The position numbers and the translations under genes are program-made. From Conexibacter woesei Iso977N (lineage in GTDB: Bacteria; Actinomycetota; Thermoleophilia; Solirubrobacterales; Solirubrobacteraceae): DNA of 64,000 nt. The DNA is taken from NCBI RefSeq assembly GCF_000424625.1, contig NZ_AUKG01000003.1:248001-312000 (forward strand), read 5' to 3'. Below, one piece after another: positions 1 through 64,000 of the stretch. The first letter of the stretch is position 1; the number at the start of each line of letters is the position of its first letter. The notes below the pieces were generated by a model. The model worked only from the letters and a program-made list of their open reading frames with translations. It did not search any database and was not told the DNA's origin.

Positions 1-1287
1 GACGACGCGATCCCCGTCACCGTCAGCGTCACCGACTCGTGGAAGTCCGCGCTCTACGCGCTGCTGATCGGCTGCCTGCTGGCGCTGCTGCCCCAGCTGA
101 TCGCCCGCCGCTGGAAGCCGATGATCAAGGCCCGGGGCCAGGCGAAGGGCCTGATCGACTGCTACGCCGTCGCGGGCGAGACGTTCCGCGGCGCGGAGCC
201 GCCGAGGTTCCCGCTGATCACCGGCCCGATCCCCTCCACCGAGGTCAGGGCCTACGCCGACGAGATCAGGACGGCGATCCGCAGGTACGACAACAGCATG
301 GTCTTCCTCGACACCAGCACCGCGGCGTTCAGGGAGATCCAGGCGTCGATCGACAACGCGCGCGCCGACGCGCAGTGCTGGGCCGGCCCCGGCGGCCTGC
401 ACGACGCGCTGGCGAAGCTCGAGACGGCGCTCGCCAGGGTGCAGGCGTGGCTCGGCAGCCACGACTTCGCCCCGCAGGGTCCCGCGGTCGCCGAGACCGC
501 GGCGGCGATCCTCACCGAGCGCAAGCTCGACATCGGCGAGGCCCTCGGGGTCGTGGCCGACGCCGACGCCGCGACCGCGCTGCTCAAGGACTGGACCGCG
601 CTGGCCACGAGGCTGCTCGTCCTCCAGCTCTGGTGGCGCAGGCTCGCGCAGGTCCACGCGAGGCTCAACGAGGACGACGCGGAGATGTTCATGAGGTCGG
701 CCGCGCGGATCATCCAGTGCAAGCGCGAGCTCGTCAGGGCCACCGACGCGGAGGCCCTCGCGGCGCTCGGCGTCAGGGCGCGGGTCGGCAGGATCTACGA
801 GGACCTCGCCTACCTCGGCGGTCGCCTCGACGTCGGCGAGCCGGGGCCGAACGACCCACCCGGCGAGCTGAGGGGCCAGTGGGGCGGGCTCGGGATCGCC
901 GAGTCCGACGCCGAGTGGCTCAAGCAGAACAGGAACGAGAGGGCCGGCGCCGGGACGGCCGAGGCCGTGGCTGATCTGGTCGAGAGCGTGGACAAGGCGC
1001 CCGTCAGCCGCGACGCAGCGCAGGTCGCGGAGATCGGCAGGACGTGGCAGATCCTCGGCGACGTCGTCTGCATCGTGCTCGCGCTGCTGGTCACGATCGT
1101 GGCCGCGCTGCTCGCGCTGGTCAACGGCAAGAACTTCGGGACGACCGGCGACTACCTCACGGTCATCGTCGTCGGCGCCGCGGCGCAGGCGACGATCTCC
1201 AGCATCGTCCCGAGGTTCAACACGTTCTTGAGCGACCTGCTCGGCACGCCCCTGGAGAGGGCGGCCGAGCCGGCCGGCGACGGCTAG
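1..1287 (+). CDS. Membrane protein of unknown function (5' end cut by window)
   Basis: The reading frame is open from the first base and ends with TAG, so the true start lies outside the window. The first residues seen include a hydrophobic segment (about residues 18-35, [12 protein letters not shown]). A long soluble, largely helical part follows. Near the C-terminus are two further hydrophobic segments ([17 protein letters not shown], then [16 protein letters not shown]). This suggests a membrane-anchored protein with a cytoplasmic middle domain and probably an extracytoplasmic domain upstream. I recognise no family motif. Arg is often AGG. Its stop codon overlaps the stop codon of the convergent acyl-CoA dehydrogenase gene by three bases. 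Confidence 0.75.
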
Positions 1288-2528
1288 GCGGAGGCGCCGG
1301 CCGCGGTCGCCTCGCGGGCGGCCGACTCCCACTTGCGCAGCTCGCGCTGGGCGATCGTGCGCTTGTGGACCTCGTCGGGGCCGTCGGCCAGGCGCAGCGT
1401 GCGCTGGTGGGCCCAGAACGACGCGAGCGGGAAGTCGTCGGAGACGCCGCCGCCGCCGTGGACCTGGATCGCGCGGTCGATGATCTTCAGCGCGACGTTG
1501 GGACCGGCGACCTTGATCGCGGCGATCTCCACGCGGGCGTGGCGGTTGCCGACGGTGTCCATCAGCCAGGCGGTCTTCATCGTCAGCAGGCGGATCATCT
1601 CCAGCTCGATCCGCGCCTCGGCGATCCAGTCCATGATGTTGGCGTTCTCGGCCACCGGCTTGCCGAACGTGACCCGCTGCAGCGCGCGCTGGCAGAGCAG
1701 GTCGAGGGCGCGCTCGGCCATGCCGATCGAGCGCATGCAGTGGTGGATGCGGCCCGGGCCGAGGCGCGCCTGGGAGATCATGAAGCCCTCGCCCTCGCCC
1801 GCGAGCAGGGCGCTCGTCGGCACGCGCACGTCCTCGAAGACGACCTCGGCGTGGCCCTCGCGGTCCTGGTAGCCGAAGACCGGCAGGCCGCGGATGATGT
1901 TGACACCGGGCGTGTCGAGCGGGACCACGAGCATCGACTGCTGCTGGTGCTTCGGCCCGTCCGGGTTCGTCTTGCCCATGACGATCATGACCTTGCAGTT
2001 GGCGTGCAGGGCGTTCGACGTCCACCACTTGCGGCCGTTGATGACGTACTCGTCGCCGTCGCGCTCGATCCGCGTCTCGATGTTGGTGGCGTCGCTCGAC
2101 GCGACCAGCGGCTCGGTCATCGCGAACGCGGAGCGGACCTCACCGGCCAGCAGCGGCTTGAGCCAGCGCTCCCTGTGCTCCTCGGTGCCGAAGAGCGTCA
2201 ACACCTCCATGTTGCCCGTGTCCGGCGCGCTGCAGTTCATCGCCTCGGGCGCCAGGTGCGGCGAGCGGCCCATGATCTCGGCCAGCGGCGCGTACTCGGC
2301 GTTGCTCAGGCCCGGGCCCCACTCGGGGTGCGGCTGGAAGAGGTTCCAGAGCCCGCGGTCCTGCGCCTCGACCTTCAGCTCCTCCAGGATCGGCGGCTGG
2401 AAGTGCGGGTTGCCGGAGGCGAGCATCTGCTCCTCGTAGACCCTCTCGGCGGGGTAGATGCGCTCGTCCATGAACGCGTTGACGCGCTCCTGGAAGTCCT
2501 TGCAGCGGTCGGTCAGCTCGAAGTTCAT
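1284..2528 (-). CDS. Acyl-CoA dehydrogenase (FadE/ACAD10-11 type)
   Basis: FAD-dependent alpha,beta-dehydrogenation of an acyl-CoA thioester, passing electrons to ETF. The 414-residue protein has the expected length. It shows the mid-domain signature FAMTEP, then [13 protein letters not shown], and a C-terminal four-helix domain with [15 protein letters not shown]. The segment LADGPDEVH replaces the usual catalytic EG motif; Asp at this place is typical of the ACAD10/11-like branch, so Asp probably acts as the base (inference). Start chosen at MNFELTD: its ATG overlaps the TGA of the upstream SDR (ATGA), and longer in-frame extensions read through the SDR gene. Last gene of a three-gene operon, with translational coupling. 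The exact substrate is not determinable. Confidence 0.9.
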
Positions 2529-3364
2529 GATGTCGGTTCCGGGTTCGTTTCGTTGTTGGGGTTGTTCAAGCTGGCCTGGAGGCGGCGCATGCCGCGCAGC
2601 CAGCGGTCGTGGTCGCCGGACTTGCGCTGGAGGAACTCCAGCACCTCGGCGTGGGGGAGGATCAGGAAGGTCTCGGCGTCGATGACCTCGAGGACGCGCG
2701 CGGCGACCTCCTCGGGCTCGAGGATCGCGCCGGCCGCCGCGACGGTGCGGGCGCCGAGCGACCAGCCGTCGTCGTCGGAGTCCAGGCCCTCGTTGAGCAA
2801 GTTGGTGTTGACGCCCATCGGGCACAGGCAGGACACGCGGACGCCGCGGTCGCCGTAGGTGATCGACAGCCACTCGGCGAACGCGACCGCCGCGTGCTTG
2901 GTCACCGTGTAGGGCGCCGCGCCGACCTGCGTCAGCAGCCCGGCGGCGCTGGCGGTCGTGACGAAGTAGCCGGAGCCGCGGGCCAGCCAGCCGGGCAGCA
3001 GCAGCCGCGCGGCCCGGACATGGGCCATCGTGTTGACCTGGAACGCGCGGTCCCAGTCGCCGTCGTCGTCGGGCAGGCCCTGCGCGCCGCCGATCCCGGC
3101 GTTGGCGAAGAACAGGTCGACGGGGCCGAACGCGGTCTCGGCCAGCGCGATCAGCGTGCGCAGCGCGTCGGTCGAGGACACGTCGGCGCCCGCGCCGACC
3201 GCGCGCGTCTTGTCGCCGATCGACGCGGCGACCGCCTCGGCGCCGTCGGCGTCGAGGTCGGCGACGACCACGCGTGCGCCCGCCTCCGCCAGCGCGCGGG
3301 AGATGGCCGCGCCGATCCCGTGCGCGCCGCCGGTGACGATCGCGACCTTGCCGTCGACGTTCAT
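2525..3364 (-). CDS. Short-chain dehydrogenase/reductase
   Basis: Classical NAD(P)(H)-dependent SDR of 279 residues. It has the N-terminal Rossmann motif TGGAHGIG (about residues 11-18), the NAG motif (NAGIG) and the catalytic YTVTK (YxxxK) preceded by Ser in TTASAAG. An acidic residue at the end of the second strand (VVADLDAD) suggests NAD(H) rather than NADP(H) preference (inference). It probably oxidises a 3-hydroxyacyl or related alcohol intermediate made by the neighbouring acyl-CoA enzymes. Its ATG overlaps the stop of the CoA ligase gene and its TGA overlaps the start of the acyl-CoA dehydrogenase, both as ATGA, so the three genes are translationally coupled. Confidence 0.9.
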
Positions 3365-4890
3365 GAAGGGGTTGCCTTCGAGGCCGCCGCCGAAGCGTCG
3401 CGGACCGCGTCGGTGTCGATCGCGCGCTTGAGGATCTTGCCGGTCGGCCCCTTGGGCAGCGTGTCGAGCACCTGGAAGAGCCGCGGCACCTTGTACGCGC
3501 TCAGGCGCTCCTTGGCCCAGGCCCGGAACGCCTCGCGGTCGAACACCGCACCCGGCGCGAGCGCGAGCACCGCCGCGACCTCCTCGCCGAAGTGCTCGTC
3601 GGGAACGCCGACGACCGCGACTTCGACGACATCGGGATGTTCATACAGCACTTCCTCGACCTCGCGCGGGTACACGTTGTAGCCGCCGCGGATGATGAGG
3701 TCCTTGACGCGGTCGACGATCCGGATGTCGCCGTCCTCGTCCTTGGTCCCGAGGTCGCCGGTCCTCAGCCAGCCGCCGACGAGCGCCTCGGCGGTCGCCT
3801 CCGGCCGGTTCCAGTAGCCGGACATGACGACCGGGCCCTTGATCGTCACCTCGCCGATCTCGCCGGTCGGGACCTCGTTGCCGTCGTTGTCGCGGATCTG
3901 CACCTCGCAGCGCGGCAGCGCGATCCCGACGCACGACGCCTTGCGCTCGCGGTGCAGGCCGTTGAACGTCGCGGCGCCGGTCGTCTCCGACAGCCCGTAG
4001 CCCTCCAGGATCTTCGCGCCGAACCGGTCCTCGAACGCGCGCATGACCTCGGCGGGCATCGCCGCGCCGCCGGACGCCGCCAGCCGCAGCGACGCGAAGT
4101 CCGCCGGCGTGACGTCGTCGCCGGCGGCGTGCAGCAGCGCGTTCCACATCGTCGGGACGCCGGACATCATCGTCAGCGTGTCGCGGCGGAGCATGTCCAA
4201 CAGGTCGGTCGCGTCGAAGCGCGCGAGGATCGACAGCGACGCCCCCGCGTGCAGCGTCGTGCCCATCACGACGGCCTGGCCGAAGACGTGGAACAGCGGC
4301 AGCGCCGTGCCCATCCGGTCCTCGGGCGTGACCTCCAGGACCTCGACGAAGGTCTCGGCGCAGGCGATCAGGTTCGCGTGCGTGAGCTGCGCGCCCTTCG
4401 GGCGGCCGGTCGTGCCCGAGGTGTACAGGATGACCGCGTTGTCGGTGGACTCGACCTGGTGGGGTTGGTCGAAGTCCGCCGCGTCGTCGAAGCCCGCGAG
4501 GCCCGGCTCCAGCGTCCAGAACTCGGTGCCGAGCGCGGCGGCGGCCATCTCCGCGGCCTCGGTGACCTCGTGCCAGGCGAGCGCGACCTTCACGCCCGCG
4601 TCGCCGCCGACGTACTCCAGCTCCGGCCGCGTCGACATCGTGTTGGCGGTCACGGCGACCGCGCCGGCGGCGTGGATGCCGTAGTAGGCGCCGGCGAACT
4701 CCGGGACCGACGGCGCCACGAGCAGCACGCGATCTCCGGGCTGCACGTCGTGCGCGCGAAGGCATGCCGCGACCGCGGCGGCGCGCTCGCGCAGGTGGCC
4801 GTAGGTCCACGGATCGCCGGCTCCGCGGAGCGCGACGCGCTCCGGATCGGCGGTCGCGTGGGCCCAGAAGGCCTGGGCGGCGTTGGACAT
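3361..4890 (-). CDS. Acyl-CoA synthetase / AMP-dependent CoA ligase
   Basis: Adenylates a carboxylic acid and transfers it to CoA. The 509-residue ANL-superfamily protein shows the P-loop-like [13 protein letters not shown], the A5 motif GYGLSETTG, the A7 motif WLRTGDLG, the hinge region around [17 protein letters not shown] and the C-terminal [11 protein letters not shown] with the catalytic Lys. Start taken at MSNAAQAF because an AGGAGG Shine-Dalgarno stands nine bases upstream; a longer frame exists but runs into the divergent promoter region. First gene of the operon CoA ligase - SDR - acyl-CoA dehydrogenase. It is divergent from a phosphotriesterase-family gene. The acid substrate (fatty, aromatic or terpenoid) cannot be read from sequence. 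Confidence 0.92.
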
Positions 4891-4944
4891 CGGGACTCCT
4901 CCTGGAGGTGCTGAAGCTTCGACCGAGCCCCGATTGGTACTAGG

Positions 4945-4970
4945 ACTTGAGGCCGGATTCAAGTTCAGGT
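4945..4970. promoter_or_regulatory. Putative TetR operator between divergent catabolic genes
   Basis: An inverted repeat ACTTGA / TCAAGT (4945-4950 and 4959-4964, 8-base spacer) lies in the 92-base gap between the CoA ligase and phosphotriesterase-family starts. The same half-site begins and ends the perfect palindrome at 7434-7459 next to the TetR gene, though the spacing differs. A further degenerate half-site (TCAGGT, 4965-4970) stands at the 26-bp spacing of that palindrome. Control of both divergent units by the TetR protein is inference. Confidence 0.45.
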
Positions 4971-4982
4971 AGCGTCGCCGCC

Positions 4983-5972
4983 ATGTCCCGCATGGTCCCG
5001 ATCGTCGGCGGCGAGGTCGCCTCCGACCAGCTCGGTCGCACGCTGATGCACGAGCACATCTTCATCCGCACGCCGGAGCTGCAGGAGGCGTGGCCCGGGT
5101 TCATGGGCTGGGACGACGACGCCGCGATCGCGTCCGCGCACGAGAAGCTGAAGGCGATCAAGGCGTCCGGCGTCGACACGATCGTCGACATGACCGCGCC
5201 GGGTCTCGGCCGTCAGGTGGGGCGCGTCGCGAAGGCCGTCGAGGGGACCGGCCTCAACGTGATCGTCGTCACCGGGTACTACACCTACACCGACCTGCCG
5301 TTCCCCATGAGGTACAACGGCAAGGACAAGTTGTTCAACAACGATCCGGACGACTCGTTCCTGGTCGACCTCTTCGTCCGCGACGTCGAGGAGGGGATCG
5401 AGGGCACGGGGATCCGCGCCGGCGTCGTGAAGTGCTGCACCGACGAGCCGGGCGTGACGCCGGACATCGACCGGCTGATCCGCGCGGTCGCCAAGGCGCA
5501 CCTGCGCACCGACGCGCCGATCATGACCCACACGCACGCGAAGTCGCGGCGCGGGCTCGACCAGCAGCGGATCCTCAAGGAGGAGGGCGTCGACCTCTCG
5601 CGAGTGCTGATCGGTCACAGCAACGAGACGTCGGACGTCGGGTACCTCACCGAGATGATGGACGCCGGGTCCTACCTCGGCTTCGACCGCTGCGGCCTGA
5701 TGGTCGACCACCCGCTGCAGGACCAGCAGGACACGCTGGTCGAGCTGTGCAAGAGGGGCTATGCGGGACAGATCGTCCTGTCCCAGGACCGCCACTGCTA
5801 CTCGGACTGGTTCCCGGAGGAGGGCGTGCGGTCGATGCTGCCCGACTGGCACCACGGCTTCGTCCAGCAGTCGCTGATCCCGGGCCTGCTGGAGAACGGC
5901 GTGACCCAGGACCAGGTCGATCAGATGTTCATCAAGAACCCGATCGACTTCTTCAGCGCCGCGTCGGCGTAG
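4983..5972 (+). CDS. Phosphotriesterase-family metal-dependent hydrolase
   Basis: Binuclear-metal amidohydrolase of the phosphotriesterase/lactonase family, 329 residues. Metal ligands can be placed: HEH (His23, Glu24, His25), the bridging Lys in GVVKCC, His in MTHTHA, His in GHSNET and Asp in LSQDRH. Family members hydrolyse lactones or organophosphate esters; here, next to acyl-CoA catabolic genes, a lactone or ester intermediate is the likelier substrate (inference). Start taken at MSRMVPIVGG; an in-frame upstream ATG would lie inside the putative operator. The stop abuts the stop of the convergent Abi-like pseudogene. Confidence 0.88.
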   Translation: MSRMVPIVGGEVASDQLGRTLMHEHIFIRTPELQEAWPGFMGWDDDAAIASAHEKLKAIKASGVDTIVDMTAPGLGRQVGRVAKAVEGTGLNVIVVTGYYTYTDLPFPMRYNGKDKLFNNDPDDSFLVDLFVRDVEEGIEGTGIRAGVVKCCTDEPGVTPDIDRLIRAVAKAHLRTDAPIMTHTHAKSRRGLDQQRILKEEGVDLSRVLIGHSNETSDVGYLTEMMDAGSYLGFDRCGLMVDHPLQDQQDTLVELCKRGYAGQIVLSQDRHCYSDWFPEEGVRSMLPDWHHGFVQQSLIPGLLENGVTQDQVDQMFIKNPIDFFSAASA

Positions 5973-6627
5973 TCACGGCTTCGAAGCAAGGGCCCGTCGA
6001 AGCTGGCCCGATGTCGTCGACCAGATCCACGTTGCTGTCGTCGGATCGATCCAGCCGGCGACAGTCAGGACGTCGTCGTAGAGCTCCGCCAGCGGCAGGT
6101 GGTGGATGGGCTCGTAATGCGCGACGCGGTTGCGCAGCTTGTTCACGCGCTTCAGGCGGTCGTAGACCTCGGTTCGATCCTTTGGTCGGAGATGTGGGAA
6201 CGCGTGGCGAAGCGCCGGAGCCCACAGCGTGGCCGAATGGCGAGCGTCGATGAGGAGGCGCCAGAACCCGAACATCAGCTCGGCGATGACCTTGCCGTGG
6301 GTGGCACCCTTTCCCCCGGCGCGTCCGCGCGCTTGGCTCAGCTGGCTTAGCAATTGATGCTGAAGCGGCATGTTCGGGTCGGCCCAACCATTGCCCATCG
6401 CCGTCTAGACGGTGCCTGTGGAATTTGACGAGTTGCGCGTCCAGAGCATTGCGCAGAAGCACCTCGAATTGGCCGATCGCCTTGTAGAAGATCGCCGAGA
6501 CCTCGGCGTTCCACTCATAGAGACGCAGAGCCTGATTCGCATCGCCATTGGCGGCGACGACATACTTGTCGAACCGCGGCGGTGCCAGACGGGCGCGCAG
6601 GACGTCGATGTGCGTCAGGTGCGACAT
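5973..6627 (-). pseudogene. Abi-like (abortive infection family) gene broken by a frameshift
   Basis: Two overlapping frames together make one Abi_2-like protein. The N-terminal part (start MSHLTHIDVL at 6627) carries YEWNAEVSAIFYKAIGQFEVLLRNALD. The C-terminal part, in another frame, carries HGKVIAELMFGFWRLL, TLWAPALRHAFP and RVNKLRNRVAHYEPI, all typical of the family. The frames switch near 6383-6385 (CCC on the + strand). Removing one C there gives a continuous QWLADPNMP junction. The stretch is visibly less GC-rich than its neighbours and uses A/T-ending codons, which suggests acquisition by transfer. Abi proteins abort phage infection; this copy is probably inactive unless the extra base is a sequencing error or is bypassed. 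Confidence 0.75.
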
Positions 6628-6749
6628 CTGGTCAGAGAAATGCGAAACCCCGGCGATATGCCTCGTCGTCAGAGACGACGGGTAGGGATCGTTCCGGGGT
6701 TGTGCGGTGACCTTAGCAACGGATGGTCGCTTCGAAAAGGCCGAGGTCT

Positions 6750-7421
6750 TCAGCGAACGGACCGCGGCTGCCGTCGACGCTTCGGAGGGTCCGGAAGCGG
6801 CAGGCGCAGGGCGTTCGCCCACAGGCGCGTGAGCGTGGCGACCAGGGCGTCCTGCTCGACCTCGTCGCCGAGGACGTAGACGCTGTTGGCCATGCGGCCG
6901 ACCATCGAGGAGAGCGCGCGGGCCGCGAGGACCGGGTCGAGGTCGGGGTCGGCGAGGCCGCGTTGCTGGAGGTCGCGGATCGACGCGGCGTTGCGCTCGG
7001 CGAACAGCAGGCCGCGGCGGCGGCGCAGCTCGCGGACGTCGGGGTCGATCGTCGCGACCTGCTCGAGCAACCGCATCAACTTGGCGTTGCGCGCGTAGGC
7101 CTCCAGGTAGGCGCGGTTGGAGGCCTCGATGACCGCGATCGGGTCCTCGTCGCCGACGACCTCGCGGACGTGGGGGTGGAGCATCTCCTCCTGGGCCTCT
7201 TCGAGGACCGCGGCGAAGACCTCCTCCTTGTTCGTGAAGTACGTGTAGAACGAGCCGGTCGCGGTCTGCGCCTGCTGCGTGATGTCGGTCAGGCGCGCGT
7301 CGAGGTAGCCGTCGCGCTCGAAGACCGTCCGGGCGGCCGCGATCAGCGCGGCGCGGGTGCGCTGGCCGCGCGCCGTGGAAGGTGCGGGCTTGGGATCCGG
7401 CTTGCGCGCGGGCGACGCCAT
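6750..7421 (-). CDS. TetR-family transcriptional regulator
   Basis: A 223-residue repressor-type protein. The N-terminal helix-turn-helix is clear: TRAALIAAARTVFERDGY, then TDITQQAQTATGSFYTYFTNKEE (about residues 22-65). A ligand-binding helical domain follows. Start taken at MASPARKPD; the longer frame begins inside the palindrome at 7434-7459. No Shine-Dalgarno is visible, so the mRNA may be nearly leaderless. It probably represses itself through that palindrome. The shared half-sites at 4945-4970 suggest that it also governs the acyl-CoA operon and the phosphotriesterase-family gene, with an acyl-CoA or lactone as inducer (inference). Confidence 0.88.
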   Translation of the reverse strand: MASPARKPDPKPAPSTARGQRTRAALIAAARTVFERDGYLDARLTDITQQAQTATGSFYTYFTNKEEVFAAVLEEAQEEMLHPHVREVVGDEDPIAVIEASNRAYLEAYARNAKLMRLLEQVATIDPDVRELRRRRGLLFAERNAASIRDLQQRGLADPDLDPVLAARALSSMVGRMANSVYVLGDEVEQDALVATLTRLWANALRLPLPDPPKRRRQPRSVR

Positions 7422-7433
7422 CGAGCGGTTTGT

Positions 7434-7459
7434 ACTTGAACCCGGTTTCGGGTTCAAGT
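7434..7459. promoter_or_regulatory. Perfect 26-bp palindrome, TetR operator
   Basis: The arm ACTTGAACCCG (7434-7444) is repeated in inverted orientation at 7449-7459 after the 4-base spacer GTTT. It lies 13 bases upstream of the TetR start codon, the usual place for an autoregulatory operator. Confidence 0.8.
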
Positions 7460-7475
7460 GCCGCGGGGCGCGCGG

Positions 7476-7793
7476 CTACTTGCCGGTCGTGCGATGCATC
7501 GCGGCGCGCCGGTGCCCGGTGCGCGCCTGGCCGGCGCCGGCGCCGGCGGACGCGCCGCCGCGGCTGCCGCCCTGCGTGCGGCGGATGAGCGCCCGCAGCG
7601 CGCGGTCGCTCGGGGCGTCCTCGGCGCGAGCGGCCAGGTCGCCGGGCTCGACGGTGCGCATGACCGGGCCGCGGTCGCGGTCGACCACGGCGACGATGAC
7701 CTTGCTGGCGCCGGAGACGTCGAAGACGATGCCGTCGGTCTCTCGCCGCCCGGTGGTGACCTTCACGAGGTCTCCTGCTTCGATCTTCTCCAT
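7476..7793 (-). CDS. Small hypothetical protein
   Basis: A 105-residue protein with no family that I recognise. The N-terminal 50 residues look like a small beta-barrel (GDLVKVTTGRRETDGIVFDV, then KVIVAVVDRDRG and MRTVEPGDL). The C-terminus is Gly/Ala/Arg-rich and probably disordered. The ATG lacks a clear ribosome site. It stands alone between the MarR gene and the TetR operator, same strand as both. Composition and codon bias are those of a real gene, but a function cannot be given. Confidence 0.6.
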   Translation of the reverse strand: MEKIEAGDLVKVTTGRRETDGIVFDVSGASKVIVAVVDRDRGPVMRTVEPGDLAARAEDAPSDRALRALIRRTQGGSRGGASAGAGAGQARTGHRRAAMHRTTGK

Positions 7794-7863
7794 CGGACGA
7801 GCGTACCGGGCGCCGTCCGTCGAGCGGACATCGAGGCCCCCGGGCGCGGGCCGACCATCGGGT

Positions 7864-8298
7864 TCAAGCGTCGCGCAGGCGCGCGCGGGCGTCGGCGAGC
7901 AGCGCGCGCAGCTCCTCGGCGCGGTCGCCGAGCAGCGCCTTGAGCTCGTCGTCGAACGCGGCCTCGGCGGCGCTGGCCTGCTCGCGCAGCCGCTCGCCCG
8001 ACGGCGTGATGTGGAGGCCGACGCCGCGGCCGGCGCCGAGCCTGCGCTCGATGTGGCCGAGCTTCTCGAGGCGCGCGGCGACCTGGCTGACCGCCTGCGG
8101 CGACTTCGGCGAGCGGCGGGCGATGCCGGCGACCGTGATGCCGGGCTCGGCGGCGACCGTGTCGAGCAGGCCGGACGCCGCGAAGGTCAGGCCCTGCTCG
8201 GACAGGCGCGCGTCGCCGAGCAGGCCGACGCGCGTCGAGACCTCCCAGAGGAGGTGGGCGAGGAACATGTCGTCGTCGCGCGTGCCGGGCGTCTTCAC
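7864..8298 (-). CDS. MarR-family transcriptional regulator
   Basis: A 144-residue winged-helix protein. LLDTVAAEPGITVAGIARRS then SPQAVSQVAARLEKLGHIERR forms the DNA-binding helices, and the wing follows (GRGVGLHITPSG). A GTG at 8298 gives the N-terminus VKTPGTRDDDMF; an ATG at 8268 (MFLAHLLW) is the alternative, and neither has a clear ribosome site. It diverges from an EmrB/QacA-type exporter, and a perfect 30-bp palindrome lies between them, so it most likely represses both itself and the exporter until a toxic ligand binds. Confidence 0.85.
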   Translation of the reverse strand: MKTPGTRDDDMFLAHLLWEVSTRVGLLGDARLSEQGLTFAASGLLDTVAAEPGITVAGIARRSPKSPQAVSQVAARLEKLGHIERRLGAGRGVGLHITPSGERLREQASAAEAAFDDELKALLGDRAEELRALLADARARLRDA

Positions 8299-8335
8299 GG
8301 GTGCGGGGATCGTATCGGGCTTGTGAGCACAACGG

Positions 8336-8365
8336 CTTGCGATCACAAGATCTTGTGATCGCAAG
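8336..8365. promoter_or_regulatory. Perfect 30-bp palindrome, MarR operator
   Basis: The arm CTTGCGATCACAAGA (8336-8350) is followed directly by its exact reverse complement (8351-8365). It lies between the divergent MarR and exporter starts, 24 bases before the exporter ATG. Confidence 0.85.
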
Positions 8366-8389
8366 ACCTTGTTGCTAGCCTGCCGCGCC

Positions 8390-9850
8390 ATGACCTCCTC
8401 TCCCCCTCCGGTCCTGCACAAGGGTTGGACGCTGCTCGCCGTCTGCCTGGGCACGTTCATGTTGTTGTTGGACGTGACGATCGTCGTCGTCGCGCTGCCC
8501 GACATCCGGTCCTCGCTGCACGCGGGCTTCTCGTCGGTCCAGTGGACGATCGACGCCTACTCCCTGTCGCTCGCCGCGCTGCTGCTGCCGACCGGCTCGC
8601 TGGGCGACCTGCTCGGCCGCCGCCGCGTCTTCGCGGTCGGCCTGGCGATCTTCACCGTCGGCTCCGCGCTGTGCGGCGCCGCGCAGTCGCCGTTGATGCT
8701 GGTGCTCTGCCGCGTCGCGCAGGGCGTCGGCGGCGCGACGATCTTCGCGACCTCGCTGGCGCTGCTCGCCCAGACCTTCCAGGGCAAGGAGCGCGGGAGG
8801 GCGTTCGGCATCTGGGGCGCTGTGACCGCGGCGTCGACCGCGCTGGGCCCCGTCGCCGGCGGGCTGCTCGTCAGCTGGCTGGGCTGGCGCTGGATCTTCT
8901 TCGTGAACCTGCCGATCGGCGTGTTCGCGATCGGCGTGACGATGACGCGCATCGCCGAGTGGCGGCCGCCGCACGCGCGCAGGATCGACGTCCTCGGCGC
9001 CGTCTGGTTCACGGTGGCCTTGGTCGCGTTGGTGTACGGGTTGATCCGGGCGTCGAGCGACGGGTGGGGCGACGGCGTGGTCGTCGCGTGCCTCGTCGCG
9101 GCCGGCGTGTTGTTGGTGGCCTTCCCGTTCGTGGAGAAGGCGAGGCGCGACCCGATGTTCGACCTGTCGCTGTTCCGCAAGCCGACGTTCGTGGGCGGCT
9201 CGATCGCCGCGTTCGGGATGAACGGGTCGCTGTACGCGATGTTCCTGTACTTGGTGTTGTACCTCCAGGAGGTCCAGCACTTCTCCGCGCTGGGCGCGGG
9301 CGTCCGGCTCGCGGTGATCACGGGCGCGACGCTGCTGACGGCGGTCCCGGCCGGGCGGCTGTCGGCGCACATGCCGGTGCGGTGGCTCGTCGGCCCGGGG
9401 CTCGTGCTCGTCGGGGCCGGCCTGCTGCTGATGCGCGGCGTCGGCGTCGGCTCGTCCTGGACCGCGCTGCTGCCGGGCTTCATCGTGGCCGGGCTCGGCT
9501 CCGGGCTGGTCAACGCGCCGCTGGCCTCGACCGCGGTCGGCGTCGTGCCGCCGCAGCAGGCCGGGATGGCGTCGGGGACCAACTCGACGTTCCGGCAGGT
9601 CGGCCTGGCGACCTCGGTCGCCGCGATGGGCACGATCTTCGCCGGCAGGGTCGCGGGCGGGACCGAGGCGGCGTTCGTCTCCGGCCTCGACGAGATCCTG
9701 CTGATCACCGCGATCCTGGCGGCGACCGCGGGCGTGCTGGCGACCGCGCTGATCCGCCAGAAGGACTTCGTCGTCCACGGCGCGCCGCAGCCCGCGGTGG
9801 CGGCGGCGGCCGAGCAGAAGGCGCCCGACGCGGAGCCGGCGGTCGTCTAG
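8390..9850 (+). CDS. MFS drug exporter, EmrB/QacA (DHA2) family
   Basis: Proton-driven efflux protein of 486 residues with about 14 hydrophobic segments. The first helix carries the DHA2 hallmark LLLDVTIVVVALPDI. Motif A (GDLLGRRRVF) follows helix 2, and motif C-like ALGPVAGGLL lies in helix 5. The C-terminal tail is Ala/Pro-rich. Start taken at MTSSPPPVL; a longer frame begins beside the operator. Control by the divergent MarR protein is strongly suggested by the palindrome at 8336-8365. The substrate is unknown; family members export hydrophobic drugs, dyes or antibiotics. Its TAG abuts the convergent lipoprotein gene's stop. Confidence 0.92.
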   Translation: MTSSPPPVLHKGWTLLAVCLGTFMLLLDVTIVVVALPDIRSSLHAGFSSVQWTIDAYSLSLAALLLPTGSLGDLLGRRRVFAVGLAIFTVGSALCGAAQSPLMLVLCRVAQGVGGATIFATSLALLAQTFQGKERGRAFGIWGAVTAASTALGPVAGGLLVSWLGWRWIFFVNLPIGVFAIGVTMTRIAEWRPPHARRIDVLGAVWFTVALVALVYGLIRASSDGWGDGVVVACLVAAGVLLVAFPFVEKARRDPMFDLSLFRKPTFVGGSIAAFGMNGSLYAMFLYLVLYLQEVQHFSALGAGVRLAVITGATLLTAVPAGRLSAHMPVRWLVGPGLVLVGAGLLLMRGVGVGSSWTALLPGFIVAGLGSGLVNAPLASTAVGVVPPQQAGMASGTNSTFRQVGLATSVAAMGTIFAGRVAGGTEAAFVSGLDEILLITAILAATAGVLATALIRQKDFVVHGAPQPAVAAAAEQKAPDAEPAVV

Positions 9851-10588
9851 CTAGAGCCCGGGCGGGTGGCGGATCGTGAAGCCGGCGAGGTTGCGCGGCT
9901 TGGTCTGCCACCGCGTCCCGAACGGGCCGGCGCGGCCGGAGGTGTCGAAGCGCAGGCCGTCCACGTACATGAAGGTGTGGCCGGCGTTGGCGTAGATCGT
10001 CACCCACCTGCCCGGGCCGGGCGCGCCCCAGTGCGCGAGCTGGCCCGAGGTGAGCGGGGCGCCGAGCAGGCCGGCGGCGGCGAGCGCGTAGGACACGGAG
10101 GCGCTGCAGTCGTAGGCGGTGTCGATGAACGACCCGTGGCCGCCGCCGTAGACGTAGGGGAACCGGGCGATCGCGTTGCCGCCGGCGAAGATCGAGGCGA
10201 CCGCGTCCGGGACGCCGTCCGGGACCTCGACGTTGCCCTTCGGCGTGAGCTTCGGCAGGCGCCCGCGCTTCGGCGTCCTGGCCGCCCTGAGCGCCTGCTC
10301 CATCTGCCTGAGCTCGGCGCGCACTTCGGCATCCGACGGCGCGCCGGGGGAGACGGTCGTCCTCAGCCGCGTCGCGGCCGGGACGGCGTTCGGGTTCGGC
10401 GCCTCGTGCACGCCCCTGACGCCCGCGGGCAGCGGGTACGCATCGGCGGCCTCGGTGTCGCCGACCTTCGGCGCCGGGATCCTCTTGACGGCCGCGACCT
10501 CGGTGACCGTGCGGGTACGCGGCTTCGTCGCGGAGCCGCAGCCCGCGAGCACGACGACGCTCAGCGCGAAGAGAACGGCACGTCTCAT
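9851..10588 (-). CDS. Lipoprotein with NlpC/P60-like peptidase domain
   Basis: The 245-residue precursor begins MRRAVLFALSVVVLAGCGS: a lipoprotein signal peptide with lipobox LAGC, so the mature protein is anchored outside the membrane. The C-terminal half resembles NlpC/P60 cysteine peptidases: PYVYGGGHGS, then TAYDCSASVSYAL with the candidate catalytic Cys, then NAGHTFMYV with the candidate His. A likely role is cleavage of peptidoglycan stem peptides (inference). The linker is Pro/Ala-rich. It is convergent with the exporter gene, stop to stop (CTAGCTAG). Confidence 0.8.
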   Translation of the reverse strand: MRRAVLFALSVVVLAGCGSATKPRTRTVTEVAAVKRIPAPKVGDTEAADAYPLPAGVRGVHEAPNPNAVPAATRLRTTVSPGAPSDAEVRAELRQMEQALRAARTPKRGRLPKLTPKGNVEVPDGVPDAVASIFAGGNAIARFPYVYGGGHGSFIDTAYDCSASVSYALAAAGLLGAPLTSGQLAHWGAPGPGRWVTIYANAGHTFMYVDGLRFDTSGRAGPFGTRWQTKPRNLAGFTIRHPPGL

Positions 10589-10627
10589 CACCCTGGTGGT
10601 CGGCCCGCCCTGTCCTCGGCTTGACTT

Positions 10628-10670
10628 CAACGGCAGCAAAGTGTTCGCATAGGACACCAGACTGCCGTTG
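10628..10670. repeat. Inverted repeat in divergent promoter region
   Basis: The arm CAACGGCAG (10628-10636) recurs inverted at 10662-10670 after 25 bases. It lies in the 133-base gap between the lipoprotein gene and the GntR regulator. It could be a binding site or a structured leader of the lipoprotein mRNA; nothing in the sequence decides this. Confidence 0.4.
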
Positions 10671-10700
10671 GCGGTGCGGAAGTTGCAACGCGTGCCCGGT

Positions 10701-10718
10701 GTACTTGTATACTAGTAC
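10701..10718 (+). promoter_or_regulatory. Promoter with GntR operator before the pdh operon
   Basis: An 18-bp near-perfect palindrome (two mismatching positions; core ACTTGTATACTAGT) contains a good -10 box, TATACT, at 10708-10713. TTGCAA at 10683-10688 may be the -35 box. The ATG of the GntR gene follows nine bases after the -10, so the transcript is probably leaderless. An operator over the -10 box predicts autorepression of the whole GntR-aceE-aceF-lpd operon. Confidence 0.65.
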
Positions 10719-10721
10719 GCG

Positions 10722-11411
10722 ATGAAGCCGCCAATGCGCGAGCGGATGAGCGGGAGGTCTGCCAGAGATCAGGCCTACGCCGCGCTGCGCGGGGCGATCG
10801 TCGGCGCCGAGCTGGAGCCGGGTCGCAGGCTCAGCGAGAACCAGCTCGCCGAGCTGATCGGCGTCTCCCGGACCCCGGTCCGCGACGCGCTCGCCCGGCT
10901 GCGCGACGAGCGGCTCGTGGCGATCGTGCCCCAGCTCGGGACCTTCGTCACCTACATCGACGAGGAGGCCGTCGCCGACGCGCACTTCGTCCGCGAGGCG
11001 CTGGAGGTCGGCGCGGTCCGGATCGCGGCGGGCGTCGCGTCCGACGACGCGCTGGAAGCGCTGTACTCCAACCTGGAGGCGCAGCGGCGCGCGGTCGAGC
11101 GCGACGACTCCGACGGCTTCGCCGTCCTCGACGACCAGCTGCACCGGCTGCTGTGCGACCTCTCCGGCCGCGAGGTCGCGTGGCGCCTCTCCGAGCGCAC
11201 CCGCGGCCAGCTCGACCGCATCCGCCTGCTCTCGCTGCCCGACGACGCCTACCGCGGGCAGATGCTCGCCGAGCACGAGGCGGTCGTCGCGGCCGTCGGC
11301 CGGCACGACGCGCACGAAGCCGAGGCGCAGCTGCGCCACCACCTTCAGATGGTCCTGTCCCAACTGCCCGCGATCCGCGCGGCGCATCCCGAGTACTTCC
11401 AGGAGGACTAG
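10722..11411 (+). CDS. GntR-family regulator (FCD type), PdhR-like position
   Basis: A 229-residue regulator. The N-terminal winged helix is clear: DQAYAALRGAIVGAELEPG, then LAELIGVSRTPVRDALARL and VPQLGTFVTYID. A helical FCD effector domain follows, with HEAVVAAV near its end. The family binds small organic acids. The gene lies immediately upstream of aceE (5 bases between stop and ATG), and the aceE ribosome site AGGAGG is within its last codons. It is the place that PdhR holds in enterobacteria, so control of pyruvate dehydrogenase by pyruvate or a related acid is likely (inference). Confidence 0.88.
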   Translation: MKPPMRERMSGRSARDQAYAALRGAIVGAELEPGRRLSENQLAELIGVSRTPVRDALARLRDERLVAIVPQLGTFVTYIDEEAVADAHFVREALEVGAVRIAAGVASDDALEALYSNLEAQRRAVERDDSDGFAVLDDQLHRLLCDLSGREVAWRLSERTRGQLDRIRLLSLPDDAYRGQMLAEHEAVVAAVGRHDAHEAEAQLRHHLQMVLSQLPAIRAAHPEYFQED

Positions 11412-11416
11412 CCACC

Positions 11417-14062
11417 ATGGCGATCCACCCCGACATCGACCCGATCGAGACCGCCGAGTGGGTGGAGGCCCTCGAGGCCGTCATCCGCAACGACGGCCCC
11501 GACCGGGCGCGCCAGCTGCTGCAAGAGGTCTTCGCCGACGCGCGCCTGAAGGGCCTGCACATGGCGCAGGACCTGAGCACGCCGTACGTCAACACGATCC
11601 CGGCCGACGCCGAGGTCCCTGTACCGGGCGACTCCGCGCTGGAGCACCGAGTACGCAGCCTCGTGCGCTGGAACGCGATCGCGACCGTTCTGCGTGCCAA
11701 CAAGGAGTCGTCGGAGCTCGGCGGGCACATCGCCTCGTTCCAGTCGGCGGCCACGCTCTACGAGGTGGGGTTCAACCACTTCTGGCACGCGCCGTCCGAG
11801 CAACATGGTGGCGATCTCGTCTTCATCCAGGGCCACTCGTCGCCCGGCATCTACGCGCGCGCGTTCCTGGAGGGGCGCCTGAGCGAGGACGACATGAACC
11901 GCTTCCGGACCGAGACCGGGTCCGAGGCCGGGCTGTCGTCCTACCCGCACCCGTGGCTGATGCCCGGCTTCTGGCAGTTCCCGACCGTCTCGATGGGCCT
12001 CGGCCCGCTGATGGCGATCTACCAGGCGCGGTTCATGAAGTACCTGCACGGCCGCGGGATCGCCGACACGAGCGACCGCAAGGTCTGGGCCTTCATGGGC
12101 GACGGCGAGATGGACGAGCCGGAGTCGATGGGCGCGATCTCCCTGGCGGGGCGCGAGCACCTCGACAACCTCATCTTCGTCATCAACTGCAACCTGCAGC
12201 GCCTCGACGGCCCGGTCCGCGGCAACGGCAAGATCATCCAGGAGCTGGAGACCAACTTCCGCGGCGCGGGCTGGAACGTCATCAAGACGATCTGGGGCCG
12301 CCGCTGGGATCCGCTGCTCGCCGCCGACACCGAGGGCAGGCTCGTCCGCCGGATGGAGGAGGTCGTCGACGGCCAGTACCAGACGCTGAAGTCGCGCGAC
12401 GGCGCCTACGTGCGCGAGCACTTCTTCGGCCCCGACCCCGACCTCGCCCGCATGGTCGAGGACTGGAGCGACAACGAGATCTGGTCGCTGAACCGCGGCG
12501 GCCACGACCCGCAGAAGGTCTACAACGCCTACAAGATGGCGACCGAGACCAAGGGCCAGCCCACGGTGATCCTCGCCAAGACGATCAAGGGCTACGGGAT
12601 GGGCGAGTCCGGCGAGGGCCAGAACATCACCCACCAGGCCAAGAAGATGAACGAGAAGGCGCTGTTCGCCTTCCGCGACCGCTTCCAGCTCGACCTCAGC
12701 GACGACGAGGTCAAGGACGTGTCCTTCCACAAGCCGGCCGACGACGCGCCCGAGATGGAGTACATGAAGGCGCGGCGCGCGGACCTGGGCGGCTCGCTGC
12801 CCCAGCGTCGCACCGAGGCGCCGCCGCTGCCGGTCCCGGAGCTGAGCGCCTTCAGGGCCCAGCTCGACGGCACCGGCGAGCGCGAGATCTCGACGACGAT
12901 GGCGTTCGTGCGGATCCTGTCGACCTTGGTCCGCGACAAGGAGATCGGCTCGCACGTCGTCCCGATCGTGCCCGACGAGTCGCGCACGTTCGGCATGGAG
13001 GGCATGTTCCGCCAGCTCGGGATCTTCAGCCAGGTCGGCCAGCTCTACGAGCCCCAGGACGCCGACCAGCTGATGTCCTACCGCGAGGACAGGTCCGGCC
13101 AGATCCTGCAGGAGGGGATCAACGAGCCGGGCGCGTTCTCCTCGTGGATCTCCGCTGCCACGTCGTACGCCAACCACGGCGTGTCGATGATCCCGTTCTA
13201 CATCTACTACTCGATGTTCGGGTTCCAGCGCGTGGGCGACCTCGCGTGGGCCGCGGGCGACTCGCGGGCGCGCGGGTTCCTGCTCGGCGGCACCGCGGGG
13301 CGGACCACGCTCAACGGCGAAGGGCTGCAGCACGAGGACGGGCACAGCCACATCCAGGCGAGCCTGATCCCGAACTGCATCTGCTACGACCCGGCCTACG
13401 CCTACGAGCTGGCCGTGATCATCCACGACGGCCTGCGCCGGATGGTCGGGGAGCACGAGGACGTCTTCTACTACCTGACCGTCATGAACGAGAACTACGC
13501 GCAGCCGGCGATGCCGGAGGGCGCGCAGGAGGGCATCCTCAAGGGCATGCACGTGGTCCGCGAGGCCGACGGCACCGCCGACGTGCAGCTCCTGGGCTCC
13601 GGCACGATCCTGCGCGAGGTGCACGCGGCGGCCGACCTCCTGAAGGACGACTTCGGCGTCGGCGCGGACGTGTGGTCGGTGACCTCCTACACCGAGCTGC
13701 GCCGCGACGGCATGGAGGCCGAGCGCCACAACCGCCTGCACCCGGACGCCGACGATCCGCGCATCCCCTATGTGTCGGAAGTGCTGGGTGCTCGGGATGC
13801 CGGACCGGTCGTGGCCGCGAGCGACTACATCCGCGCGCTGCCCGACCAGATCCGTCCGTGGGTCGAGGGCCAGTACACGGTCCTGGGCACGGACGGCTTC
13901 GGCCGCAGCGACTACCGCAAGGCGCTGCGCCGGTTCTTCGAGGTGGACCGACACCATGTGGTCGTCGCCGCCCTGCACGCGCTCGGCCGCGACGCCGATG
14001 CGAAGAAGGCCATCGAGCAGTACGGCATCGACCCCGAGAGCGAGGCACCGTGGCGGATCTAG
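11417..14062 (+). CDS. aceE: Pyruvate dehydrogenase E1 component, homodimeric type
   Basis: Decarboxylates pyruvate on thiamine diphosphate and passes the acetyl group to lipoyl-E2. At 881 residues it matches the single-chain (alpha2) E1p family. The ThDP/Mg motif begins GDGEMDEPES (about residue 229) and continues to NCNLQRLDG. Other family blocks are HSSPGIYARAFLEG, PHPWLMPGFWQFPTVSMG, KTIKGYGMG and GLQHEDGHSHI. Start at MAIHPDIDP with AGGAGG eleven bases upstream, inside the end of the GntR gene. The last 13 bases overlap aceF. Second gene of the regulator-aceE-aceF-lpd operon. Confidence 0.96.
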   Translation: MAIHPDIDPIETAEWVEALEAVIRNDGPDRARQLLQEVFADARLKGLHMAQDLSTPYVNTIPADAEVPVPGDSALEHRVRSLVRWNAIATVLRANKESSELGGHIASFQSAATLYEVGFNHFWHAPSEQHGGDLVFIQGHSSPGIYARAFLEGRLSEDDMNRFRTETGSEAGLSSYPHPWLMPGFWQFPTVSMGLGPLMAIYQARFMKYLHGRGIADTSDRKVWAFMGDGEMDEPESMGAISLAGREHLDNLIFVINCNLQRLDGPVRGNGKIIQELETNFRGAGWNVIKTIWGRRWDPLLAADTEGRLVRRMEEVVDGQYQTLKSRDGAYVREHFFGPDPDLARMVEDWSDNEIWSLNRGGHDPQKVYNAYKMATETKGQPTVILAKTIKGYGMGESGEGQNITHQAKKMNEKALFAFRDRFQLDLSDDEVKDVSFHKPADDAPEMEYMKARRADLGGSLPQRRTEAPPLPVPELSAFRAQLDGTGEREISTTMAFVRILSTLVRDKEIGSHVVPIVPDESRTFGMEGMFRQLGIFSQVGQLYEPQDADQLMSYREDRSGQILQEGINEPGAFSSWISAATSYANHGVSMIPFYIYYSMFGFQRVGDLAWAAGDSRARGFLLGGTAGRTTLNGEGLQHEDGHSHIQASLIPNCICYDPAYAYELAVIIHDGLRRMVGEHEDVFYYLTVMNENYAQPAMPEGAQEGILKGMHVVREADGTADVQLLGSGTILREVHAAADLLKDDFGVGADVWSVTSYTELRRDGMEAERHNRLHPDADDPRIPYVSEVLGARDAGPVVAASDYIRALPDQIRPWVEGQYTVLGTDGFGRSDYRKALRRFFEVDRHHVVVAALHALGRDADAKKAIEQYGIDPESEAPWRI

Positions 14063-15363
14063 AGCAGGTGGCGGTCCCCGACATCGGCGACTTCACCGAC
14101 GTCGACGTTGTTGAGGTACATGTGTCGCCCGGCGACGCGGTCGCCGAGAACGACCCGCTGGTGACGCTGGAGACCGACAAGGCCACGATGGACGTCCCGG
14201 CGCCGTTCGCCGGCGTCGTCGCCGAGGTGCTGCTGAAGGTCGGCGACAGGGCGTCCGAGGGGACGCTGGTCGTCGCGCTGAAGGCGGACGCCGCGAGCGA
14301 GCGCAAGGCCACCGATCAGACCGCGACGGTCGAGGCGGGCGCGCCGGGCGCGGTGCGCTCCGCCGTGAGCGCCGAGGCGAGCGCGCGCGAGCGCGAGCAG
14401 CCCGCGCCGAAGGCGCCGGAGCCGTCGCCGTCGCGCAACGGCGAGCCGGTCTACGCGTCGCCGTCGGTCCGGCGGCTGGCGCGCGAGCTCGACGTCGACC
14501 TGAGCGCGGTCAGCGGCACGGGCCGCAAGGGGCGGATCGTCCCGGAGGACGTCGAGGCCTACAAGTCGGGTGGCGGCGCGGCCGCCGCGCCGGCGAAGTC
14601 CGGCGGTCCGTCGATCGTCGGCGGCACCGTCGTCGAGACGCTGCCGTGGCCGTCGGTCGACTTCTCCAAGTACGGGGAGACCGAGCGCGTCGAGCTGTCG
14701 AAGATCCGCAAGATCAGCGCGGCGAACCTCGCGCGCAACTGGGTCCGGATCCCGCACGTCACGCACAACGACGACGCCGACGTCACCGACCTGGAGGCGT
14801 TCCGCAAGCAGCTCAACGGCGAGCAGCAGGACGTCAAGGTCACGATGGTCGCGCTGTTGTTGAAGGCGTCGGTCGCGTCGCTGAAGCAGTTCCCGGACTT
14901 CAACTCGTCCTTGAGCGACGACGGCGAGGCGCTGGTCCGGAAGAAGTACTACCACTTGGGCTTCGCGGCGGACACGCCCAACGGGCTCGTCGTCCCGGTC
15001 GTCAAGGACGTGGACAGGAAGGGCCTGCTCGAGGTCGCCGGCGAGCTGACCGAGCTGAGCGGCAAGGCCCGCGCCGGCAGGCTGATGCCCGCCGACATGG
15101 CCGGCGCGACGTTCACGATCTCGTCGCTGGGCGGGATCGGCGGCACGTCGTTCACGCCGATCGTCAACGCGCCCGAGGTCGCGATCCTCGGCGTCGTGCG
15201 CAGCGCGATGAAGCCGGTCTGGGACGGCAGGGAGTTCGTCCCGCGGCTGATGCTGCCGTTGTCCTTGTCCTACGACCACCGGGTGATCGACGGCGCCAGC
15301 GCCGCGCGCTTCACCGCGCATCTCGCCGGTGTCCTCAACGACCTCCGGAGAGTGCTGCTGTGA
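14050..15363 (+). CDS. aceF: Dihydrolipoamide acetyltransferase, pyruvate dehydrogenase E2
   Basis: Core acetyltransferase of the complex, 437 residues. One lipoyl domain is at the N-terminus ([12 protein letters not shown], lipoyl Lys at about 43). An Ala/Glu/Pro-rich linker follows. The peripheral subunit-binding domain is at about 135-170 ([20 protein letters not shown], then GTGRKGRI). The catalytic domain ends with [17 protein letters not shown], holding the active His and Asp. Start at GTG 14050, which overlaps the end of aceE by 13 bases. Only one lipoyl domain is present, but a second one is fused to the E3 subunit encoded downstream. Confidence 0.94.
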
Positions 15364-15400
15364 GCGCCCTGCTCGACGTCCTGGTTCAAGGGACAAGCTT

Positions 15401-15404
<4 letters not shown>
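15360..15404 (+). CDS. 14-codon coupling ORF between aceF and lpd
   Basis: A GTG at 15360 overlaps the aceF stop (GTGA), and the ORF's own TGA overlaps the GTG start of lpd (GTGA). The encoded peptide, [14 protein letters not shown], closely resembles the N-terminus of the following lpd product ([12 protein letters not shown]). The two nucleotide stretches use different synonymous codons: the ORF is GC-rich, while the lpd start is unusually T-rich. It may serve only to carry ribosomes across the gap; translation is not proven. Confidence 0.4.
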
Positions 15405-17194
<1,790 letters not shown>

Positions 17195-17216
17195 GCGTCG
17201 GTAGAGTCACCGCCTC

Positions 17217-17750
17217 ATGCGCGTCCGCCGCACCTTCTGCTTCCTCGACCTGTGCGGCTTCACGTCGTTCACGGACGAGCACGGCGATCAGGAGGCGGTG
17301 GCCGTGCTCGGGCACCTGCGCGCGGTGCTGCGGGCGGAGGCCGAGAACCACGGCGTCCGCGTCACGAAGTGGCTGGGCGACGGCGCGATGCTCTCGGGCG
17401 TCGACGCCGGTGCCGTGATCCGCTGCGCCGCGCTGGTCCGCGACGTCCTGCAGTCCGACGGCAGGCTGGCCCTGCGCGGCGGGATCTGCGAGGGCCACGT
17501 GATCATGTTCGAGGGCGACGACTACATCGGCGCGGCGGTCAACGTCGCGGCGAAGCTGTGCTCGAAGGCGCTCCCGGGGCAGCTGCTGCTGACCGGCGGC
17601 ACCAAGGCGTCGGTCCCGCCGGAGCTGCAGCCGGTCGCGCTCGGAGACCTGACGGTTCCAGGGGTTTCGCAGCCCGTCGAGGTCCTCGCGCTGGACCCCG
17701 GGCCGCTGCGCATCAGCCGTCAGACGACGGCCGTCCGCCCGTCCGTCTAA
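17217..17750 (+). CDS. Class III adenylate/guanylate cyclase-like protein
   Basis: A 177-residue single-domain protein. FLDLCGFTSFTD holds the first metal Asp, and TKWLGDGAML holds the purine-specifying Lys and the second metal Asp. In YIGAAVNVAAKLC the transition-state Asn is present but the usual Arg four residues later is Lys. It lacks sensor domains and is shorter than many cyclases. Activity may therefore be weak or lost, with the domain acting as a nucleotide sensor (inference). It begins 22 bases after lpd, in the same direction, and could be read through from that operon. Confidence 0.75.
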   Translation: MRVRRTFCFLDLCGFTSFTDEHGDQEAVAVLGHLRAVLRAEAENHGVRVTKWLGDGAMLSGVDAGAVIRCAALVRDVLQSDGRLALRGGICEGHVIMFEGDDYIGAAVNVAAKLCSKALPGQLLLTGGTKASVPPELQPVALGDLTVPGVSQPVEVLALDPGPLRISRQTTAVRPSV

Positions 17751-17760
17751 CTTCCGGGCC

Positions 17761-18084
17761 ATGTTCGAGGCGCTGAGCGAGCCGCGTGACATCGGCCGCT
17801 ACCTCCATGCACTGCGCGAGCTGGACCGGACCGCGATCGGCGGGACCGGCGACGAGGCGGCCGCGATCGAGCGGCTGATCGACGCCCACACGGTCGTGAT
17901 GGACCACGACCCGCGCGGCGGCGAGCCGGTCGAGGAGTCGCTCGCCACGTGGCTCTCGCTGCTCGACGACGCCGCCTGGCGCGAGCGCGTCCGCGAAGTG
18001 CGGGTCGACGCCGCGCTGCTGCGCGAGCGCGAGCGCGCGCTGCTGGCACAGGTCGCCGCGGCGGTCGCGCCGGTCGCCGCGTAG
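17761..18084 (+). CDS. Small hypothetical alpha-helical protein
   Basis: A 107-residue, acidic, mostly helical protein without a motif I recognise. It begins ten bases after the cyclase-like gene and shares its strand, so the two are probably cotranscribed. The helix-rich ends (IGRYLHALRELDRTAIGG and LLRERERALLAQVAAAV) suggest a small coiled-coil or bundle. No signal peptide or membrane segment. No Shine-Dalgarno is evident before the ATG. Confidence 0.55.
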   Translation: MFEALSEPRDIGRYLHALRELDRTAIGGTGDEAAAIERLIDAHTVVMDHDPRGGEPVEESLATWLSLLDDAAWRERVREVRVDAALLRERERALLAQVAAAVAPVAA

Positions 18085-18145
18085 GCGGGGCTCACCCCGG
18101 ACGGGGGACGAGCCGTCACCCGCGCTGCTGGCAGCGTGCGCGGGG

Positions 18146-19885
18146 ATGCGGGCGGACGAGGCGTACCGGGACCGGTCGCCGTTCCAGGGCGCCGAGGATG
18201 AGCCGCTGCTGCAGCGGGCGGTGCCGCTCGCGCGCGACCTGCCGGACTACGACGTCCCGTCCGGCCGCCGGGACCTGCTGGCGGGGCTGACGGTCGCGGC
18301 GCTCGCGCTGCCGTCCGGGATGGCCTACGCGAGCCTCGCCGGGCTGAGCCCGGTCGTCGGGCTCTACGCGCTGCTGCTGCCGGCGATCGCCTACGCGCTG
18401 CTCGGCTCGTCGCGGCAGCTGATCGTCGGGCCGGAGGGGACGCTCGCGGCGCTCGTCGCGGCCGCGGTCCTGCCGCGGGCGGCGGCCGGCTCGGCGCAGG
18501 CGGGCGAGCTGGCGGCGCTGATGGCGCTGCTCGCCGGCCTCTGCTTCCTGCTCGCGCGGCTGGCGAGGCTCGGCTGGCTGGCGGACTACCTCAGCCGCCC
18601 GGTCCTGCTCGGCTACATCCACGGCGTCGCCGTCGTGCTGGTGATCGGGCAGCTCGGCAAGCTGCTGGGGCTGAGCATCGCGGCGGCCGACCCGATCCCG
18701 CAGCTCAGGGAGGTCGTCCAGGAGCTCGGGAGCGCGAGCGGGACGACGATCGCGGTGGCCGCCACGGCGCTGGCGGTCCTGATCGGAGCGAGGCTCTTCG
18801 CGCCGCGCCTGCCCGCGGCGTTGTTGGTGGTGTTGCTGGCGATCGGCGCCTCGGAGCTCCTGAACCTCGGCGACCACGGCGTCGCGCTCGTCGGCTCGGT
18901 CCCGAGTGGGCTGCCGTCGTTCGGGATCCCCAAGCCCGGCTGGGATGACTTCCGTGCGCTCCTGCCCTCGGCGGTCGGCCTGTTCCTCGTCTGCTTCGCC
19001 GACGAGGTCCTGACCGCGCGCTCCTACGCGGGGCGACACCATCAACATGTCGACGCGGGCAAGGAGCTGGTCGCGACCGGCGCGGCCAACATCGCGGCGG
19101 GCCTCACGCAGGGCATGCCGGTCGGCGGCTCGGGCTCGCGGACCGCGGTCAACGACGCGATGGGCGCGCGCTCGCAGGTCAGCGCGATCGTGGCGGCGGG
19201 CGCGGTCCTGGTCGTCGTGCTGTTCCTGACCGGCCCGATCGCCGACCTCCCGAAGGCCGTGCTCGGCGCGGCGATCGTCGTCGCCGCGCTCGGCCTCGTC
19301 GAGCCGCGCGCGTGGGCCGAGCTGTGGCGGACCGACCGCGTCGAGGTCGGGATCGCCGCGATCACGGTGATCGGCGTGATCGCCACCGGCGTCCTGCAGG
19401 CGATCCTGGTCGCCGTCGCGCTGTCGATCGTGGACGTCGTGCGCCGCAGCGCGCGCCCGCACGACGCCGTGCTCGGCTACAGCGACCGTCTCGGCCGCTA
19501 CGCCGACGTCGCGCTGCACCCGGGCGCGAGGGTGACGCCGGGCGTCGTCGTCTACCGCCTCGACGACCGCCTCTTCTTCGCCAACGCGTCCTACGTCAAG
19601 GGTCGGATCCGGGAGGCGCTGCGCGGCGCGCCGACGCCGCCGCAGCTGCTCGTCCTCGACGCCGAGGGCATGACGCACGTGGACGCCGCGGGCGCCGCCG
19701 CGCTGGCCGATCTCGCCGACGCGCTGGCCGCCGAGGGCGTGGCGATCGTCATGGCGCGCGTGAAGGGACCGGTGCGCGAACACCTCGACGGCGCCGGGGT
19801 GACCGCCGCGCTCGGCGGCCCCGCCGCATACCACCCGACCGTACGGGCCGCGACGGCAAGCTCGCGCCCAGCGCCGAACGCATGA
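18146..19885 (+). CDS. SulP-family anion transporter with STAS domain
   Basis: A 579-residue inner-membrane protein. The SulP signature region is present (LLAGLTVAALALPSGMAYASLAGLSPVVGLY), followed by about ten more hydrophobic segments, including QGMPVGGSGSRTAVNDAMGARS. The C-terminal cytoplasmic STAS domain (about 455-560) includes LDDRLFFANASYVKGR and VLDAEGMTHVDAAG. The family moves sulfate, bicarbonate or dicarboxylates; substrate unknown. A hairpin (stem CCCGCGC/GCGCGGG, 18119-18144) ends one base before the ATG and would cover the ribosome site, so translation may be controlled; it could also be a terminator for the upstream gene. Confidence 0.9.
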   Translation: MRADEAYRDRSPFQGAEDEPLLQRAVPLARDLPDYDVPSGRRDLLAGLTVAALALPSGMAYASLAGLSPVVGLYALLLPAIAYALLGSSRQLIVGPEGTLAALVAAAVLPRAAAGSAQAGELAALMALLAGLCFLLARLARLGWLADYLSRPVLLGYIHGVAVVLVIGQLGKLLGLSIAAADPIPQLREVVQELGSASGTTIAVAATALAVLIGARLFAPRLPAALLVVLLAIGASELLNLGDHGVALVGSVPSGLPSFGIPKPGWDDFRALLPSAVGLFLVCFADEVLTARSYAGRHHQHVDAGKELVATGAANIAAGLTQGMPVGGSGSRTAVNDAMGARSQVSAIVAAGAVLVVVLFLTGPIADLPKAVLGAAIVVAALGLVEPRAWAELWRTDRVEVGIAAITVIGVIATGVLQAILVAVALSIVDVVRRSARPHDAVLGYSDRLGRYADVALHPGARVTPGVVVYRLDDRLFFANASYVKGRIREALRGAPTPPQLLVLDAEGMTHVDAAGAAALADLADALAAEGVAIVMARVKGPVREHLDGAGVTAALGGPAAYHPTVRAATASSRPAPNA

Positions 19886-19924
19886 GCGCGTCACACTTGG
19901 GTAGACGCACGCGTTGGGATCCAC

Positions 19925-22075
19925 GTGGCGACCCAGGAGCTGGATACGACAGAGCAGCAGCGGATCGCGCGGGAATCCGACCCCGTGCGCGACGCGCTGC
20001 CCTGGATCCCGGCGGCGCTGCGCAAGCAGCAGCGCTGGCGCCCGGAGATCCAGGCGCTGCGGGCGCTCGCCGTCACGCTGGTGATCGCGTCGCACATCTG
20101 GCCGGGCCTGGTGCCCGGCGGCTTCGTCGGGGTCGACGTCTTCTTCGCCGTCTCGGGCTTCCTGATCACCTCGCTGCTGGTCGAGGAGATCGTCGAGGAG
20201 GGGCGGATCTCGCTGGCCGGCTTCTGGGCCAGGCGCGCGCGCCGGATCCTGCCCGCCGCGCTCGCGACGCTGCTGGTCACCGCGATCGCGACGATGATCG
20301 TGGTGCCGTCGCACCGCTGGGACACGTTCCTGACCGAGATCGCGGCGAGCGCCGCGTACGTCGAGAACTGGCAGCTCGCCCACTCCGCCGTCGACTACTT
20401 CGCCAGGAGCGACGGCGTCTCGCCGGTCCAGCACTACTGGTCGCTGTCGGTCGAGGAGCAGTTCTACCTCGTCTGGCCGCTGTTGCTGACCGGCGCGGTG
20501 CTGCTGACGAGGGGCCGGACGCCGAGGGCGCGGATCACCGCGCTGACGGTGACGATGGGGACGCTGACCGCGGTCAGCCTGTGGTGGTCGATCTTCCACA
20601 CGCCGCACGACCCGGAGGCCGCGTACTTCGTCACGCCGACGCGCGCGTGGGAGTTCGGGCTCGGCGGGGTCCTCGCGCTGTTGCCCCAGCGCCACATCGT
20701 CCCGCCGTTCGCGCGCGCGTTGTTGTCGTGGTTGGGCTTCGCCGCGATCCTGACCGCGGCGTTCGCCTACGGGCCGGACACGATCTTCCCGGGCGTCGCG
20801 GCGCTGCTGCCGATCCTCGGCACGCTGGCCGTGATCCGGGCGGGCGCGCCCGCGGTGCGCGGCGCGCCGACGCGGCTGCTGGCGTGGGGGCCGGTCCAGA
20901 AGACCGGCGACCTGTCGTACTCGCTCTACCTGTGGCACTGGCCGTTGTTGGTGTTGATCCCGTACGTGGTGCACCTGCCCGACGGCGTCTTCCAGGCGGT
21001 CGTGCTGGAGCTGACCGTGCTGCTGGCGTGGCTGTCCAAGCGCTGGATCGAGGACCCGGTGCGCAGCATGCACGGGCTCGCGCGGCGGCCGCGGCGCACG
21101 CTCGCGCTCGCGGGGTTCGCGACGGTGTTGGTGTTGATGGTCCCGGCGGCAGGCGCGCTGCAGGTCGACCACCAGCTGCACCAGGACCGGGCCGAGACGC
21201 GCGCGCTGGTCGGCGAGCACCCGCGCTGCTTCGGCGCCGCGGCGCGGCCGCCGGGCGGCGCGCTCTGCAACAACCCTGACCTGGCCGGCAAGGTCGTGCC
21301 GTCGCCGGTCGAGGCCGCCGCCGCGGCCAACACGCCGTGCCAGGTCACCGAGTCGCTCGGCCGCGTGCGTGCGTGCGCCTTCGGCGTCCCGGCGGCGAGC
21401 GCGCGCGAGAGCGTCGCGGTCGTCGGCGACTCGCACGCGTCGCACTGGCGCGCGGCGTTCGACTACGTCGCCAAGGCGCGCGGCTGGCACGGCTTCTCGG
21501 TCACGCACACGGGCTGCCCGTTCACGGCCGCGGTCGCCAAGCTGCCCGAGCCGCAGCGCTCGCAGTGCGTGCAGTGGAACCGGGACACGGTCCGCTGGTT
21601 CGCCAAGCACCCGGAGGTCCACCGCGTGTTCGTCGCCGGGCACACCGGCGGCGCGATCGTGGGGGCGAGGGGCGCGGCCGCGCGGTTCGCCGCGCAGCTC
21701 AAGGGCTACCGCGACGCCTGGGCGTCGCTGCCCGCGACGGTCACGCAGGTCGTCGTCCTCCGCGACACGCCGAAGATGCGCAGCGCGACGCTGGACTGCG
21801 TGCAGCAGGCGATGAACGGCGCGCAGGACCCGGCGCGCACGTGCGCGGTCCCGCGCGCGCTGGCGCTGGAGCCCGACCCCGCGGTGGCGGCCGCCAACGG
21901 TCCGGGCGCGCGGCGTCCCGTCGCCGTCGTCGACCTCACCAGCACGCTGTGCGACCGGGCCAGCTGCTATCCCGTGGTCGGCGGAGCGCTCACGTTCAAG
22001 GACGTCGATCACCTCACGACCGTGTTCGCGGCGACGCTCGGCCCGTACCTGCAAGCTGCCGTACAACGCCTCTAA
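19925..22075 (+). CDS. Membrane acyltransferase with C-terminal SGNH domain (OafA-like)
   Basis: Transfers acyl (usually acetyl) groups to surface polysaccharide. The 716-residue protein has an acyltransferase-3 membrane domain: EIQALRALAV, ASHIWPG with the catalytic His, VFFAVSGFLITSLL, HYWSLSVEEQFYLVWP and YSLYLWHWPLL, with about ten membrane helices. From about residue 420 the chain is extracytoplasmic and carries an SGNH hydrolase-like domain: VVGDSHASHW (about 500) and DVDHLT (about 694). GTG start. It stands 39 bases after the SulP gene. The next gene encodes a separate SGNH enzyme, so the two probably act on the same envelope glycan. Confidence 0.9.
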   Translation: MATQELDTTEQQRIARESDPVRDALPWIPAALRKQQRWRPEIQALRALAVTLVIASHIWPGLVPGGFVGVDVFFAVSGFLITSLLVEEIVEEGRISLAGFWARRARRILPAALATLLVTAIATMIVVPSHRWDTFLTEIAASAAYVENWQLAHSAVDYFARSDGVSPVQHYWSLSVEEQFYLVWPLLLTGAVLLTRGRTPRARITALTVTMGTLTAVSLWWSIFHTPHDPEAAYFVTPTRAWEFGLGGVLALLPQRHIVPPFARALLSWLGFAAILTAAFAYGPDTIFPGVAALLPILGTLAVIRAGAPAVRGAPTRLLAWGPVQKTGDLSYSLYLWHWPLLVLIPYVVHLPDGVFQAVVLELTVLLAWLSKRWIEDPVRSMHGLARRPRRTLALAGFATVLVLMVPAAGALQVDHQLHQDRAETRALVGEHPRCFGAAARPPGGALCNNPDLAGKVVPSPVEAAAAANTPCQVTESLGRVRACAFGVPAASARESVAVVGDSHASHWRAAFDYVAKARGWHGFSVTHTGCPFTAAVAKLPEPQRSQCVQWNRDTVRWFAKHPEVHRVFVAGHTGGAIVGARGAAARFAAQLKGYRDAWASLPATVTQVVVLRDTPKMRSATLDCVQQAMNGAQDPARTCAVPRALALEPDPAVAAANGPGARRPVAVVDLTSTLCDRASCYPVVGGALTFKDVDHLTTVFAATLGPYLQAAVQRL

Positions 22076-22108
22076 ACGACCTTCGCGCCGCTGCCGATAG
22101 GCCCCTCG

Positions 22109-22801
22109 ATGCCCCTCCCGCTCCGCCTGCCGGCGGCGTTGTTCGCCGCCGCGCTCCTGGTCCTGCTGCTGCTCGCGCCCTCCCGCGCGGTCGCGCGCGT
22201 CACGCCCGCCGACGCGTCGGCCGACGTGCTCGTGCTCGGCGACTCGCTCGGCGTCGGCCTGCGGCCGTCGCTCGCCGGCCTGCTCGGCGACACGAAGATC
22301 GCGTGGGACGTGAGGTCCGGGCGCACGACGCCGCAGGGCCTGACCGCGCTGCGCAGCGCGATGAGGATCGTGCATCCCAAGACCGTGATCGTGTCGCTGG
22401 GCACCAACGACGGGCCCAACGGCGCGACGTTCGCCACCCGGATCGCGAAGGTGCTGCGCGACATCGGGCCCAACGCGTGCGTCGTCTGGGCCGACATCTA
22501 CCGCCCGGCGCGCAAGGGCCCGTACGCGGCGCTGAACACGACGCTGGCCTACGAGGCCCAGCACGTCAGGCGCCTGCACCTCGTGCCGTGGCTGGCGGCG
22601 GTCAGCGCCCAGAAGGTCACGCTCCCGGACGGGCTGCACCCGGACCCGACCGGCTTCGAGTACCGCGCGCAGCTGATCGCCGACGCGGTCCACAAGAGCT
22701 GCGAGTTCCCGGTCCCGACCGTCGGCGGCGGGACGGATGGCGCGCCGAGCGGCGGGAGCACGGCCACCGGCACCGGCGGCACCACCGCGCCCGACGCCTA
22801 G
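22109..22801 (+). CDS. Secreted SGNH/GDSL-family hydrolase
   Basis: A 230-residue exported esterase-like protein. An N-terminal signal peptide (LRLPAALFAAALLVLLLLAP) is followed by block I LVLGDSLGVGLRP with the nucleophile Ser, block III SLGTNDGPNG and block V LPDGLHPDPTGF with the Asp-His pair. The C-terminal 30 residues are Gly/Thr/Ser-rich. It lies 33 bases after the acyltransferase-SGNH gene on the same strand, which suggests removal or transfer of acyl groups on the same cell-surface polymer. The substrate is not identifiable. Confidence 0.85.
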   Translation: MPLPLRLPAALFAAALLVLLLLAPSRAVARVTPADASADVLVLGDSLGVGLRPSLAGLLGDTKIAWDVRSGRTTPQGLTALRSAMRIVHPKTVIVSLGTNDGPNGATFATRIAKVLRDIGPNACVVWADIYRPARKGPYAALNTTLAYEAQHVRRLHLVPWLAAVSAQKVTLPDGLHPDPTGFEYRAQLIADAVHKSCEFPVPTVGGGTDGAPSGGSTATGTGGTTAPDA

Positions 22802-22857
22802 CGTCTAGTACGTCCGGTCAAGAACACGGCGCGGCGGCCGAGGACCGGGGGAAGCGG

Positions 22858-24468
22858 ATGGGCTACGCCACCCCTGAACAGACCGCCGCGTGGGCTGCGC
22901 TCGACGCCGCCCGTGCGAGCTACCACGAGGATCCGGCCGGTGCGATGAGCGCCGCGCTGCGGGCCGAGCGGGTCGCGGCCGAGGCCGGCGATCCCGCGCT
23001 GCGCGGGCGTGCGCTGGCGCTGCAGACGTTCGTCACGATCCACGGCGGCGGGCTGCGCGCCGGGTTCCCGCTCGCGGCGGCCGCCGAGGTCGCCGCCGAG
23101 GCGGCGGGCCATCCGGTCACGACCGTCGAGGTCGCAGCGATGGGCGCGCACCTCGCGTTCTTCTCCGGCTCCTACCGGGAGGCGCTGCGCCAGGCCGAGC
23201 GCTGCGTCGCGGTCGCCGACGCGCACGGCGACACGACCCTGCGGATCTTCGCCCGGCGCCAGTCGTGCATGGTCTTCGGCAACCTCGACGCGCCCGAGTG
23301 GCCGGGGCGCCTCGACGAGCTGCTCGCGCTGACGATGGGCGCGGGCGACCGCTGGGAGGAGGCGATCTCCCGCAACGACCTCGCGCACATGCGCAACCTC
23401 AACGGCGACAACGCGGGCGCGATGGCCGAGATCGCGCGCGGGATCGCGGTCGCCGAGACGCTCGCGCCGCGCAACCGCTTCGCGCTCGGCGTGCTGCGCT
23501 GCACGCGCGCCGACATCCACCTCGCGGGCGACCGCGTGCCCGAGGCGCTGGCCGACGCGCGCGCCGCGCTGGCGCACCTCAGCGACGGCCGGGAACCCAA
23601 CCCCTACATCTACGGCATGAGCGTCTGCGTCGAGGTCCGGGCGCTGCTGGCGATGGGCGCGATGGACGAGGCGACCGCCGCGGGCCGCGCGGGTGTCGCG
23701 CGCCTGCACCGGACGGTCCCGCAGATCCGCGCGATGATCCTCCAGGACATCGCGGCCGCGCTGCGCGCCGGCGGCCGCGCCGAGGAGGCCTACGACGCGC
23801 TCGCCGACGCCGCCGAGCTGGAGCGCCTCGCGTTCCGGGAGCTGACCGAGCTGCAGCGCGACTTCGAGCGCGCCGTCGCCGAGCACGGCGTCGCGCGGGC
23901 CAAGAACGAGGAGCTGGAGCGCACGGTCGCCCAGCTCGCCGAGGCCCACCGCGAGCTCGAGCAGCTCCAGGCGCGGCTGCGCGAGCAGGCCGAGCGCGAC
24001 TGGCTGACCGGCCTCTTCAACCGCCGCTACCTCGCGGGCGTGCTCGAGGCCGCCGACGCACGGACCGGGGGCGAGCTGCTCTCGGTCGCCGCGCTCGACC
24101 TCGACCACTTCAAGGCGATCAACGACCGCTTCGGCCACGAGGTCGGCGACCGCGTGCTCGCGCGCGCCGCCGAGCTCCTCCAGCAACACGTCCGCGCCGG
24201 CGACGTCGTCGCCCGCACCGGCGGCGAGGAGTTCGTGGTGGTCATGCCCGGCGCCGACGAGCGCGACGCGGTCGCGTGCGCCGAGCGCCTGCGCGCGGCG
24301 ATCGCCTCCGACGACTGGGCGCAGATCGCGCCCGGCCTGGCGATCACCGCGTCGATCGGCGTGGTGTCGGCGGCGGCGACCAGGAGCGACGACGTGATCC
24401 GCGCCGCCGACCGGCGCCTCTACGCGGCCAAGGAAGCGGGCCGCAACCGCGTCGTCACGACGGGCTGA
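22858..24468 (+). CDS. Diguanylate cyclase with TPR-like sensor region
   Basis: Makes cyclic di-GMP from two GTP. The 536-residue soluble protein has about 330 residues of helical TPR-like repeats (for example MGAHLAFFSGSYREALRQAE). A coiled coil follows (about 340-385, ELERTVAQLAEAHRELEQLQ), then the GGDEF domain. The active loop reads GGEEF (about 456), with the product-inhibition I-site RAGD five residues before it; LDLDHFKAINDRFGH binds metal and nucleotide. No membrane segment, so the signal is cytoplasmic or a partner protein. The 3' end overlaps the convergent aldolase gene by 14 bases. Confidence 0.92.
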   Translation: MGYATPEQTAAWAALDAARASYHEDPAGAMSAALRAERVAAEAGDPALRGRALALQTFVTIHGGGLRAGFPLAAAAEVAAEAAGHPVTTVEVAAMGAHLAFFSGSYREALRQAERCVAVADAHGDTTLRIFARRQSCMVFGNLDAPEWPGRLDELLALTMGAGDRWEEAISRNDLAHMRNLNGDNAGAMAEIARGIAVAETLAPRNRFALGVLRCTRADIHLAGDRVPEALADARAALAHLSDGREPNPYIYGMSVCVEVRALLAMGAMDEATAAGRAGVARLHRTVPQIRAMILQDIAAALRAGGRAEEAYDALADAAELERLAFRELTELQRDFERAVAEHGVARAKNEELERTVAQLAEAHRELEQLQARLREQAERDWLTGLFNRRYLAGVLEAADARTGGELLSVAALDLDHFKAINDRFGHEVGDRVLARAAELLQQHVRAGDVVARTGGEEFVVVMPGADERDAVACAERLRAAIASDDWAQIAPGLAITASIGVVSAAATRSDDVIRAADRRLYAAKEAGRNRVVTTG

Positions 24469-25294
24469 CGGCCGCCAGCGTCTCGGACACGACGTGCGTC
24501 ATCGCGGAGCGCCCCGGCCCGAGGTACTTGCGCGCGTCGACCAGCGTGGGGTTGCCCGCCAGCGCCGCGCGCACCGCCGCGGTCTGGGCGACGTTGAGCC
24601 GCGTGCCGACGTTGACCTTCGTGATCCCGGCCTCAACCGCGCGGCGGATGACGGCGTCCGGGACCCCGGAGGAGCCGTGCAGGACCAGCGGCGCGCCCGC
24701 GCTCGCGCGCAGCTCGGCGATCCGGGTCAGGTCCAGCGCCGCGGTGCGCTCGACCATCGCGTGCGACGTGCCGACCGCGACGGCGAGGCCGTCGCAGCCG
24801 GTCGCCGCGACGTACGCGCGCGCCTGCTCGGGGTCGGTCGCGGCGCCGATCGTGTGGTCGCCGTCCTTGCCGCCGACCGCGCCCAGCTCGGCCTCGAACC
24901 ACAGGCCCTGCGCGTGGGCGATCTCCCGCGCCTCGCGGGTTGCGGCGATGTTGTCGTCGAACTCCAGGTCCGACGCGTCGAACATGACCCCGGTGACGCC
25001 CCAGGCCGCGGCGTTGTGCAGCAGCTCCGGGTCCTCGACGTGGTCGAGGTGCAGCGCGATCGGGACGTCGGCCGCGTCGGCCAGCGCCGCGACCGCGGCG
25101 GTCAGCGGGCGCAGCGCGCCACGTCGGAACTTCACCGCGTTCTGCGAGATCTGGACGATCGCGGCGGAGCGCGCGGCGCTGGCGCCGTCCACGATCGCCT
25201 CGGCCTGCTCCAGCGTGACGGCGTTGAACGCCGCGACGCCGGTCCCGGCCGCGTAGGCGGCGTCGATCAGCTCACGGGTGGTGGCGAGCGGCAT
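24455..25294 (-). CDS. Class II ketose-bisphosphate (fructose-bisphosphate) aldolase
   Basis: Zinc-dependent aldol cleavage of a ketose bisphosphate. The 279-residue barrel shows HLDHVEDPEL with Zn-binding His, then FEAELGAVGGKDGD, LAVAVGTSHAMV and LVLHGSSGVPDAVI followed by GITKVNVGTRL. This is the short FbaA/GatY/KbaY group; I cannot separate fructose from tagatose or inositol-pathway substrates. Last gene of the edd-eda-ROK kinase-aldolase operon, 15 bases after the kinase. With edd and eda it would let the cell run Entner-Doudoroff and glycolytic or gluconeogenic steps from one transcript. Confidence 0.88.
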   Translation of the reverse strand: MPLATTRELIDAAYAAGTGVAAFNAVTLEQAEAIVDGASAARSAAIVQISQNAVKFRRGALRPLTAAVAALADAADVPIALHLDHVEDPELLHNAAAWGVTGVMFDASDLEFDDNIAATREAREIAHAQGLWFEAELGAVGGKDGDHTIGAATDPEQARAYVAATGCDGLAVAVGTSHAMVERTAALDLTRIAELRASAGAPLVLHGSSGVPDAVIRRAVEAGITKVNVGTRLNVAQTAAVRAALAGNPTLVDARKYLGPGRSAMTHVVSETLAAVSPS

Positions 25295-25309
25295 GGTGTC
25301 GTCCTTGGT

Positions 25310-26242
25310 TCAGGAATGCTCGCGGACGAGCGGGAGGCAGCCGATCAGGCCGTTGTCGGCGCCGAGCGCGGCGGGGAGGACGTGGACGTCCTGCCGGGCG
25401 CGGGCCAAGGCGTAGTCGTTGATCGCCGTGCGTGCGGGGGCGAGCAGGCGCTCGCCCTCGGCGTGCGCGACCGCGCCGCCGACGACGATCGCCGAGGGGT
25501 CGAAGGCGTTGACGAGGCCGACGGCGAACTGCGCGAACGCGGCGCGGGCGTTGTCCATGACCTTGGTCGCCTCGGGATGGCCGGCCGCGGCCGCGGCGAG
25601 CAGGTCGCGGGCGTCGTCGCCGAGTTGCAGGCGTTGCGCCTGGCGCGCGAGCGCGGTGCCGGAGACGATCGCCTCGATGCAGCCGTGCAGGCCGCAGCCG
25701 CACGGCGGGCCGCTGAGGTCGACCGGCATGTGGCCGAGCTCGCCGCCGAAGCCGTGGGCGCCGGTGAGCAGGTGGCCGTCGCTGACGACCGCGCCGCCGA
25801 TCCCGGAGGAGACGGTCAGGTAGATGAAGTCCTCGCGGCCGCGGGCGGCGCCGTAGAAGCGCTCGCCGAGCGCGGCGACGTTGGTGTCGCGTCCCACCGT
25901 GGTTGGCAGGTTGTGGTGGTTGCTCAGCGCGGGCCCGAGCGGCAGGTCGCGCCAGCCGTCGCCGAGGTTCGGCGGGCGGCCGGCCAGCGTGCCGGTGCGC
26001 GCGTCGATCGGGCCCATCGCGGCGACGCCGATCGCCGTCGGCTGCGGCGCGGTCGGGGCACGGGAGGCGAGCAGCGCGTCGGTCGCGGCGAACAGCGGCG
26101 CGAGGATCTCGTCGGCCGTGCCGTCGCGCGGCGTCGGGAGCTGCGCCTTGCCGTGGAGGTTGCCGCGGCCGTCGGCGAGCGCCGTCCGGATCCAGGTCGC
26201 GCCGATGTCGACGGCGACGATCAGCGTGGGGGCGGCGGGCAC
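25310..26242 (-). CDS. ROK-family sugar kinase (probable glucokinase)
   Basis: A 310-residue ATP-dependent hexose kinase. The phosphate-binding N-terminus is [14 protein letters not shown]. Other family blocks are [11 protein letters not shown], the ATP-binding [11 protein letters not shown], the sugar-binding GGELGHMPV and the zinc loop [10 protein letters not shown] (about 180-187). There is no N-terminal helix-turn-helix, so it is an enzyme, not a ROK repressor. It lies ten bases after eda. It probably makes glucose 6-phosphate to feed the Entner-Doudoroff enzymes of the same operon. Confidence 0.9.
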
Positions 26243-26252
26243 GCTTGGGAGT

Positions 26253-26885
26253 CTAGGTGCGGCGCAGCGCGGCGGCGGTGCGGGCGAAGTCCTCGACCGC
26301 CGTCCAATCCTGCGCGGTGACCGCGGCCGGCGGCGTGACCCAGGAGCCGCCGACGCAGGCGACGTTGGGCAGCGCGAGGTACTCGCCGGCGTTGTGGAGG
26401 CCGATCCCGCCGGTCGGGCAGAAGCGGAGCTCGGGGAAGACGGCCCCGAGCTGCTTGATCGCCGCGGTGCCGCCGTTGAGCTCGGCGGGGAAGAACTTCG
26501 CGGTCGTGATCCCGCGCTCGCGCAGCGCGACGAGGTCGGAGGCGGTGGCGGTCCCGGCGAGGAAGGGGAGCCCGCTGGCCTGCAGCGCGTCGAGCAGGCG
26601 CGGCGTCTGGCCCGGGGCGACGAGGAAGCGCGCGCCCGCGGCCTGCGCGGCGTCGGCCTGGGCGGAGGTGGTCACGGTCCCGGCGCCGATGACGGCTTCC
26701 GGTACATGTTGGGCGATGTTGTTGATGGCCTCGAGCGCGGCGGGGGTGCGCAGGACGAGCTCGATCAGGCGCAGGCCGCCGGCGACGAGCGCCCGAGCGA
26801 GCGGCACCGCGTCGTCGGGGTCGTCGATCACCACGACCGGGAGAACCGGCGCGAGGTCGAGCAGGGCGTCTGCGTCCTGGGGCAC
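26253..26885 (-). CDS. eda: KDPG/KHG aldolase
   Basis: Splits 2-keto-3-deoxy-6-phosphogluconate into pyruvate and glyceraldehyde 3-phosphate. The 210-residue protein has [35 protein letters not shown] with the catalytic Glu, [14 protein letters not shown] with the Schiff-base Lys, and [10 protein letters not shown] at 26885 gives the family-typical N-terminus [14 protein letters not shown] second GTG at 26903 would add six residues. It follows edd closely and probably depends on its translation. Confidence 0.92.
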
Positions 26886-26917
26886 CGCCGCAGCATGCCG
26901 CACCTGCGTGCCCGGGG

Positions 26918-28720
26918 TCAGGCCCACGCCGGGGCCTCCGCCTCGCGCGGCGCGGCGAACACCGTGGCGCCGGTGTCGGCGGCGCCGATCAGCGCGCGCA
27001 GGCCGCCGAACAGCTCGCGGCCGGTGCCGCTGCTGACATCGACGGTCGGTTGTGCGACAGGTCGCTCGGAGAGGTCGGCGGCGACGTCGAGCGTCCCGGC
27101 GACGGTGTCCAAGATGATGATGTCGCCGTCCTGGACGCGGGCCAGCGGCCCGCCCGCCGCCGCCTCGGGCGTGACGTGGATCGCCGAGGGGATCGTCCCG
27201 GAGGCGCCCGACATCCGGCCGTCGGTGACCAAGGCAACCTGATGGCCTCGGTCCTGGAGGACACCGAGCGCGGGCGTCAGCTTGTGCAGCTCGGGCATCC
27301 CGTTGGCCTTCGGGCCCTGGAAGCGCAGGACCGCGACGAGGTCGGCGCCGTCGAGGTCGCCGTCGTCGAAGGCCTTCAGGAACGCGGCCTGGGAGTCGAA
27401 GACGCGCGCGGGCGCCTCGACGCGGCGGCGCTCCGGCGGCAGGGCGGACACCTTGGTCACCGCCCGGCCGGCGCTGCCGTCGACCACCCGGATGCCGCCG
27501 TCGGGCGCGAACGGCTCCGTGGCGGCGCGCAGCACCTCGGGGTCGCCCGTCTGCGCGGGCGCGCCGGCGGCGTAGGCGCTGAGCCCGGGGCCGACGATCG
27601 TGTTGACATCCTCGTGCAGGAGACCCGCGGCGAGCAGCTCCTGGATCAGGAAGCGCGTCCCGCCCGCGGCGTGGAAGTGGTTGACGTCGGCCGCGCCGTT
27701 GGGGTAGATCCGGGCGAGCAGCGGGACGACGGCCGACAGCGCGTCGAAGTCGTCCCACGTCAGCGCGATCCCGGCGGCCGCGGCGATCGCGGGCAGGTGC
27801 ATGGTGTGGTTGGTCGAGCCGCCCGTGGCCAGCAGCGCGACGACGCCGTTGACGATCGCGCGCTCGTCGACCACGTCGCACAGGGGCATGTAGTCGTCGC
27901 CGAGCGCGGTCCGGGTTGTGATGGTGGTTGCCACCGCGGCGGTCAGCGCGTCGCGCTCGGGCGTGCCCGGGTTGACGAACGCCGCGCCGGGGACGTGCAG
28001 GCCCATCGCCTCGACCACCAGCTGATTGCTGTTGGCCGTCCCGTAGAACGTGCACGTGCCGGCCGAGTGGTAGGACGCGGCCTCGGCGTCCTGCAGCTCC
28101 TCGAACGTCGCGTCGCCCGCGGCGTAGCGGCGGCGCACGGCGCTCTTCTCGCGGTTCGGGAGCCCGGACGCCATCGGCCCGGCGGGGACGAGCGCGATCG
28201 GCAGGTGGCCGAAGGTCAGCGCGCCGATCAGCAGGCCGGGGACGATCTTGTCGCAGATGCCCAGCAGCAGCGCGCCGTCGAACATGTCATGCGAGAGCGC
28301 GATCGCCGTCGACATCGCGATGACGTCGCGGGAGAGCAGCGACAGCTCCATCCCGGCACGGCCCTGCGTGATCCCGTCGCACATCGCGGGCACGCCGCCC
28401 GCGACCTGCGCGACGCCGCCCGCCTGGCGGACCGCCTGCTTGAGCAAGGTGGGGTACTTGCCGTAGGGCTGGTGCGCCGACAGCATGTCGTTGTAGGCGT
28501 TGACGATCGCCACGTTCGGCCGGACCGCGCCGCGCAGGTACGCCTTCTCCTCCGCACCGCACGCGGCGGCGCCGTGGGCGAAGTTCGCGCACCCGAGGTC
28601 CCCGCGCGCCGGGCCTTCCAGCCGCGCGGCGGCCATGCGCGCCAGATACGCGGAGCGCGACTCAGCGCTCCGCGAAGCAACGCGTTCGGTGACCTCGGCG
28701 AGAACGGGATGGATCGACAC
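26918..28720 (-). CDS. edd: Phosphogluconate dehydratase
   Basis: Dehydrates 6-phosphogluconate to KDPG, the first committed Entner-Doudoroff step. The 600-residue protein matches the IlvD/Edd family in length. Visible blocks are SYNDM-like [24 protein letters not shown] and GICDKIVPG, which hold iron-sulfur ligand Cys residues, [26 protein letters not shown] and [17 protein letters not shown] start at 28720 aligns with the known N-terminus; an ATG 36 bases upstream is possible. First gene of the operon edd-eda-ROK-aldolase. Confidence 0.94.
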
Positions 28721-28822
28721 GCCGCGGACGATGCGCGCCCACGCCGCGCCCCGCAAGGCGCGCCGCCCCGAACGACACCCGGTCGGGGGCGCCCGTGTGG
28801 GCTACTTAGGCGGCGAGAGACG

Positions 28823-28840
28823 GCGGCTGCGCGCAGCCGC
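28823..28840 (-). terminator. Hairpin downstream of the winged-helix gene
   Basis: An 18-bp perfect palindrome (arm GCGGCTGCG) lies 12 bases after the stop of the gene at 28852-29337 and before edd. There is no T-run, as is common for terminators of this GC content. Confidence 0.4.
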
Positions 28841-28851
28841 GGGCGTCGTCC

Positions 28852-29337
28852 CTAGGCGCGCGCGACGAAGGGCACGCGGACGCCCTCGTCGTAGGCCTCG
28901 AGCTCGCCGCCGCGCTTGAGGCGGTTGATCGTCGCTGCGACGATCGTGCGCTTGATGCCGGTGATCTCGGCGATCTCGGGCGCGGAGATGCCGGGGCGCT
29001 CGAGGATCGTCTGGAGGATCAGCTGCTTGTTGGCGCCCTGGGGCGCGCGGCCGTCGCGGCCGCGCTTGGTGCCGCGGCGGCCGCGGCGGATCATCGGGCG
29101 CGGGACGGCGCCGATCGCGTCGCCGCCGGCCGAGGCGTGGCCGAGCAGGACGGTCAGGTCCGGCGTCACGGTGTCCTGGCCGCTGGCCTCCAGCGTCTCG
29201 ACGACCTCGCGCAGGCGGCGCAGGCGCTCCAGCTCCATCGCGACGGGCTCGAGCTCGGCCATGCGCGCGTCGATCGTCTCACGGATCTGGGTGAGCACCG
29301 TTCCGGCGTCGGTGTTCGGGACGGGAGCGACGGCCAT
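28852..29337 (-). CDS. Coiled-coil / winged-helix DNA-binding protein
   Basis: A 161-residue protein. The N-terminal 60 residues are heptad-rich (IDARMAELEPVAMELERLRRL). A basic stretch, RRGRRGTKRGRDGR, follows. The C-terminal 60 residues form a helix-turn-helix: LILQTILERPGISAPEIAEI then GIKRTIVAATINRLKRGGEL. It is probably a DNA-associated regulator that dimerises through the coiled coil. The target is unknown. It follows the sigma/anti-sigma genes on the same strand, and the direct repeat at 29381-29397 lies in its promoter region. Confidence 0.7.
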   Translation of the reverse strand: MAVAPVPNTDAGTVLTQIRETIDARMAELEPVAMELERLRRLREVVETLEASGQDTVTPDLTVLLGHASAGGDAIGAVPRPMIRRGRRGTKRGRDGRAPQGANKQLILQTILERPGISAPEIAEITGIKRTIVAATINRLKRGGELEAYDEGVRVPFVARA

Positions 29338-29380
29338 GCCTGCGCAGTATGAGGCATGGCCGTGCGGAACGCTTCAGCGT

Positions 29381-29397
29381 GTTCACGGTTTGTTCAC
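29381..29397 (-). promoter_or_regulatory. Pho-box-like direct repeat (GTTCAC x2, 11-base period)
   Basis: GTTCAC at 29381-29386 and again at 29392-29397, exactly 11 bases apart. It overlaps the end of the anti-sigma-like gene and lies about 45-60 bases upstream of the winged-helix gene. Actinobacterial PhoP boxes are 11-base direct repeats with a GTTCAC core; the assignment is inference. Confidence 0.45.
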
Positions 29398-30120
29398 AGC
29401 CGGACCGGTGAGTGTTCCGGCGCGCGCCATCGCGGCGTGGCAGGAGGCGGCGGTCCCGAGCGAGCAGTCGGCGACGGGCCTCCCGTCCGGCAGCGGCGCC
29501 AGCACCGCGGCGGTCGGGCGGCGGCGGTCCGGCTCGGTCGGGAGCGTGGTGGCGAACCAGCGGGTGTCGCCGGCGCCGGCCGCGCGGGTGGCGACGGTCG
29601 CCGCGTGGCCGTCGGCGTTGACCTTGACCTGCGCGACGCCGCCGCCCGTCACGCCCGCGACCACGCGGCCGGACGGGGTGAGCGCGCTCAGCGCGGCGAC
29701 CGCGTCGGGCCGGTCCGGCGCGCGGGTGCAGTGCGTCGCGACGCCGCCGCTGTAGGTGATGTCCAGGCACAGGCGCCCGTGGTAGCGGCGCAGCGTCGCG
29801 CCGCGGGCGTGGTCGGTGCGCAGGACGACCGACGCGTTCGGCGACGGCCGGCTCGACACCACCGACTTGGCCGCCAGCGCGCTCGCGCCGACGACGCCGA
29901 TCAGCGCGCCGACGAGCGCGGCGCGGCGCGCGATGCGCCGTCCGGTCCGGAGGTGCTCGGCGCCGCGGCGGCGCCGCCGCACGGGTGCCGCCGCGGGCAC
30001 GAGTGCGGGCGCGGGCGTCGGCCGCGCGTCCTCCTCCAGCCGCTCGGCGACCAGCCGCGCGAACTCGTCCTCCAGCTCGGTGAGGATCGGGAAGTCCGCG
30101 GGGTCGTAGCGCTCGCTCAT
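29383..30120 (-). CDS. Single-pass membrane protein, probable anti-sigma factor
   Basis: A 245-residue protein whose ATG overlaps the ECF sigma gene's stop (TGATG). The acidic N-terminus ([25 protein letters not shown]) is cytoplasmic, a basic patch follows ([19 protein letters not shown]), and one membrane helix follows that ([17 protein letters not shown], about 77-93). The rest would be extracytoplasmic. It lacks the HxxxCxxC zinc motif of ZAS anti-sigma factors. The anti-sigma role rests on gene position, topology and coupling. FtsH, encoded in the same operon, is a candidate protease for its turnover (inference). Confidence 0.65.
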
Positions 30121-30671
30121 CAGGACGCCTTCCATGCTGTGTGCTGCCTGCGGATCCGGCCGGCGAGGACGCGCAGGCCGCGCGACACGCTCGTGCGCGC
30201 GCCGGACGGCGTGATGTCCAGGCGCTCGGCGATCTCCGCGTAGGTCATGTCCTCCAGGACGCGCATCGCGACGGCGTCGCGCTGGTCGGGCGGCAGGTCC
30301 GCCATCCCGGCGGCGACCGCGCCGCGCAGCTCCTGGATCCCGGAGAGCTCCTCGATCCGCTCGATCTCGCGGTCGGTCAGCGCGCGCCGCTCGCGGCCGA
30401 GCAGGAGCGCGCCCCTGCGCCCGGACTCCTCGCGGCGCTCGTGGTCGCGCAGCAGCGAGCGCGCGATCGACCAGAGCCAGCCGGACAGCTCCTCGTCGCT
30501 GGAGCCGCGGTACTGCGCGCGGCGCTCCAGCACGACCGTGAACACGTCGGAGGTCAGGTCGGTCGCCAGCTCCGCGTCGTGGACGCGCCGCTGGAAGAAC
30601 ACCAACAACGACGCGGCCGACCTCCGGTAGAGCCTGAGGAAGTCATCCTCGGTGAGCGGCGGCGCGGTCAG
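30120..30671 (-). CDS. ECF-type RNA polymerase sigma factor
   Basis: A 183-residue sigma-70-family protein. Region 2: [19 protein letters not shown], then [15 protein letters not shown] and [20 protein letters not shown]. Region 4: [18 protein letters not shown], then [20 protein letters not shown]. No ATG, GTG or TTG stands in the right place. The best start is CTG at 30671, which overlaps the ftsH stop as CTGA; an initiation site inside ftsH is the alternative. The 3' end overlaps the anti-sigma-like gene by one base. It probably activates its own operon under envelope or protein stress (inference). Confidence 0.85.
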
Positions 30672-32662
30672 CGCGGGTCTCCGCTCCCCCGCCGCCGCAC
30701 GTCCACCTCGCGCTCGGCCGGCGGAAGGCTCTGGAGGTCGACCGGCTGGACCGTCGAGAGGACCGCGTCGAGCGCGACGCCGGACAGCGTCTCGTGCTCG
30801 ACCAGCGACCGCGCGGTCTCCTCGACCGCCGACCAGTTGCGCTGGAGCACCGCGCGGGCGCGGGCCTTGGCGTCCTCGACGATCCGCTCGGTCTCCTCGT
30901 CGATGATGTCGAGCGTGTGCGGGCCGACCGTGCCGATGTCCTGCAGCGCGGCGCCGAGGAAGACCTCGCCGCCGGCCTCGCCGATCGTGACCGAGCCCAG
31001 GCGCGGGCTCATGCCGAAGCTCGTGACCATCTGGCGCGCGAGCTTGGTCGCGGCGTGGAGGTCGTCGCTGGCGCCGGTCGAGCCCTCGCCGAACTCGATC
31101 AGCTCGGCGGCGGTGCCGGCCAGGATCGCGGTCAGGTGGCGCTCCAGGTCGGACTGCGTGTGCATCACGGCATCCCGATCGGTGAGCATGTGCGCGGCGG
31201 TGCCGAGCTGGCGGCCACGCGCGACGATCGACAGCTTCTGGGCCGAGACCGACTGGCCGATCGCGCGGGTCGTGACCGCGTGGCCGGCCTCGTGGACGGC
31301 GATCGTCCACTGCTCCTCGGCGGTCAGGACGTGCTTCTTGGCGGGGCCGGCGACGACGCGGTCGATCGCCTCCTCCAGCGTGGCCTGGTCGATCTCCACG
31401 CGGCCTTCGCGAACGGTGAGCAGTGCCGCTTCGTTGACGAGGTTGGCGATCTCGGCGCCGGAGAAGCCGGGGCAGAGGCGCGCGATCTGCGCGAGGTCGA
31501 CGTCGGGGGCGAACGAGCGCCCGCGCGCGTGGAGCTGGAGGATCTCGAAGCGGCCGTGGGCGTCCGGGTTGTCGACGACGACCTGGCGGTCGAAGCGGCC
31601 GGGGCGCAGCAGTGCGGGGTCGAGGATGTCCGGGCGGTTGGTGGCGCCCATGACGACGACGCCGGCGTCGCCGCCGAAGCCGTCCATCTCGACCAGCAGC
31701 TGGTTGAGCGTCTGCTCGCGCTCGTCGTTGCCCTGGCCGACGCCGGCGCCGCGCTTGCGGCCGGCGGCGTCGAGCTCGTCGATGAAGATGATCGCCGGCG
31801 CGTTCTTGCGGGCGATGGCGAAGAGCGAGCGGATGCGCGCCGCGCCGACGCCGACCAGGGACTCCACGAACTCGGCGCCGGAGGCCGAGTAGAACGTGGC
31901 GTCGGCCTCGCCCGCGGTGGCGCGCGCGAGCAGCGTCTTGCCGGTGCCGGGAGGGCCGACGAGCAGGACGCCCTTGGGCGCGGCGGCGCCCATGGTGAGG
32001 TACTTGCTCGGGTCGTCGAGGAAGTCGCGGATCTCGCGCAGCTCGGCGACCGCCTCGCCCGCGCCGGCGACGGAGTCGAACGTGATCGGCGCCCTGCCCT
32101 TCTTCTTCCTGCGGCCCTTGCCGCGGAAGTTCGAGAACGAGGCGATGCCGCCGGAGCCGTCGCCGGTGAAGCGCGTGAAGAACGCGAACAGGCAGACGAG
32201 GAGCAGGATCGGGATCAGGAACTGGACGACGATCGCGGTCGCGGGCTTGGACGACTGCTGGTCGATCGAGACCTGCGCGCCGCCGGTCGTCAGGTTCCTG
32301 TAGATGGTCGCCGTGGCCGCGTCGCTCGACGGGTAGTTGGCGTAGATCTGCAGGCCGGTGTCGGTGTGCGCGACGACCTGGTGGTCGTGGTCGAGCAGGA
32401 CGGCGGACTGCAGGCGCTGCGCGGTCGCGAGCGAGGTGAGGTTGGAGAGCGCGACCCTCTTGCCCTGGGCCTGCGGGCCGAGCGAGCCGAGCAGGGAGAA
32501 GAACGTGATCGCCAGCGCGATCGCGGCGAGGAGGAGGAACGTGGACAGCGGGTCGCGCGTGAGGATGCGGCCGACCGCGGCTCCCGCGTCCTTGGCGCTG
32601 GTCGCGGCCGCGCGCAGCGGGGACCTGCTTCCGTAGGACTGGGTGAGGCGGGGATTCGACAT
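30668..32662 (-). CDS. ftsH: ATP-dependent zinc metalloprotease FtsH
   Basis: Membrane-bound AAA+ protease of 664 residues. Membrane helix 1 is at about 37-57 ([20 protein letters not shown]), a short outside domain follows, and helix 2 is [19 protein letters not shown]. The AAA domain has Walker A GPPGTGKT (about 233), Walker [10 protein letters not shown] and the second region of homology [18 protein letters not shown]. The protease site is HEAGH (about 455) with the third zinc ligand in [11 protein letters not shown]. Start at MSNPRLTQ; a GTG nine bases upstream is possible. First gene of an operon with the sigma and anti-sigma-like genes, which is unusual for ftsH. Confidence 0.94.
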
Positions 32663-32696
32663 TCGGGACACGATCACGGCTCCGGAGCGGGCGGGT

Positions 32697-32774
32697 GTGA
32701 ACAGTTCGGGAACTCTGGTCGCCGTCGTGTGAACACCGGGACGGCCGCTCGTGGACCGGGCGGACATGTTCACC
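32697..32774. promoter_or_regulatory. Pho-box-like repeats between ftsH and the binding-protein gene
   Basis: GTGAAC at 32697-32702 and GGGAAC at 32708-32713 are 11 bases apart and continue as TCTGG, as at 33889-33905. A further GTGAAC (32729-32734) and an inverted GTTCACC (32768-32774) follow. The cluster sits in the divergent gap before 32818 and could serve either gene. Confidence 0.45.
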
Positions 32775-32817
32775 GCTCGGCGACATCATCGGCGGTGCGC
32801 GACCTAGACTCGCCGGG

Positions 32818-33834
32818 GTGTCTCGGCAGTCGCGCATAGGACGTGCGCTCTGGCCCGCGTTGCTGGCGGTGGTCGTCGCCCACGCGGTCTCGGATCTGCT
32901 GCACCATCCGTTCCTGGGGGACACCGGCGACGCCGCGATCGTCGACGCGCACCTGACGCTGTGGGTGCCGGGGACCGAGGCGGGCGGGCCGAGCGAGGCG
33001 GTCGCGCGAGATGCCGCCGCGTCGCTGCAGCTGACGGGGCGGCCGGCGACCGTGAAGCTGCGCGCGGGCGGCGCGGCGGGCGCGGTGTCGGGCTTCCTCG
33101 ACGACCTCGACGGGGCGAGTGATCCCGCGCCGCGGCCGAGCGACCTGCTGGTCGTGTCGTCGGCGACCGTGGCGGATCTCGCGCGCGGCCGGGCGCAGGC
33201 GCTGTTCGGCTCCGACGCCGTCGCCGCGCGGGAGGCCGAGGATGCGCTGCGGCGGGCGCGGCCGCTGGCGGTGCTGGCGTCGGACCGGCTGGTGCTGGCG
33301 GTGCGCCTCAGGTCGAGGCTGCGCTCGGGCGCGCAGCTGGTCGGCGACCTGCGCGACCGGCCGCACGGGCACCTGTTCGCGGTCGAGGGCGACGCGTGGA
33401 CGAAGACGCAGCTCGGGCGGCTGGTGCAGCGCGCGGGCGTGCCGGGACACGTGCCCTACCGCGCGTACCCGAGCGGCGGCGAGGCGGCGCTGGGGCTGGA
33501 GTCCGGCGACGCCGACGTGGTGCTGGCGCCCGCGAGCGCGCTGCGCGGGGAGATCGCCGCGGGGCGGGTGCGGGCGCTGTCGTGGCCGCGCGGCGCGGGC
33601 GCCGCGCCGCGGGCGTGGACGGCCGTGCTCGAGGCGCCGGGCCTGCGCCCGGACCAGCACGCGCGGTTGAAGGACGAGCTCGCGCGGTTGAGCGCCGACG
33701 CGCACTGGCGGGCGTCGCTGCGCGCTCAGGGACGCGATGTGTCCGTGCGCGCCGTACCGCGCGACTTCCTCGCGCGACGGCTCGACGACGCGGCCTGGCT
33801 GCAGCGCGTCACGGCGCGCCTGTCGACCGACTGA
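32818..33834 (+). CDS. Exported TctC-like substrate-binding protein (orphan)
   Basis: A 338-residue protein with an N-terminal hydrophobic segment (ALWPALLAVVVAHAV), either a signal peptide or an anchor. The body resembles the tripartite tricarboxylate transporter receptors: a first strand LTLWVPGTEAGGPSEAVARD, VKLRAGGAAGAVSGFLDDL, and late blocks YRAYPSGGEAALGLESGDADVVLAP and WTAVLEAPGLRPDQHARLKDEL. GTG start. No TctA/TctB permease genes are near, so it may be a sensor or an orphan receptor. Divergent from ftsH. Family assignment is moderate. Confidence 0.65.
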   Translation: MSRQSRIGRALWPALLAVVVAHAVSDLLHHPFLGDTGDAAIVDAHLTLWVPGTEAGGPSEAVARDAAASLQLTGRPATVKLRAGGAAGAVSGFLDDLDGASDPAPRPSDLLVVSSATVADLARGRAQALFGSDAVAAREAEDALRRARPLAVLASDRLVLAVRLRSRLRSGAQLVGDLRDRPHGHLFAVEGDAWTKTQLGRLVQRAGVPGHVPYRAYPSGGEAALGLESGDADVVLAPASALRGEIAAGRVRALSWPRGAGAAPRAWTAVLEAPGLRPDQHARLKDELARLSADAHWRASLRAQGRDVSVRAVPRDFLARRLDDAAWLQRVTARLSTD

Positions 33835-33835
33835 C

Positions 33836-33936
33836 GTTCACCGCGCGGGGCCAGTCCCTGCCATCTGGCCTGAAAAGGGCCGATACTCGTGAACATAGCG
33901 AAAACTCTGGTTGCAGCCGCACTGCTCTGAGTTCAC
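33836..33936 (+). promoter_or_regulatory. Leader region of the PstS-like gene with Pho-box-like repeat
   Basis: The 239-base gap before the PstS-like gene contains GTGAAC at 33889-33894 and GAAAAC at 33900-33905, 11 bases apart. Single GTTCAC cores lie at 33836 and 33931. The rest of the gap shows nothing else I can name except a ribosome site (AGGGAG) before the ATG at 34074. Confidence 0.5.
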
Positions 33937-34073
33937 TGTGCGTCCAGGTCGCACGACGGACGCGACCTGAAGGGGAAGGGCGGTCGCGAAGCTGTCAGGA
34001 AGGCAGCTCTGCTCCGCGCTGCCCGCGCACGCCCGTGCTCGGGTCCATCAACATCAGGGAGCATCAACAAACC

Positions 34074-35309
34074 ATGAAGTTGCGTACTAAGAAGGTCAGC
34101 GTGCTGGCCTTGGCTGCTACGGCTGCGATGGCCCTCAGCGGCATCGGCGCCGGCTCCGCCCACGCCTCGTTCACGCCGTGTGCCGGCAGCAACATCGCCG
34201 GTGAGGGTTCGTCGTTGCAGAGGTCGGCTCAGACCGCTTGGACGGCGGGCTTCAGGACCTCGGTCTGTGCGACGCCGACCGTGACCTACACGGCCACGAG
34301 CTCGGGGAGGTGCATGGACAAGTGGGGCGCCAGCGGTGGCGCGCTGCAGACCGCCGTGAACTACTGCGGCACCGACGATGCGCCGACCTCGACGCAGGTC
34401 ACCAACATCAACACCGCGACGGGCGCAGGCGTCCTCAGCATCCCGGTGACGCAGGCGGCGATCGCGATCGTCGTCAACCCGCCGGCGGGCTGCACGATCA
34501 CCGAGATCACTCCGGCCAACCTGGAGAGGGTCTTCAACGGCACGACGACCGCGTGGTCCTCGATCGCGACCGGCGGCAGCTGCACCGGCACGATCGACCG
34601 CGTCGTCCGCACCGATTCGTCGGGCACGAGCTACCAGCTCAAGCACTACCTGTTCAACCAGAACAGCAGCGCGGTGTGTGGGACCAGGACGTGGGCCGAC
34701 CTGCAGGCTTCGGCGGACAACACCAACTGGCCGTCCGCGTGCAACAGGACCGGCGTGCACTACTCGGAGTCGGGCTGCCCGTCGGCCTGCGCGGGTGCCG
34801 GCACGGGCTCGGGCGGCGGCGACGAGGCCAAGACGGTCTCGGCGAAGCCCGGCACGATCGGCTACGTGGCCCTCTCGGACGCTCGTTCGATCTACGTTGC
34901 CGGTGGCAACTACAGGTGGATCGGCATCAGGATCCCGGCGGAGTCGGCGACGTACGATCCCTCGAGCAACGGCCTGTCGACGACGGTCGCCAACTCGAAC
35001 TGCACGACCGCCTCGAGGTCGTACGCCAGCGGCACGTTCCCGCTGGCCACGGCCAGCTGGTCGGGCGTCTACCTGACCGATCACGGCAGCGGCTACCCGA
35101 TCTGCACGCTGACGTGGGACCTGGCGACCAACAACTACGCGGCCGGCTGGGGCTCCCCGGCGGGCGGCAGGATCGCCAACACCGTGTTCGACTACCTGAA
35201 CTACACGATCAGCACGGCGGGTGCCACGGCCAACAACAACAAGGACTACCAGAGGCTGCCCACCGACGTCAGGACTGCGGCGCAGTCCGGCGTCAACGCC
35301 ATCGGCTAG
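34074..35309 (+). CDS. Secreted PstS-like phosphate-binding protein, Cys-rich
   Basis: A 411-residue exported protein. Signal peptide: MKLRTKKVSVLALAATAAMA, cleaved near AHA-SF. The fold is that of PstS-type binding proteins: IAGEGSSLQ at the N-terminus, [46 protein letters not shown] and a late KPGTIGYVALSDA. It has about a dozen cysteines, far more than usual for PstS, and no lipobox, so it may be a disulphide-stabilised, freely secreted protein. No pstCAB or phoU lies beside it. Arg is almost always AGG. A Pho-box-like repeat precedes it and a strong terminator follows. Confidence 0.8.
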   Translation: MKLRTKKVSVLALAATAAMALSGIGAGSAHASFTPCAGSNIAGEGSSLQRSAQTAWTAGFRTSVCATPTVTYTATSSGRCMDKWGASGGALQTAVNYCGTDDAPTSTQVTNINTATGAGVLSIPVTQAAIAIVVNPPAGCTITEITPANLERVFNGTTTAWSSIATGGSCTGTIDRVVRTDSSGTSYQLKHYLFNQNSSAVCGTRTWADLQASADNTNWPSACNRTGVHYSESGCPSACAGAGTGSGGGDEAKTVSAKPGTIGYVALSDARSIYVAGGNYRWIGIRIPAESATYDPSSNGLSTTVANSNCTTASRSYASGTFPLATASWSGVYLTDHGSGYPICTLTWDLATNNYAAGWGSPAGGRIANTVFDYLNYTISTAGATANNNKDYQRLPTDVRTAAQSGVNAIG

Positions 35310-35319
35310 CTGCCCCTGG

Positions 35320-35340
35320 CCGGCGCGCCGTTGGCGCCGG
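35320..35340 (+). terminator. Hairpin after the PstS-like gene
   Basis: Arm CCGGCGC (35320-35326) and its complement at 35334-35340 with a 7-base loop, 10 bases after the stop codon. It precedes the stronger hairpin at 35357-35384. Confidence 0.5.
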
Positions 35341-35356
35341 TTGCGCTGAAACGCCT

Positions 35357-35384
35357 GCGGCCGGGTCCGAAAGTACCCGGCCGC
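35357..35384. terminator. Strong hairpin between convergent genes
   Basis: A 10-bp perfect stem (arm GCGGCCGGGT, 35357-35366) pairs with 35375-35384 around an 8-base loop. It stands between the convergent PstS-like and small secreted protein genes and can end transcription from both sides. Confidence 0.75.
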
Positions 35385-35405
35385 TTCGCGTCGTGGAGCG
35401 GTGCG

Positions 35406-36173
35406 TCAGGAGGGCGTGTGGCCGACGTACACGTTGTTCGTGATCGTCGCGGTGTTCGTGCCGGCCGGCGACGGCAGGCCGAGCTGCTTGTTGATGGCCT
35501 TCGTGACCGTCGCCGGGGCGACCGCCCCGCAGTTCGACGCGGCGGGCACGGCGTAGGCGTTGTCGACGTCGATGACGTCGTCGGACTCCAGGATCAGGCC
35601 GGCCGGGCGCGAGATCGAGCCCTGGTCGCCGAAGATCGGCTGGTTCGGCGGCGGCGGGTCGGTGATGTCGGTCGTCAGGTTCAGCGTGATCGGCGCAGCG
35701 GTCGAGCCGATGGCGCAGTTCGTGCCGAGCAGCGGGTTGGAGAACTTGATCCGGATCGGCGCCGTGAAGCTGAACGTCGAGTAGTCGTACGTGATGGCGC
35801 CGACCTGCTGGATCTGGGCGGTCAGCGTGTTGAGGCTGAACGGCAGACCCGTGCCGAACAGGTTGTTGGAGACGACGACCGGCGTGCCGGTCAGCGCGGG
35901 GCCCGACGCCGGCGGGACGAACGTGAACTGATGGGTGTCGGGGTCCTGGGCGACGCCGCCCTCGATCTTCACCGAGGTGCCGACGTTGACGCTGTTCCTG
36001 TTGGCGCCGATCGAGCCGCCGGTCGACTGGGCGACCAGGCAGGACGAGAGGTTGGGGGCGCCGACCGGGCAGCGGCTGAACGACGGGACGTCGGCGGAGG
36101 CCGTCGTCGCGCCGAGCGCCAGGACGCTGAGGGCGGTGAGCGCCGCGCCGAGGCGCGGGGTACAACGCTTCAT
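35406..36173 (-). CDS. Small secreted protein of unknown function
   Basis: A 255-residue exported protein with a clear signal peptide (LGAALTALSVLALGATTASA). The mature part is rich in Thr, Asn, Pro and beta-strand-like segments (TPVVVSNNLFGTGLPFSLNT, FTAPIRIKFSNPLLG), with a few Cys that may form disulphides, and a Pro run (DPPPPNQP). I recognise no family. It resembles surface or sheath proteins in composition. Convergent with the PstS-like gene, separated by the hairpin at 35357-35384. Its upstream region (36174-36459) has an AT-rich tract at 36244-36263 that may hold its promoter. Confidence 0.75.
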   Translation of the reverse strand: MKRCTPRLGAALTALSVLALGATTASADVPSFSRCPVGAPNLSSCLVAQSTGGSIGANRNSVNVGTSVKIEGGVAQDPDTHQFTFVPPASGPALTGTPVVVSNNLFGTGLPFSLNTLTAQIQQVGAITYDYSTFSFTAPIRIKFSNPLLGTNCAIGSTAAPITLNLTTDITDPPPPNQPIFGDQGSISRPAGLILESDDVIDVDNAYAVPAASNCGAVAPATVTKAINKQLGLPSPAGTNTATITNNVYVGHTPS

Positions 36174-36341
36174 GGAGTGCTCCTAGGGATGGGTTGGTAG
36201 TGGGACAGCGGCGCGGACCATAGGCGCCACATCGCCATTGCTCACCATAAAAATTCGTAACTAGGTGGGCGACATCCTGGTGACACCAAGGCGGCATCCG
36301 GACCCTCAGGCCCGGAGCGCTCGGCCATCCCCTACCGCTTG

Positions 36342-36358
36342 GTGAACATATCGATAAC
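36342..36358 (+). promoter_or_regulatory. Pho-box-like repeat before the PKD/propeller gene
   Basis: GTGAAC at 36342-36347 and GATAAC at 36353-36358, 11 bases apart, followed by TCC. A possible -10 box TATGTT lies at 36386-36391 and the ATG is at 36460. Confidence 0.5.
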
Positions 36359-36459
36359 TCCATTCCGCATGGGAACGCCGGCGAGTATGTTGCGACGCCG
36401 TACCCCCGGCCGCATGAGCCTCTGCCTGCGGCTGCGACGACTACAGGAGACGCTTGTCG

Positions 36460-38730
36460 ATGCTGGACCTTCGCCGTACAGCGGCGCCCTCGCGCGCTGC
36501 GTGCGCGGCGGCCTTCGCCGCCGCCCTGATCATCATGTACGTGTTGCTCGCCGCGCCGGGCGCGCGCGCCGCCGGCGAGCTGGCCGCGTTCGGCCCGGTG
36601 GGCTTCGACGCGAGCGCCGGCGAGTTCGCGTTCGGCGGCCCGGTCGCGGTCGATCCGAGCGACGGCAACGACATCTACGTCGCAGACGTCTCCGACGCGT
36701 CGAAGACGCCGCGCGTGCGCAAGCTCTCCCCGACGGGTCAGGCGCTGGCCACGGTCGCGCCGCCGAACACGAACGCCGGCGGTGGGGCCGGGTACATCGC
36801 GGGCCTCGCGGTCGACCAGACCGAGCATCGCCTGTACGTGTTCATGGTGGCCAACGGCCCCGACGCGGCGAACCCCTCGCAGCCGGCGTCGATGTCGATC
36901 CTCGTCTACTCGACGACGCCGCAGTCCAACGCGCTGGTCGCGCCCGCGAACCTCCCGTCCGGCGTGCTGGTCGACTTCCGCACCGCGGGCGGCGTCGTCG
37001 ACTACCCGACCGGCATCGCGGTGGACCCCACGACGCACAAGGTCGGGGTCATCGGGATCGACGATCCGAACGCCATCGATCCGAACGGCGTCATCCAGTA
37101 CGTCACCGACGCGGGCGCGCTCTCCACGCCCCTCACCGGCCTCGGGACCGGCGTCGACCCGGACGGCAACGCGGTGCCGAACCCGCCCGGCATGGCGATC
37201 GGCCCCGACGGCGACATCTACGTGCCCGAGGGGCCGGACGCGGGCGACGGCACCGCGGCCCTCATCTACCGCATCCCGAAGGGCGGCGGCACGCCCAGGC
37301 TCATCGCCCAGGACTCGGTCGACAACAACCCGGCGATCAACCCGGCGATCCAGAACGGCAACAGCTACGGCGTCCCGATCGCGGTCTCGCCCGACGGCAC
37401 CTCCGTGTGGATCCCCGAGGGCGTGTCCGGATCGGGCATGGTCCGCGGCTTCTCGATCGCCAACGGCGACCAGCTCGCGGCCTACGGCGGCGGCACCGCG
37501 GGCGGCAGTTGCTACCTGCCCTTCCGCTTCATCCACCTGGGCATCGCCGTCGGGGCCGACGACCAGGTCATCGTCACCAGCCCCTACAACAACACCACGC
37601 CGGACCCCACGGATCGCACCGTCCACGTCTTCGGCTCCGGCGGCTCCGGCTGCCCCGTGCCGCAGGGCCTGTTCACGGTCGACGGCAGGGGCGACGGCTC
37701 GGTGACGGTCACCAAGGGCAAGAGCATCGTCCTCGACGCGTCGATGTCGGACCTGCGCGGCGGCGCGGCGGGCGAGGTCGACTGGGACCTCGACGGCTCC
37801 GGCCAGTTCGCCACGCACGTGACGGGCTCGGGCGGCGGCGCGGCGGCCCTGACGATCAACCACACCTACCTGAACGCGGGCGCCACGTTCAGGATCGGCG
37901 TCAAGATCCACATCCAGGGCAGCGTCTGGACCGAGCCGGTGTTCCACACGGTCACCGTCGCGGCGCCCAGGCCCATCGCCTCCTTCACGCCGTCGTCGCG
38001 CACGCCCGCGGCGGGTGGCACGGTCACGTTCGACGCCTCCGCGTCGATCGACTCGGCCGGGTCCGACAGCGGTGGCCCGACGCACACGCTCAAGACCTAC
38101 CACTGGGAGTTCGGCGATGGCGCGACGCAGGACGCGACGACGCCGACGGTGACGCACGCGTTCGCCAACGGGGGCACGGCCGCCGTGGCGCGGACGGTCA
38201 GGCTCGTCGTCACCTCGAGGGACGACGTCGCCAGCGACGCCTTCGCGCAGACGGTGACGGTGGCCGGCACGGCGCCGGCCAACGCCACCCCGAACCCGAC
38301 GCCGACCCCGGCGCCGAGGACGACCCCCATCCCGCCGTCCGGTGGCGGCACCGTGCCGACCACGCCGACGATCCCGAGCTCGGGCGTCTCCGGCTCGAGC
38401 GTCGACGCCAGGGGCAACGTGGCGCTCACGGTCAGCTGCCCGGCCGGCGGCGCGCGCTGCGTGGGCAGGGTCGTCCTGAAGGTCAGGGTCACGAAGACCG
38501 TCAGGGGCAGGAAGAAGGCCACGACCGTGACCATCGGGACGGTGTCGTTCACGGTCGAGGCGGGCAAGAGCAAGGCGGTCAAGCTCAGGCTGACCGCGAC
38601 GGGTCGCTCGTTGTTGAGGAAGCAGAAGAGGCTCAGCGTCAGCGCGGCGATCACGACCAGCGCCAACGGCAGGTCCAGCACCAGGACCAAGACGCTGGCG
38701 CTCAAGGCCGCGAGCAAGAAGAAGAAGTAG
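36460..38730 (+). CDS. Secreted beta-propeller/PKD-domain surface protein
   Basis: A 756-residue exported protein. The signal peptide contains AACAAAFAAALIIMYVLLAAPGARA. NHL/YVTN-like propeller repeats follow (GPVAVDPSDGNDIYVAD, GIAVDPTTHKVGVIG, GMAIGPDGDIYVPEG, PIAVSPDGTSVWIPEG). Two PKD-like domains come next (VDWDLDGSG and YHWEFGDGATQ), then a Pro/Thr linker and a basic C-terminus ending in KKKK. Start at ATG 36460, nine bases after AGGAGA; TTG at 36454 is too close. It probably sits in or on the cell envelope through the basic tail. Own terminator at 38749-38766. Confidence 0.85.
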   Translation: MLDLRRTAAPSRAACAAAFAAALIIMYVLLAAPGARAAGELAAFGPVGFDASAGEFAFGGPVAVDPSDGNDIYVADVSDASKTPRVRKLSPTGQALATVAPPNTNAGGGAGYIAGLAVDQTEHRLYVFMVANGPDAANPSQPASMSILVYSTTPQSNALVAPANLPSGVLVDFRTAGGVVDYPTGIAVDPTTHKVGVIGIDDPNAIDPNGVIQYVTDAGALSTPLTGLGTGVDPDGNAVPNPPGMAIGPDGDIYVPEGPDAGDGTAALIYRIPKGGGTPRLIAQDSVDNNPAINPAIQNGNSYGVPIAVSPDGTSVWIPEGVSGSGMVRGFSIANGDQLAAYGGGTAGGSCYLPFRFIHLGIAVGADDQVIVTSPYNNTTPDPTDRTVHVFGSGGSGCPVPQGLFTVDGRGDGSVTVTKGKSIVLDASMSDLRGGAAGEVDWDLDGSGQFATHVTGSGGGAAALTINHTYLNAGATFRIGVKIHIQGSVWTEPVFHTVTVAAPRPIASFTPSSRTPAAGGTVTFDASASIDSAGSDSGGPTHTLKTYHWEFGDGATQDATTPTVTHAFANGGTAAVARTVRLVVTSRDDVASDAFAQTVTVAGTAPANATPNPTPTPAPRTTPIPPSGGGTVPTTPTIPSSGVSGSSVDARGNVALTVSCPAGGARCVGRVVLKVRVTKTVRGRKKATTVTIGTVSFTVEAGKSKAVKLRLTATGRSLLRKQKRLSVSAAITTSANGRSSTRTKTLALKAASKKKK

Positions 38731-38748
38731 GCCGGGAAGACGCTGCGG

Positions 38749-38766
38749 CGCGGCCGATCGGCCGCG
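38749..38766 (+). terminator. Hairpin after the PKD/propeller gene
   Basis: An 18-bp perfect palindrome (arm CGCGGCCGA) begins 19 bases after the stop codon. CGCTGC and GCAGCG just outside can extend it. It separates this gene from the five-gene operon. Confidence 0.65.
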
Positions 38767-38784
38767 TTTGCAGCGCCTTCGCAC

Positions 38785-38829
38785 ACACACGTGTCCGCTC
38801 GCGGTCATCACGCGTACGGACACGTGTGT
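38785..38829. repeat. 13-bp inverted repeat with twin ACACGTGT sites
   Basis: Arm ACACACGTGTCCG (38785-38797) recurs inverted at 38817-38829 after 19 bases. Each arm contains the palindrome ACACGTGT; their centres are 33 bp apart, about three helical turns. It stands just upstream of the Pho-box-like repeat at 38839 and may be a dimer-of-dimers operator for the operon. Confidence 0.55.
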
Positions 38830-38838
38830 AGCCACTTT

Positions 38839-38855
38839 GTGAACAGAAGCATAAC
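38839..38855 (+). promoter_or_regulatory. Pho-box-like repeat before the five-gene surface operon
   Basis: GTGAAC at 38839-38844 and CATAAC at 38850-38855, 11 bases apart, followed by TCC. The first start codon of the operon (GTG 38935) is 80 bases downstream. Confidence 0.5.
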
Positions 38856-38934
38856 TCCCTTGACCTCTCCTCGGACGGGTGCCAAGGTCCGCCTCCAGCA
38901 GGCGTTCCCCAGTCGCCCTCCAGCCGTACTCCCC

Positions 38935-40923
38935 GTGGCCCTGACTCGTCTCATCCGCCACCCGCTTGCGCTGCTCGTCGTCGGAGCAGCGTTCGCGTGG
39001 CCCACAAGCGCCCTCGCGCTCATCGAACCGCCGGTCACGATCGACGGGCCCAGCGCCGACGTCCGCGACTTCGGCGGCGTCGCCCTGGCGCCCGACGGCA
39101 CCGGCGGCATCGCCTACATCAAGGTCACCGGCGGCGTCCCGCACGTCTTCGTCGTCCGCCGCCTGCACGGTGGCTGGACCCGGCCGGTGCGCGCCGACCT
39201 CCTGCCCTACGACGCGCAGCAGGTCGCGATCGCGGCCTCGAACAACGGGCGCCTGCTCGTGGTCTGGGTCAGCCAGATCGCGACGGTCCATGGGCAGATC
39301 CGGTACGCGCTGTACTCGGCCGAGCTCCCGGCCGGCGGCGCCGCGTTCGGCGCGCCGCTGGTCGTCGACCCCAACGTCGCGGCCGGCGCCGACGTCGACC
39401 CGTCGCTGGCCGGCACCGCGCCGGGGCAGGCGATCGTCGCCTATCGCGTGACGACCTACGACTTCGGGCCGACGAGCCCGTTCGACCCGACGGCCGTCCA
39501 GCTGCGCCCCAACGACGTGCTGGCCGACGTCCGCGTCGCCCGCTACCAGGGCACGCGGTGGTCCCGCCTGGGCGCGATCAACCGCAACGGCGACGCGTCG
39601 ATGCCGGCGCCGGACGTCGCCAACGCCCCGCGCGCCGGCCTCGCGGTGGATGGCAGCGCGGTGATCGCGTGGCAGGAGCGCGACCAGACCGGCATCGCGC
39701 GGATCTGGGCGCGCCGCGTCTTCGGCACCTCGCCGGCCCCGATCCAGCCGGCCAGCCCGTCGACCTGGCAGGGCAGCCCGGTCACCGACGACGCCGACGC
39801 GCTCGCGCTCGCGGTGACGCCGCTGGGCATGGCGCAGGTCGTCGCGCGCGTGTCCGGGACGAGCGACGACGCGCTCGGCGGCACGCGCGTGTTCGCCAAC
39901 CAGCTGCCGGTCAGCCTCGACAGGAACGCCGCGGTCTTCAGCGGGGCGACCGCCGTGGACGGCGGCCCGCAGGACCCGGTGATCGGCAGCCCCGCGGTGG
40001 CGGTCGCCGACGGCGGCCAGAACGGCAGCGCACGCGTCGCGTTCACCGCCGCCGGCGGCGTCCACCTGCCGGCCCTGGGCGCGGCGGGCGCGCTGCACGA
40101 TCCCCAGCCGTCGGCGCCCGCGGGCTCGGCGAGCGCCGACGCGCAGGTCGCGATCGACCCGGACGGCGGCACGATCGCGGCGTGGGAGACGACCGGCGCC
40201 GACGGCCTGCCCGCCGTCGCCCTGCGCCAGGAGCTGCCGTCGGGCGGCGTCCAGACCGGGGTCGTGGCCGGCAACGACGCCGGGGACGTCTCGCGCCTCA
40301 GCCTCGGCGGCGACGTCGGCGGCGACGCGATCGTCGGCTTCCTCCAGAGGACGGGCGCGGGCGCCGAGGTCGTCGCCGGCGGGATCACCGCCGCGCCCGC
40401 GAGCTTCGTCGTGACCGCGCCGGCCGGCTGGGTGCGTCCCGGCGCCGCACGCGTGACCTGGCAGCCCGCGCCGTCGACCTCTCAGAGGATCACCTACACC
40501 GTGCTGCTCGACGGGCGGCCGGTCGCGCAGGGCCTGTCGGTCCGCGCGCTGCGCCCGGCCGCGGTCTACCTCGGCAACGGCGTCCGCCACGTGCAGGTCG
40601 TCGGGACCGACGCGCAGGGCCAGGCGATCGCCAGCGATCCGGTCGACCTCAGGGTCGACGGGCGGCCGCCGACGGCCACCGCCAGGAACACGACCGGCCG
40701 CAGGTACGGCCGCCACTCGCTGGCCGTCGCGGTCGCCGACGCGGCCTCCGGCGTCATGGCCGCCAGGACGACCTGCCTGTTCGGCGACGGCAGCAGGCTG
40801 CAGAAGGGGCACCGGACGTTCCGCCACGAGTACCAGCGGGCGGGGCGCTACGTCGTCCGCGTCGTCACGCGCGACAGGGCCGGCAACCAGGCGACCGTGC
40901 GGCTGCGGGTGACGGTGCGATGA
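38935..40923 (+). CDS. Secreted repeat protein with PKD-like end (surface operon gene 1)
   Basis: A 662-residue exported protein. Signal peptide: LIRHPLALLVVGAAFAWPTSALA. The body is made of beta-rich repeats alternating property-of-data segments such as VALAPDGTGGIAYIKV, QVAIAASNNGRLLVVWVS and VAIDPDGGTIAAWET, as in sialidase/propeller-like folds. The C-terminus is PKD/Ig-like (RYVVRVVTRDRAGNQATVRL). GTG start; upstream frame extensions lack a signal peptide. The stop overlaps the next gene's ATG (ATGA). First gene of a five-gene operon of exported proteins. No catalytic motif seen; a structural or binding role is inferred. Confidence 0.8.
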   Translation: MALTRLIRHPLALLVVGAAFAWPTSALALIEPPVTIDGPSADVRDFGGVALAPDGTGGIAYIKVTGGVPHVFVVRRLHGGWTRPVRADLLPYDAQQVAIAASNNGRLLVVWVSQIATVHGQIRYALYSAELPAGGAAFGAPLVVDPNVAAGADVDPSLAGTAPGQAIVAYRVTTYDFGPTSPFDPTAVQLRPNDVLADVRVARYQGTRWSRLGAINRNGDASMPAPDVANAPRAGLAVDGSAVIAWQERDQTGIARIWARRVFGTSPAPIQPASPSTWQGSPVTDDADALALAVTPLGMAQVVARVSGTSDDALGGTRVFANQLPVSLDRNAAVFSGATAVDGGPQDPVIGSPAVAVADGGQNGSARVAFTAAGGVHLPALGAAGALHDPQPSAPAGSASADAQVAIDPDGGTIAAWETTGADGLPAVALRQELPSGGVQTGVVAGNDAGDVSRLSLGGDVGGDAIVGFLQRTGAGAEVVAGGITAAPASFVVTAPAGWVRPGAARVTWQPAPSTSQRITYTVLLDGRPVAQGLSVRALRPAAVYLGNGVRHVQVVGTDAQGQAIASDPVDLRVDGRPPTATARNTTGRRYGRHSLAVAVADAASGVMAARTTCLFGDGSRLQKGHRTFRHEYQRAGRYVVRVVTRDRAGNQATVRLRVTVR

Positions 40924-43088
40924 GCCGTAGGTGGACGACTACGATCGCGGCCGTCGCCGCGCTGGGCGCGCTCGCCGGCGCCGCCGGGCCGGCGGCCGCG
41001 GACTTCGGTGCGCCCACGCTCGTCAGCGTGTCGCCGCGCGAGCAGGCCGACGCGGTCGGGACGTCCGCGCTCTCGGCCGACAGCCGCTGGCTCGCGTACT
41101 CCGGCTCGCTCGACGGCGTCAGCGGCGTGTTCCGGCGCAACCTGCAGACCGGGGCGACCGACGTCGTCGCCGGCGGCGACGCCTACGCGAGGCCGGCGAT
41201 CGCCGACGCCCGGATGCCGTCGATCAGCGCCGACGGTCGCTACGTCAGCTTCAGCACGACGGCCGCGCTCGACACCGACGACGACACCAACGCGGTCGCC
41301 GACGTGTACGTGCGCGACATGGACGCGCCGGCGCCGCCGGTCGGCCTGCCCTGCTCGCCTGGCCCCGGGTGCGCCTTCGCGCTGGCGTCGGCGCACGACG
41401 GCGCGCCGTCCGGGCTCGTCTACGCCGCCCCCTCGGGCAGCGGGACCGCGGGGTCGCTCGCGGCGCCGCGCTCGGCGCTCAGCGCCGACGGCCGTCGCGT
41501 CGCGTTCGTCACGCAGAGCGGCTCGGACCTGGCCGGCGCCGACACGCCGGCGCTCCAGGTCGCGGTCCGGGATCTCGACACGCAGCGGACGACGCTCGTC
41601 AGTGCTCAGCGCGATCCGTCCATTGGTGCGATGACCACCGTACCGGTGACGGGCGGCGCCGTCACGCCGACCGCGGTCGAGGTCGGCGGCAACGGCCTGG
41701 CCGCACCCGTCGCCGTGGCGGCGTTGAGCGCCGACGGCACGACCGTCGCCTGGCTCGGCGCGAACATCGGCCTGCAGGCGCCGACGCTCCCGGACGAGAG
41801 GACCGACGATGCCAACGGCTACGACGAGCCGCTGTGGCGGCGCGTCGCCGACGGCCCGGCCGCGCCGATCCGGCGCGTCGTCGGCGCCGGCGACCCCGAG
41901 GCGCCCGGCTGCCCGCCGGGCGGCACGTTCGCGGACCCCGCCTGCGTCGGCCCGTACCCGGACCTCGCGTCGAACGGCGACGCGGGGAACGGCTACGTCG
42001 CCGGGTGGGTGACGCGCCCGGCGCAGTTCGACGCGCTGCCGTCGCTCAGCGCCGACGGCCGCACGGTCGCCCTGCTCGGCACGCCGCCGGTGCCGCCGCT
42101 GACCACCAAGACCGACATCGCCGACCTGTTCGTGGTCGACATGCGCGACGGCCTGGCGCGTCGCGACGCGGTCCGCCGGCTCACCCAGGACCTCCACTCG
42201 GGCGACGCGTTCAACGGCGTCTACGACGTCGGGATCGCGCCGGACGGACGGCGGATCGCGTTCTCGACCGCGCGGTCGACGTTCCCGCTGGCGCCGCCCT
42301 ACCTGACCGGCGGCGTGCCCGCGCAGAAGGGCCAGCAGGAGCTCTACCTCGTCGACCTCGGCGACAACACGCTGCGGCGTGTGAGCAGGACGGTCGACGG
42401 CGGCCCGTCGCTGCCTCCGGGCGTCACGAGGGCCGACAGCGACGGCGCCGCCTCGCCGTCGTTCGACGCGACCGGCCGGATGCTGGCGTTCGACTCGCCC
42501 GCACGCAACCTCGTGGCGGTCGACGCCAACGGCGCCAACGACGTGTTCCTGCTCACCGACGCCGCGCCGCCGCTCGGTGCGCCCGGCCAGAGCGTGATCT
42601 CGGCGCGCCCGCCGAACCCGGCGATCCCGCGCGCGTGGACGATGGCGCTGCGCGCGGTCGCGCAGAAGGATGGGACCGTCCGCCTCGACGCCGACGTCCC
42701 GGGCCCGGGCGTCCTGCGCGCGACCGTGCAGGCGACGGTGCCCGTCACCAGGCACGTGAGGGTCAGGGCGGCCCACGGCAGGCACCGGACGGTGACGCGG
42801 AGGGTGCTGGTCAGGCGCCAGGTCGCGGTCAGGTCGACGGTCGTCCGCGCCGCCGGGCTGTGGCGGCTCTCGATCAGGGTGACCAAGACCTACATGTCGT
42901 TGGTGAAGGGCAGGGCCGGGCTCGACGCCACGGCGAAGGTGACGTTCGCGGCTCCCGGTCGCGCGACCCTCAAGGACACGCTGGCGGTGAGGTTCCGAGT
43001 GGCGCAGACCAAGGTGACCAAGAAGAGCAAGGCCACCAACAAGAAGAGCAAGACCACCAAGAAGACGACCGCGAGGGCCAAGCGATGA
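40920..43088 (+). CDS. Secreted TolB/PD40-like propeller protein (surface operon gene 2)
   Basis: A 722-residue exported protein. The signal peptide is short (WTTTIAAVAALGALAGAAGPAAA). Repeats with the TolB/PD40 pattern follow: ALSADSRWLAYSGSLDGV, SISADGRYVSFSTTAALD, ALSADGRRVAFVTQSG, SLSADGRTVALLGT, GIAPDGRRIAFSTA and SFDATGRMLAFDS, which suggests a six-bladed propeller. The C-terminal 170 residues are Arg/Lys-rich and end with repeated KKSK/TKK. ATGA overlap with the gene before and the gene after. Possibly a scaffold that binds acidic wall polymers through the tail (inference). Confidence 0.82.
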   Translation: MSRRWTTTIAAVAALGALAGAAGPAAADFGAPTLVSVSPREQADAVGTSALSADSRWLAYSGSLDGVSGVFRRNLQTGATDVVAGGDAYARPAIADARMPSISADGRYVSFSTTAALDTDDDTNAVADVYVRDMDAPAPPVGLPCSPGPGCAFALASAHDGAPSGLVYAAPSGSGTAGSLAAPRSALSADGRRVAFVTQSGSDLAGADTPALQVAVRDLDTQRTTLVSAQRDPSIGAMTTVPVTGGAVTPTAVEVGGNGLAAPVAVAALSADGTTVAWLGANIGLQAPTLPDERTDDANGYDEPLWRRVADGPAAPIRRVVGAGDPEAPGCPPGGTFADPACVGPYPDLASNGDAGNGYVAGWVTRPAQFDALPSLSADGRTVALLGTPPVPPLTTKTDIADLFVVDMRDGLARRDAVRRLTQDLHSGDAFNGVYDVGIAPDGRRIAFSTARSTFPLAPPYLTGGVPAQKGQQELYLVDLGDNTLRRVSRTVDGGPSLPPGVTRADSDGAASPSFDATGRMLAFDSPARNLVAVDANGANDVFLLTDAAPPLGAPGQSVISARPPNPAIPRAWTMALRAVAQKDGTVRLDADVPGPGVLRATVQATVPVTRHVRVRAAHGRHRTVTRRVLVRRQVAVRSTVVRAAGLWRLSIRVTKTYMSLVKGRAGLDATAKVTFAAPGRATLKDTLAVRFRVAQTKVTKKSKATNKKSKTTKKTTARAKR

Positions 43089-44809
43089 GCCGCCTCCTGG
43101 GCCTGCTCGCCGCGCTCGCGCTCGGCGCCGTTTGCGCCGCTCCGGCGACAGCGGACGAATGGCACAGCGAGCAGCCGGTGCCCACCGGCAGCAGCGTCCC
43201 CGTCGCGGTCGGCAAGGTGTATGACATCAAGTTCTGGGCGCCGAACCGCGGCGCGCTGATCACGGCCGACGGCCTCTGGGCCTACGACGGCACCGGCTGG
43301 CACCGGCTCGCCACGGTCTGCGGCGGCACCGGCGGCCGCATCGCGTGGGCCGGCCCGCTCGACTTCTGGACGATCAGCGATCAGGTCGTCGGCCAGGCCG
43401 GGCTCGACAGGGGCGCCGCGCAGCGCCGCTCGCTCTGCCACATCGTCAACGGCCAGGTCGTCGCGTCCTACGCCGAGCCGATCGGCACCGCGAGGTCCTA
43501 CCTGCCGATGAACGCGGCCGCGTGCCTGGCTCCGGACGACTGCTGGTTCGGCGGCGAGCGGCTGCCGGGGAGCGTCAACACCGGCGCCTTCCACCTGCAC
43601 TGGAACGGCAACGCGCTGCAGCCGTTCCCGTCGCTGACCATGCACGACGCGGTTCCGGACCCGGACCGCGCGGTGGCCGACTACGCCGTGCACCAGGGCG
43701 CGCTGTACGAGAGCGTGTCGTACGCGGGCAACGCGATCGGCAACGAGCCCGAGGACCAGCCCTACCTCCTGCACCAGGTCCAGGACGGCGACCCGCCGAC
43801 GTTCACCTCGCTGTTCACGACGACGCCGATCGACTACGGCGCCGACGACCCTGCGCACCTCGCCGGCCTGCAGCTGTCGAGCGACGGCGCGCAGCTGTGG
43901 GCGGCGGCCGGCGCGCTCTCGGCCAGGGACGGCAGCGGAACACCGGTCAACGTGCTGCTGCTCGGTCCCGACGGCTTCGCGCCCTTGACGCTGAGCGACG
44001 CCGGCGACGCGCTTGCGACCGGCACCAGGATCGCCGCGATCGCGGCCGAGCCGGGCACCGACGACGCATGGGTCGCCTACGTGCCGGCGCGGGAGATCAA
44101 CAGCGACGACCCGCCCGCGCGGCTCGTCCGCGTCCATGCCGACGGGACCGTCGACAGCACGACGACGCTGCCGGGCGCGGGCGATGGCATCGCGCGCAAG
44201 GACCAGGCCGACCGGCTCGCCTGCCCGGCGCCCGGGCAGTGCTGGATGGCCACGGCGGACGGCTGGCTGTTCCACCTCGGGGGCGACCTCCCGCGTGACG
44301 ACGAGCCCGCGATGCACCGGCTGATCACCTACCGGCCGTCGGACAACGCGACGATCAAGCTCGCCAACGACTCGATCCCCGACGACGACTCCGGCATCGC
44401 GCCGCCGGTCTTCAACGAGCCGCCGCCGCTCACGTCCGGCCCGCCGGCCCCGACGCCGAAGCGGGCCAGGGCCAGGAAGCTGATCACGAACCTCAGGCGG
44501 CGCGTGATCCACCGCACGACGCTGGAGCTGACGTTCACGTTGACCGCGAAGGCCCACGTCCAGCTGCTCGCCAAGCGCAGGAGCAAGGTCGTCGCACGCA
44601 CCAGGAAGACGACGCTGGCCAAGGGCAGGCACCGGCTGCGGCTGAAGCTCAGCGTCAAGCACTGGCCGACGAAGCTCGACCTCAGGGTCACGGCGTACAC
44701 GAGGGCGAGGGGCGGGGACGACACGTCGAGCACGCCGTCGCACGATCCGTCGGTCGCCGACGATGACCCGGACGCCGGCGAGGTCACGATCGCGAGCGTG
44801 AGGCGTTGA
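43085..44809 (+). CDS. Secreted propeller-like protein with basic tail (surface operon gene 3)
   Basis: A 574-residue exported protein. Signal peptide: LLGLLAALALGAVCAAPATA. The body has repeats of the kind CW-x-x (ACLAPDDCWFGGE, LACPAPGQCWMATADGW) and WAP/WAAAG segments that look like Ycf48/BNR-type propeller blades. From about residue 455 a Pro stretch is followed by a basic Ig-like domain (TLELTFTLTAKAHVQLLAKR) and an Asp/Ser-rich end. Coupled by ATGA to the gene before and by TTGA to the gene after. No enzyme motif seen. Confidence 0.78.
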   Translation: MSRLLGLLAALALGAVCAAPATADEWHSEQPVPTGSSVPVAVGKVYDIKFWAPNRGALITADGLWAYDGTGWHRLATVCGGTGGRIAWAGPLDFWTISDQVVGQAGLDRGAAQRRSLCHIVNGQVVASYAEPIGTARSYLPMNAAACLAPDDCWFGGERLPGSVNTGAFHLHWNGNALQPFPSLTMHDAVPDPDRAVADYAVHQGALYESVSYAGNAIGNEPEDQPYLLHQVQDGDPPTFTSLFTTTPIDYGADDPAHLAGLQLSSDGAQLWAAAGALSARDGSGTPVNVLLLGPDGFAPLTLSDAGDALATGTRIAAIAAEPGTDDAWVAYVPAREINSDDPPARLVRVHADGTVDSTTTLPGAGDGIARKDQADRLACPAPGQCWMATADGWLFHLGGDLPRDDEPAMHRLITYRPSDNATIKLANDSIPDDDSGIAPPVFNEPPPLTSGPPAPTPKRARARKLITNLRRRVIHRTTLELTFTLTAKAHVQLLAKRRSKVVARTRKTTLAKGRHRLRLKLSVKHWPTKLDLRVTAYTRARGGDDTSSTPSHDPSVADDDPDAGEVTIASVRR

Positions 44810-47800
44810 GTCGCCCGACACCGGTCGCACGCCGCCGGCGGTTCGCGGCGGCGCTGGTGCTGCTGGCCGCCGCGGCGGCGCTCCTGCTGCTCAACCGTGT
44901 CGCATCGGGGTCCGGGGCCGAGGCGCCCGCCGGCTCGGTCGCGCAGCCGTCGCTGGGCGTCATCGACGCGGGCGGCACGATCATCGGCGCGTCGCCGGGC
45001 GAGGCGGCGGGCGAGATCTGGTCGCTCGGCAACGGCCGGATCCTGCGGCACACCGACGCCGACGGCTGGACCGCGGTCGACGCGCCGGTCGACGCCGACG
45101 GCCAGCCGCTGAAGACGCTGACGCCCGCGAGCGGCCCGCAGGCCGGCCGCAGCACCGACGACGGCGCGGTCGCGTTCCTGGCCAACAGCATGCTGGTGGT
45201 GCGCGACCCGGGTGGGCGCTTCCACGCGGCGCCGGACCCGTCGGTCCTGCCGGACGGCGGCACGCTGCCGATGACCGGGACGCCGGGCACGACCGGGGCG
45301 CCGGGGACGACCGGGGCGCCGGGGACCACCGGGACGCCGGGGACGACCGGCACGCCGGGGACGACCGGGACGCCGGGCACGACCGGGACGCCCGGCACGA
45401 CGTCTGCGCCGCCGGCCACCGCGACGGCGCCGCTGCACGCCGGCGAGAAGCTCTACGACAGGCCGTTGCTGGCGATCGACGAGCACGACGGCCACGCGGG
45501 TGCGTTCGTCGTGCCCACGGCCGGCGACGACGGCGTGCAGGACGCGGTCCTGCACTTCGACGGAACCGCCTGGACGCGCGAGGCGATCTGCCTCGGCACG
45601 GCGCCGGCGTGCGACGCGCCGCCGACGGCGTTCACGGTCGCGGCGGTGGACGCCGCGGGCGCGGGCCACGCGTGGCTGCTGGCGACCGGCACCACCACGA
45701 CGGCCGGGATGGTCCTGCTGCACCGCGACACGTCGGGGACCGATCCCGTCTGGCGGCCCGTGTCGCTCGGCGCGTCACCGTTCGCGACCAAGACGCCGGT
45801 GGTGGGCAGGACCGCGGTGCAGGTCGGCCTCCCGGCGCACGGTCAGCCGCTGACGGCGACGACGCAGGGCGTCTGGGCCGATGCGTCGGTCAGGTCGTCG
45901 ACCGGCGGGACGTCGAGGGACGCGACGTTGTTCTACGACGAGCCGGCCGCGAAGGTCGCGGCGAGCTGGTGCGACGTCACCGGCGACGACGGCTCGACGT
46001 TGTGCGACAGGTCGCTCGGCACCAACCTGCCGAGGGGCGACGCGCGCAGCTTCGCGTGGACCAGCGGCGGGCCCTACGGCACGCGCCTCGTCACGGGCTT
46101 GGACCAGGGCGCGCTGCTGCGCTTCGACGGGACCTCGTGGTCGCGCGTTCCCACCTCGGGCCGCGGCGTCGGCGCCGATCGCGGGGCCGCGTTCACGGCC
46201 ACCGACGACGGCTGGCTGGGTGGGCCCGGCGGGCCTGTCCGCTTCGGTCCGAGCGCCGAGGCCGACCAGCTGCGGAGCTGGCCCGTCCCGTTCCGCCATC
46301 CGCTGACGGCGATCACGGCCGAGCCCGGCCGGCCGGTCGGCGGGATCGACGCGCAGGCGCTGGCGGTCGGCGACCAGGGCGAGGTCGCGCGCTACACGCC
46401 CGGCCAGGGCTGGCTGCCCGAGCCGCTCCTGACGGCCACCGGCAAGCGCGCGACCCCGCGCCTGCGCGGTGTCGCGTGGCCGACCGATGAGCGTGCCTAC
46501 GCGGTCGGCGACGGCGCCGAGATGTGGCTGTGGCGGAAGGAGACCGGGCTCTGGGAGTCCGATCCGGCCAAGCCGCCGAACCTCGCGCTGGCGAACTTCA
46601 CCGGGATCGCGTTCGACCCCGGGAACGCCGATCGCGGCTACGCGATCGGCAAGCAGGGCGTGCTGCTGCGCTACGACCGGACGTGGACGCAGGAGCCGCT
46701 GCCCGACGGGCTCGGCGACGCGAACTTCACCGCGATCGCGTTCGCGGGCCACGAGGCGATCGTCACCTACAAGATCCCGTACCTCAACAGCCGCCAGGAG
46801 CGGAGCTACCGCGGCGGGATCGTCGTCAACGACGGCTCCGGCTGGCGCATCGACGACGGCATCACGTCCGCGCTCGTCGACCCCGACGGCCCAGGGGGCG
46901 CGGCCGGGTCCAACGTGCCGGAGCGCGTCGCCGGGCTCGCCGATGGCAGCGCGGTCGTCGCGACGCTCGACGGGCACGTCGCCGAGCGCGACGGCGCGGG
47001 CGGCGCGTGGCACGACTCCGGGCTCGTCGCCGCGGGCTACCCGGCGGCGGTCACGGCGTTCCACGAGGACGGCGTCGTGCGGGCGGCCGTGGCCGTCGAC
47101 CTCGACGACAACTTCGCCGCCGGCGAGAACGCGATCGACTTCGACGAGCTGCTGAACCCCGCGCCGGCGGGCCAGGCGCCGGTGCTCACCGACCCCTACG
47201 GGATCCCGGGCGACGGCTACGTGCTGCGCCAGACCGCACACGGCTGGCACGACGAGCAGCATCTGTACTCGTCGCGCTCGATCCCGAGCGACACCACGAA
47301 CTTCGACCTGCCCGAGCGTCCGGACGCCGTCCTGGCGTTCCTGACCGACCCGTTCGGCCGTGGCGGCTGGGCCGTCGGCGGCGACGTCCAGGTCCAGAGC
47401 GCGAGCGTCGTCCGCTACCCGGACGACGGTCAGGCCGCGCCCGGCGCCGCGACCTCGACGGTCGCGGCCGACCCGAGCGCGGTGGCGGAGTTCGCGATCG
47501 GCGGGGGCGCCGGCTGCCTGAGCGCGTGCGCGGACCTCCAGCCGGTCGGCGCGGGGCCGTGGCGCTGGCTGCCCGCCGCGGTCGGCAGGGCGACGCAGAT
47601 CGCGGGCGTGCGCGCGTTCCTCGACACCGGGCCGGGGACGGCGAGGTCCTCGGAGGTCGACGACTTCGGCCACGAGCAGGAGGCCGCGGCGCGGCGGCTG
47701 ACGATGGCGGCGGGCACGCTGCCGGTCTACGCGGCGCCCTCCGAGAACGACCTCGACGACGACGGGTCGCTGGCCACGTTCGTGAGCGCGTTCTCGTCCT

Positions 47801-49323
47801 ACGGGGCGCTGCCCGCCGCCGTGTCGGCGACCCAGGCCTACTACGCGTTCGACACGACGGGGGCCGGAGGCAACGTCCGCGTGATCGTGCTCGACACGTC
47901 GGGCAACAACCTCGGCGACGCGCAGCGCTGCTGGCTCGCGAACGAGCTCTCCGGCGCCGCGGCTGCGGCGACCCCGGCGATCGTCGTCGGCAACCGCTCG
48001 ATCCAGAGCAGCGCCGACGCGACGACCGTGTCGGCGACCCTCGTCACCGGCACGCCGCCGGGCGGCTGCACCGTGGACGGCCCGGAGGCGGGCGCGTCGG
48101 CGTACTTCTACGAGGCGACCGGCGCCAACGTCACCGGCACGGTCACGGCGGGCGCCGACGCGATCCCGTCGGTCGGGACCGGCTCGCTGGGGTACATCGT
48201 GCCGCCGCCCGCGGGGGTCACCAACCAGCCGGCCAACAGCGGCTTCCTGCTCGTGCAGGTGGACGCCAACGGCGCCGACGTCGGCGGTGCGCTCAACCGC
48301 AAGGCCGTCGCCGTGCGGCTGATCCCGAACATCGGGGAGCTGGCGGTCGACTCCACCGACGGCACGGTGCTGCGCCGCAGCCAGGTCGCGCTGTTCCAGG
48401 GCCTCGCGCGACGGCCGCGTGCCGGGCTCGGCTGCCAGGACGCGCCGTCGTGCACGATCGTCCCGGACCCGTACGTGCCGATCCCGACCGATTGCGTCGG
48501 CCAGGGCTGCGACACGATCGTGCCGCCCGAGTACACCTTCACGTCGTCGGATCCGTCGGTCGCGAACTTCGTGGCGCGCGACCCGGCGTCGACCAACCCG
48601 CGGCGCGCGCTGTTCGACGCGCAGGGCAGGCCGATCCCGGACAACGACAGCGGGCTGTTGTGCGCGTACAACGACGGCACCACCACGATCACGCTGACCG
48701 CGGGAGGGCTCTCCTACTCGCAGAAGGTGACGGTGCTGGCGGGCAGCGTGCAGCGACCGTGCGGGACCGTGCCGGCGAACCGCACCAGCACGGTGCCGAC
48801 GGTGCCCGAGGACAACAACGCCCTCGACCCCGAGCCGCTGCCGGCCGAAGCGACGCCGCCCACCGGCGGCGCCGGGGCGCTCCCGCCGCCGCCCGTCCCC
48901 GCGCCCGTCAGGGTCGTCAAGGCCCCGCCGCACAGGCCCGTCAAGGCCGTGATCCCCGCCGCGTTCGTCGCGCCGTTCCTGCCCGTCTCCTCCGGGCTGA
49001 CGCAGGTCGTCGCGACGCCGCCGCCTCCGCCGCCGACCGCGGCGCGGCCGGCGCCGCCGTCGGGCACCTCGAGCGCCCAGGTGTCGCAGACCGCGGTCGC
49101 GCCCGAGCGCCAGCGCGAGGAGGAGCACGCGGTCGACACCGTCGCGAACATGGCGCGCTACGAGCCCGACGCCCCGCTGCCGCGCTACGTCAGCCAGGGC
49201 GGCGCGCTCGTGCTGCTGCTGCTCGCCGGGCTCGCGCTCGCGGGCGCCCGGCCGCGCCCGCGGCGATCCTACGCCTACAACTACTCCGACGACCACCGCA
49301 GAACCCCGAGGACCCCCCGATGA
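44806..49323 (+). CDS. Giant surface protein: propeller, collagen-like tract, phosphoesterase-like domain (gene 4)
   Basis: A 1505-residue protein, membrane-anchored at both ends: helix 1 at about 12-29 (FAAALVLLAAAAALLLL) and helix 2 near the C-terminus (GALVLLLLAGLALAGA) with a basic tail. A collagen-like Gly-X-Y tract lies at 158-199. Propeller-like repeats follow (for example DRGYAIGKQGVLLRYD). The part about 930-1160 resembles calcineurin-type phosphoesterases (VRVIVLDTSGNNLGDAQRCWLANEL), but the metal motifs GNHD and GHxP appear as SENDL and GNRSI, so it is probably inactive. A Pro-rich region precedes helix 2. TTG start overlapping the stop of gene 3 (TTGA). Confidence 0.8.
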   Translation: MSRPTPVARRRRFAAALVLLAAAAALLLLNRVASGSGAEAPAGSVAQPSLGVIDAGGTIIGASPGEAAGEIWSLGNGRILRHTDADGWTAVDAPVDADGQPLKTLTPASGPQAGRSTDDGAVAFLANSMLVVRDPGGRFHAAPDPSVLPDGGTLPMTGTPGTTGAPGTTGAPGTTGTPGTTGTPGTTGTPGTTGTPGTTSAPPATATAPLHAGEKLYDRPLLAIDEHDGHAGAFVVPTAGDDGVQDAVLHFDGTAWTREAICLGTAPACDAPPTAFTVAAVDAAGAGHAWLLATGTTTTAGMVLLHRDTSGTDPVWRPVSLGASPFATKTPVVGRTAVQVGLPAHGQPLTATTQGVWADASVRSSTGGTSRDATLFYDEPAAKVAASWCDVTGDDGSTLCDRSLGTNLPRGDARSFAWTSGGPYGTRLVTGLDQGALLRFDGTSWSRVPTSGRGVGADRGAAFTATDDGWLGGPGGPVRFGPSAEADQLRSWPVPFRHPLTAITAEPGRPVGGIDAQALAVGDQGEVARYTPGQGWLPEPLLTATGKRATPRLRGVAWPTDERAYAVGDGAEMWLWRKETGLWESDPAKPPNLALANFTGIAFDPGNADRGYAIGKQGVLLRYDRTWTQEPLPDGLGDANFTAIAFAGHEAIVTYKIPYLNSRQERSYRGGIVVNDGSGWRIDDGITSALVDPDGPGGAAGSNVPERVAGLADGSAVVATLDGHVAERDGAGGAWHDSGLVAAGYPAAVTAFHEDGVVRAAVAVDLDDNFAAGENAIDFDELLNPAPAGQAPVLTDPYGIPGDGYVLRQTAHGWHDEQHLYSSRSIPSDTTNFDLPERPDAVLAFLTDPFGRGGWAVGGDVQVQSASVVRYPDDGQAAPGAATSTVAADPSAVAEFAIGGGAGCLSACADLQPVGAGPWRWLPAAVGRATQIAGVRAFLDTGPGTARSSEVDDFGHEQEAAARRLTMAAGTLPVYAAPSENDLDDDGSLATFVSAFSSYGALPAAVSATQAYYAFDTTGAGGNVRVIVLDTSGNNLGDAQRCWLANELSGAAAAATPAIVVGNRSIQSSADATTVSATLVTGTPPGGCTVDGPEAGASAYFYEATGANVTGTVTAGADAIPSVGTGSLGYIVPPPAGVTNQPANSGFLLVQVDANGADVGGALNRKAVAVRLIPNIGELAVDSTDGTVLRRSQVALFQGLARRPRAGLGCQDAPSCTIVPDPYVPIPTDCVGQGCDTIVPPEYTFTSSDPSVANFVARDPASTNPRRALFDAQGRPIPDNDSGLLCAYNDGTTTITLTAGGLSYSQKVTVLAGSVQRPCGTVPANRTSTVPTVPEDNNALDPEPLPAEATPPTGGAGALPPPPVPAPVRVVKAPPHRPVKAVIPAAFVAPFLPVSSGLTQVVATPPPPPPTAARPAPPSGTSSAQVSQTAVAPERQREEEHAVDTVANMARYEPDAPLPRYVSQGGALVLLLLAGLALAGARPRPRRSYAYNYSDDHRRTPRTPR
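45277..45402 (+). repeat. Seven 18-bp repeats encoding a collagen-like tract
   Basis: Seven tandem 18-base units encode 14 Gly-X-Y triplets alternating GTP or GAP with GTT (residues 158-199 of the 1505-residue protein). The units differ at synonymous sites, so the tract is not a very recent expansion. Length may vary between strains. Confidence 0.85.
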
Positions 49324-50162
49324 CGACCGCCACGCACGACCCGCTCACCCGCGCCATGGCCGCCGCCGCGCTGGCGGTCGCCCTGCTCGCCCTGTTCATC
49401 TCGTTGAGCACCAACTCGCCCGCGAGGACGGCGCCGCCGCAGGCGCAGGCCGCGAAGGCCAGGGCCAAGGCCAGGAAGAAGACCAAGTCCATGCCCATGC
49501 CTTCCCTGAGCCCCAAGCCCTACGGCGTCCTGCGGCTCTCGAAGGCCAAGAGGTTCCCGGCGTCGGTGATCCCGAAGGTCGCCGCCGCCAGGGCCGCCGA
49601 CACGCTCGGCGGCGCCAGGCGCCAGGACCTCGCGCTCAACTGCCCGGCCGACACCGCCGACCTCGGCACCTGGTGCCTGCAGACCTCCACCTACACGGTG
49701 CCCAACGACCAGGTCGGGACCAACGACTTCATGTACGCCGCGCGCGAGTGCGTCAAGGAGGGCGGCTGGTTGCCGTCCGCCGCGCAGCTGATCGGCGCGG
49801 CGCCGCGGATCAAGCTGCAGTCGACGATCGACGACAACGAGTCGACCGCCGCGATCGACATCGGCCCGGGCGACGGGCTCAAGGACGCGCGCGAGATGTC
49901 GTCCTCGCTGTTCACGACGACCGCGGGCGACTCGGCCGCGGGCAGCGAGGGCGTCAGCACCGGCTCGCTCGGCGACCCGCGCCAGGCCGAGCCCAACCCG
50001 GTCCCGCAGCCCGCCGATCCCAAGCCCAGCTCGCTGGACTACGTGACGGTCTACGACAACCGCGACCTCGGTGGCTTCGCCGGCGGCGAGCCCGTCGGCA
50101 GGGCGGAGAGGTTCCGCTGCGCGTTCAACAAGACGCAGGGCGCCGTAGCCGCCGAGGACTGA
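49320..50162 (+). CDS. Membrane-anchored secreted protein (surface operon gene 5)
   Basis: A 280-residue protein with one N-terminal membrane segment (AMAAAALAVALLALFISLST), then a very basic stretch (KARAKARKKTK) and an extracytoplasmic domain with a few Cys (NCPADTADLGTWCLQT, ARECVKEGGWLPSAAQL). The WLPSAAQL block recalls the sulfatase-modifying/C-type-lectin-like fold, but the match is weak and I give no function. ATG overlaps the stop of the giant protein gene (ATGA). Last gene of the operon; the next gene is convergent, 16 bases away. Confidence 0.75.
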   Translation: MTTATHDPLTRAMAAAALAVALLALFISLSTNSPARTAPPQAQAAKARAKARKKTKSMPMPSLSPKPYGVLRLSKAKRFPASVIPKVAAARAADTLGGARRQDLALNCPADTADLGTWCLQTSTYTVPNDQVGTNDFMYAARECVKEGGWLPSAAQLIGAAPRIKLQSTIDDNESTAAIDIGPGDGLKDAREMSSSLFTTTAGDSAAGSEGVSTGSLGDPRQAEPNPVPQPADPKPSSLDYVTVYDNRDLGGFAGGEPVGRAERFRCAFNKTQGAVAAED

Positions 50163-50178
50163 TGCGCGAGGACGAGTC

Positions 50179-51813
50179 CTACACCTCGGCCGGGCTCAGC
50201 CAGTGCGTGACGACCGGCGGCGACTCCGGGTCGGTGAGCGCCCAGATCGCCTCCAGCCGCTGCTGGTCGCGGAGGCTGACCCGCTCGTGCTGGCGCTCGT
50301 GCTCGTCCCACGAGCCGACGACGAACTGCTCGACGTAGCGGTCCGGATCGCCCGCGTCGGCCCACATCCGCCACGACACCGCGCCGGTCCGGCGGCGCGC
50401 GTAGCGGAAGCCGCGGAGCGCGCGGATGAACGCCTCGTGGTCGGCCTCGCTGGGCAAGGTGTAGGTGATGCTCACCATCACCGGCCCGGCTGCCGCGGCG
50501 TGGTTCGCCTCGACGCTCGGCGGCGGCCACGTCGCCGCCGGGATCAGCTCCTCCGGCGGGATCCTGCGGAACCGGTAGCGCAGCGCCAGCAGCGGCCCGA
50601 CGACCAGCCCGCCCGCCGCGATCGCCAGCGTCGCCTTGACGCTCGTCGCCTCGGCAAGAACACCAAGAACGGCGGAGCCGACCGCGTTGCCGCCCTGGAA
50701 GACCACCAGGTAGAAGCCCATCCCGCGCGCCTTGACCCACGACGGCAACGTCGACTGGTACGCGGCGTTGAGCGTCGAGAGCGCGAGGATCCACGCCGCG
50801 CCGCCGATCGCCAGCGCGGCCGCGACGACGACCGTCGTGTGCACGAAGGCCATCACCAACGCCAGCACCGCGACGACCAGCGACGCGCCGATCAGCAGCA
50901 CGTCCGGCGCGTGGCCCGCGCGCAGCCGCGGCAGCAGCGTCGCGCCCGCGACCGCGCCGAGCCCGACGCACCCGAGCAGCAGCCCGTAGCCGCCGGAGCC
51001 CATCCCGAGCGACGTCCGCGCGACCACCGGCAGCAGCGCCCAGATCGACGACGCGAAGAACACGAACACGCCCGCGCGCAGCAGGATCGCGCGCAGCGCG
51101 GGCGAGTTGGAGACGTAGCGCGCGCCCGCCCTGACCGCGCCGCGCACGTGCTCCGGCGCGGCCGCCGTGTGGGCGCCGCCGCGCGCCGCGCGCGCCGCCG
51201 GCCGCCACATCCAGACCGCCAGGACGACGGCCAGGAACGTCGCGGCGTTGGCCAGGAACACGGTCCCGGCACTCGTCGCCGCCAGCAGCACGCCGCCGAT
51301 CGCCGGGCCGATCGCGCGCGCGAGGTTCTGGTTGACCGACCCCAGCGCGATCGCCTGCGGACGCTGGTCGGGCGCGACCAGCTCGGGCTGCAGCGTCTGC
51401 CACGTCGGCGACGTCCACGCCTGCCCGGTCCCGACCGCGAACAGCAAGGCCAACAACAAGAACGGCGTGACCGCGCCCGCCAGCGACAAGGCCCCCAACA
51501 ACGCCGCGGCGGCGAGCATCGCCAGCTGGGCGATCAACAAGAACTTGCGCCGGTCGACGAGGTCGCCGACCGCGCCCGCCGGGATCGCGAACAGCAGCAC
51601 GGGCAGCGACGACGCGGTCTGGACCAGCGCGAGCGCGGTCGTCGACGTCGTCAAGGACAACATCAACCACTGCGCGCCGACGACCTGCATCCAGCCGCCG
51701 ACGTTGCTGACGAACTGCGCGCTCCACAGCGTTCGGAACTGCCGCACGCGCAGCGGCGCCCACGCGCCGCCGCGTCCTGTGGGCCTGATCCGTTCCGGGC
51801 TGTCGGTCGCCAC
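50179..51813 (-). CDS. MFS transporter (EntS/DUF894 type) with C-terminal ABM-like domain
   Basis: A 544-residue protein. About twelve membrane helices occupy residues 1-410: FRTLWSAQFVSNVGGWMQ, GAVGDLVDRRKFLL (motif A) and ALGSVNQNLARAIGPAIGG. A soluble domain of about 120 residues follows (VSITYTLPSEADHEAFIRAL, then SWRMWADAGDPDRYVEQFVV) that looks like an antibiotic-monooxygenase/Dabb-type ferredoxin-like fold. GTG start directly after the TAG of the upstream exporter gene, with no spacer, so the two are coupled. Likely an exporter, with the tail sensing or modifying cargo (inference). Confidence 0.85.
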   Translation of the reverse strand: MATDSPERIRPTGRGGAWAPLRVRQFRTLWSAQFVSNVGGWMQVVGAQWLMLSLTTSTTALALVQTASSLPVLLFAIPAGAVGDLVDRRKFLLIAQLAMLAAAALLGALSLAGAVTPFLLLALLFAVGTGQAWTSPTWQTLQPELVAPDQRPQAIALGSVNQNLARAIGPAIGGVLLAATSAGTVFLANAATFLAVVLAVWMWRPAARAARGGAHTAAAPEHVRGAVRAGARYVSNSPALRAILLRAGVFVFFASSIWALLPVVARTSLGMGSGGYGLLLGCVGLGAVAGATLLPRLRAGHAPDVLLIGASLVVAVLALVMAFVHTTVVVAAALAIGGAAWILALSTLNAAYQSTLPSWVKARGMGFYLVVFQGGNAVGSAVLGVLAEATSVKATLAIAAGGLVVGPLLALRYRFRRIPPEELIPAATWPPPSVEANHAAAAGPVMVSITYTLPSEADHEAFIRALRGFRYARRRTGAVSWRMWADAGDPDRYVEQFVVGSWDEHERQHERVSLRDQQRLEAIWALTDPESPPVVTHWLSPAEV

Positions 51814-53358
51814 CTAGACCATCATCGCGTGTGCGGCGGCCGCCGGGTCGGCGTCGTCGCCTTCGGCGGGCGGCGCGGGCCTGTCCTTCGGCAGCTGCGT
51901 GACCGCCACGACGAACGCGACGGCGACCAGGCCAAGCGCCCACCAGAAGGTCGCGCCGTAGGCCTCGGCGGCCTTGCCGAGCAGCTCCTGCGGGATCGCC
52001 CCGCCGATGCCGCCGCCACCGCCGCCGGACCCGCCCGTCCCCTCCGACAGCTTGCTCGTCAGCTCGTGGGCGAGGATGACCGACAGGACGGCCGTGCCGA
52101 TCGACGCGCCGACCTGCTGGTTGATGTTCAACGTCGTCGAGGCCTTCGGGACCTGCGCCTGCCTCAGCGTCTGCATCGCGCCGGAGAACGTCGGCATCAT
52201 CGTCATGCCCATGCCGATCCCCATGAAGAACAGGTCGATCCCGAGCAGCCAGTAGGACGTGTCGGCCTCCAGCTGCGTCAGCCCCAGGAACGTCAGGCCG
52301 ATCAGGACCAGGCCCGGCGGAACGATCTTGCCGACGCCGGTCCTGTCGGCCAGCCCGCCGGCGATCGGCATCGCCAGCATCGCGCCGATGCCCTGCGGGG
52401 CCAGCAGCAGGCCGGAGTCCATCGCCGACTCGCCGCGAATCGTCTGCAGGTACAACGGCATCAGCAGCATGCCGCCGAAGACCGCCACCAGCACCAGGAT
52501 CATGGTCCCGCACGCCGCCGCGAACGTCCTGTTGGCGAACAGCCGCAGGTCGATCAGCGCCTCGTCGGGTTCGCGCCGCGCGTGGAAGACGAACGCGATC
52601 AGCGCAACGATGCCGATCGCCATCGGGACGAGCACCTTCGCGTGGCCGAAGCCGCCGGCGCTGCTCGAGTTCGCCAGGCCGTAGATCAGCAGCGCGAGGC
52701 CGGGGGAGAGGAGCGCGAGGCCGGTCCAGTCGAGGCGGTGGCCCTTCTGCGCGACGTCCCTCGGGAGGATCCGCGAGGACAGCGTCAGCGCGGCGATCCC
52801 GACCGGGACGTTGATGAAGAAGATCCAGCGCCAGGAGAAGTCGTCGACGAGCCAGCCGCCGAGGATCGGGCCGCAGATCGGGCCGAGCATCATCGGGACG
52901 CCCATGATCGCCATGACGCGGCCGACGCGCTGCGGGCCCGCCGCGCGGGTCAGGATCGTCATGCCGGCGGGCATGATCATGCCGCCGCCGAGGCCCTGCA
53001 GGACGCGGAAGACGATCAGCGACTCGGCGCTCCAGGCGAGGCCGGAGGCCATCGAGCCGACGAGGAACAGCGCGATCGACGTCATGTACAGGCGCTTGGT
53101 GCCGAACCGCTCCGCCGCCCAGCCGGTCAGCGGGATCACGGTCGCGAGCGCCAGCGTGTAACCGGTCGCGACCCACTGGATCGTCGAGAGCGGCGAGTCG
53201 AACTTCTCGGCCAGCGTCCGGATCGCCACGTTGACGACGGTCGTGTCGAGGATCGTCATGACCGCGCCAACGACCACCACCGCCGCGACGAGCAACAGCT
53301 CGCGGTCAAGCCCCGCGTCGGCGGCGGGCGTTGGTGCTGGGGAAGAAGCGGAGGCCAT
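51814..53358 (-). CDS. MFS drug exporter, EmrB/QacA (DHA2) family
   Basis: A 514-residue transporter with about 14 membrane helices. Helix 1 carries TILDTTVVNVAIRTL, and motif A is GWAAERFGTKRLYM. Antiporter motif C is present as PMMLGPICGPILGGWL. A Gly-rich loop (GGSGGGGGGIGG) precedes the last helix, and the tail is acidic. Start at MASASSPAP. First of two coupled exporter genes; no regulator is adjacent. The 395 bases upstream hold the tandem repeat at 53404-53715. Confidence 0.92.
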   Translation of the reverse strand: MASASSPAPTPAADAGLDRELLLVAAVVVVGAVMTILDTTVVNVAIRTLAEKFDSPLSTIQWVATGYTLALATVIPLTGWAAERFGTKRLYMTSIALFLVGSMASGLAWSAESLIVFRVLQGLGGGMIMPAGMTILTRAAGPQRVGRVMAIMGVPMMLGPICGPILGGWLVDDFSWRWIFFINVPVGIAALTLSSRILPRDVAQKGHRLDWTGLALLSPGLALLIYGLANSSSAGGFGHAKVLVPMAIGIVALIAFVFHARREPDEALIDLRLFANRTFAAACGTMILVLVAVFGGMLLMPLYLQTIRGESAMDSGLLLAPQGIGAMLAMPIAGGLADRTGVGKIVPPGLVLIGLTFLGLTQLEADTSYWLLGIDLFFMGIGMGMTMMPTFSGAMQTLRQAQVPKASTTLNINQQVGASIGTAVLSVILAHELTSKLSEGTGGSGGGGGGIGGAIPQELLGKAAEAYGATFWWALGLVAVAFVVAVTQLPKDRPAPPAEGDDADPAAAAHAMMV

Positions 53359-53403
53359 GCCTCCAGGCTAGAGAACCGCTACGCGGCGTGTCACGTTCGC
53401 GCC

Positions 53404-53715
53404 ACCGCTTCTCGCTCCACACGGCCTCACTCGCCGCGGTCCCGCCAACGGTCGCGTCCGCGGCGGTCGGTCGCGGGCACCGCGTGCGCCATGGCAACCG
53501 ATCCTCATCGCCGTAGCGCCATGACCGTCGGCGTTCTGCGCCGCGACCCACCACAGCACCGCGCTTCTCGCTCCACGCGGACTCACTCGCCGTGGTCCCG
53601 CCAGCGGTCGCGTCCGCGGCGGTGGGTCGCGGCACCGCGTGCGCCATGGCAACCGATCCTCACCGTCGCGGCGTCGCGACCGTCGGCGTTCTGCGCCGTC
53701 ATCCGCCGCAGCGGC
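53404..53715. repeat. Tandem repeat, two copies of a 156-bp unit
   Basis: Copy 1 (about 53404-53559) and copy 2 (about 53560-53715) align with an offset of 156 bases and differ at scattered positions. Shared blocks are CGCTTCTCGCTCCAC, GTCGCGTCCGCGGCGG and CGCCATGGCAACCGATCCT. A degraded third start is visible at 53711. On the minus strand each copy begins MAHAVPRPTAADA-like, and the frame can be read across both copies, but the composition is poor for a protein. It fills the 395-base gap between the exporter and C45 peptidase genes, where I see no convincing gene. Confidence 0.75.
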
Positions 53716-53753
53716 TTCGCCTCACGTGCGCGCGGGCGCGCGCGGGGTGCTGG

Positions 53754-54827
53754 TCAGAAGGTCGACCAGCCGACGGCGGCGGCCTGGCAGGGGGCGCCGT
53801 CGATGTAGGTCAGGGTCGCGTCGGGGACGGAGAGGGAGATCGTCAGGAGGGTCTCCCACTCGTCGGCGAGGGTCGCGCCGAGCTCGGGGTGGCAGCAGAG
53901 GGCGGCGCCGTCCTCGCGGTGCAGGACGAGCGCGGCGGCGCGCTCCTCGGGCGTCGGCGCGGAGAGGCCGGTGCGGCGGCGCTCGAGCTCGTCGTAGCGC
54001 GCGATCGTGTCCGGGTCCTCGGGCGCGAGGCGCTCGCCCTCGGCCAGCTCGGGGTCCAGGAAGTGGTTGGTGTGCAGCAGGACGCCGTCGGGATCCGGCG
54101 CGACCACGCCGACGCCCGCGGGGGACAGCTCGAGCGTCCGCGCGTCGTCCTGCGTGACCACGGTCAGCGCGGTCGACGCCGTGACCGGCGCGCTGCGGGC
54201 GATCGCGGTCGCCTCGTCCACTGTGGACGCCTCGTCGAGGATCCGGCGCGCGACCAGGTGCACAGGCACGCCGGTCCCGTCGCCAAGGCCATCATCCTGG
54301 TGCTGGAGGAAGTTGAAGTGGACGCCGAGGCCCGCGTCGTTGACGCCGATCTTGCCGAGCACGCCCAGCTCCGTGAACGTCTTGACGACGCGGCCCGAGG
54401 CCAGCTCGACGCGCCACAGCAGCTTCGCGTCGCGCAGCGACTGCAACCAGTCCCAGGTCTGGATCGTTCGCGGAGCGCCGCCGTCGCGGGGCAGGACGAC
54501 CGCGGTCGAGCACTCGCCCGGCGTCTTGGTCCGGACGCGCGCCATGATCTCCGTCCGCGCGTTGACCGCCGCGACCCGCCACGCCGGCAGCCCGGCGCCG
54601 GCCGCGATCCCGCGCAGCTCCGCCGCCAGCTCGGGCGCCCAGCCGTCGAGCGCGTGCAGCGCGCTCTCACCCAGCTCGTGCGCGCGCGCCGCGTCGACGC
54701 CTCCGGCCGCGAAGATCTGCTCGTACCGCAGCCACGCCCCGCCGACCCCGCCGGCGAACGCCTCACCCAGCGCGCGCCCCCGCGCCTCCGGATCGGTCTG
54801 GGTCGAGAGGTACGTGAGGACCGTCAT
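53754..54827 (-). CDS. C45-family peptidase / acyl-CoA:6-aminopenicillanate acyltransferase-like protein
   Basis: An N-terminal-nucleophile hydrolase of 357 residues. The family pattern is present: AVNARTEIMARV, then GECSTAVVLPRDGG with the nucleophile Cys at about 106, then TWDWLQSLRD, KTFTELGVLGKIGVNDAGLG and HTNHFLDPEL. Family precursors cleave themselves before this Cys. Members hydrolyse or transfer acyl groups on amines (penicillin acyltransferase, acylated amino acids or sphingolipid-like amides). Substrate unknown. Start at MTVLTYLST; an upstream ATG would add 19 residues of poor composition. Confidence 0.82.
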   Translation of the reverse strand: MTVLTYLSTQTDPEARGRALGEAFAGGVGGAWLRYEQIFAAGGVDAARAHELGESALHALDGWAPELAAELRGIAAGAGLPAWRVAAVNARTEIMARVRTKTPGECSTAVVLPRDGGAPRTIQTWDWLQSLRDAKLLWRVELASGRVVKTFTELGVLGKIGVNDAGLGVHFNFLQHQDDGLGDGTGVPVHLVARRILDEASTVDEATAIARSAPVTASTALTVVTQDDARTLELSPAGVGVVAPDPDGVLLHTNHFLDPELAEGERLAPEDPDTIARYDELERRRTGLSAPTPEERAAALVLHREDGAALCCHPELGATLADEWETLLTISLSVPDATLTYIDGAPCQAAAVGWSTF

Positions 54828-54958
54828 GGCGCCGTCACCATCCCACCACGGCGTGCGCCCGTCTGTCCAACGTGCGCACGCCACGACGTCCGCTGCGTCG
54901 ACCGCGCGCGCGACCGCTCAAGGAAGTCGCGCGGTCTGACGACAACCGGGAGAGCGTC

Positions 54959-55366
54959 ATGTCGATCCTGCCTGTCGCCGAACCGCCCGCCCCCGTCGAG
55001 CCGCCCTCGCTCGTCGCTCTTTACGCCGGGCTCCTGGCCGGCGAGGTCCTGTTCGGCCTGGCCTTCTGGCTGTCGTGGCTCGTGTTGTTCCTGGCGCTGA
55101 ACGCCGGAGGCGTCGCAGTGACCGCGATCCTGACGGCGGCGTTCGCGGTCGAGTGCGAGCGTGCCGCACTGCGCCTCACGGCCGGCTGGACGCCCGACCG
55201 CCTCCGGCTCGCGCTCAGCGGCGTACCGGTCGTGCTCGCGGTGGCCGTCGCGCACAACGCGCTCGGCGGCTGGGAGCCGATGCAGTGGCTGTTCCTCGCG
55301 GTCGCCGTGGCGTTCGTGCTGCAGGCCTTCATCCTGCGCTACCTGACCGCCGTCCCCGGCGTGTGA
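54959..55366 (+). CDS. Small membrane protein of unknown function
   Basis: A 135-residue protein with about four hydrophobic segments (ALYAGLLAGEVLFGLAFWL, LVLFLALNAGGVAVTAIL, VPVVLAVAVAHNALGG, WLFLAVAVAFVLQAFIL). A Pro-rich N-terminus (AEPPAPVEPPS) precedes them. Start ATG 54959 has GGGAGA six bases before it. No family recognised. It stands alone between the divergent C45 peptidase gene and the convergent WYL regulator gene. Confidence 0.65.
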   Translation: MSILPVAEPPAPVEPPSLVALYAGLLAGEVLFGLAFWLSWLVLFLALNAGGVAVTAILTAAFAVECERAALRLTAGWTPDRLRLALSGVPVVLAVAVAHNALGGWEPMQWLFLAVAVAFVLQAFILRYLTAVPGV

Positions 55367-55381
55367 GAAGCGCGGGGCCCG

Positions 55382-56350
55382 CTAGGCCACCGCCTGCAGC
55401 CGCGCGGCGATCGTCCGCGCGGCGTCCGCCAGCTCCGGCGGGCCGAGCACCTCGAGGTCGACGTCGAGCGTTGCCATCCACACCACGAACTGCTGTGACC
55501 AGCCCTCGGTGGTCGTCACGATGCAGTGGTCGTCGCCGTCGGGCTCGACGGTCGCGTAGCGGTGTGGGATCCGGCGCCGCAGCAGCTCGGCGGGGCCCGC
55601 GAGCCGGATGCGACCCTTGATCGCTTCCTGATCCTGCGCGCGGATCGCCCTCCGGACGTACGCCGCCGGATCTCCTCCCGGGACCTCGCGCCTCGTCCCG
55701 CGGCCGTCGAGCCCCACGCGCCCGGTGATCCGGTCGACGCGGAACGTGCGCCAGTCGTCGCGGTCCAGATCCCAGGCGACCAGGTACCAGCGGTAACCGG
55801 TGTGGACGATCGCGGCGGGCTCGACCTGGCGGCGCGTGCTCACGTCGTCCTTGGCCCTGTAGGCGAAGCGGAGCCTGTCGCCATCGCGCGCGGCGCCCGC
55901 GATCGTGGCGAGCACGTCGGCGTCGATGCGCGTCCCGTCGGGCGGCGCGAACGCGCTGGTCGCATCGCCGAGCGCGCGCACGCGACGGCGCAGCCGGTCC
56001 GGGAGCACCTGCTCGAGCTTCGCGAGCGTCCGGATCGCCGTCTCCTCCATGCCCGCGATCGACCCCGCGGCGGTCGAGCGCAGCCCGACGGCGACCGCGA
56101 CGGCCTCGGCGTCGTCGAGCAGCAACGGCGGGAGATCGGCGCCGGCGCCCAGGCGGTAGCCGCCCGCGATGCCCGGCGCGGCCTCGATCGGGTAGCCGAG
56201 CGAGCGCAGCTTCTCGACGTCGCGGCGGATCGTGCGCGAGCCGACCTCGAGGCGGTCGGCGAGCTCGGGGCCGCTCCACTCGCGCCGCATCTGCAGCAGC
56301 GAGAGGAGCGCGAGGAGGCGGGCGGAGGTCTGCACCATCGTGCCTTGCAT
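55382..56350 (-). CDS. WYL-domain transcriptional regulator (YafY/DeoR-like HTH)
   Basis: A 322-residue regulator. The N-terminal helix-turn-helix is LLALLSLLQMRREWSG, then LADRLEVGSRTIRRDVEKLRSLGYPI (about 10-58). The WYL domain (about 140-215) includes LRFAYRAKDD, VEPAAIVHTGYRWYLVAWD and WRTFRVDRI. A WCX-type C-terminal domain follows (WSQQFVVWMATLD). WYL domains bind nucleotide-type ligands in other bacteria. Divergent from an exporter, with two 25-bp operators in between, so it likely controls that gene and itself. An ATG at 56338 is an alternative start. Confidence 0.9.
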   Translation of the reverse strand: MQGTMVQTSARLLALLSLLQMRREWSGPELADRLEVGSRTIRRDVEKLRSLGYPIEAAPGIAGGYRLGAGADLPPLLLDDAEAVAVAVGLRSTAAGSIAGMEETAIRTLAKLEQVLPDRLRRRVRALGDATSAFAPPDGTRIDADVLATIAGAARDGDRLRFAYRAKDDVSTRRQVEPAAIVHTGYRWYLVAWDLDRDDWRTFRVDRITGRVGLDGRGTRREVPGGDPAAYVRRAIRAQDQEAIKGRIRLAGPAELLRRRIPHRYATVEPDGDDHCIVTTTEGWSQQFVVWMATLDVDLEVLGPPELADAARTIAARLQAVA

Positions 56351-56360
56351 GGTGCCACGC

Positions 56361-56385
56361 CATGCGGACCAAAGCTGACCGCATG
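56361..56385. promoter_or_regulatory. Operator copy A for the WYL regulator
   Basis: A 25-bp imperfect palindrome: CATGCGGACC, 5 bases, TGACCGCATG. It lies 11 bases upstream of the WYL gene's first ATG and matches copy B at 56392. Confidence 0.7.
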
Positions 56386-56391
56386 GGTCGT

Positions 56392-56416
56392 CATGCGGTC
56401 AAAAGGTGACCGCATG
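56392..56416. promoter_or_regulatory. Operator copy B for the WYL regulator
   Basis: A 25-bp perfect palindrome: arm CATGCGGTCA (56392-56401), 5-base spacer, inverted arm 56407-56416. Its centre is 31 bp from copy A, about three helical turns, so two dimers would bind on one face. It ends 20 bases before the exporter ATG. Confidence 0.8.
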
Positions 56417-56435
56417 CCCGAGGAGGCTCCCGGCC

Positions 56436-57935
56436 ATGACCTCCACGACCCTCGAACCGCCCGCCACCGCGGATCTCCCCACCGCGGCCGCCCCGCCCGC
56501 CGAGCCCGAGGCCGCCCGCGCCGCCGCGCCCTCGCGCGCCGTCTGGATCGGCTTCCTCGTCGTCCTCGCGGCGTCCGTGATGGACCTGCTCGACGCCACG
56601 ATCGCCCAGACCGCGGCGCCCGCGATCCGCCAGGAGCTCGGCGGCTCGTACGCGACGATCGAGTGGACGACCGCCGCCTACACGCTCGCGATGGCGACCG
56701 GCCTGCTGCTCGGCGGGCGCCTCGGCGACCTCTTCGGCCGCCGCCAGGTGCTGCTCGGCGGCATGGCCGCGTTCACCGGCGCGTCGGTCCTGTGCGCGCT
56801 CGCGCCGTCGCCGGAGCTGCTGATCGGCGCGCGGGCGCTGCAGGGCCTGACCGCGGCGGTGATGGTCCCGCAGTGCTTCGGCCTGATCCGCGAGCTGTTC
56901 GGCGACGAGGGTCAGCAGAAGGCGTTCGCGATCTTCGGCCCGGTCATGGGGCTGGCGGCCGTCGTCGGGCCGCTGATGGGCGGCGCGATCGTCGACGCCG
57001 ACCTGCTCGGGACCGGCTGGCGCGCGATCTTCCTCATCAACGTGCCGATCGGGCTGGCGGCGCTGGTCATCGGGCGCCGGTCGCTGCCGCAGACCGCGCC
57101 GGTCGCCTCGGGCGCGCGCCTGGATCTGCCGAGCGTGCTGCTCGCGATGGCCGGCGGGCTGGCGATCGTCTACCCGCTCGTCGAGGGCCGCGAGCGCGGC
57201 TGGCCGGCGTGGTGCGTCGCGCTGCCGTTCGCCGGCGTGGCGCTGCTCGGCGCGTTCGCCGCGCTGCAGGCGCGGCGGCACCGGGCGGGCGCGACGACGC
57301 TCGTCGAGCCGTCGCTGCTGAAGCGCCGCCCGTACGTGTCCGGGCTCGCGCTGGTCGCGACGTTCATCGGCGCGATGGGCGGCATGGTGCTGGCGCTCAA
57401 CGTGATGTTCCAGACCGGTCTGGGCTTCACACCGCTCGCCTGCGGCGTCGCGACGGCGGCGATCCCGCTGGCCGCGATCGGCGGCTCGATCACGTCCGCG
57501 GTCATCGTCGGGCGGCTCGGCCGGATCGTGCTGTGGATCGGGACCGGGACGATGGCGGCCGGGCTGCTGATCGTCGACCTGGTGCTGCGGGCGCAGGGCG
57601 CCGAGCTGAGCGCATGGGACCTCGTCCTGCCGCTGGTCGTCACCGGCTTCGGCATGGGCATGATCTTCATGCCGATGTTCGACATCGTGCTGGCGGGCGT
57701 CGAGCCGCACCAGCTCGGCTCGGCCTCCGGGTTGCTGGAGTCGATCCAGCAGCTCGGGATGTCGATCGGCATCGCGGTCGTCGGCACCGTCCTGTTCGAC
57801 GTCGTCGGCTCCGGCCACGGCCCGGCGGCGTTCGTCAGCGGCGCCGACCACGCGCTGCTGGTGAGCGTCGGCCTGCTCGCCGTCGCCGCGGTCACCGTCG
57901 CGTTCCTCCCCCGGCACGCCCGCGCCGCGCACTGA
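56436..57935 (+). CDS. MFS drug exporter, EmrB/QacA (DHA2) family
   Basis: A 499-residue efflux protein with about 14 membrane helices after a Pro/Ala-rich N-terminus. Helix 1 carries SVMDLLDATIAQTAAPAI. Motif A is GGRLGDLFGRRQVLL, and motif C is AVVGPLMGGAIV. Start at MTSTTLEPP with AGGAGG ten bases upstream. The divergent WYL regulator and the twin operators at 56361-56416 indicate specific induction. A terminator follows at 57972-58001. Substrate unknown. Confidence 0.92.
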   Translation: MTSTTLEPPATADLPTAAAPPAEPEAARAAAPSRAVWIGFLVVLAASVMDLLDATIAQTAAPAIRQELGGSYATIEWTTAAYTLAMATGLLLGGRLGDLFGRRQVLLGGMAAFTGASVLCALAPSPELLIGARALQGLTAAVMVPQCFGLIRELFGDEGQQKAFAIFGPVMGLAAVVGPLMGGAIVDADLLGTGWRAIFLINVPIGLAALVIGRRSLPQTAPVASGARLDLPSVLLAMAGGLAIVYPLVEGRERGWPAWCVALPFAGVALLGAFAALQARRHRAGATTLVEPSLLKRRPYVSGLALVATFIGAMGGMVLALNVMFQTGLGFTPLACGVATAAIPLAAIGGSITSAVIVGRLGRIVLWIGTGTMAAGLLIVDLVLRAQGAELSAWDLVLPLVVTGFGMGMIFMPMFDIVLAGVEPHQLGSASGLLESIQQLGMSIGIAVVGTVLFDVVGSGHGPAAFVSGADHALLVSVGLLAVAAVTVAFLPRHARAAH

Positions 57936-57971
57936 CCGACCTCCTCTGACCCCTCGCTCCCCGGACATCGT

Positions 57972-58001
57972 GCGGCGCGGCCGATCCCCAGGCCGCGCCG
58001 C
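57972..58001 (+). terminator. Terminator after the exporter gene
   Basis: An 11-bp stem (arm GCGGCGCGGCC, 57972-57982) pairs with 57991-58001 around an 8-base loop, 36 bases after the exporter stop. Confidence 0.65.
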
Positions 58002-58060
58002 CGCTCTGCGTTGCTCAACGATGCTCTCCCCGAACGGCGGCGGCCCGGAGCTCTCCGCCG

Positions 58061-59512
58061 ATGCAGGCCTTGCGCCCACCCACCCTGTGCGAGGAACCTT
58101 GGCGGGCGATGATCGAGCATCTCAGCCCGGCGCAGCGCACCACACGGGGCAAGGCCGCGCGGGCGCGGGCGCCGCGCTCCTGCTACGCCGAGTGGGAACC
58201 GCCGGCCGAGCGGGCCGATCCCGTCGCCGTGCTCGAGGAGCAGGCGCGCGAACGGGTGCCGGAGCTCAACCCGATCCGCTACGGCCGGATGCTCGTCTCC
58301 CCCTTCACGTTCTTCCGTGGCGCGGCCGCGATCATGGCCTCCGACCTCGCCGACCAACCGCGGACCGGCCTGGACGCGCAGCTGTGCGGCGACGCGCACC
58401 TGAGCAACTTCGGGGTCTACGCCGGTCCCGACCGCCGCCTGGTCTTCAGCGTCAACGACTTCGACGAGACGCTGCCGGGGTCGTTCGAGTGGGACGTCGC
58501 GCGCCTGGTCGCCAGCTTCGCCGTCGCGGGGCGCGACCGCGGCTTCGACCGGCAGCAGCGGGCCGCGATCAACCGCACCGTCGCGCGGTCCTATCGCGAG
58601 GCGCTGCGGCGCCTGGCCGACCTGCGGGCGCTCGAGCTCTGGTACATCCACATCGATCGTGACGTGGAGGCGATCGTCGCCGACTGGGAAGGGCGCGTCG
58701 GCCCCAAGCTGCGCGCGCGCTTCGACCGCGACATCGCCAAGGCCCGCGCCAAGGACAGCCTCCGCGCGTTCGCCAAGCTGACGTACCTGGTCGACGGCGC
58801 GCCGCGCATCGTGCACGACCCGCCGCTCATCGTCCCGATCGAGGACCTGGCCGGCGGCGACGACCCCGGGCGCGTCGATGCCGCGGTACATGAGGCCATC
58901 CGCGCCTACCGCGCGTCGCTGCCGCGCGACCGCCGGCTCCTGCTCGAGCGCTACCGCTACGTCCACGCGGCACGCAAGGTGGTGGGCGTCGGCAGCGTCG
59001 GGACGCGCGCGTGGATCGTGCTCCTGCTGGGCCGCGACGACGGCGACCCGCTCTTCCTGCAGGTCAAGGAGGCTCAGCGCTCGGTGCTCGAGCCGTACCT
59101 CGGCGCCAGCGAGTTCAAGCACCACGGCCGCCGGGTCGTCGAGGGCCAGCGGCTCATGCAGGCCACGAGCGACATCCTGCTCGGCTGGGTCCACACGACC
59201 GAGTGGATCGACGGCGTCGACCGTGACTTCTACGTCCGCCAGCTCTGGGACGGCAAGGGCTCGCTGACGGTCGACGTGATGGACCCCACGGCGCTGTGCG
59301 GCTACGCCGAGCTCTGCGGCTGGGCGCTGGCCCGCGCCCACGCCCGCTCGGGCGACCCGATCGCGATCGGCGCCTACCTCGGCAAGGGGACGACCTTCGA
59401 CACGGCGATGGCGGCGTTCGCCGAGCGCTACGCGGATCAGAACGAACAGGACTACGCGACGCTGCGGACCGCGGCGGACGACGGTCGGATCGAGGTGCGG
59501 GCGGGGCTATGA
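58061..59512 (+). CDS. DUF2252 family protein (kinase-like fold)
   Basis: A 483-residue cytoplasmic protein of the DUF2252 family. Hallmarks are MLVSPFTFFRGAAAIMASDL, CGDAHLSNFGVYAGP, VFSVNDFDETLPGSFEWDVARL and a late RQLWDGKGS. The HLSNFG and NDFDE blocks resemble the catalytic and metal loops of aminoglycoside-phosphotransferase-like kinases, so a phosphotransferase role is possible but unproven for the family. ATG 58061 is used; MIEHLSPAQ 48 bases later is an alternative. It stands alone downstream of a terminator. Confidence 0.85.
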   Translation: MQALRPPTLCEEPWRAMIEHLSPAQRTTRGKAARARAPRSCYAEWEPPAERADPVAVLEEQARERVPELNPIRYGRMLVSPFTFFRGAAAIMASDLADQPRTGLDAQLCGDAHLSNFGVYAGPDRRLVFSVNDFDETLPGSFEWDVARLVASFAVAGRDRGFDRQQRAAINRTVARSYREALRRLADLRALELWYIHIDRDVEAIVADWEGRVGPKLRARFDRDIAKARAKDSLRAFAKLTYLVDGAPRIVHDPPLIVPIEDLAGGDDPGRVDAAVHEAIRAYRASLPRDRRLLLERYRYVHAARKVVGVGSVGTRAWIVLLLGRDDGDPLFLQVKEAQRSVLEPYLGASEFKHHGRRVVEGQRLMQATSDILLGWVHTTEWIDGVDRDFYVRQLWDGKGSLTVDVMDPTALCGYAELCGWALARAHARSGDPIAIGAYLGKGTTFDTAMAAFAERYADQNEQDYATLRTAADDGRIEVRAGL

Positions 59513-59650
59513 GCGGGCGGCGTCGCGACCGCGCGCGCGAGCGTCCCAGAGGGCCCGCTGCTCGGCGAGGGTGAGCAGGCGGTACGTGCGGCCTGGGCTC
59601 GGGGGCGTGGGCTTCGGACGCGGCGTCGCCACGGGCCCGTTGATCTTCAC
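59507..59650 (-). CDS. Possible 47-residue protein
   Basis: A short frame on the minus strand, GTG start, overlapping the DUF2252 stop. The product begins VKINGPVATPRPKPTPP and ends with a helix-like LLTLAEQRALWDARARGRD. Codon third positions are GC-rich as in real genes, and the overlap is like others here. No Shine-Dalgarno is clear and no homology is recognised. The 186 bases upstream (59651-59836) show no gene I can support. Confidence 0.3.
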   Translation of the reverse strand: MKINGPVATPRPKPTPPSPGRTYRLLTLAEQRALWDARARGRDAARS

Positions 59651-59836
59651 ACGCGAGACGTCGCAGGTCCGAAGCCCGCCGCGCCCATCATCCGGAAGCC
59701 ACGCTCCGGCGGAGATCTCGTCGTCTACAGAGCCGCTGCGAGCGTCTGCTCGACGGCCGGCTCGACCGTCGCATTGCCGATCCGGCCGTGGCGGCAGGGT
59801 CAGCGTCAGCCGCGAACCGCGGCGGCCTGAGCGGTC

Positions 59837-60133
59837 TCAGAGCAAGCGCACGCCGGCGGTCACCGCGGCGGCGGTGATCGCGACGAGCAGCATCGGCCCG
59901 CGCAGCGCGATGACCGCGAGCGCGGCGAGCAGCCCGAGCTGGCGCGGGTCGAGCTCCAGCCGCTGACCCTGCGCGAACGCGCCGCTGACGACGAGCGCGG
60001 CGAGCAGTCCGGGAACGGCGGCGCCCAACGCGCGATCGAGCCACTCCGGGCGGCGGTCGCCGAGCCCGAGCGGCACCGCGACACGCATCGCGATGCAGAC
60101 CGCGGCCAGCGCGGCGACGCCGAGCCACGTCAT
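59837..60133 (-). CDS. azlD: AzlD-type branched-chain amino-acid exporter small subunit
   Basis: A 98-residue membrane protein with three to four helices ([66 protein letters not shown]). The pattern RPEWLDRALGAAVPGLLAAL is typical of AzlD. It works with AzlC to export branched-chain amino acids or analogues. Its ATG overlaps the azlC stop (ATGA), so the pair is coupled. Confidence 0.85.
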   Translation of the reverse strand: MTWLGVAALAAVCIAMRVAVPLGLGDRRPEWLDRALGAAVPGLLAALVVSGAFAQGQRLELDPRQLGLLAALAVIALRGPMLLVAITAAAVTAGVRLL

Positions 60134-60831
60134 CGGCGCGTCACGCCCCAGGCGGCGCAGGCGGTCCCGGCGGCGAGCACCGGTAGGCCTGGCGGCAGCA
60201 GCGGCGTGAGCGCCAGGGCGATCGTCGCGCCCGCCAGCGCGGCGAGGACTCCCGGGCGGTCGCGGAGCTGGTCGCGCAGCAGCCAGGCGAAGAGCGCCGG
60301 GAAGGCGGCGTCGAGGCCGAGGCGCAGCGGGTCGCCGAGCGCGGTGCCGAAGGCGACGCCGAGCGCCGTGCCGCCGCTCCACGCGGCGAGCTCGGTCAGC
60401 GCGGCGCCGATCAGCCGCGCGGGCGGGCCGTCGTCGACGACGGCCCAGTTGGCGTCGGTGAGCAGGACGCAGCACGCCGCGCGCCTCCAGCGCGAGCCCG
60501 GCACCCGCGCGGACACGACCGCGCTGATCGCCAGGTAGCGCGCGTTCAGCGCGACGGCGGCCAGCAGCGCCGCAGCGAGCGTGCCGTGCCCGCGCAGGAC
60601 CGCGAGCATCGCGTACTGCGCGCTGCCCGAGAACGCGGTGAGCGACATGACGACCGGCGCCACATGGCCCATGACCGCGACCGCCAGCGCCCCGAACGCG
60701 ACGCCGTCGATGACGTCGGCGACCGCGATCGGCGCCATCCGCCGCGCGCCGATCCACAGCTCCGCCGCGACCGCTGATCGGCTCGCACCGCCGCTGTCCG
60801 CCTCCGGTTCGCTTCCGGCGTACGTCTTCAC
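60130..60831 (-). CDS. azlC: AzlC-family amino-acid exporter large subunit
   Basis: A 233-residue membrane protein. The AzlC/LIV-E signature is visible: IDGVAFGALAVAVMGHVAPVV, then SLTAFSGSAQYAMLAVLRG and AVALNARYLAISAVV. About six helices follow, with QLRDRPGVLAALAGATIALA near the end. GTG start at 60831 (VKTYAGSEPEAD) gives the family length. Divergent from a CGNR-type regulator 46 bases away, which may control it. The pair azlC-azlD shares a 4-base overlap. Confidence 0.87.
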   Translation of the reverse strand: MKTYAGSEPEADSGGASRSAVAAELWIGARRMAPIAVADVIDGVAFGALAVAVMGHVAPVVMSLTAFSGSAQYAMLAVLRGHGTLAAALLAAVALNARYLAISAVVSARVPGSRWRRAACCVLLTDANWAVVDDGPPARLIGAALTELAAWSGGTALGVAFGTALGDPLRLGLDAAFPALFAWLLRDQLRDRPGVLAALAGATIALALTPLLPPGLPVLAAGTACAAWGVTRR

Positions 60832-60834
60832 GGT

Positions 60835-60861
60835 GGTAGCTGGTGCCCGCCTCGTGCTACC
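60835..60861. promoter_or_regulatory. Inverted repeat between azlC and the CGNR-type gene
   Basis: GGTAGC (60835-60840) and GCTACC (60856-60861) flank 15 bases in the short divergent gap. The position suits an operator for the adjacent regulator; the arms are short. Confidence 0.35.
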
Positions 60862-60877
60862 GGTAAACTTGACGACG

Positions 60878-61429
60878 ATGGAAGCAGGCGCCATCGATCC
60901 GCGCACGATCCGCCTCGTCGGGGGCGACGTCGCGCTGGACTTCGTCAACACGATCGACGAGGGCGTCGACGTGCTCGCGACCGCCGCCGGCTTCGCGGTC
61001 TGGGCGGACCGGGTCGGGCTGCCGTCGCCCGCCAGGCGCGTCCCGCTGAGCGAGGTCCACGCGGCGCGCGCCGTCCTCGACGCGGTCCTGCGCCCGCTGG
61101 CGACCGGCGGCGCGCCGCGTCCCGCCGACCTCCGCGCGCTGCGCGAGCTGGAGCGCGCGGCGCTGGCCGGCGCGACGCTCGTCCCGGGCGGCTGGCGCTT
61201 CGGCGATCCGCTGGCGGCGATCGTCCACGCCGCGACCGAGCTGATCGCCCGCGGCCGCCTCGACCGGCTGAAGGCCTGCGCCAACCACGACCACCCCTGC
61301 GACTGGCTGTTCCTCGACGACAGCCGCAACGGCACGCGCCGCTGGTGCTCGATGGAGGGCTGCGGCACCGAGGTCAAGATCCGCCGCCTCACCGCGCGCC
61401 GGCGCGCCGCGGGTCGCGGCGTCTCCTAG
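60878..61429 (+). CDS. ABATE-domain / CGNR zinc-finger regulator
   Basis: A 183-residue protein of the ABATE (DUF1470) plus CGNR zinc-finger type. The N-terminus has GGDVALDFVNTID. The C-terminal finger is CANHDHPCDWLFLDDSRNGTRRWCSMEGCGTE; the hallmark CGNR is CGTE here, while the metal Cys residues remain. The family is thought to bind DNA and is often encoded beside small-molecule transporters. It diverges from azlCD, the probable target (inference). ATG start at 60878. Confidence 0.82.
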   Translation: MEAGAIDPRTIRLVGGDVALDFVNTIDEGVDVLATAAGFAVWADRVGLPSPARRVPLSEVHAARAVLDAVLRPLATGGAPRPADLRALRELERAALAGATLVPGGWRFGDPLAAIVHAATELIARGRLDRLKACANHDHPCDWLFLDDSRNGTRRWCSMEGCGTEVKIRRLTARRRAAGRGVS

Positions 61430-61433
61430 GGCC

Positions 61434-61453
61434 CGCCCGCTCCGTCGCGGGCG
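61434..61453. terminator. Hairpin between convergent regulators
   Basis: A 7-bp stem (arm CGCCCGC, 61434-61440) pairs with 61447-61453 around a 6-base loop and is followed by TTGTCCT. It separates the convergent CGNR-type and MarR genes. Confidence 0.55.
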
Positions 61454-61458
61454 TTGTC

Positions 61459-61962
61459 CTATGACGTGCTGCGGCGCCTGCGGGGCGCCGCCGAGCGCGG
61501 CGGGGTCGCGCGCATGTGGTCGCGGACCGGTTCGAGCAGGCCGGCGAGCTGCTGGACGTCGGCGTCCGCGAGCGGCGCGAAGAGCATCCCGCTGACGACC
61601 TCGACGTGGCCCGGGAAGACCTGGGCGAGACGGTCGCGGCCGGCGTCGGTGATCGTGACCGTGATGCCGCGGTCGTCGTCGGGGGACGGCGCGCGGGTGA
61701 CGAGGCCCGCCTTCTCGAGCAGGCCCGCCTGGTAGGTCAGGCCGCTGCGGCTGTAGACGACGCCGTCGGCGAGGTCGGTCATGCGCAGGCTCCCGGTCGC
61801 CTCGTCGCCGAGCCGCGCGAGCAGCTGGAACTGCACGTAGCTGAGGTCGCCCGCCTCGCGCAACTGCTGCTCGATCGCGTGCCGCAGCAGGCTGGAGACC
61901 TCGATCAGCGCGAAGTAGGCGCCGAGCTGGGCGGGGTCGAGCGACGGCTTCTTCGAGGGCAT
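61459..61962 (-). CDS. MarR-family transcriptional regulator
   Basis: A 167-residue winged-helix regulator: LSYVQFQLLARLGDEATGSL, then MTDLADGVVYSRSGLTYQAGLLEKAGLV for DNA recognition and SPDDDRGITVTITDAG for the wing. The C-terminal 20 residues are Arg/Ser-rich. Divergent from a quinone-oxidoreductase-like gene. Two palindromes in the shared promoter region make autorepression and control of the oxidoreductase likely. Such pairs often answer to electrophiles or quinones (inference). Confidence 0.9.
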   Translation of the reverse strand: MPSKKPSLDPAQLGAYFALIEVSSLLRHAIEQQLREAGDLSYVQFQLLARLGDEATGSLRMTDLADGVVYSRSGLTYQAGLLEKAGLVTRAPSPDDDRGITVTITDAGRDRLAQVFPGHVEVVSGMLFAPLADADVQQLAGLLEPVRDHMRATPPRSAAPRRRRSTS

Positions 61963-61978
61963 GGCGGAGATCGTACTT

Positions 61979-61994
61979 GCTTCGAATTCGAAGC
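61979..61994. promoter_or_regulatory. MarR operator 1, perfect 16-bp palindrome
   Basis: GCTTCGAATTCGAAGC, 17 bases upstream of the MarR ATG. Confidence 0.8.
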
Positions 61995-62017
61995 GTGCTA
62001 TGTTGGTCGCAAGCAGT

Positions 62018-62033
62018 GCTTCAAATTCGAAGC
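62018..62033. promoter_or_regulatory. MarR operator 2, 16-bp palindrome with one mismatch
   Basis: GCTTCAAATTCGAAGC, one base different from operator 1, 39 bp away centre to centre and 34 bases upstream of the oxidoreductase ATG. Confidence 0.78.
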
Positions 62034-62066
62034 ACCAACACCACCAAGAACGAGAGAACGATCACC

Positions 62067-63002
62067 ATGAAGGCAGTGCGGTTCCACGAGTACGGCGACG
62101 CCGATGTCCTGCGCTACGAGGACGTCGAGCTCCCGGTCCCCGGCGCCGGCGAGGTCCGGATCCGGGTGGCCGCGTCGGCGTTCAACCCGGTCGACGACGG
62201 CATCCGCGGCGGCTACCTGCAGGGCCCGTTCCCGGTGACCCTGCCGCACACGCCGGGCATCGAGGTGTCCGGGACGGTCGACGCAGTCGGCGAGGGTGTC
62301 GCGAACGTCGCGGTCGGCGACGCGGTCGTCGGGTTCCTGCCGATGACGGCGCCGGGCGCGGCGGCGGAGTACGTGATCGCGCCGGCCGAGGGGCTGGCGG
62401 CGGCGCCCGCGAAGGTCCCGCTCGCCGACGCGGCGGCGCTGCCGATGGTCGCGCTGACCGCGTGGCAGGCGCTGTTCGACGACGCCGGGCTGCAGGCCGG
62501 CCAGCGCGTCCTGATCAACGGCGCGGGCGGGGCGGTCGGTGGCTACGCCGTCCAGCTGGCCAAGCATGTCCATGCCCTTGTGATCGCCACGGCGAGCCCG
62601 CGCAGCGCCGACCGCCTCCGGGCCGCGGGCGCCGACGAGGTCATCGACCACACCAACAACGCCGTGGCAGACGCGGTCGCCGAGCCGGTCGACGTCCTCC
62701 TCAACCTCGCGCGCATCGCGCCCGAGGAGCTGGAGGCGATGGCCGCGCTGGTCCGCGACGGCGGTGTCGTCGTCAACACGGTCCCCACGATCGCGACGCC
62801 GACCGACGAGGCGCGCGGCGTGCGCGGCATCGGCGTCTTCGTCCGCAGCGACGCCGCGCAGCTGTCGCACCTGGTCGAGCTGGTCGACCGCGGCGTGCTG
62901 AGCATCGGCGTCGACGAGCGCCTCCCGCTCGCCGAGCTGCCCGCCGTCCACGCCCGCGCGGCCGCCGGCGAGCTGCGCGGCAAGGTGATCCTGCTGCCGT
63001 GA
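62067..63002 (+). CDS. NADP-dependent oxidoreductase, quinone-reductase type (MDR family)
   Basis: A 311-residue medium-chain dehydrogenase/reductase without structural zinc ligands. The N-terminal GroES-like domain begins MKAVRFHEYGDADVLRYEDV. The nucleotide-binding motif is LINGAGGAVGGYAVQLAK, close to the AxGxxG form of zeta-crystallin and QOR proteins. It likely reduces quinones or enones with NADPH. ATG start at 62067. Controlled by the divergent MarR protein through the two palindromes at 61979 and 62018 (inference from position). Confidence 0.88.
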   Translation: MKAVRFHEYGDADVLRYEDVELPVPGAGEVRIRVAASAFNPVDDGIRGGYLQGPFPVTLPHTPGIEVSGTVDAVGEGVANVAVGDAVVGFLPMTAPGAAAEYVIAPAEGLAAAPAKVPLADAAALPMVALTAWQALFDDAGLQAGQRVLINGAGGAVGGYAVQLAKHVHALVIATASPRSADRLRAAGADEVIDHTNNAVADAVAEPVDVLLNLARIAPEELEAMAALVRDGGVVVNTVPTIATPTDEARGVRGIGVFVRSDAAQLSHLVELVDRGVLSIGVDERLPLAELPAVHARAAAGELRGKVILLP

Positions 63003-63005
63003 GGC

Positions 63006-64000
63006 TCAGGCCGGCGGCGGCGCCGCCGCGGCGACCGGCCGCGTCGACCCGCGCTCGACCAGGACCCCCTGCACCGGCGGCTCGCTCGGCGCCACGGTGC
63101 TCGACTGCTCAGCGGCGAGCACACCGACGAGCAGGCGGACGGCGGCGGCGCCGAGCTCAGACGGGCGTTCGTCGATCGTCGTGAGGTCGTGGGCGCGGGC
63201 GACGTCGCTGTCGCTGAACGTGACGAGCTGGAGCTCGTCCGGGATCGCGATCGAGCGGTGCAGCGCCTCGGTCGCGACGGCGGCCGAGAGCTTGTCGAAC
63301 GTCGCGTAGATCGCCCGCGGGCGCGCGTCCAGCGCCTTGGCCGCCGCGGTCGCGATCGCGTCCGGCCCCGGGTTGCGCGCGACGACGATCGACGGCGCGA
63401 CGTCGTGGCGCTCGCACCAGGCGCGGTAGGCGCGCTCGGTGTCGGCCTCGATCGACTGGCGCGGCTGGGCGTACATCAACATGATGTCCTTGTCGCCACC
63501 GGCGGCGAGGCGGTCGAGCGCCGTGCGCGTCATCGCCGCGATGTCGTTGTCGACGTGCGGCACCGCGTCGTCGCCCATCGCGTGCCCGATCGTCACGATC
63601 GGGATCCCGCGCGCGCCGAGCGCGGCCAGGACCGGCTCGTCCTCGACCGGGTCGACGACGATCGCGCCGTCGAACAGCACGCGGTTCCACGCGGGGCTGT
63701 CGACGCCGCCGGGCGCGACGACGAGCGCGTGGTCGAGCTCCAGCGCCGCGCCGGCCGCGCCGCCGAGCACGCCGAGGAAATGCCGGACCTCGCCTGCGAG
63801 CTCCGGGAAGTGCTCGATCTCGGGCATGCTCAGCGCCAGGACCTGCGAGCGTCCGAGCACCAGCGCGCTCGCACCCGGGTTGGGGCGGTAGCCGAGCCGC
63901 TCGGCGGCGTCGAGGATCCGGTTGCGCGTCGCGGGCGCGAGGCGGCCCTTGCCGTTGAGCGCCTGCGAGACCGCGGCCACGGAGACGCCGGCGTCGAGCG
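63006..64000 (-). CDS. LacI-family transcriptional regulator (5' end cut by window)
   Basis: The frame is open to the right edge, so the first 15-20 residues are missing. The helix-turn-helix and hinge are visible: LDAGVSVAAVSQALNGKG, then RNRILDAAERLGYRPNPGASAL. The periplasmic-binding-like effector domain follows (DGAIVVDPVEDEPVLAALGARG, HVDNDIAAMTRTALDRLAAGG, PRAIYATFDKLSAAVATEAL). The end is Ala/Pro-rich. It would repress a sugar or related catabolic gene that lies outside the window. Its stop is 3 bases from the oxidoreductase stop. Confidence 0.9.
   Translation of the reverse strand, partial: LDAGVSVAAVSQALNGKGRLAPATRNRILDAAERLGYRPNPGASALVLGRSQVLALSMPEIEHFPELAGEVRHFLGVLGGAAGAALELDHALVVAPGGVDSPAWNRVLFDGAIVVDPVEDEPVLAALGARGIPIVTIGHAMGDDAVPHVDNDIAAMTRTALDRLAAGGDKDIMLMYAQPRQSIEADTERAYRAWCERHDVAPSIVVARNPGPDAIATAAAKALDARPRAIYATFDKLSAAVATEALHRSIAIPDELQLVTFSDSDVARAHDLTTIDERPSELGAAAVRLLVGVLAAEQSSTVAPSEPPVQGVLVERGSTRPVAAAAPPPA

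What the first reader, a model, noticed from the sequence alone, without database searches (positions are those of the whole stretch)
38935..50162. Five-gene, fully overlapping operon of exported propeller-type proteins
Five consecutive genes (662, 722, 574, 1505 and 280 residues) are joined by ATGA or TTGA overlaps and all encode exported or membrane-anchored proteins made of propeller-like or beta repeats with basic tails. No enzyme, transporter or secretion gene is included. Strict coupling suggests fixed stoichiometry, as for a surface complex or sheath. I know of no named system with this composition.
Basis: partly seen in the sequence, partly recalled or inferred. Interest (0 to 1): 0.72.

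Follow-up and report, generated by a model that had tools for sequence, protein, structure and literature searches.

The report
Phosphate-starvation surface-protein gene cluster
The five overlapping genes are part of a larger gene set, found in one family of soil actinobacteria, that makes exported surface proteins, a phosphate-binding protein and its own membrane protease, and that carries the DNA switches cells use to turn genes on when phosphate is scarce.

Summary
The five genes are real, in order, joined by 4-base overlaps (ATGA, ATGA, TTGA, ATGA), and all are predicted to be exported or membrane-anchored. They stay together in relatives: the giant protein D is in 35 of 146 genomes of the family (Solirubrobacteraceae: Conexibacter, Solirubrobacter, Patulibacter, Svornostia), almost always beside A, B, C and often E.

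In relatives a PstS-type phosphate-binding protein and a dedicated FtsH protease lie between B and C; in the window both lie just upstream (34074-35309, 30668-32662). The pstSCAB-phoU operon closely follows the cluster in several genera. The cluster carries PHO-box-like sites (11-bp direct repeats of GTTCAC). In a scan of the whole 5.7-Mb genome the same motif precedes pst, Pit and purple-acid-phosphatase genes and lies at or near phoU, its response regulator and polyphosphate kinase. The only perfect match lies in the cluster, which is also the genome's densest 7.5-kb patch of sites.

Best reading: a Pho-regulon, phosphate-starvation envelope module that probably captures phosphate outside the cell. 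Regulon membership is well supported; the capture mechanism is inferred. The 'sheath with fixed stoichiometry' reading is only partly supported. I found no described system with this composition.

The parts
38935..40923 (+). gene A, 662 aa, signal peptide, C-terminal PKD/Ig-like domain; most of the N-terminal region has no assigned family
   Evidence: homologs beside D in most complete loci
40920..43088 (+). gene B, 722 aa, exported PD40/TolB-type beta-propeller with Lys-rich C-terminal tail
43085..44809 (+). gene C, 574 aa, exported, no Pfam family; found in 9 of 199 class genomes, all in the same family and all D-positive
44806..49323 (+). gene D, 1505 aa, N-terminal TM/signal, multidomain ectodomain, C-terminal TM plus Arg-rich tail; TTG start overlapping the stop of C
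45274..45417 (+). D: collagen-like (GTTGTPG) low-complexity repeat, D residues 157-204; this region is poorly conserved across relatives
46258..47430 (+). D: 7-bladed beta-propeller (model residues 263-653)
   Evidence: AlphaFold2 pLDDT 82.8; VIA Z 27.9, rmsd 2.8, 283 aligned to virginiamycin B lyase 2z2p; Ycf48 TMt about 0.70
47455..48207 (+). D: alpha/beta domain resembling a metallophosphoesterase, with the motif positions I assign lacking metal ligands in 28 homologs (probable pseudoenzyme; the homology is weakly supported)
   Evidence: motif columns; weak matches; no Pfam metallophosphoesterase hit
48229..48786 (+). D: conserved C-terminal beta domain (weak Ig-like/S-layer-like matches)
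49189..49245 (+). D: C-terminal TM helix (D residues 1462-1480), followed by an Arg-rich tail kept in most full-length homologs
49320..50162 (+). gene E, 280 aa, N-terminal TM/signal segment plus a highly conserved Cys-containing domain (C-type-lectin/FGE-like pattern by eye only)
   Evidence: (poor model)
34074..35309 (+). PstS-type phosphate-binding protein (PBP_like_2), Sec signal peptide (start corrected to 34074), no lipobox seen
   Evidence: partner of the cluster in relatives
30668..32662 (-). dedicated FtsH paralog (AAA + M41, 664 aa, two TMs; Walker A, HExxH and Asp ligand motifs intact)
36460..38730 (+). U0: exported NHL/PKD protein, present in the Conexibacter/MAG-type clusters
28852..29337 (-). 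winged-helix DNA-binding protein downstream of the perfect PHO-box-like site; homologs near some clusters
30120..30602 (-). ECF-type sigma factor next to FtsH; homologs near two Conexibacter clusters
29381..29397 (+). PHO-box-like site GTTCACGGTTTGTTCAC, the only zero-mismatch match in the genome
   Evidence: PWM score 22.9, best in window
32697..32713 (-). PHO-box-like site GTTCCCGAACTGTTCAC upstream of FtsH
33889..33905 (-). PHO-box-like site GTTTTCGCTATGTTCAC upstream of the PstS-type gene (2 mismatches)
36342..36358 (-). PHO-box-like site GTTATCGATATGTTCAC upstream of U0 (2 mismatches)
38825..38844 (-). PHO-box-like site GTTCACAAAGTGGCTACACA, about 90-110 bp upstream of gene A (weak second half-site)
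   Evidence: score 14.8, third best in the 64-kb window

Best explanation
The five genes are the exported core of a Pho-regulon (phosphate-starvation) envelope module. When phosphate is low, a PhoP/PhoB-type response regulator binds the 11-bp direct repeats upstream of FtsH, the PstS-type protein, U0 and A-E and switches the set on. The exported proteins A, B, C, the two-TM giant D and the anchored protein E form or decorate a surface assembly. The secreted PstS-type protein binds inorganic phosphate in the wall space and hands it on to the membrane PstSCAB transporter. The dedicated FtsH, whose catalytic domains face the cytosol, turns over or quality-controls the membrane-anchored members, most likely D through its short Arg-rich tail. 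Shown by sequence: gene set, conservation, co-localisation, PstS ligand motifs, intact FtsH motifs, PHO-box-like sites. Inferred: regulation itself, physical assembly, phosphate hand-over, FtsH substrate.
For: Conserved set A, B, PstS-type PBP, FtsH, C, D, E across genera. FtsH: a subfamily separate from the other FtsH classes of these genomes (25-row clade, 100/100). It was located close to D in 14 D-positive genomes (three of three clusters in G219, two of two in G220), present but unlinked in G310 and G312, missed in G276 where the contig ends, and not seen at comparable score in six of seven D-negative genomes; motifs intact in 20 of 20. The PBP profile hits PstS structures at E=2.6e-25 with the GASF, GSG, D and RxDxSGTT motif positions aligned. 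pst genes downstream of the cluster in Solirubrobacter, Patulibacter, G071, G233 and YX3bin6, with a GDPD gene between in two Solirubrobacter loci. PHO-box-like TTCAC-N6-TTCAC: 21 sites at period 11 in cluster intergenic DNA against a mean of 2.4 at other periods, 10 at pst genes, 5 in other intergenic DNA, 16 in 649 kb of coding DNA. Own genome: 58 matches against 7 for the reversed pattern. The motif precedes three pstS-type genes, a DUF47-PiT operon, the pst-linked response regulator and a purple acid phosphatase, and lies within 100 bp of polyphosphate kinase. The single perfect match and the densest 7.5-kb patch (4 sites; 7 of 2000 random placements do as well anywhere) are in this cluster. 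PHO boxes are 11-nt direct repeats with GTTCACC in Streptomyces coelicolor (PMC4415409).
Against: No expression data. The site just upstream of A has a degenerate second half. An out-of-sample look upstream of A in nine other clusters gave one strong case, several moderate ones and about three with nothing, with uncertain gene starts. PHO-box-like sites and loci from related genomes are not independent. Some of the 58 genome hits are background, including four in one 12.5-kb stretch of unrelated genes. pst adjacency could be inherited synteny. No structure or assay shows that A-E touch phosphate or each other. Several paralogous cassettes in one termite-gut MAG lack PBP, FtsH and C on short contigs.
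Confidence: 0.55

Rival explanations
1. Pho-regulated envelope remodelling: under phosphate starvation the cell builds a protein coat (A-E) to replace phosphate-rich wall polymers; the PstS-type protein is a coat component or sensor rather than a scavenger.
For: Same regulatory evidence. Ectodomains made of propeller, PKD/Ig-like and collagen-like parts, basic tails suited to anionic wall polymers. Replacement of teichoic by teichuronic acids is a known Pho response (PMC4415409).
Against: No S-layer homology domain or sortase motif was found by the searches run. The PstS ligand motifs are retained, and the PBP travels with the cluster.
Confidence: 0.22
2. Assembly and quality-control module: the propeller proteins act as extracytoplasmic chaperones or assembly factors and FtsH as protease for other phosphate-starvation membrane proteins.
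For: D's propeller resembles the photosystem assembly factor Ycf48 (Pfam; TMt about 0.70). A dedicated active FtsH accompanies the cluster.
Against: Resemblance to Ycf48 is no closer than to many 7-bladed propellers. pst is present in relatives without the cluster as far as tested only indirectly. The size and repetitive nature of D fit a surface structure as well.
Confidence: 0.12
3. One reading: a structural surface complex or sheath with fixed stoichiometry, unrelated to phosphate.
For: All five are exported or anchored, co-localised and often translationally coupled.
Against: Phosphate-binding partner, pst neighbours and PHO-box-like sites. Order and overlaps vary.
Confidence: 0.08
4. Conserved neighbourhood without joint function: unrelated exported genes kept together by descent.
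For: Restricted to one family, so shared ancestry is limited.
Against: Order has been reshuffled several times while the set is kept. Genomes with two or three clusters carry a dedicated FtsH beside each.
Confidence: 0.03

Closest known systems
Pho regulon / PHO boxes of Actinobacteria (PhoR-PhoP; S. coelicolor GTTCACC repeats, PMC4415409)
   Same: 11-bp direct repeats of GTTCAC; the motif marks pst, PiT and purple-acid-phosphatase genes in this genome
   Different: None of the five exported proteins is a known Pho-regulon member to my knowledge; regulation not measured
PstS / extracellular PstS-DING proteins (PMC7922408)
   Same: The PBP shares the PstS fold family and ligand motifs; DING proteins of Pseudomonas are proposed to scavenge phosphate outside the cell, and PstS occurs on surface appendages there
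   Different: Here the PBP has a Sec signal without a visible lipobox, often an extra C-terminal basic Ig-like tail, and comes with five exported proteins and an FtsH
FtsH (AAA+ M41 membrane protease)
   Same: Domain order, two TMs, Walker A, HExxH and Asp ligand
   Different: A separate clade beside the housekeeping FtsH, tied to this cluster
Calcineurin-like metallophosphoesterases / purple acid phosphatases
   Same: Strand-helix pattern and a YAFD..G.VRVIVLD..Q..WL..L signature in one domain of D
   Different: Metal-ligand motifs absent at the assigned positions in 28 homologs; no Pfam hit
Ycf48/BNR and virginiamycin-lyase-type 7-bladed propellers
   Same: Fold of D residues 485-875
   Different: 10-15% identity, no functional inference

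Membership tests
Pho regulon | PHO box (11-bp direct repeats) in the promoter | tested here: met
   one perfect site and further partial sites in the cluster; the motif checked against pst, PiT and phosphatase genes of the same genome
Pho regulon | Binding by the PhoP/PhoB-type regulator and induction at low phosphate | not testable with these tools
   Needs transcriptomics and DNA-binding assays
PstS phosphate-binding protein (window 34074-35309) | PBP fold of the PstS family | tested here: met
   PF12849; profile hit to PstS structures E=2.6e-25
PstS phosphate-binding protein (window 34074-35309) | Phosphate-ligand motif positions | tested here: met
   GASF, GSG, D and RxDxSGTT align with PstS in the family profile; the window copy reads GSSL, SSG, D, RTDSSGT, so the first motif is altered
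PstS phosphate-binding protein (window 34074-35309) | Gene in a pstSCAB operon and lipid anchor | tested here: not met
   Lies in the exported cluster, not in pst; signal peptide without an evident lipobox
FtsH / M41 (window 30668-32662) | AAA + M41 with Walker A, HExxH and Asp ligand, N-terminal TMs | tested here: met
Metallophosphoesterase (D domain) | Metal-ligand motifs (GD, GNHD/E, H, GHxH) | tested here: not met
   Motifs lost at the assigned positions in 28 homologs
Metallophosphoesterase (D domain) | Fold | tested here: inconclusive
   Weak sequence matches; structure searches were filled by propeller matches
PSII assembly factor Ycf48 | Single-domain Ycf48 protein of a photosynthetic organism | tested here: not met
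   One propeller inside a 1505-aa multidomain protein; NCBIfam Ycf48 score 19.6 against cut-off 326
S-layer / sheath | S-layer anchoring domain or self-assembly | tested here: inconclusive
   No S-layer Pfam hit in A-E; weak match (E=0.025) of D's last domain to an S-layer protein structure; assembly not testable here

The most novel reading that the evidence does not exclude
A previously undescribed phosphate-starvation surface machine of Solirubrobacteraceae: an extracellular complex of propeller proteins, a giant two-TM protein with a dead phosphatase-like domain and a secreted PstS-type binder that captures phosphate (or phosphate esters or minerals), maintained by a private FtsH protease.
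Probability: 0.4. Interest if true: 0.8.

Novelty: new variant of a known kind. Interest (0 to 1): 0.62.

Why it matters
Solirubrobacteraceae are widespread in soils and little is known of their surface biology. If the reading holds, these bacteria answer phosphate scarcity with a large exported protein assembly and a private membrane protease, beyond the known transporter and phosphatases. It gives five proteins without assigned function a testable condition (low phosphate), a regulator, a partner set and a marker gene, and shows a PstS relative and an FtsH paralog recruited into a new module.

Tried and rejected
(1) Fold of E: AlphaFold2 on 17 sequences gave pLDDT 52, and neither Pfam nor PDB profiles gave a match; the C-type-lectin/FGE-like pattern is by eye only. 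(2) Metallophosphoesterase homology by HMM-HMM comparison with 30 Metallophos-family ORFs of related genomes: only short weak matches (E about 1e-4 to 2e-3 for three single sequences), none with the pooled alignment. (3) Foldseek/VIA with the D model: lists filled by propellers, so other domains remain untested. (4) Out-of-sample PHO-box look upstream of A in nine further clusters: mixed, gene starts uncertain. (5) The fourth group of genome PHO-box-like hits (C2:1.357-1.369 Mb) lies among polyamine-transport and other genes and looks like background. (6) Literature searches for a described system found none. (8) Overlap as evidence of stoichiometry: rejected, overlaps are common here and not conserved in all relatives.

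Full report
Observation. The five ORFs lie at the stated coordinates with 4-base overlaps, and codon-usage gene calling recovers them, with D called 17 codons shorter. All start with a hydrophobic signal or TM segment; D has a second TM near its C-terminus followed by an Arg-rich tail. Pfam supports a PD40 propeller in B, PKD in A and a BNR/Ycf48 stretch plus collagen-like repeat in D; C and E have no family. D residues 223-1327 fold with mean pLDDT 82.8, and residues 485-875 match 7-bladed propellers at Z up to 27.9. Thus 'all propellers with basic tails' is an over-statement, but the core observation stands.

Conservation. Protein C occurs in 9 of 199 genomes of the class, all in the same family; the D core in 35 of 146 genomes of the family; E in 2 of 396 phylum genomes besides two weak partial matches. 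The nine C-positive genomes all carry D. Named relatives are Conexibacter, Solirubrobacter, Patulibacter and Svornostia. Loci around D show A, B, C, D and often E together. Order varies: A>B>PBP>FtsH>C>D>E in Solirubrobacter and some Conexibacter; PBP>B>C>D>E in Patulibacter with A reversed in two; A>B>C>D>PBP in Svornostia; E>A>B>C>D>U0>PBP in some MAGs; flipped blocks elsewhere. Exact 4-bp overlaps are kept in 14/22 (A>B), 10/17 (B>C), 10/26 (C>D) and 13/17 (D>E) pairs.

Extra members. In the A>B>PBP>FtsH>C>D>E arrangement two further genes sit between B and C. One is a PBP_like_2 protein whose profile hits PstS structures (E=2.6e-25) with the phosphate-ligand motifs aligned; the window copy is at 34074-35309. 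The other is an FtsH-type AAA/M41 protease (window 30668-32662). These cluster FtsHs form a supported clade apart from the other FtsH classes of the same genomes, with Walker A, HExxH and Asp motifs intact in 20 of 20. M41 hits of this class lie near D in 14 D-positive genomes tested, including three for the three clusters of G219 and two for those of G220. In G310 and G312 the gene is present but unlinked, and in G276 the contig ends. Six of seven D-negative genomes have no hit of comparable score, and the seventh (G047) has an outlying relative.

Phosphate link. A pst operon (PBP_like_2, two permeases, ATPase, PhoU, response regulator; Pfam) follows the cluster in Solirubrobacter, Patulibacter, G071, G233 and YX3bin6 loci. 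A PHO-box-like repeat TTCAC-N6-TTCAC (11-bp period) is enriched in intergenic DNA of the cluster: 21 sites at <=1 mismatch against a mean of 2.4 at nine other periods; 10 in pst upstream regions; 5 in a similar length of other intergenic DNA; 16 in 649 kb of coding DNA. The difference to other intergenic DNA is 3.7-fold (P=0.004, sites treated as independent, which they are not fully). In the window's own genome the 17-base pattern has 58 matches at <=2 mismatches against 7 for its reversed control; the only perfect match is window 29381. Tandem or single matches precede three pstS-type genes, a DUF47-PiT phosphate transporter operon and a purple acid phosphatase; others lie at the phoU/response-regulator genes and within 100 bp of polyphosphate kinase. 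The cluster has four sites within 7 kb, the densest such patch; 7 of 2000 random placements reach that anywhere in the genome. A weight matrix trained only on pst sites of relatives ranks window 29381, 32694 and 38825 first to third in the 64-kb window, the last lying upstream of A. The expected PHO box is a pair of 11-nt units, GTTCACC-like in Streptomyces (PMC4415409).

D's second domain. Residues 884-1134 carry a metallophosphoesterase-like signature (YAFD..G.VRVIVLD..Q..WL..L; GHxHxYER position read as ASAYxYER) with metal-ligand motifs missing in all 28 homologs. Sequence support is weak, so I treat 'pseudo-phosphatase' as a plausible guess.

Mechanism. I take the set as a phosphate-starvation envelope module. 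Sequence evidence gives the set, its conservation, the PstS-type binder, an intact protease and PHO-box-like sites. Regulation, assembly on the surface, phosphate capture with hand-over to Pst, and FtsH turnover of D are inference. Extracellular PstS/DING proteins of Pseudomonas are a precedent for scavenging outside the cell and for PstS on surface appendages (PMC7922408). I hold regulon membership at about 0.85 and the capture mechanism at about 0.5.

Novelty. No paper found describes such a cluster (the library lacks most subscription papers). It is a new kind of content within a known kind of response, so I rate it a new variant of a known kind.

Noticed in passing
G274 contigs (L049, L074-L079; same record as L080, L081, L088-L090, L106, L115): One termite-gut Solirubrobacterales MAG has eight D-family matches on separate contigs; several short cassettes read A-B-D or B-D without C, PBP or FtsH. 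Looks like a paralog expansion.
   Followed up: partly
L094, L108: Two records titled Bifidobacterium breve MAG carry the cluster at 63-72% GC and group with Solirubrobacteraceae; the titles look mislabelled.
   Followed up: no
window 45274-45417: Collagen-like GTTGTPG repeat in D; the stretch around it is poorly conserved among homologs.
   Followed up: partly
window 28852-30602: Winged-helix protein and ECF sigma factor next to FtsH, with the genome's only perfect PHO-box-like site 44 bp upstream of the winged-helix gene; similar genes lie near two Conexibacter clusters.
   Followed up: partly
window 32869-33834: U3, 321 aa, weak TctC-type binding-protein similarity, between FtsH and the PstS-type gene; homologs near a few other clusters (L086, L090, L091).
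   Followed up: no
window 35406-36173: U1, an exported 255-aa protein on the opposite strand inside the cluster, with no Pfam match and no homolog in the other loci.
   Followed up: no
G000:C2:462500-487000 (L214, L215): The genome holds several pst-type gene sets in one 20-kb region together with a PiT phosphate transporter and many PHO-box-like sites.
   Followed up: partly
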